Shown here: positions 1 to 23,786 of the stretch, in pieces | How positions within the stretch are numbered: the first letter of the stretch is position 1 | How the letters are laid out: each line of letters opens with the position of its first letter | Source: a virus | Reading direction: 5' to 3' (one strand) | IMG/VR virus record: IMGVR_UViG_3300001748_000030 | Coordinates: 1 to 23,786 of that record | DNA length: 23,786 nt | Position numbers and translations under genes: made by a program | The notes under the pieces: generated by a model | Database searches by the model: none | Seen by the model: the letters and a program-made list of their open reading frames with translations, nothing else | What the model was told of the DNA's origin: nothing

Positions 1-3000
1 GGAATATTCACACCATACTCAACAATACCTTCAGGGCTTGCTACAATCTTCTTGCCAATCACCTCAGGCATTGTAGCTTGTAGGAAATCATCAACTCCGT
101 CACTGTCTAGATAGTAACCATTTGTGCCACTAGCTAGGATAGGTCTTGCTGTGCTTGTTTCTTGGTATGCGTGGTTACCTGGGAGTTCTTGGACCCTTAC
201 ATTATCTATGATGGCTGATGCTGCTACATTATACGATGCGGCTACATACAAATCAGTCCCGTCTGCTACCCATATCCCACTAAGTCCTATTCCTGTCGTA
301 GTAAATTTAATTTCATTAGCAAGGGACGGCGTGCCTAAATAAACAGAAACAGTGTGAGATTTCTCAATAACATCTATAGTTACTTTATAAGTTTTTCCTA
401 CAGTTAGCTTACCAGATTGCCTCGGCGAATCTGTTATACTGGCGCCATTCCTATTTATTACCGCTTGACCGTTATCCCAAGTAAAACTTAGGGGGCTGTT
501 TGTAGTCCAACCACTTACATCAGTATCAAAAGTCCCATTGCTGACAACAGTATTCCCTAACTGCAAGCCTCTAGATTTGTCGAGGATTAGACCAACAGGT
601 TGCCCAACACCAGTTACCGGAATCGAGCCAACGTAATCCTCAAACATTGTATCAAAGTCGGAAGGATCATACCAAGCTCCCACATCTCCGCTAAAGAACA
701 GGGGAGCAATTGTGGAGTCTAGTTGGGCTTCTGCTGTTGGTGTCTTTGTGTTTACAGTCCAACCTCTATCGGTAAGTGCTCCGCTTGCTGCAACACCCCA
801 ATAGCTTGGTGGTTGCATGTTTGTGTAGCTCAGGGTTAGAGTTCCTGCACTTGTATTAGCGTTGTTGATACTTACAATTACATTGTCAACACTTTGAGTG
901 TTTAGTTTGGTTGCGTTAAACGTGTTTGAGAAGTTTACTGTGCCAGATGTATTATCGAACACTCCGGCTGGGAAGTGCTCAAGATTATTGCAATACTCCC
1001 AAGTTTGGCTTAAATTTGTTGCTGATCTACAATCAATTTGAGGGAAGCTAGAGAGCTGAGTGCAAGTATGCCAAGTTCTAAACAGATTAGTTACTTGGCT
1101 AGTGTTAATTAATGGAAAACTAGTAAGGTTATTACACCCAGCCCAAGTATACTGCATACTAGTTGCTTGGGTTGTATCAATCCAAGGGAAACTTGATAGG
1201 CTAATGCAGGAGTTCCAAGCCTGATCAATCGCAGTCACTGCACTTGTATTAATTACAGGGAAGCTAGATAGATTAATACAAGTTTCCCAAGCTCTCTGCA
1301 TATTAGTTACTTGACTAGTATCAATCCAAGGGAAGCTAGAAAGACTTCGACAATCTCTCCATGCGCGATTCAGATTGGTAGCTGCGCTAGTATTAATCTC
1401 AGGAAAGCTAGAAAGACTCTGACATCCATCCCAGGTTAGATAAAAATTAGTTGCTTTACTTGTATCAATCCAAGGAAAGCTAGAAAGATTTCTACAACCT
1501 CCCCAAGCGTAAGATATATTAGTTACTTGGCTTGTATCTATTGCAGGGAAACTAGAAAGATTGACACACCCAGCCCAGGAAGCATACATACCTACCACTT
1601 GGCTTGTATCAATCCATGGGAAGCTTGAAAGGCTAGTGCAGTTGTTCCAAGCTTGTTGCACAGTAGTGGCTGCGCTTGTATTGATTGCGGGGAAGCTAGA
1701 AAGACTAGTGCAACCCATCCATGTTTGTGTAAATTGAACAGTTTTACTTGTATCAATTAATGGGAAGCTTGAGAGGCTAGTGCAACCAGCCCAAGCAGCA
1801 AACGTGTATAAAACGTTACTTGTATCAATCAGTGGGAAGCTACTAAGACTGTAGCAATAACCCCAAGCATATTGTAAAGTAGTTGCAGCGCTTGTATTAA
1901 TAGATGGGAAACTCCTAAGATTAGGGCATTGATACCAAGCAGTAGACAGGTTAGTTACTTGACTAGTATCAATCAGTGGGAACTCTGTAATCCAGTCTGC
2001 ATTTCTCCAGTATTGGTAAAGATTAGTAACACCACTATAAGCACTTGCACCGTATGGGCCTGCGCCACGAGCAGCAAAGTATTGGTCAAGTGCTCCAACC
2101 TCAGGGGAGACCATTGGAGTATCTGTAATGATACCACCAACAAGTTCTCTAGCAAATGAGTAGGTCACACCTGTTGTATTCGTGCCTAGAGCATAAGTTC
2201 CTGAAGGAATTGCAACACCATATGCAACTGATCCTTCTTCTGTTGGGATGTATGCTGTTCCATTGAATCCTGATACTTCTACTAAGAGTCTGTCATCTAC
2301 TCCGTCAAAGTCTAGATGATAGTCTCCTGCTGAACCTTGTAGAACTGGTCTTGCTGTGCTTGTGCTTTGGTATGCGTGGTTTCCTGGGAGTTCTTTTACA
2401 GAGATGTTGTCAAACTCTGCTACTGTATTTTCAGGTGTCCCTACAACAAGTTGCACTTTGTATGAAGCACTTCCTAATGGAGCATAACCATAAGCTACAA
2501 GCTCTGTAAACTCACTAGATGTTACACCTTGGCCTTGACCAAACACAGTTCCTCCTTGAGTAAGGAGTAATATGTTTGCCGACCCTCCGCCAGAAACTAC
2601 GCGGCATCTACAAGTAACTTTATACCATCGCCCCCCACCTTCAGATAAAGCAAAGGTCTGTTCAACTCGTCCGGTAGATGAAGATCTTACTTGCTGTAAA
2701 ACCCCATTGTTCCACGACATTGTTCCGTTCGAAACATTTGTCCAACCACTTGTGTCTGTATCAAAATCCCCATTGAAAACAAGCTCCTCACCAAGCACCA
2801 ACCCTTGAGACTTGTCAAGCATCAATCCAACAGGTTGACCCGCAGCACTTACAGGAATCGTTCCAGCAGAATCCTGATACAAAGTCGTCAAATCATTCAC
2901 ATCATACCAAGCAGCATCTCCACCACCAAAGAAGATAGAAGATACAATCACATCCTCGCTTGGAGTCTTTGTGTTAACAGTCCAATATCTTGATTGGAGT

Positions 3001-5831
3001 CTGTGCTTGGCGTAAACACCTCCGACTCCTGGTGCTTGCATTGCTCCGAGGGACAGTTCTAATGTTCCGCTCGCTGTATTTGCATTATTGACACTTAGGA
3101 GGATATTGTCAACACTTTGAGTATTCAGTTTTGTGCTAATGAACGCAGTTGAGAAGTCTGTGGTTCCTGAAGTGTTATCAAATACACCTGATGGGAAGAC
3201 TTCTAGGCTTGTGCAGTTACTCCAAGTTATAGATAAATTAGTTGCTGATCTACAGTCAATTTGTGGGAAACTGCTTAAGCTGTCGCAATACTGCCAAGTT
3301 GCACCGAAATTAGTCACTTGACTAGTATCAATTGATGGGAAGTTTAATAGATTTATACCGTAAAACCAAGTTCTAATCATGGTAGTTACTTGGCTTGTGT
3401 CAATCCATGGGAAATCAGGGAGACTTGTGCAGCTAAACCAAGTATAGTCCATGGCCGTAACTGAGCTTGTATTAATTTGTGGGAAGTTAGTCAGGGAGTT
3501 ACATGAGTGCCAAGTTCCGTAAAGATTAGTTGCTTGACTTGTGTCGATTAGTGGGAAGCTAGAAAGACTATTGCAGTTATACCAAGTATTCTGAAAGGCG
3601 TAAGAGTCACTTAATTTACTTGTGTCAAGTAGCGGGAAGCTAGTTAGATTTTGACAGTTATACCAAGCAGCAGTCATTCGAGTCACTTGGCTTGTATCAA
3701 TTGGTGGGAAACTTGAAAGACTAATACATTCTCGCCAAGGACTATCCATATTAGTAACTTGGCTTGTATCAATCAGGGGGAAACTTAAAAGGTTTCTACA
3801 ATAATACCAAGCCAAATTAAGAGTAATAGCTTGGCTAGTATCAATCAGAGGGAAGTCCGTAATCCACTCAGCACCTCTCCAATAATAGTTAAAATTAGTA
3901 ACACCCTGATAAGCATTAGAACTTACAGCACTTGCACCACCCTCAATGAAATACTCGAATGCAGTTGAGATCTCCTCCTCTGACATTGAATTATTTCTTA
4001 CCAACATTCCAAGAAGATCGTCATTGAATGAGAAGGTTACGGAGGGACTGTTTGTTCCGATAGAGAATGTGCCTGAAGGAATTGAAACACCGTATGCGGC
4101 TGTTCCCAATACATCAGAAATAACTGCTGTTCCTCTTACCTGTCCTGGAACCTCTACTAGAAGTCTGTCATCTACTCCGTCAAAGTCTAGGTAGTATGAA
4201 CCATTTGTTTCTCTTAGTGTTGGTCTTGCTGTGCTTGTTGGTTGCTTGGCATGGAATCCATATACTTCCTTGAGTGAGATATTGTCGAAGGTGTTTGGGT
4301 AGACTGGAGGAAGTGGGAGTCCTGATACACCTGACTTGGTTCCAAGGTAGTATTCTAATGTTGTGATTTCTTCTGAGGTTAGGGTTCTGTTTACTCCGAT
4401 ATAACTGTAGATGCGTCCGTTTAATACCAAAGAAGTGCTTGGGGCTGAATGCCTACCACCTAAAGTTATCCCGTTCCAACCATGCGATCCAGTATTTGTT
4501 GTTGTTATTAAACTTCCGTCGCTTCTCAGGGTTGAGTTTGGAGAATTAAATTGCGTGAGAAGAACGTTTGGGTTAGTTGTGGCTGAGTATGCTGGAGGAA
4601 GAATTGCCCCAGAATACCATTTGATGTTAGCGCCTTCCACGTAGGCCACGTGCCTGTTTGTTCCATCTGCACTATCGAAGATGTTTTGAGTGCCAGCAGT
4701 TGAATTTAGCTTATAAGAAACAGAAATTGAATTGGGCTGTGCTTCAACAGAAGCAAACGTCGCCGTTTTCATCCAATCATCCACCCCATCAAAGTCCAGG
4801 TAGTAAAGACCATTAGACTCTTGAAGAACAGGTCTTGCAGTGCTTGTGGATTGGGTTGCGTGGTTTCCTAGGACCGCTTTGACAGAGATATTGTCAATGG
4901 CTGCTGTCGTGCTTGTCCCGACTGAAAAGAATATAAGGGATTGGTTAGCTGCAACTCCCGTGCAGGTATGCACTCCAACGGTGGAAAATACACCGTTTGC
5001 CGCACCGCTGCCCAAGCCAACCTTTATTGCGCCTTCAGAGATTGAGGTTATTTCAAACTGAACCGTGTAAACTTTGCCAATGTCCAGAAGTAGTGTTTTG
5101 TAGATCCCAGTATCAGGGACCACTCCTGGGTAGTTTGCAACTCCACCAGATATGGTTATGCCTGGGCCTTTTATCCACCAACTGTCCGTATCAAATGTCC
5201 CATTAGTCACCAGCTCAGGACCTAGCTCCAACCCCTTACTCTTATCAAGCATCAATCCAACGGGTTGACCTGCACCTGTGACGGGGATAGTGCCTGCTGA
5301 GTCCTCAAACAATGTGGTGAAATCAGAAGGATCATACCAAGCACCTTCCTCACCACTTGCGAATAGATCTGAAATAGCGTCGTCGAAAGATTGGGGATTG
5401 TTTAGAGTAACATAAGTAGTGGGACCAGGAGCTACGAAGTGCTTTCTCACCTTGTTTGAGCCAGCATCTACACTGATTGGTGTGATGTCGTCACTGCCTG
5501 AAGTTGTTCCGAGCTTCATGACAAGACCACTAGAACCTGCGTTAACATCGCCTTCAAGCAAGTAAAGTTTACCTGCAACGGATGAAGCGGCTGCTTGTGT
5601 TAGTTCTCCAGAAGATAAGACTAAACTATTTAAACTAACAGTGTAGAGGGAATTACCTGTATCAATCCAATACTGAGAGCTTGCCGAAAAGATTCCGTTT
5701 CTAAGTAACTCTGGGCCTTCGTCTTCGTCCTGAGCTTTATCAATAATAAAGCCTACAGGCTGACCTACCCCCGTAACAGGGATCAGCGCATCAGCATCTT
5801 GAAACATCTTTTGAAGCTCTATACTCTTCAT
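1..5831 (-). CDS. Giant modular tail adhesin with BspA-type leucine-rich repeats and LamG domain (3' end cut by window)
   Basis: The frame opens with ATG at 5831-5829 and stays open to position 1, giving at least 1943 codons without the C-terminus. I checked the frame directly at several points (near 4800, 3900, 2340 and 1) and did not verify every codon. An AGGA Shine-Dalgarno (complement of 5839-5842) lies 7 nt before the ATG. Layout: residues 1-160, an N-terminal region starting with a partial module head; about 164-345, the second head with a WYDPSDF linker and an NGTFDTD beta-sandwich; about 347-520, a LamG/ConA-like domain; 660-878, nine leucine-rich repeats; about 975-1165, the third head; 1284-1619, fourteen repeats; about 1718 onward, the fourth head. 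The repeats match the BspA (DUF285) family, known mainly from surface adhesins. Lying directly after the baseplate genes, it is probably the host-recognition fibre. No sugar-degrading active site is recognisable. Tail fibre is the likeliest role; a virion decoration protein is an alternative. Confidence 0.8.
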   Translation of the reverse strand, partial: MKSIELQKMFQDADALIPVTGVGQPVGFIIDKAQDEDEGPELLRNGIFSASSQYWIDTGNSLYTVSLNSLVLSSGELTQAAASSVAGKLYLLEGDVNAGSSGLVMKLGTTSGSDDITPISVDAGSNKVRKHFVAPGPTTYVTLNNPQSFDDAISDLFASGEEGAWYDPSDFTTLFEDSAGTIPVTGAGQPVGLMLDKSKGLELGPELVTNGTFDTDSWWIKGPGITISGGVANYPGVVPDTGIYKTLLLDIGKVYTVQFEITSISEGAIKVGLGSGAANGVFSTVGVHTCTGVAANQSLIFFSVGTSTTAAIDNISVKAVLGNHATQSTSTARPVLQESNGLYYLDFDGVDDWMKTATFASVEAQPNSISVSYKLNSTAGTQNIFDSADGTNRHVAYVEGANIKWYSGAILPPAYSATTNPNVLLTQFNSPNSTLRSDGSLITTTNTGSHGWNGITLGGRHSAPSTSLVLNGRIYSYIGVNRTLTSEEITTLEYYLGTKSGVSGLPLPPVYPNTFDNISLKEVYGFHAKQPTSTARPTLRETNGSYYLDFDGVDDRLLVEVPGQVRGTAVISDVLGTAAYGVSIPSGTFSIGTNSPSVTFSFNDDLLGMLVRNNSMSEEEISTAFEYFIEGGASAVSSNAYQGVTNFNYYWRGAEWITDFPLIDTSQAITLNLAWYYCRNLLSFPLIDTSQVTNMDSPWRECISLSSFPPIDTSQVTRMTAAWYNCQNLTSFPLLDTSKLSDSYAFQNTWYNCNSLSSFPLIDTSQATNLYGTWHSCNSLTNFPQINTSSVTAMDYTWFSCTSLPDFPWIDTSQVTTMIRTWFYGINLLNFPSIDTSQVTNFGATWQYCDSLSSFPQIDCRSATNLSITWSNCTSLEVFPSGVFDNTSGTTDFSTAFISTKLNTQSVDNILLSVNNANTASGTLELSLGAMQAPGVGGVYAKHRLQSRYWTVNTKTPSEDVIVSSIFFGGGDAAWYDVNDLTTLYQDSAGTIPVSAAGQPVGLMLDKSQGLVLGEELVFNGDFDTDTSGWTNVSNGTMSWNNGVLQQVRSSSTGRVEQTFALSEGGGRWYKVTCRCRVVSGGGSANILLLTQGGTVFGQGQGVTSSEFTELVAYGYAPLGSASYKVQLVVGTPENTVAEFDNISVKELPGNHAYQSTSTARPVLQGSAGDYHLDFDGVDDRLLVEVSGFNGTAYIPTEEGSVAYGVAIPSGTYALGTNTTGVTYSFARELVGGIITDTPMVSPEVGALDQYFAARGAGPYGASAYSGVTNLYQYWRNADWITEFPLIDTSQVTNLSTAWYQCPNLRSFPSINTSAATTLQYAWGYCYSLSSFPLIDTSNVLYTFAAWAGCTSLSSFPLIDTSKTVQFTQTWMGCTSLSSFPAINTSAATTVQQAWNNCTSLSSFPWIDTSQVVGMYASWAGCVNLSSFPAIDTSQVTNISYAWGGCRNLSSFPWIDTSKATNFYLTWDGCQSLSSFPEINTSAATNLNRAWRDCRSLSSFPWIDTSQVTNMQRAWETCINLSSFPVINTSAVTAIDQAWNSCISLSSFPWIDTTQATSMQYTWAGCNNLTSFPLINTSQVTNLFRTWHTCTQLSSFPQIDCRSATNLSQTWEYCNNLEHFPAGVFDNTSGTVNFSNTFNATKLNTQSVDNVIVSINNANTSAGTLTLSYTNMQPPSYWGVAASGALTDRGWTVNTKTPTAEAQLDSTIAPLFFSGDVGAWYDPSDFDTMFEDYVGSIPVTGVGQPVGLILDKSRGLQLGNTVVSNGTFDTDVSGWTTNSPLSFTWDNGQAVINRNGASITDSPRQSGKLTVGKTYKVTIDVIEKSHTVSVYLGTPSLANEIKFTTTGIGLSGIWVADGTDLYVAASYNVAASAIIDNVRVQELPGNHAYQETSTARPILASGTNGYYLDSDGVDDFLQATMPEVIGKKIVASPEGIVEYGVNI
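60..690 (-). repeat. Adhesin module head, copy 4
   Basis: This is the last visible copy: AWYDPSDF, then IPVTGVGQPVGLILDKS (585-622), NGTFDTDVSGW, and HAYQETSTARP...YYLDSDGVDDFL. It ends with EGIVEYGV at the window edge, matching EGSVAYGV and AAYGVSIPSG, which precede the repeat arrays in the other modules. Confidence 0.8.
975..1982 (-). repeat. Array B: 14 BspA-type leucine-rich repeats, 72 bp each
   Basis: Fourteen consecutive coding units of exactly 72 bp (24 residues) fill residues 1284-1619 of the adhesin. The FP dipeptides at the two ends of the array are 1008 nt apart, which is 14 times 72. Each unit follows F-P-x-I-[DN]-T-S-x-x-T, seven variable residues, W-x-x-C, then a SLSS-like end. 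The Trp and Cys recur in every unit. The last unit carries a variant IDCRS sequence, also seen at the same place in array A, followed by a capping segment FPAGVFDNTSGT. The pattern is that of the BspA/DUF285 family. Confidence 0.92.
2270..2925 (-). repeat. Adhesin module head, copy 3
   Basis: This is a second full copy of the linker plus beta-sandwich head: AWYDVNDL, then IPVSAAGQPVGLMLDKS (2821-2858), NGDFDTDTSGW, and HAYQSTSTARP...HLDFDGVDDRL. It leads straight into repeat array B. Parts are nearly identical to copy 2 even at DNA level: a stretch near 2287-2318 closely matches one near 4160-4192. Confidence 0.8.
3198..3854 (-). repeat. Array A: 9 BspA-type leucine-rich repeats
   Basis: Nine units fill residues 660-878. 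The total is 657 nt, which is nine 72-bp units plus 9 nt, because one unit (LLDTSKLSDSYAFQNTW) carries three extra residues. One unit (IRTWFYGINLLN) has Gly where the others have the conserved Cys. The array ends with the same variant IDCRS unit and a cap FPSGVFDNTSGT, closely matching array B. Confidence 0.9.
4800..5345 (-). repeat. Adhesin module head, copy 2
   Basis: This segment codes for a WYDPSDF linker, the signature IPVTGAGQPVGLMLDKS (5251-5288), a beta-sandwich region starting ELVTNGTFDTD, and the closing motif HATQSTSTARP...YYLDFDGVDD. It recurs as copies 3 and 4. The first half also appears at the N-terminus of the protein (5751-5783). It is followed by the LamG-like domain, unlike the other copies. 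The beta-sandwich resembles carbohydrate-binding modules, but that is inference from pattern only. Confidence 0.8.
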
Positions 5832-5852
5832 ATTTTTATCCTAAAGTATGTA

Positions 5853-8800
5853 TTATCCAAACCAGAATCCAAAGTTTAATCCTTCTAATTCTCCCTCAAG
5901 AGGCACCGTCGGGACTTCAGAGCCTGGCGTTGTTGCTTCTTGGATTCCTTCTCCTGGATCATCTGAATCAAATCTAATGGAAACATACTGACATGTATTA
6001 TTATCTATTTCTTCAACAAACCAATTGGGATTAAATCTATAGCTTAATCTACTACCACCACTGGGTAAATTAATATAAGAACTCTTAGTTGAACTTCTTC
6101 CTAAGGGGCCTTCCGTTCTATCTTTTCCTGCAATCTGATTAAAGAATCTAAAAATAGTCCTGATATCAGCAGGAGAAAGATCTAATTTTTTGTAACTACA
6201 CAGAGGATGAGTCATTCTATGAAGAAGATCTGGGTCTAGTTCTATTCTAGTGTAATCCCACAATACCTCATTTCTTAATGAAAGTTCATCTAGTAGAATA
6301 AACTTATCAGAGTTATCAATTGTTGGAAGCATGAAGACTTCAACATAATAAGTTTGATCTAACCTATGAACCTGTCCTTGATGTTTATAATAAGCGTCAG
6401 GGACTATTAGTTTCTTGCACTTATTATAGGTATTAAATTTAAGTTCTTTTGTTGAGAAGTAATTTTCAGTAAACTGAGTTATGGCTCTATCTACACTACC
6501 TGAAACAGGTGCTCTACATGGTCTTAGTAAAGAAGAAACATCTCCAATATCAGGATCATCAAACTGAATGATATGAGCTAACTCTGAAAGAATTTTTTCT
6601 TTTGTTACATCTTGATAGTTTAGTAACTCCCATTCACCTGAATTATTGAAGTGCCAAGAATGTTGATTATTTTCAGCTTTTGTATGGATCCAAATTCCTA
6701 AACGAGAATCAGTTAAAAGAGATCCATCATCTAAAGCTGCTAAACCTTTGATACTTAGTCTAAACTCATGATCAGGGGTTAGGAATGAGTTATCTCTATG
6801 ATCTCCATAAGCTTCAGATAAATTAGAACCTTTAATAGTAAATCGCAGTCTAGGGAGGCCATCAATAGCCTTCAGCTTAAGGAGAGGATTATTGAATGCG
6901 TATGAGTCTCTGGCAGAGGTTATATCATATAGAGTAAATTCATTTAGTCTGGATGCTCTTGCTGTATGAATTATCTCAACGTTAGACATGATACCCGAGT
7001 TTATTAACTCTATTGTTTCACTAAATTCGCTAATTGAAGAAGCGATTAAAGATGATGGATGAGTATAAACAAAAGTATCATACGCTGAAATAGAGGACGC
7101 ATCTCCAGAGAAATATAGAGATTGTAGAGTTAATCTTGTAGTATCTTGAAGATTTCTTGCATAGAGATCATAATTACCGCGCTCATCTAGCTTACTGTTA
7201 TGTAAAATACTTCCATAACAATGAGTTAATATATTAGCCTTATTTAGATCATCACTGTATCCTGGGAGGGGGTGATAGTTAAATGCTGAGGTGTAAATAT
7301 TAAATAGTCTATGAATTTTTTGTCCAAATGTGTAGCTTCTATATTCATCTAAAGAGCTAAGTAATGTATTACAAGCGAGGAGAGAGTTTGCGATAGAACC
7401 AGAAACATTTTTCCAAAACAAGCTGCTGGAATATAGCTCATAATTATCTTCTACAATTTTCTGTGCTTCTCTTTTAATTTTTTCTTCTTCAATTCTGTAG
7501 ATTAGATACATGAATGGGTCTAGATCTCCACGATCTAAATACATAGTTGATCCATCTTCATCATTAGCTAATGAATTATAACCCCGTGTCTTTAAAGTAG
7601 CTGAAGTGTAGTATCCATAATAAAAACTATCGTTTGTTGTATTGCATCTTTCTAATATTGGATCAATACTTGATATAAGAGAAGAGCACCCACCGTCAGC
7701 AAACGCAGACACAAAACTCATAGATGATGGGATAAGGCCTAATGTGATGAGATTTGCGTCTGATGTAGACGTGAAGCCTCGGATTGCGCTATCTAAGAAT
7801 ACAGGTGGATTAAAGCCTGTTCTGTCGTAATAGCCATTAATATTTAAAGATGATCTATAGTTTCTTCGTCTGAATGTATTTCTTGGCTGGCTTGTATACA
7901 AACCAGAGGTGTAGGGTCCATAAGTAAGAGAAGTATACTTGTCTCGTGCTAACTGTTCTGTAAATTGAGAAGCTCCTCCAAGGAAATCTACTCCTCTATC
8001 TTCGTAGTTTGATATAACTAGGCTACGGCTTGCGTTCTCCAAGTTATCTACTGAATCAAAGAATAGCAGGGAGAATAAGGTCCCGTAAGCAGTATCGTAG
8101 GTGCTAGAAGCAGAAGCTACAACTTTAAAGTTAGGTATCGAGTGTGCGGGAGAGAATCTCTTAGCTACTTTTGCAGCAATCAAAATCACTTGCTTAGAAT
8201 CTGACTCGTAACTTACTTTAGTAAAATCAAAATCATTTGCCCTGAATGCGAGGTAGAAGTGAGATGATTTACCGTTCCATAAACTTAAATACTTCTCCCT
8301 CTCATCTCCAATGATCTCCAACATAGTGTCGAAGTTTGGAGGTAGGGACATACCAGAAGCAAACATCAACCAAGAATTCTCTTCTCGAATCTCGTCTTGA
8401 GAGTCCAATGTATTCTCAAGGATGTAACTACCAACCTTATCTGCAAAGCCCTCTTCGACCCCAAAGCAAACCAGTTGATCTACGAGGCTGATTACAAAGT
8501 CAGGAGTTATACCACAGTTTAGGTAATAGGGTATTTCTTCAAATGGTGGGATAGGATAATTGCGGCCTCGATAGTTAAACTCAAACAGATTTGAGTTTCT
8601 AGGGAATGGCCTGCCACCAAGTCTGAATAAGTCTGGGTAATCCTCGAAAAGGTTGAGCAGAATTCTATCAACAGCAAGTCTAATGTTAGTCTCGAAATTT
8701 TGCCTGTCGTATTTGAAGATGTTTAAATCAGAAGCAGTTCTCTGGGTCCAAGTATCAAATCCTTTGAATAGTTTTGATTCAGTAGCCAAAGCATACATAA

Positions 8801-9923
8801 TTAAGAATGGTATATATGACTCCCATAACTCAATAATGTCTGACGATATCTCTACAACTCCCTCAGTAAATACTGAGTTGATGGCCGTCTGAATACTTTG
8901 TTTGGTTCCTGTCTTTTTGTATAGATCTACTGCATTATAAAGCTGTAGTCTCCACCTATCTGGATCTGAGCCTAGTAAATCCCAACCAATCAAATAAGCT
9001 AACTCTTGCAGATACTCATCTGGGCAGTCTTGGAGGTCATATAGGACTGCTAGTTTATCTACGTCGTTCTGTGCATCTGCAAAAGAGAACGAGAAAGCTT
9101 TTAATAGTCTCCAGAACGGTCCGTTAGATAGTTGCTCTTTCTCGTATTGGCCTAGCTGCTCGAAGATCGACAGTGAATCGAGTAACTTTGTATCAAATTT
9201 ACTAAAGTATTCGTTCGAATAGATAACTTCGTTTATCGTCTTTAGTTTTTCAAGTTGTTGTGTTCCACTCGTGTAAGTAGTCGTGCCTCTTCTAAACTCA
9301 CTTGGAATGTAACCGGAAAAAGATTCATTCTTCCACAGATACTCCGTTAGGCAGTTAATGCCATCAACTAAAGTTAATTCCTCGCCCTTATAGAGTTTAG
9401 TTACAAAGTAATCTGATACAATGGAAGATGGTTGAGTTGATTGGGTATTACCACTAGCTAAGAAATAAAACCAACCTAAAGTCTGGGTAAGGTCGTCTTG
9501 CTCAAAAATTTCTGCGAAACCATTTGTTTGGATTTTTGGTATTAAATCAGTATCAACATACTCTTTAAATGAGGCAGAGGTAGAAAAGTTTGAGAACGAT
9601 TTGCTATCTTTTATTAATATATTACGAAAAAATTCGTAAGGCTTAACATTAGTATAATTAGTTTGCTTTACGAAAAATGGAGCAATTGCTGATAAACTAT
9701 TAATCGCAGGAAAGAGCGTCCCAGCGGAAACCTCAATAATAGAAGAGATATTATTAGCTATATTGATATGAGATTCTACTACATTATCTATTAAGCTATC
9801 AACTTTACCAAAATTGGCTATGTCATCTTCCAGATATAATCTAGGTATTAGCAGTTCGATAACTTCCGAGAAGTTTCTCTTACTATAAGTTTTTCTCGGG
9901 TTATTAAACTTTCTGCTGCTCAT
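5853..9923 (-). CDS. Large baseplate wedge protein with P2 gpI / T4 gp7-like domain
   Basis: The protein has 1356 aa. Residues about 270-355 (from FWRLLKAFSFSFADAQND through WDLLGSDPDRWRLQLYNA to KKTGTKQSIQTAI) carry the pattern of phage tail protein I (P2 gpI), including the K-x-G-T-x-x-[AS]-I stretch. T4 gp7 has a matching core domain and is about 1030 aa, so size and place after gp25 and gp6 suggest the gp7 role: the long arm of the wedge that pairs with two gp6 copies and carries fibres. The remaining roughly 1000 residues have no motif I recognise. The start codon overlaps the stop of the gp6-like gene by one base (TAATG). Codon use changes inside the gene: the N-terminal coding half (8.0-9.9 kb) uses more G+C-ending codons than the C-terminal half. 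The domain call is firm; the exact T4 equivalence is inferred. Confidence 0.68.
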   Translation of the reverse strand: MSSRKFNNPRKTYSKRNFSEVIELLIPRLYLEDDIANFGKVDSLIDNVVESHINIANNISSIIEVSAGTLFPAINSLSAIAPFFVKQTNYTNVKPYEFFRNILIKDSKSFSNFSTSASFKEYVDTDLIPKIQTNGFAEIFEQDDLTQTLGWFYFLASGNTQSTQPSSIVSDYFVTKLYKGEELTLVDGINCLTEYLWKNESFSGYIPSEFRRGTTTYTSGTQQLEKLKTINEVIYSNEYFSKFDTKLLDSLSIFEQLGQYEKEQLSNGPFWRLLKAFSFSFADAQNDVDKLAVLYDLQDCPDEYLQELAYLIGWDLLGSDPDRWRLQLYNAVDLYKKTGTKQSIQTAINSVFTEGVVEISSDIIELWESYIPFLIMYALATESKLFKGFDTWTQRTASDLNIFKYDRQNFETNIRLAVDRILLNLFEDYPDLFRLGGRPFPRNSNLFEFNYRGRNYPIPPFEEIPYYLNCGITPDFVISLVDQLVCFGVEEGFADKVGSYILENTLDSQDEIREENSWLMFASGMSLPPNFDTMLEIIGDEREKYLSLWNGKSSHFYLAFRANDFDFTKVSYESDSKQVILIAAKVAKRFSPAHSIPNFKVVASASSTYDTAYGTLFSLLFFDSVDNLENASRSLVISNYEDRGVDFLGGASQFTEQLARDKYTSLTYGPYTSGLYTSQPRNTFRRRNYRSSLNINGYYDRTGFNPPVFLDSAIRGFTSTSDANLITLGLIPSSMSFVSAFADGGCSSLISSIDPILERCNTTNDSFYYGYYTSATLKTRGYNSLANDEDGSTMYLDRGDLDPFMYLIYRIEEEKIKREAQKIVEDNYELYSSSLFWKNVSGSIANSLLACNTLLSSLDEYRSYTFGQKIHRLFNIYTSAFNYHPLPGYSDDLNKANILTHCYGSILHNSKLDERGNYDLYARNLQDTTRLTLQSLYFSGDASSISAYDTFVYTHPSSLIASSISEFSETIELINSGIMSNVEIIHTARASRLNEFTLYDITSARDSYAFNNPLLKLKAIDGLPRLRFTIKGSNLSEAYGDHRDNSFLTPDHEFRLSIKGLAALDDGSLLTDSRLGIWIHTKAENNQHSWHFNNSGEWELLNYQDVTKEKILSELAHIIQFDDPDIGDVSSLLRPCRAPVSGSVDRAITQFTENYFSTKELKFNTYNKCKKLIVPDAYYKHQGQVHRLDQTYYVEVFMLPTIDNSDKFILLDELSLRNEVLWDYTRIELDPDLLHRMTHPLCSYKKLDLSPADIRTIFRFFNQIAGKDRTEGPLGRSSTKSSYINLPSGGSRLSYRFNPNWFVEEIDNNTCQYVSIRFDSDDPGEGIQEATTPGSEVPTVPLEGELEGLNFGFWFG

Positions 9924-11536
9924 TATACTCTGGTTACGTTAATGGTTAGGTTATTGAGTTGAATAATTTCATTAAAATCAACTTTCACTACCTCTGGGTA
10001 GTTATCTACAGTAGCGAAGATAACATAGTCATTTTGGAAAATTGTTCTTGCTAAGTCTTGAGGGTTAAATTCTTGGCCGAACTCTCTATTACCAATATTC
10101 ATGTAATTAACAATTATATCTCTAATTTCTGTTTTAATAATTTCTTCCTGTTCTCTAATATCTCTATCAATTCTAGCAGTGATGACTAAATCTAGAGTTC
10201 TTATCAAACCATCTACTACTATCACCTCATCCGTTAACATTTTTTTTGGTTCGATCGCCTCAAGTAGTTGCTTTTTAAATGTTGGGGTAGCTTTTCTAAG
10301 TTGCGTGTTACTAGCTCTCTCTAACACATAAATATCAACTATGTTCGCAGATGAAAACGCACGCCTTACTGATGCGGTAGCTTTTCCTACTGAGCCGTAA
10401 TTAGAGATGAAGCTATTAGTAAAGCTTGCATAATCTTGTAGAGTTACAAGTCGATCCTGCCTTCTGAACGTGAGACCTGCATACTTCTTAGCATTTTCTA
10501 CTGTCTCGACATCGGACCCTCCTGTAGCTAAAGAGGTATTTTCGAGAATAGCATTAGCTGTTGTTAAACCCACACGAGCCGAAATTGGGGCGTTTATCAC
10601 TTCAGGTGCGATGTTGCCTCGGGTGCCTCCACCAACTCTGTAAGTAACGACATAGGTGTCTGTTGCATTAGGAGATATTCCTACCCTATTATCACCAAAA
10701 ACTAAAATTCCGTTAAAATCGTCGTCACTAACTATTTGGAATGTTTTATCTGACGGACCAGATGCAAAATAAATATTATCCACTTGACGATAGGTGCCAC
10801 TAGTGGTTGTTTGTCCTGAAACAAATACCTGAACAGATCCTTCTACAATAGGACCTACGTCTAAATCAATTGTCTTAATTCCGGGGCCTCCCCCGAATAG
10901 ACCAGTCTTTCTAACGAAAGAACCTTCCAAAAGAACTAAATTATCATGAACTTTAGCAACGCCTTTATCTCCACCATCACTTGCATCACTTGCTTCTATC
11001 TCTTGGAGAATAATTGAAGTGTCCTTATTTGGCAGATCAACAAGACCATTAGTAACTTTATACAATGTGTATGTAAGAGGTCTGGAGTCTTCTGGGGAAG
11101 TTATGGTTACGGTTCTTTGTGAGAACGGAATTTCTATAAATTGTTGTTCACCGGAGTATGGGCTCACGCTAAAGGTTAGTCTAGCATTTGCTGCTGCGCT
11201 GATAGGTCCTTTCAACCTAACGCCCACAAGCTCTAGCAGCTTTTTAACATTATTTCTTATTTTAGACGTTCTTAGGAAGTTTTCGTTTGCTAAAAAGTCT
11301 GCTTTCATGCTGGTCGTGGCTCCGACATAAGCAACTAAGTCGATGAGCATGACTCCTAGATCAGACTCTACGAAATTGTTATAGTCTAATGGATAAACAG
11401 CTTTGATGTAGTTAACTAAGTTAGCTCGCAGGGTATCGAAGTCTGTCCCAGCAAAATCTATTAAATTAGATTTTTTGGTGGAGCTAATATCAATTAACTT
11501 TAAGAAGTCTGAGTTTACTGTTCCGCTAAATGTCAT
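9923..11536 (-). CDS. Baseplate wedge protein, gp6 / Baseplate J-like
   Basis: The protein has 537 aa. Residues 55-105 hold the hallmark of the family: FVESDLGVMLIDLVAY, then FLANENFLRTSKIRNNVKKLLELVG. Residues around 345-500 (GGSDVETVENAKKYAG, RLVTLQDYASF) match the central part of Baseplate_J/gp6 proteins. In T4, two gp6 copies and one gp7 form the wedge trimer, and gp6 forms the inner baseplate ring that triggers sheath contraction. T4 gp6 is somewhat longer (about 660 aa). The start overlaps the stop of the gp25 gene in an ATGA, so translation is probably coupled. The very next gene encodes the predicted gp7/gpI partner, supporting the assignment. Confidence 0.87.
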   Translation of the reverse strand: MTFSGTVNSDFLKLIDISSTKKSNLIDFAGTDFDTLRANLVNYIKAVYPLDYNNFVESDLGVMLIDLVAYVGATTSMKADFLANENFLRTSKIRNNVKKLLELVGVRLKGPISAAANARLTFSVSPYSGEQQFIEIPFSQRTVTITSPEDSRPLTYTLYKVTNGLVDLPNKDTSIILQEIEASDASDGGDKGVAKVHDNLVLLEGSFVRKTGLFGGGPGIKTIDLDVGPIVEGSVQVFVSGQTTTSGTYRQVDNIYFASGPSDKTFQIVSDDDFNGILVFGDNRVGISPNATDTYVVTYRVGGGTRGNIAPEVINAPISARVGLTTANAILENTSLATGGSDVETVENAKKYAGLTFRRQDRLVTLQDYASFTNSFISNYGSVGKATASVRRAFSSANIVDIYVLERASNTQLRKATPTFKKQLLEAIEPKKMLTDEVIVVDGLIRTLDLVITARIDRDIREQEEIIKTEIRDIIVNYMNIGNREFGQEFNPQDLARTIFQNDYVIFATVDNYPEVVKVDFNEIIQLNNLTINVTRV

Positions 11537-11997
11537 AATCTAACACCCACTTCAAAAGTAGATTGAGCATCTCCTCGCAGTTGGCACCACAAAGAAATTT
11601 TAACTCCAGGAATACTCAAATTACCTGTTTCTTCGAAAGAAGAAATTTTTATTTTTAGTATTTTTACATTAGGCAGATACTTCGTAATAGATCTGACAAT
11701 CCTCTCTCTGATCTGCTCTTTTAAATCCCCATCTGCTTGCTCAAATAAAAGTGATTTAAGAGAAGCTCCATAATCAGGAGTCATTAGTCTCTCGCCACGT
11801 TCAGTTTTTAATATTTGAATAAGGCAACTTTTAGTTGCTTCTACATTAGTGCATTTAGAAAAATAGCCTCTACCATCTCTCGCGATTGGATATTTAAATC
11901 CTATGAGATTCGTATACACCTTATTAGTTGTAGAGTTCCTAACTTCGGAGTTAGAAACTAAACCTCTAATCTCTGTTGTTTCTCCTATATTTTTCAT
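11533..11997 (-). CDS. Baseplate wedge protein gp25-like
   Basis: The protein has 154 aa, the usual size for the GPW/gp25 family (T4 gp25 is 132 aa). Residues 61-80 (QILKTERGERLMTPDYGASL) carry the conserved signature in which a Glu-Arg pair precedes a turn and the D-Y-G motif. It is followed by LKSLLFE and by an amphipathic helix EQIRERIVRSITKYLP leading into a beta strand. gp25 joins the sheath to the inner wedge. The family is sometimes labelled lysozyme-like, but no catalytic role is implied here. Start and stop codons overlap those of both neighbours by ATGA. No clear Shine-Dalgarno sequence is visible, so coupling to the preceding gene is likely. Confidence 0.87.
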   Translation of the reverse strand: MKNIGETTEIRGLVSNSEVRNSTTNKVYTNLIGFKYPIARDGRGYFSKCTNVEATKSCLIQILKTERGERLMTPDYGASLKSLLFEQADGDLKEQIRERIVRSITKYLPNVKILKIKISSFEETGNLSIPGVKISLWCQLRGDAQSTFEVGVRL

Positions 11998-14633
11998 AGT
12001 GCAATATTTTTATATAGTTTACTTTGGATCGAATAGTTAAATTCAACTTCGGTGCTTGACAAAGGTTTTCTATAGAATTTAGTGCTACCTAGATAACCTC
12101 TAAGACCACTAGTAACCCCATTAAATTCTCCGCCCATAAAATTACCGTTCAGAGCCATACCGTCTGTATATCCTCCACCAAGAATCCAAGGGGTAAAGTA
12201 TTGATTCAGGGTTGGTCCATACTTGAGGGACTCTGGTGCGCTCTGGCCTACTGAGCTAGTATTATACTTGAAGGAATTGCTAAATACAATAGAGGGAAGT
12301 CTTGGTGGGGCATACGCCCTAGTCCCAAAAACTTCGCTAATTGAAGATGTGGCTAAAACTTCTTTATCCAGATACAAAATTATCTCATTCTTCTCATAAT
12401 CTAGAGTAAAAGCTAAATCACAGAATTGCTGAGAAACCTTCCATAATGAGTTACCTGACTCTGTGGTCGAGGAGGCTGGGACAAACATCCCATACCAACC
12501 ATCTGCGTAACTACAGTCCCTTGTGATGAATCCAATAGAAGTTTCATCATAGCTAATTGTTGGTGCGATTAGGAAACCTGCGGAGGATGCGTCATTAGTG
12601 TCAGCAGCGTTTGATGGAAGGGTTTCGTTGGTCCACCGAATATCTCTAGTAAAGCCTACTATTAATCCTCTCGTATACTCAGATAAGTAACGAGCTTGAA
12701 TATTATTAATATTTTCTGTTCTTATCGTAGCGTTTGGGTGTGTTCCTGTATTTTCACAAGATAAAATTAATCTGTATAGAGAGGAAGCATCATTATTAAA
12801 CCAACCTGAGTTAGCTGAAAGATCAGGAACGTAAGCCCAAGTTTCGAAACTAGCTCCATTCAAGTCATATAGCCAGTCTTGATATTCTGATGTATCAGGT
12901 AATTTAACATAGCTACCTAATCCCGAGATAGAGGTTCCGTTATTCCTAGTGATTCCTTCTAGATAAACAGAAGCAAGGCCATACTTGAAGATATCCTCTT
13001 GGGAGCCACCGACTAACTGAGCGTTATTGTAATCATCCGTGCTCACACAGTTCAAGACTGTAAAGTCTGTCCCAGACGGATCTGATATTTTGCTGTTTAA
13101 GAAGTTGTAAATTGCAAATAGATTAGATGTGATCACTACATCACTCATACTTAGTTCTGCTGCACTAGCCTCAGAAACACCAGAAGAATCTGTGAGGATA
13201 GCTCCGATTCCGATCTCTGGGACTGACAAGAACTCCAGTTGAGAGTCTGCGCCTTCCCAAGCTTTTGACACAGCGAAGGTTGGGTTCAAGGGTAAGACAA
13301 TGCCCGATACTTCATCTTGACGTAAAACTAAACCTCTTTGCCTATCCAGAGAGAGTGATATGTTGCAGTCCTGTAAGTAAGAGAAGTCATTGATCGGGAC
13401 TTTCCCTGGGGCGAAGCTTATATTCTTACCGAAAACTTCGTTGACCTTAGTTGCGATTTCAATCTGCTTCTTTCTTCTTCGAATCTTATCTTCATGGTAA
13501 GCGACTTCGCTGATAAGAGATTGTTTGAAGTTATCAACAATGGCTTGTGAAGAACCTCCAGAGATAAGTTGATTAATGTAGGAAGATAAGTCCAGAACTC
13601 TTTTTTCTTTATTGCCGTGAAGTAATCGTAAGAAGTGATCTTTCTCATAGTGATCCTTTAGTTGTATACTATCATCGACCTTATTTACATCAAATATACT
13701 GTTTAACCACTTGTTGAAGCTTTCACTTGAAACTTGATCTCCCTTACCTCCAAGGCTAGGTGCATGATCAAACTTCCAACGATCTGCTGCCTCGATTAAA
13801 GTGTCCTTCGATCTAAGGAAGGTCAGCACGGGCTCTAAGCCATCATCTGTTTGTGAATCATAGTATAGACCATCGACACTCAATAGGTATTGTCCTTCTA
13901 CACTTATTGGAGGTCCAAAGACTAGACGAATAATGTCCTCATCTCCTGGTGCTGGCGGCATTACGGTAAATCCGAAGCCTGAAGGGTCGGACGCTACCAT
14001 CGGTTCTAAGAATGGGTTTTCAGCTCTTCTTTGGAATTCATCATTTAGTTTTCCTTGTAGAGAGTTTATTGCTTGGATAGCTTTCAGAATTTCTTGCATT
14101 TGTGCCCTATATCGGGCGAACTCTGCTTCAGCAAGCTGTCTGTATCTATCAGAGTAATCAGGAGGTAGGTTACTGGCAAAGGGTCCTCCTGGGCCGTTTA
14201 GGAACGAGTTAAGGCATTCGATAATCTCTTCTATTTGGGCAATTGCCGTAGTGACATTAGTGTATAGCTGTGCTCCGGCAGCAGCGGCTGCTGAAATAGC
14301 TCCTACCATTCCTCCGATTCCTGCTAAAAGTCCATTTAGGCTTGCTAGGGAAGAATCCGAAAAAAATCTAAGAAATCCATTTTCCGTATCAAAACTTAGG
14401 ATGCCTAGTTTCTCATTAACATAGTTTAATAGTTCAGCAAAAAATTCGTTAGCTTTAGCTGCGGCTTCGTCCGACAACTCGCTAATGAATACTAGCAAAG
14501 GTGATGGCAATAAGGCTAACATCTGAGAAGTCAGATTAAGTAAGCACGAAGGCATACCGAAGGTGGTTCCTAATGCACCTAAAGTATCCCCTGAGCCTAA
14601 TGATGTAGCTAGTTGTCTGAAGTCGAATGCCAT
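11994..14633 (-). CDS. Structural protein with C-terminal concanavalin A/LamG-like domain
   Basis: The protein has 879 aa. The N-terminal third is hydrophobic and helix-rich, with an alanine run GAISAAAAAGAQL near residue 120 and a Gly-rich stretch GLLAGIGGMVGA just before it. A charged helix (QSLISEVAYHEDKIRRRKKQIEIATK) lies near residue 375-400. The last 300 residues have the look of a LamG/ConA-like jelly roll: a FETWAYVPD strand, LIVGFTRDIRW, a DYEKNEIILYLDKE strand pair, and a final GYLGSTKFYRKPLSSTEVEFNY, which is the typical closing strand of such domains. No T4 counterpart is recognised. Its place between spike and gp25 argues for a baseplate-associated part that may touch the cell surface. 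The gap to the upstream spike gene is 25 nt, without a strong Shine-Dalgarno sequence. Confidence 0.65.
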   Translation of the reverse strand: MAFDFRQLATSLGSGDTLGALGTTFGMPSCLLNLTSQMLALLPSPLLVFISELSDEAAAKANEFFAELLNYVNEKLGILSFDTENGFLRFFSDSSLASLNGLLAGIGGMVGAISAAAAAGAQLYTNVTTAIAQIEEIIECLNSFLNGPGGPFASNLPPDYSDRYRQLAEAEFARYRAQMQEILKAIQAINSLQGKLNDEFQRRAENPFLEPMVASDPSGFGFTVMPPAPGDEDIIRLVFGPPISVEGQYLLSVDGLYYDSQTDDGLEPVLTFLRSKDTLIEAADRWKFDHAPSLGGKGDQVSSESFNKWLNSIFDVNKVDDSIQLKDHYEKDHFLRLLHGNKEKRVLDLSSYINQLISGGSSQAIVDNFKQSLISEVAYHEDKIRRRKKQIEIATKVNEVFGKNISFAPGKVPINDFSYLQDCNISLSLDRQRGLVLRQDEVSGIVLPLNPTFAVSKAWEGADSQLEFLSVPEIGIGAILTDSSGVSEASAAELSMSDVVITSNLFAIYNFLNSKISDPSGTDFTVLNCVSTDDYNNAQLVGGSQEDIFKYGLASVYLEGITRNNGTSISGLGSYVKLPDTSEYQDWLYDLNGASFETWAYVPDLSANSGWFNNDASSLYRLILSCENTGTHPNATIRTENINNIQARYLSEYTRGLIVGFTRDIRWTNETLPSNAADTNDASSAGFLIAPTISYDETSIGFITRDCSYADGWYGMFVPASSTTESGNSLWKVSQQFCDLAFTLDYEKNEIILYLDKEVLATSSISEVFGTRAYAPPRLPSIVFSNSFKYNTSSVGQSAPESLKYGPTLNQYFTPWILGGGYTDGMALNGNFMGGEFNGVTSGLRGYLGSTKFYRKPLSSTEVEFNYSIQSKLYKNIAL

Positions 14634-14658
14634 GTTAATATTCTTAAGTATATAGATT

Positions 14659-16068
14659 TTAGCTAGGAACTATTGATTTCTCGTAATCTGTTAATATGAC
14701 GGGAGGAGTTTCTGCTTTTCTAGCTTCAGGGAGGGGGAGCCTAGTAGAACTACTATAGATAGGTCTTGGGACCTGTTCGTTAACAAAAACTGCTCTACCA
14801 TCAATAATCGTATTTCCTAAAGGTCCTCCCATATCTAATTGACAACTAAATGGGTTTTTTGGTATTGGACTAACTGCCGCTCTGGTAGTATTATGAAGAA
14901 TCTCCTCATAAGTATTTATCACAAAGTCCGGTGAATTCCCTAGAGGTCTCGAAAGTAAACCAACTCCAGGGAAGAACGGTTCTGGATTCGTTGGGTAGTT
15001 AGTCCCTGCGGTAGCTTTAAATACCTCTCCTGCCTGTATATTGACGTTACCTCTAGACTCAATGTTTACTTCTGAGTCTCCTCGAAGGTTTAGCACGTCA
15101 CCCTTAATATAGATCTTTCCAGTTAGGGACTTCAAGATTATGGATCCGTCTGAGCTAATTTGAACAATTGCGCCTTGCTCGAATGGTAATGTAGGAGCAG
15201 AACCGCGAGCTTTAATCATAACCTTTCCTCTATAGTTTTCCTTGTAAAGTAAGTTTTGATTATCGTAAATGCCAAATGGAGAAAGGATCTTACTTAAAAA
15301 TCCATGAGTCTTTCCAGCAGTAATATTAACGTCTCGCCACTCACTCTCAATATTAACATTTCCGTATGGAACAAAAAGAGGAGTTCTAAAGGTGCTCATG
15401 TCTGAAGCGAACCTAGACATCAAACTGTTGAAACCAATTGACCTGTTTCTTATATTAAGATCTTTTCCATCCTCAATTGTTAAGTTGAGAGAAGATCTTC
15501 TAGATATCAAGGACATAGGTCCTGAAGATTTTATGTCTATGGATCGAGCTGCTGGGGGAGGGGGGAATGCAGCAAACTGAGGTGCTGTCTTACCTCTAAT
15601 TAGTATTCCATCACCTTTCTCATTTTCTAGCCTTACCTCACTACTCGTGGGGCTATCTAGAAAAACTAGCTTCTTCCCAAGGCTGCTCTTTAATTGAACC
15701 TTGTAATTAAAGCTCTTCTTATATGCGTGAGAGAATATTAGTTCGTTCCCTATTGGATCTCGAATAACAAATTGTTGAGGAACATCTCGTTTTTCATATA
15801 GTTCTTTTGGGACCTTAGATTCTCCGACAAAAGGTCCAGAATGGAGAACTGATAACAGATACCAAGTAGAAGACTCATCTGGCTGTATGATGAGAACTTT
15901 CTGTTGGGGGGAGGGTATAGCGAAAAGACCTGCGCCTTTTTTGTTCCCAGTAGCTCCCCACGGACTAGCATAGTGAACCTCGTAGATCTCTGATTCTCTC
16001 ACTGCGATAAACTTACCCGTAGAGTCAGAGTCAATATTACTTTCGACTGTTACTTCTAGAACTTTCAT
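14659..16068 (-). CDS. Baseplate central spike protein, gp5/gpV/VgrG-like, without lysozyme domain
   Basis: The protein has 469 aa. Residues 1-95 fit the OB-fold seen in gp5, gpV and VgrG proteins (EIYEVHYASPWG, GLFAIPSPQQKVLIIQ, WYLLSVLHSGP). Residues about 293-346 are short alternating strands with G, D and N at turns (GSIILKSLTGKIYIKGDVL, SEVNIESRGNVNIQAGE), the pattern of the trimeric beta-helix needle that pierces the outer membrane. A proline run FPPPPAAR sits near residue 168. T4 gp5 has a lysozyme domain between these parts; nothing resembling a catalytic lysozyme segment is seen here, so it is closer to P2 gpV or VgrG in make-up. It overlaps the hub gene stop in an ATGA, which fits spike and hub acting together. 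Confidence 0.77.
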   Translation of the reverse strand: MKVLEVTVESNIDSDSTGKFIAVRESEIYEVHYASPWGATGNKKGAGLFAIPSPQQKVLIIQPDESSTWYLLSVLHSGPFVGESKVPKELYEKRDVPQQFVIRDPIGNELIFSHAYKKSFNYKVQLKSSLGKKLVFLDSPTSSEVRLENEKGDGILIRGKTAPQFAAFPPPPAARSIDIKSSGPMSLISRRSSLNLTIEDGKDLNIRNRSIGFNSLMSRFASDMSTFRTPLFVPYGNVNIESEWRDVNITAGKTHGFLSKILSPFGIYDNQNLLYKENYRGKVMIKARGSAPTLPFEQGAIVQISSDGSIILKSLTGKIYIKGDVLNLRGDSEVNIESRGNVNIQAGEVFKATAGTNYPTNPEPFFPGVGLLSRPLGNSPDFVINTYEEILHNTTRAAVSPIPKNPFSCQLDMGGPLGNTIIDGRAVFVNEQVPRPIYSSSTRLPLPEARKAETPPVILTDYEKSIVPS

Positions 16069-18671
16069 GCTAGTGTATTTATCTTTTGTAGAACAAATTC
16101 GCTCGTAGCTGAATCTTTAGTTATCTTGTGTTTAAGTCCCACAATAACATAACCTCCAGTAATAACACTGTCAAATTGAGATTTTGGATTATATCCAGAC
16201 AGTTTTAGTCGTTTTGATATTAGTAAGCACGGCTCAGTTAAAAACGCTAGATTAGATACAAAGAAAAAAGGTAGAGTTTTTATTGAAACTCTAAAAGAGT
16301 CTTTCTCTATAGATCTAAGCATTCCTCTTAAAACATCTTGAGCTTTTCTACTGGAATTATCCAAAGTAGTGTCTAAACTTAGACCTAATCTATACTTTCT
16401 GAATAAGTCAATTATAAAAAGATCGAATTGAGTTTTAAGTTCAGAATTAGTTGTAAAAATATTATTACCAAGTTTTTCTTCAGAACTCACGAGAAGAGCT
16501 ACTTCTTGGACAATTAAACTATTTTTAAACTTTTGTGATTTTTTAAGATACTCAATAAAATCATTTAACTTTGATAAGTCATTAGGTGTTTGTGCCGTAG
16601 ATCCTATAGCAATAGTTACTTCTGTCGTTAGTATGGAGTCTATTGCAGTAGCCTTATCAGGAACAAATAAGTTTATGTCAGTTGGAATTCCTAAATATTT
16701 GTTATAAGCTTTATAATCATCCACAGTAATACTTAAGACATTACCATTTTCTACATTATGTCTAAAAACAAGCGAGTTAGCTATCAAATTTTTTGTAGTT
16801 GAAATATACTCATTATTTTTAACATTTAATGTTTCTAATATATTTTGTAGTGGAGTTAAAGTTTCTTTCTTAGATCCATATAGACTATAATTTTCTTTTT
16901 TTAGTTTTTGTTTAATAGAATTTTCAACATAATCTTTAGCTAAGTTATTTACAAAATTAGGATTAGTAATCTTATATACTTCTCCATATAGTAAACTCCT
17001 AACTATACTTTTTTTGCCAAATAAAATTAAAGGTTGATTTTTTACTAAATTTAACTCACTTACTAAATCAGGTGATTTTTTTTCTATAAAATCTATAAAA
17101 AGATTTACAATTCTGAGATCTGTTTCTCTATACAGCTCACAACGATCATCAAAAATATCTGAATATTGAGCAGTAAAAGCTTCTTCGAAAGCATTGAAAG
17201 TTTCTTGGAGCTTCTCTTTAAACTTATCATCAGTCTCTCCATCCTGTCTTCCTATCTTTAATGACGCTGTGATCTGTTTAGAATACTCATTAGCTTTTTC
17301 TGCTTGCTGTTGGTATATTGGAGTTATTTGTGTATCAAATGGTATTGTCCGAGCAGTTAATTCAATTGCTGGTATATACTTTTTAATTTTTTCTTCTACG
17401 GTGTTAATATACTCTAATGTAGGTCTAGACGCGCCTATTGTTACATCTGGGTCTTCGTCTTGTTTTAATGTAGTTTGATTGAACTTAGCGGACCCGGACG
17501 CATCAAAGTTTGATAAAATATCGTCATACACGAATAGGATATTGTTTTGTTGAACAAATACAGACTTCAGGAAGTTCAATACTACTTGTTTTATTACATA
17601 GTCTAATCCAGAATATCCTCTGAATAACTTTACAAATTCCTCAAAATTAAATTGATCAGTTTCTTCGTAAACAGTCTCAGGACGAGATAATGATTCTAAC
17701 TCCATTTCTATGTCTCTAACCTGTTTAGTAGCTTCATCTATCTTAGAATTCAATTTTGTTTGGAGAGTTATTTGGTCTGATTTAAAGTTCTGTAGAGTTT
17801 GCTTTCGATCAAAGTATTTTTGTGCTTCTTTTCCTAACTCTGTTACAGCCCCCCCAGAAGGAATTCCTCTCAATCTGTCAGCCTCGATCCTATCCTGAAG
17901 CTCTTTAAATGCCTTATTATATTGTTCTTGATATTCTTGTATACCTCTATCAGCCTCAGATATCCTATTATCATAGGCTCTTTTGCTATTTAGGAGATCT
18001 TTTACTTTGTATTTTGCTACTTCTAATTTTTCTGAAATTTTAGGTTTATCTGCATCGAACTGTGCTTGAGCTTCCTCAGATTTTCTTGTGGAGTAAGGTT
18101 GAACCGCTGCACTAACGGTTAGTGCAGTGGACATATTAATATTTTTTATGCCTTTTGAATACTTACTAAAAATATCATCACTAATCTCATGAATACCAGC
18201 AGTAGAAACTAAATTTAGTCTAATGGTCTTTGGTTGATCGTAATCTTGGAAGGATTCAGCGTAGAGTAAAGAGACTACATGGAAGTTCGACCAGTTACTA
18301 AGATTAGAACCAGTTCCGAAGGCTAAGTAAAAGGTTCTAACATTTATTAAATCTGTTAAACCTTTTTTAAATATGTCTTTCTCAAATTCTTCGGAAGGAT
18401 CAAAAAAATCTATTACTATCCTTAATCCTCGTTGTTCTGCATTAGTTCCTAAAATAGAAAACTCAAAATTTAAGATCTCACTAGTATCTGTTGTTAAAAA
18501 CAACATTGAATCAGACCCTGTTTTATTAAATATGTAATCAAGCTGATTATCAATTAATACTTTTTTAGCGTTTCCTAAGAATGATTCATAAGTTTCTGAG
18601 TTAGCAAAAGATGTTGCTACCTCAGGAACATTTGTAAATATTATCTTAGGAATTATTACTTGATTAGTCAT
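16065..18671 (-). CDS. Probable baseplate hub protein (gp27-like) with long coiled-coil insert
   Basis: The protein has 868 aa, against about 390 for T4 gp27. Residues 1-190 are mixed strand and helix (FYLAFGTGSNLSNWSNFHVVSLLYAESF). Residues about 198-330 are highly charged and helical, with heptad-like spacing (EKLEVAKYKVKDLLNSKR, SKIDEATKQVRDIEMELESL), and predict a coiled coil. The C-terminus (TGGYVIVGLKHKITKDSATSEFVL) resembles the last strands of hub proteins of the gp27/gpD type. The assignment rests mainly on its place directly before the spike and after gp53 and gp48-like genes, so it is provisional. The coding sequence is the most AT-rich of the window: one 60-base line at 16861-16920 has 12 G or C. 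The start overlaps the gp53-like stop by 8 nt. Confidence 0.5.
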   Translation of the reverse strand: MTNQVIIPKIIFTNVPEVATSFANSETYESFLGNAKKVLIDNQLDYIFNKTGSDSMLFLTTDTSEILNFEFSILGTNAEQRGLRIVIDFFDPSEEFEKDIFKKGLTDLINVRTFYLAFGTGSNLSNWSNFHVVSLLYAESFQDYDQPKTIRLNLVSTAGIHEISDDIFSKYSKGIKNINMSTALTVSAAVQPYSTRKSEEAQAQFDADKPKISEKLEVAKYKVKDLLNSKRAYDNRISEADRGIQEYQEQYNKAFKELQDRIEADRLRGIPSGGAVTELGKEAQKYFDRKQTLQNFKSDQITLQTKLNSKIDEATKQVRDIEMELESLSRPETVYEETDQFNFEEFVKLFRGYSGLDYVIKQVVLNFLKSVFVQQNNILFVYDDILSNFDASGSAKFNQTTLKQDEDPDVTIGASRPTLEYINTVEEKIKKYIPAIELTARTIPFDTQITPIYQQQAEKANEYSKQITASLKIGRQDGETDDKFKEKLQETFNAFEEAFTAQYSDIFDDRCELYRETDLRIVNLFIDFIEKKSPDLVSELNLVKNQPLILFGKKSIVRSLLYGEVYKITNPNFVNNLAKDYVENSIKQKLKKENYSLYGSKKETLTPLQNILETLNVKNNEYISTTKNLIANSLVFRHNVENGNVLSITVDDYKAYNKYLGIPTDINLFVPDKATAIDSILTTEVTIAIGSTAQTPNDLSKLNDFIEYLKKSQKFKNSLIVQEVALLVSSEEKLGNNIFTTNSELKTQFDLFIIDLFRKYRLGLSLDTTLDNSSRKAQDVLRGMLRSIEKDSFRVSIKTLPFFFVSNLAFLTEPCLLISKRLKLSGYNPKSQFDSVITGGYVIVGLKHKITKDSATSEFVLQKINTLA

Positions 18672-18945
18672 TTGGGACTACTACCCTAGATCCTACTCTA
18701 AAATCTTCAAACACATCAAACTTCAATGAAGTTAGACATAAATACCAATAAGCTCTGGTGTCCCCGTAAAAAACATCAGCAATAAGGTCGGGGCGGTTTT
18801 CATACTCTGGTGGGACTGCTCCTGAATCTGAACCTTTGGTGTCTAAATTTTCGATAAAATTGTCAGCCTTTGAATTGCCGACAATTGTTCGAATAACTTT
18901 ACCTTTATGATTATAATCATTATAGCCTAAATTATAGTGACTCAT
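18664..18945 (-). CDS. Baseplate wedge protein gp53-like
   Basis: The protein has 93 aa. The core, residues 47-91, reads EYENRPDLIADVFYGDTRAYW and then LCLTSLKFDVFEDFRVGSRVVVP. This is the LysM-like fold pattern of gp53-type proteins, in which RPDL, a Y-G-x-x-x-x-[YW]-W stretch, a D-x-F step and a closing [IV]-P occur at fixed spacing. T4 gp53 is about twice as long, so this is a minimal form. A GGAG Shine-Dalgarno sequence lies about 9 nt before the start, and the start overlaps the stop of the upstream gene in an ATGA. In T4, gp53 clamps neighbouring wedges together in the inner ring. Confidence 0.77.
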   Translation of the reverse strand: MSHYNLGYNDYNHKGKVIRTIVGNSKADNFIENLDTKGSDSGAVPPEYENRPDLIADVFYGDTRAYWYLCLTSLKFDVFEDFRVGSRVVVPND

Positions 18946-19985
18946 GGTAATTGCTCCACGTCTTCTGTGAATCCTGGGGGGACGGATCTAGGGTCGGTTG
19001 ACCCGTGATTTAAAACTGCTTCCCAACCAGCAACGTTTTCAGAATTTTCTATAGAAACGTATCCGTCAGAATCGTCAGAAATTGGCGAGTAATTTCCAAA
19101 GTTACCAACTCTAAATTCTTCAAGACTAAGGTTAATCTTTATTCTGTGCGGCAAGAGAGTTAATTTATCGTAACCTGCGGACTCATCAATAGATATATCA
19201 TACTTAGTAGCTATGAATGGGACTCTCTGATACATTGGACCAAAAGTTAGTTTTATGATCGGAGGTCCTTCTGATGCTTTTAGAGACCCCATAGTAGAAG
19301 TTCTAATAACATTTATCCAAAAATAGTAAAGTGCTTTTACTTTTGTTTGTTCTATTTTTTGGGCATTAGTTCTATCACTACTAAGCGAAAAGAGATTTAG
19401 AACGGGATTTTCTCTAAGGTCTCTTAGAGTCTCTCCAAGCAAAGTAAGGGTTTCTACTCCTGTTGTAGTTTGGAGAGAGTTTAACAAAGACTGTTCATAT
19501 TTTTGAATAGTATCCACTAAGGATTGAAACTTATCAGAACTAAAATTATCAGTTGGTGGGAATAAGTCAGCAAGCTCTTTAAATCTAAGTTTTTCTGCTT
19601 CAGGATCTCTCTCATAAGACATAAAGCCTGTCTTTTTGTATTGAGTTAAATTTAACTGAGAGTATTCATATAGGTTAGGTAGTGTCATCATGAAACTCAA
19701 GTTCACAGATCTAGAATCTGAGCCAAGGTATGAATACAGATCACTGTTCCTACCTATAATTTTATACTTACCTAGTCTTGAAGTTTTAGATTCAGAAATT
19801 GTTGGATTTTCAAAGAAAGGGATTTTTACTATACTAAAATCCGTAGTCCTCTCATACGAATAAGGAGCGTAACCCTCATCAGCCGGAAAAACAACTTGTC
19901 GGCTTTGCTTCTTTTTGTAGAAAAATTCTAAAAAAGCACGATCTTCAAGTTTTCTATCTTTAATATATTTACTTAAGTGAGCCAT
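18942..19985 (-). CDS. Tail-tube cap / baseplate tube-initiator protein, gp48/gp54-like
   Basis: The protein has 347 aa, close to T4 gp48 (364) and gp54 (320). The C-terminal third has the stretch EGPPIIKLTFGPMYQRVPFI followed by YDISIDESAGYDKLTLLPHRIKINLSLEEF. This is a tube-like beta fold typical of tail-tube initiators and related to the inner tube itself. The middle (RSVNLSFMMTLPNLYEYSQ) gives the other strands of the sheet, with a helical insert near residues 135-225. In T4 these proteins sit on the hub and start tube growth. The gene follows the tape measure after a 4-nt gap, with an AGGAAG about 11 nt before the ATG. Whether it is nearer gp48 or gp54 cannot be told; only one such gene is present in the window. 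Confidence 0.65.
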   Translation of the reverse strand: MAHLSKYIKDRKLEDRAFLEFFYKKKQSRQVVFPADEGYAPYSYERTTDFSIVKIPFFENPTISESKTSRLGKYKIIGRNSDLYSYLGSDSRSVNLSFMMTLPNLYEYSQLNLTQYKKTGFMSYERDPEAEKLRFKELADLFPPTDNFSSDKFQSLVDTIQKYEQSLLNSLQTTTGVETLTLLGETLRDLRENPVLNLFSLSSDRTNAQKIEQTKVKALYYFWINVIRTSTMGSLKASEGPPIIKLTFGPMYQRVPFIATKYDISIDESAGYDKLTLLPHRIKINLSLEEFRVGNFGNYSPISDDSDGYVSIENSENVAGWEAVLNHGSTDPRSVPPGFTEDVEQLP

Positions 19986-19989
19986 GATA

Positions 19990-21549
19990 TTAGTCTCTTC
20001 CTAGGGGAGAGCCTCCTCCTTGTAATCTGTCTTGACCAGACCTCTCATAGATATTTTTTAAGAATACATTACTTTGTTCTATTGCTGTCTTTACTGCTTC
20101 TAACGACTTAAGTTGAGCATCAGTTTCCCCTGGTTGTTTTATTCCTGCTCTTGCAGAAGCAGCCATGATATTTCCAATAGAAGCAATTGCCATAGTTTGA
20201 GTTTGTCTATTAATCTCTTCTATATCAGGTAACTCTTGTCGCTTCTCTCTTTCGTTCATTTCGTCAAGAGTGTTTTTGCTCTCAGAATACATCTGATACG
20301 CCATGATACCTGTCGAGAGTATCCCTGCAAGGGGACCTAAGAGGGTCAGGAAACCTGCCTTGCTCCCAGCGGCCGCCCCTGCTGCCTGCGACCGGATTCC
20401 TAGCAAAATTTGCTTAAGAGTAATATTTCTTAATTTATCTATCCCATAGACTAGTCCTTGAACACTCTTCATTACCCCTAAACCAGCAAAAATACTTATC
20501 ATTAGCGGGAATATAGGAGATATAATTTCAATAAGTGTTAGAACTCTGCTAGCTACATATACTAAAGGTTCCTCTAATCTTGGCCCTATTTGATTAAGTA
20601 GTCCTCGGGCCTCGTCTAGACTTGCTGCAATTCTTTCTTGCACTGGGTTATTTTTAAAAGAGTCTACCATAACCCGCATAGTATTATAAGTTTCGAAATT
20701 TATTCCGTAAAGTTGTTGTAATAAAGTATTAGCAACTTGAGGTCCCTGGGCTAATGATGGCTTAATAGTTTGATCTATTCGATTTATAAATCCTTGGAAT
20801 GCGCTAAACACTTCTCGCGAACTAGTTATTTGATTATTAGTCAATCTAGTCAAGAAGCTCTGCATCCCACTCATTTGGGCTGTAGCGATCGTCTCGATGC
20901 CGCCTGACATCATCGGGCCTAGGACCTGTGCGATGCCTCCTGGAGCCACCAGAGACGTTTGAGCGACTGCGTCTGCCAGCGCCTTCATCGAGGTTCCCGC
21001 GCCTGCGAAGCCTAGCACACCCATCTTCCTGGACAAGTCAGCCATGGACTTGACTAATTGATCAGATGATATTTTGTAAGTTCTGGCTGAGTCTACGGTA
21101 TAAGTTCCTAGCTCTCCAAGTTGTCTAGTAGTGAGTCCAAGAGATGTTCTGATATCTCTGAATCCGGTTGCAAGCATATTTATATTCTCACCCAATGCTT
21201 GCGCTCTAACTACAAACCTACCTAAGCTTGCTGAGTTTCCCTCTAAACCAGATCTAAGAAGGGTCATAGTGGATACCATACGTGTTTGGAGAGGCATACT
21301 TCCTCCCAAAACATTTTTCATAGTTCCATCCAATGACCTGCCCATGGAAGTCATTGAAGCCTGGAACTCAGTTACAGGCTTCATAAAATTCTCAAAGGTC
21401 TTACCGAAGTTTAAAAGTTTAGAGATGGAGTTATTGATCTCTTTCTCTCGTTTCCCTGCTTCCCGAGCGTCCTTAGCCTTTTTATTTGCTTCAGTTTGTT
21501 CCTGAAGAGCTTTTACTAGAGCGTCTAATTGATCTTTTAGATTAGCCAT
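19990..21549 (-). CDS. Tape measure protein (gp29-like)
   Basis: The protein has 519 aa. The N-terminus is a charged amphipathic helix (residues 1-40, rich in K, E and A). A long helical body without Cys follows, then two hydrophobic segments: about residues 325-360 (EIISPIFPLMISIFAGLGV) and 390-420 (FLTLLGPLAGILSTGIMAY). The C-terminal tail is polar. Membrane-like stretches late in a helical protein placed before the tube cap are typical of tape measures. With about 1.5 angstrom per residue, the known ratio for this family, the tail tube would be near 78 nm; this is an estimate. The start overlaps the previous stop by one base (TAATG). Two short GC-rich islands lie inside (see findings). Confidence 0.78.
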   Translation of the reverse strand: MANLKDQLDALVKALQEQTEANKKAKDAREAGKREKEINNSISKLLNFGKTFENFMKPVTEFQASMTSMGRSLDGTMKNVLGGSMPLQTRMVSTMTLLRSGLEGNSASLGRFVVRAQALGENINMLATGFRDIRTSLGLTTRQLGELGTYTVDSARTYKISSDQLVKSMADLSRKMGVLGFAGAGTSMKALADAVAQTSLVAPGGIAQVLGPMMSGGIETIATAQMSGMQSFLTRLTNNQITSSREVFSAFQGFINRIDQTIKPSLAQGPQVANTLLQQLYGINFETYNTMRVMVDSFKNNPVQERIAASLDEARGLLNQIGPRLEEPLVYVASRVLTLIEIISPIFPLMISIFAGLGVMKSVQGLVYGIDKLRNITLKQILLGIRSQAAGAAAGSKAGFLTLLGPLAGILSTGIMAYQMYSESKNTLDEMNEREKRQELPDIEEINRQTQTMAIASIGNIMAASARAGIKQPGETDAQLKSLEAVKTAIEQSNVFLKNIYERSGQDRLQGGGSPLGRD

Positions 21550-22028
21550 TATACACTTAGGTTAAGTTTTCTTATCTGAGACATTTCTCGAAAGATGAAT
21601 GTCCTAAAGTTATTTCTTCCCATAAGGCCGGACAGCAAGTTTTCACGATTGCTACCTCTAGCGAAAGAGAACCATCTCATTAGCCATGTTTTTTTGTTTT
21701 TACTTTTAGCTGAAATTTTTTTGTAATCAGCTTTTTTAGCTTTTTTATATATTTGTGATAAGAACATATTATGGATATTTAAGTTAAAGTTTATCTTTAT
21801 AGAAGATAGTAATACATTTCGTTTTTCAGAGACGAAATAGCATTTTCTACCTCCTCGTTTAGTAGATACAACTAGAGTTGAGTAGTTAAATCCTTTATAA
21901 GAAAAGATAATGACATCTCCTGGATTGAGCTGGTCGATATTGGTTATTGGTTTTTTACCAACACTCTCTACTGCGACATACTCATTATCCTTGAGGTCCT
22001 CTTCAATTTTTTTCAGAAATGCCTTCAT
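21549..22028 (-). CDS. Hypothetical basic protein, first gene of tail operon
   Basis: The protein has 159 aa and I do not recognise the family. Residues about 33-80 (LNPGDVIIFSYKGFNYSTLVV, then CYFVSEKRNVLLSSIKINF) are strand-rich and suggest a small SH3-like barrel. A lysine-rich linker (KKAKKADYKKISAKSKNKK, about residues 93-113) follows, then a C-terminal segment rich in Phe and Arg (NNFRTFIFREMSQIRKLNL). Its place just ahead of the tape measure suggests a tail or baseplate assembly role, by location only. The gene ends in TAATG overlapping the tape measure start. No clear Shine-Dalgarno sequence is seen. Upstream is the only sizeable spacer of the operon, so it may be the first gene of the transcript. 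Confidence 0.8.
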   Translation of the reverse strand: MKAFLKKIEEDLKDNEYVAVESVGKKPITNIDQLNPGDVIIFSYKGFNYSTLVVSTKRGGRKCYFVSEKRNVLLSSIKINFNLNIHNMFLSQIYKKAKKADYKKISAKSKNKKTWLMRWFSFARGSNRENLLSGLMGRNNFRTFIFREMSQIRKLNLSV

Positions 22029-22112
22029 TTTTCTAGATTTTTTGGCTTTAATACTACTTTAAGTTTAAGCTTGAGTAAGGCTTGAATACTTTTTGTTTAT
22101 GGTTTTTTTAGT
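22029..22112. promoter_or_regulatory. Divergent spacer, possible start of the tail transcript
   Basis: This 84-nt AT-rich gap separates the minus-strand tail operon from a plus-strand small gene and is the longest non-coding stretch in the window. On the minus strand a weak sigma70-like pair can be drawn: TTACTC (complement of 22073-22078) and TAGTAT (complement of 22051-22056), 16 nt apart. The match is poor and unproven. An imperfect palindrome around AAGCTT lies near 22066-22073. No T4 late motif TATAAATA is present. Confidence 0.25.
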
Positions 22113-22394
22113 ATGTCTAGTTATGATATTAAGATTGATTTACTTGAATTCTATGACTTAATGGAGTATACATTAAGTTTTAAGTTTAGGGAAAAGTGGA
22201 AAGATTTATTCTCAGAAAGAATGATAAAGTTATTTCAATTAAAACTTTTACAGAGTTTTAAATCTGGCAAGGTCTTAAAAAGAACTGCTTTAATGAACTA
22301 CCTTATTAATAAAGGCAAATACAGAAAAGAAGTAATTGAAGATTTTTTTGGGATGATTGATCTAGAATTATATAGACCATTTATTTCTTTTTAG
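22113..22394 (+). CDS. Hypothetical small orphan protein (93 aa)
   Basis: The protein has 93 aa and I do not recognise the family. The translation looks like a real folded protein: almost all helix, with alternating hydrophobic and charged residues (DLLEFYDLMEYTLSFKFREKW, LFQLKLLQSFKSGKVLKRT) and a final FFGMIDLELYRPF. Codon use matches the AT-rich phage genes around it. An in-frame stop lies 27 nt before the ATG and no Shine-Dalgarno is visible, so the start is uncertain. It runs against both neighbours and overlaps the 3' end of the nuclease gene by 14 nt tail to tail. In T4 several small assembly factors (gp26, gp28, gp51) lie among hub genes, so a chaperone role is possible but speculative. 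If it is not a gene, a 353-nt gap would remain. Confidence 0.55.
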   Translation: MSSYDIKIDLLEFYDLMEYTLSFKFREKWKDLFSERMIKLFQLKLLQSFKSGKVLKRTALMNYLINKGKYRKEVIEDFFGMIDLELYRPFISF

Positions 22395-23157
22395 ATTGTT
22401 TCTCCTCATTGATACAATGAATTACTGTGTTCTGGTCGTTGAATTTTGGGCAATAGCCGTTCTTATACTCACACCAGTTGCAGAACTCATTCTCCATTGG
22501 CATAAACTCGGGCTTCTTCATCTTGCGGATTCTCCAGACCTTAGCAATCTGCCGCTTTTTCCATTCGAAGATCTGCGAGGCGGAGAACCTGACAGTCACC
22601 AGATTGTTCGTAAGTGGATAGTAGTGGGCGCACGTAATCTTTCCGAATGGAATGTCATACATCTTATGAATTGCATAAGCATAGCCCCGTAATTGGTTGT
22701 CGTTAAAAAGTTCTACCTTGGTCTTCTCGCGTTTTGAGGTCTTGTAGTCTATAATGAGGTAGCCCCCCTCCGGCCCCTTGACGATGCGGTCGATAACAAA
22801 CTCATACTGAATCCCTTCAGCGAGTTCAATTTTGCTGTGAAGCTCACACGAGACCGTCTCACCTTTAATCTGCTCGTTGAATCTCAGGAAGTTATTGAGA
22901 CATTTGTCTGTATCCTTCTTCCTCTTCGGGGTGACGCTGTATTCCTCCATCAGCCTCTTTGAGAGGCCATGCAAATCTTCTACCTTGGTGTAGTTAACAC
23001 CGTCTTCGAAGATCTTGTGGATGTAGCTACCGTAGTTCAATGGTTCTTCGTTGGCCCTCTTTCCCTTGAGTCTTTCATTATAGCGATAATGAAATTTCAG
23101 AAGACATTGGTCTATGATGTCACTTTTACTGTTTGATATTGTGCTAAGGAAGGTCAT
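22381..23157 (-). CDS. Cas4/RecB-like PD-(D/E)XK exonuclease with Fe-S cysteines
   Basis: The protein has 258 aa. The RecB-type nuclease motifs are present in order: GSYIHKIFE (His47), FVIDRI (Asp123), YLIIDYKTSK (Asp137 and Lys139), and QLRGYAYA (Gln155, Tyr159). Four cysteines fit an iron-sulfur cluster of the Cas4/AddB kind: Cys18 near the N-terminus, then Cys226, Cys229 and Cys236 (FCNWCEYKNGYC). Phages use such enzymes for DNA end processing and recombination. No cas1 or cas2 and no CRISPR array is near, so it is not part of an adaptation module here. The start is set by GGAGAA 5 nt upstream (complement of 23163-23168). The gene lies back to back with a primase and its composition is richer in G+C than that of the tail genes. 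Confidence 0.9.
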   Translation of the reverse strand: MTFLSTISNSKSDIIDQCLLKFHYRYNERLKGKRANEEPLNYGSYIHKIFEDGVNYTKVEDLHGLSKRLMEEYSVTPKRKKDTDKCLNNFLRFNEQIKGETVSCELHSKIELAEGIQYEFVIDRIVKGPEGGYLIIDYKTSKREKTKVELFNDNQLRGYAYAIHKMYDIPFGKITCAHYYPLTNNLVTVRFSASQIFEWKKRQIAKVWRIRKMKKPEFMPMENEFCNWCEYKNGYCPKFNDQNTVIHCINEEKQSKKK

Positions 23158-23168
23158 ATGATTTCTCC
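23146..23168. promoter_or_regulatory. Interlocked divergent start sites (CATATG)
   Basis: The nuclease ATG (complement of 23155-23157) and the primase ATG (23158-23160) abut to form one CATATG. The plus-strand Shine-Dalgarno AAGGAAGG (23146-23153) lies within the first nuclease codons. The minus-strand GGAGAA (complement of 23163-23168) lies within the first primase codons. No non-coding bases remain, so any promoters must lie inside the opposing genes. Confidence 0.85.
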
Positions 23169-23786
23169 AAGTTTAATTATAGAATTTTTGAAGAAAAACT
23201 TCGAGCCTAACCTAAAGTATGTATCAGGCGGGCGGGAAGTTACAATCAACTCTATTTTCTTACCAGACTACAAAATGCACATGTCAGTCAATACTGACAC
23301 CGGGCTCTGGCAGTGCTTCAAGTCTGGTAAGCGGGGGAACTTCGTCCAGCTAGTCGCAAACATTGAAAAATGCACCTACGAGCGTGCGCGAGCGAACATC
23401 CTCTTTGAGAGCATCAAGAGGTCTGACGTAGAAGAGAACTTTGAGGTAGAGCCTGCCCAGAAGGTCTTCTTCAGTCAGGAAGAATTCAAAAAGGAGTTCC
23501 AATGCCACGAACTCTACAAGTTCTGTGATACTCCAGCTTGGAAGTATATTGGTGATCTCATCTTTGATCGGAAGCTTGAGAGAGCAGCGTTCAACGAAGA
23601 GCGTCCTTGGTTTGCATCCTTTGAAGGCAGATTCGCGGGGAGAGTGTTCATTCCATTCTACGCAGAAGACAAGATCTTCTACTTCCAGGCTCGGTCTATG
23701 ATGCCTTCCGTGACGCCGAAGTATCTTAACCACAGCGCCCTGAAAGCCTCTGAGATCCTCTACCCGTTCGATTGGTCCCAAGAGAG
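23158..23786 (+). CDS. DNA primase, DnaG-type (3' end cut by window)
   Basis: At least 209 codons are open to the window end. Residues 42-65 (MSVNTDTGLWQCFKSGKRGN and following FVQLV) align with the zinc-finger region of DnaG primases, but only Cys53 remains of the usual Cys/His set; the second position of the CxxC pair is Ser56. Residues 160-206 (RVFIPFYAEDKIFYFQARSM, then PKYLNHSALKASEILYPFDWS) match the DnaG/TOPRIM lead-in, with the well-known PKYLN stretch. The metal-binding TOPRIM acids would lie beyond the window. It would make RNA primers for phage replication with a helicase. The start is supported by AAGGAAGG (23146-23153), 4 nt before the ATG. Codons favour C and G at third positions, unlike the tail genes. 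Confidence 0.87.
   Translation, partial: MISPSLIIEFLKKNFEPNLKYVSGGREVTINSIFLPDYKMHMSVNTDTGLWQCFKSGKRGNFVQLVANIEKCTYERARANILFESIKRSDVEENFEVEPAQKVFFSQEEFKKEFQCHELYKFCDTPAWKYIGDLIFDRKLERAAFNEERPWFASFEGRFAGRVFIPFYAEDKIFYFQARSMMPSVTPKYLNHSALKASEILYPFDWSQE

Follow-up and report, generated by a model that had tools for sequence, protein, structure and literature searches.

A putative phage tail fibre with tandem BspA-type leucine-rich repeat tips

Immunity and bacterial adhesion both make wide use of leucine-rich repeat (LRR) solenoids as a scaffold for recognition. Bacterial surface proteins of the BspA/DUF285 type carry tandem LRRs similar in length to those considered here, and Listeria internalin InlJ (3bz5) is an LRR solenoid with one Cys per repeat, forming a cysteine ladder. 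BspA-type LRR proteins have already been annotated in phages as well. The cultured Nonlabens phages P12024S and P12024L encode a gp10 described as 'similar to putative tail fiber', which has at its C-terminus the same LRR and C-cap as our sequence; proteins of the Synechococcus phages S-SKS1 (353 aa) and S-CBWM1 (gp104, 336 aa, 'putative tail protein') have the same repeat and cap, at 43-47% identity; tail protein I of Klebsiella phage ST16-OXA48phi5.4, which takes the place of gpI in the baseplate, bears a BspA-type LRR, and gp103 of Sphingomonas phage PAU contains 16 DUF285 copies. ORF 287 of the Vibrio jumbo phage vB_VhaM_pir03 has been annotated as a BspA family LRR surface protein (PMC7765460), an annotation that comes with no described function, locus or tail role. 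In the open-access literature, to which our searches extended (subscription papers lying outside it), no paper on LRR phage tail fibres was found, nor any characterised phage receptor-binding protein built on an LRR solenoid.

The gene described here strings several such tips in one chain. The window that was analysed is an entire IMG/VR record of 23,786 nt, for which no nucleotide-level relatives were found in the phage collection. On its minus strand, a frame of 1943 codons (3-5831) stays open without interruption and exits the contig at the contig start; since the window is the whole record, the C-terminus of the protein is absent. It was originally predicted that a single protein of at least 1943 residues would be encoded directly after baseplate genes, and both parts of that prediction were borne out. 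Preceding the fibre gene on the same strand we recognized genes for a gp25-like baseplate wedge protein (11533-11997; Pfam PF04965, 1.3e-10), a gp6-like baseplate wedge protein (9923-11536; phrog_219, 4.1e-37) and a gpI-like baseplate protein of 1356 aa (5853-9923), which is conserved in relatives and matches Tail_P2_I (PF09684) at 1.3e-4, with 22.3 bits against a cut-off of 20.6. Only 21 nt separate the gpI-like stop from the ATG of the fibre gene, and a Shine-Dalgarno-like AGGA lies ahead of this ATG. By eye, no obvious secretion or wall-anchor signal was seen in the fibre, whose N-terminus opens directly in a head motif, and an NCBIfam search of the protein gave no match. The gene thus lies at a baseplate locus, as is expected of a tail fibre, and the order gp25-gp6-gpI-fibre recurs in two relatives, L034 and L058. 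We consider it very probable that the gene encodes the receptor-binding tail fibre of a contractile-tailed phage, composed of tandem adhesin units with LRR tips, which would be located in the virion and would bind receptors in a multivalent way.

The module map of the protein is as follows (all coordinates on the minus strand). A short head motif containing GQPVG occurs four times, at aa 23, 188, 998 and 1743. Unit A (aa 1-160; 5352-5831) consists of a degenerate N-terminal head and a region resembling carbohydrate-binding modules (CBM), and is 38.7% identical to aa 4-135 of the L058 protein and 40% to that of L034; it gave no confident structure model, and its conserved N-terminus is a candidate for baseplate attachment. 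Then come head motif 2 (aa 161-204; 5220-5351; WYDPSDF..GQPVGLMLDKS; head HMM E 5e-41), CBM-like beta-sandwich 2 (aa 205-322; 4866-5219), a LamG-like domain (aa 326-505; 4317-4856) and linker domain 1 (aa 528-640; 3912-4250), which precedes the first LRR array, is 77% identical to L058 and has counterparts in L102 and L108. LRR array 1 (aa 660-878; 3198-3854) has 9 repeats, with a tandem repeat at the DNA level at 3681-3854, and is followed by C-cap 1 (aa 879-962; 2946-3197; FDNTSG..SVDNIL..WTVN), detected with a cap HMM. The next unit, unit C, comprises head motif 3 (aa 966-1015; 2787-2936; head HMM E 1e-38), CBM-like beta-sandwich 3 (aa 1015-1149; 2385-2789), linker domain 2 (aa 1158-1265; 2037-2360), which is beta-rich in the model and homologous to linker 1, LRR array 2 (aa 1284-1619; 975-1982) with 14 repeats of 24 aa, and C-cap 2 (aa 1620-1704; 720-974), found with the cap HMM and modelled as a helical/beta cap with pLDDT mostly 81-95. 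Unit D (aa 1705-1943; 3-719), identified with the head and CBM HMMs, contains head 4, a CBM-like region and the start of a linker. The end of unit D scores as an LRR-type linker (z 4.2-4.8, compared with 2.0 or less for LamG starts), and a third LRR array is therefore predicted past the contig end. A LamG-type third unit at the cut end was discarded because of these scores, though the fibre of relative L002 does end in LamG.

Set against the described systems, the fibre differs from BspA/DUF285 surface proteins in its phage tail locus, its 24-residue repeat with W and C, its CBM-like heads and its phage-type C-cap. Unlike the window protein, gp10 of P12024S/L has one short array as its sole tip, another N-terminal part and no tandem units, and the S-SKS1 and S-CBWM1 proteins are short combinations of a PKD-like part and LRRs, with neither head nor CBM modules. 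ST16-OXA48phi5.4 is a P2-like phage in which the LRR is fused to gpI itself and a Big_2 domain takes the place of the CBM-like heads. InlJ is a bacterial surface protein of a different LRR class, and the other phage relatives do not share the Cys.

The two BspA/DUF285-type LRR arrays of the original prediction stood up on several lines of evidence, with 9 and 14 repeats counted in them. The consensus repeat is FPxIDTSQVTNLxxTWxxCxxLSS and nearly all repeats are exactly 24 aa long, the exception being one repeat of 27 aa in array 1. In 31 repeats from the window and L058, F1, P2, W16 and L22 are invariant and Cys19 is present in 30 (in the window, in 21 of the 22 regular repeats), with positions 3, 11, 13, 14, 17, 18 and 20 varying freely. 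Comparing the repeats of the window with those of L058, 52 of 72 preset variable positions (8 and 12 included) differ, versus 27 of 120 elsewhere. In the modelled strand, position 12 is hydrophobic and points inward, with positions 11 and 13 on either side of it. No Pfam DUF285 match was obtained for the window protein, and its LRR_5 match (E 6.6e-6, 26.5 bits) falls just below the cut-off of 27.7 bits; the relatives in S-CBWM1, PAU and the Klebsiella phage pass the DUF285 cut-off. Its sequence matches in the PDB are LRR proteins, namely ROQ1 (listed as NADase), the BspA-like entries 4fs7 and 4gt6, repebodies and lamprey variable lymphocyte receptors, and tblastn found bacterial plasmid proteins annotated as BspA family (1e-26; Enterococcus and Ruminococcus).

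Unit C (aa 966-1715) was modelled with AlphaFold as a single chain together with 19 relatives, giving a mean pLDDT of 77; most residues of the LRR and cap scored 84-95. As modelled, array 2 is confidently an LRR solenoid with the tandem-LRR fold: VIA-align compared it with the Leptospira LRR protein LIC11098 (4u08) at Z 20.9, with a plant NLR entry of the RPP1/ROQ1 type (7crb) at Z 20.1, with InlJ at Z 17.3 and with the BspA-like surface protein 4gt6 at Z 15.5. In a viral structure library, its nearest entries come from uncultured Caudovirales and bear the names 'Bacterial surface protein 26-residue repeat' or 'BspA family leucine-rich repeat surface protein'; next to them stands the S-SKS1 protein, which matches the window model by fold.

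On the fibre models a Foldseek search was run alongside VIA-align. For the CBM4/16/22-like beta-sandwiches a jelly-roll fold was recognized: beta-sandwich 3 aligns with the porphyran-binding CBM 8xmz at Z 16.1 and rmsd 2.1 over 126 residues and with the CBM16 structure 2zey at Z 14.5, and beta-sandwich 2 (pLDDT 60-84) aligns with CBM16 at Z 12.1-12.3 and rmsd 2.5. The repeated beta-sandwich heads that had been anticipated are consistent with this result, the head motif being present in four copies and the sandwiches being CBM4/16-like by modelled fold. Apart from the CBM-like part of unit B, the model of aa 1-530 is poor (mean pLDDT 49), so that the LamG-like domain is backed only by relatives and by its all-beta pattern ending in a helix. 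No LamG profile matches the window protein, in which the modelled region has a pLDDT of about 50, and 3 of 13 aligned relatives match Laminin_G_3 (best 3.1e-6). The LamG domain expected in the window fibre is plausible, and likely only through these relatives.

Scanning with gp6 gave 141 relatives, of which 80 were kept. They share with the window a gene for a protein of 879 aa in the window, gp25, gp6 and gpI. Sequence beyond gpI was available in 39 of them, and a head/LRR fibre comes next only in L034 and L058; in the other 37 a different gene follows, which in many encodes about 340 aa. The record of L002 starts at an LRR cap end and continues with a head-CBM-LamG unit, a stop, and genes for 349, 202 and 1176 aa. 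These three genes are 45%, 64-67% and 47-49% identical to genes of L024 and L026, and they are the genes found after gpI in other members of the lineage. From these patterns in L034 and L058 compared with the 37 others, and from the 3' end of the L002 fibre, we conclude that the fibre gene is an optional insertion, placed after gpI and before the conserved gene that otherwise follows.

The L058 fibre is encoded at the same locus and is 57% identical to the window protein over 884 aa; its array 1 also has nine repeats and is 61% identical to LRR1. This comparison bears on whether an assembler might have joined unrelated repeat genes, which could be imagined for a metagenomic contig, all the more as the window and L058 both break inside head modules. 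Yet L058 comes from another metagenome, and at this moderate identity its modules still follow one another in the window's order within a single frame; no frame break was found in the window either, and pN/pS between the two is 0.45 for the fibre (0.29-0.64 by module), which indicates purifying selection. An assembly artefact is thus largely refuted and is hardly credible. The L058 gene contains in addition, between units A and B, an insert that resembles a SASA-type carbohydrate esterase (L058:15734-19732; GQSN motif, aa 128-387), at E 9e-4, below the Pfam cut-off. On this ground the chain could be read as a depolymerase fibre, mainly an enzyme scaffold whose LRR and CBM modules hold the substrate, but the window fibre lacks the insert, neither Pfam nor NCBIfam gave an enzyme match for it, and we regard this reading as very improbable.

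The distribution of the LRR tip was followed by scanning IMG/VR with an alignment of the LRR cap, which gave 152 relatives and, after removal of near-duplicates, 57 non-redundant complete proteins. In 49 of the 57 the cap lies at most 7 aa from the protein end, and in 54 at most 35 aa, so that the LRR cap is normally the end domain of the fibre. This result is relevant to another explanation, in which arrays and beta-sandwiches form a rigid rod that extends the fibre, and the missing C-terminal domain does the binding. The arrays are internal in the window fibre and the L002 fibre closes with a LamG-like tip as its last unit, as a spacer would allow; against it, most complete relatives have LRR plus cap as their C-terminal end, variation in the repeats falls on outward positions and spares the core, and sister phages differ precisely in the LRR. 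A mere spacer is accordingly unlikely, and we retain the reading of the arrays as binding tips.

Other phages have complete tail proteins with just one head-CBM-linker-LRR-cap unit, in one case directly behind a lambda-J-like hub. L102 has two adjacent unit genes (525 and 735 aa), which come shortly after those for the tape measure protein and for this hub (phrog_31, 4e-82); the one unit protein of L108 (538 aa) is encoded a short way after a gene of the head-tail adaptor/portal type; and L215, an IMG isolate record by the form of its identifier, has a 446-aa LRR protein three genes after a gpJ-type baseplate protein. Two capped arrays were found in four other proteins (L231, L232, L250 and L253). 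The idea that this fibre design is without precedent in phages was therefore not upheld, since many phage contigs encode a single head-CBM-LRR unit and LRR tail proteins exist in cultured phages. Judging from the sequences, the LRR tip is nothing unusual in phage proteins that await characterisation and the tandem arrangement is rare, so that the unusual, apparently new feature here is that two (a third is predicted) units are strung in one chain.

The LRR-cap proteins of L188, L196 and L192 adjoin portal or head-morphogenesis genes, and part of the family may consequently decorate capsids. One could extend this to the window protein, as a decoration of capsid or tail that gives general adhesion to surfaces or mucus-like glycans and does not decide host range, a role that CBM-like and LamG-like modules would suit. 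The window gene, L058, L102 and L215, however, are at baseplate or tail-tip loci, and the annotation of P12024S/L gp10 also points to a tail fibre; general decoration seems to us a shade less probable than the spacer. When genome contigs were scanned with a single protein, no cellular homologue came up, and the LRR-cap alignment gave one match in the genome collection, L258:2623-3666; it lies in a Euryarchaeota MAG, on a contig of 9.4 kb that is possibly a binned virus contig.

Closely related phages allowed us to compare tips on a common background. P12024S and P12024L have the same isolation host, and most blocks in which their genomes align show 98-99% identity. In gp10, aa 1-240 are identical in DNA; identity falls to 68% in the LRR, where one 23-aa repeat is missing, and is 94% in the cap. 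The LRR part has a pS of 0.49; because synonymous sites diverge too, the differences are attributed to exchange with another allele by recombination, and positive selection as their source was ruled out on the same ground. In the metagenomic contigs L200, L204 and L211, one protein has 338, 361 and 407 aa, with almost only 1, 2 or 4 internal repeats differing and 98-99.5% identity outside these differences, although in metagenomic contigs such changes of repeat number might have arisen during assembly. Among relatives, both the sister phages and the near-identical phages therefore have a variable tip on a conserved stem. That near-identical phages differ in LRR repeat number suggests that the array is probably a quickly changing host-recognition device, and such variation is the pattern expected of a receptor-recognition domain under changing hosts, with binding still putative.

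These observations can be assembled in a working model of the receptor-binding fibre. Unit A, which three phages conserve, would join the fibre to the baseplate, and each unit would present, on a short head motif and a CBM4/16-like beta-sandwich, a tip of one of two kinds: a LamG-like domain, or a linker with a BspA-type LRR solenoid that ends in its C-cap. By analogy of fold, the CBM-like modules would bind surface glycans weakly and repeatedly, and, from the position and variation of the tips, specific contacts would be made by the LRR and LamG-like tips. As each chain holds a pair of LRR tips, to which another is predicted to be added, besides its LamG-like tip, several glycan or protein sites might be contacted at once. 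Contact might be made through a face of the solenoid and not through a trimeric tip, as was first proposed. The LRR array would evolve by gain and loss of whole 23-24-residue repeats and by allele exchange, the heads and caps remaining constant, and changes between these constant parts would shift receptor specificity. More speculatively, and with a chance that we put below even, phage LRR tips might resemble variable lymphocyte receptors, in that whole LRR modules gained, lost and exchanged between constant caps would retune specificity, with several tips per fibre binding several receptors in some phages. If this were true, it would be a route of host-range diversification apart from diversity-generating retroelements, fibre-gene inversion and depolymerase swapping. 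The comparisons suggest a widespread phage tip domain, also present in cultured phages; if confirmed, it would add one more fold to the receptor-binding repertoire and give names to PHROG 9915, 22899 and 34853, whose function is so far unassigned. The interest lies more in the LRR-tip family and its repeat-number changes than in the window gene alone.

Some further features of the window and its relatives should be noted. The Tail_P2_I match is confined to aa 281-367 of the gpI-like protein, which in L024, L026 and L033 has about 500 aa inserted after approximately aa 720. The 879-aa protein (11994-14633, minus strand) has a marginal FliS-like match (3.3e-4, below the cut-off) and a C-terminus that looks LamG-like by eye; its gene lies beside gp25 in relatives too, where it encodes 1230-1268 aa in several. 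Two tail-operon genes on the minus strand (16065-18671, 868 aa, and 18942-19985, 347 aa) have no PHROG match. At the other contig end, an exonuclease (phrog_69; 22381-23157, minus strand) and a DNA primase (phrog_47; 23158-23784, plus strand) are encoded divergently.
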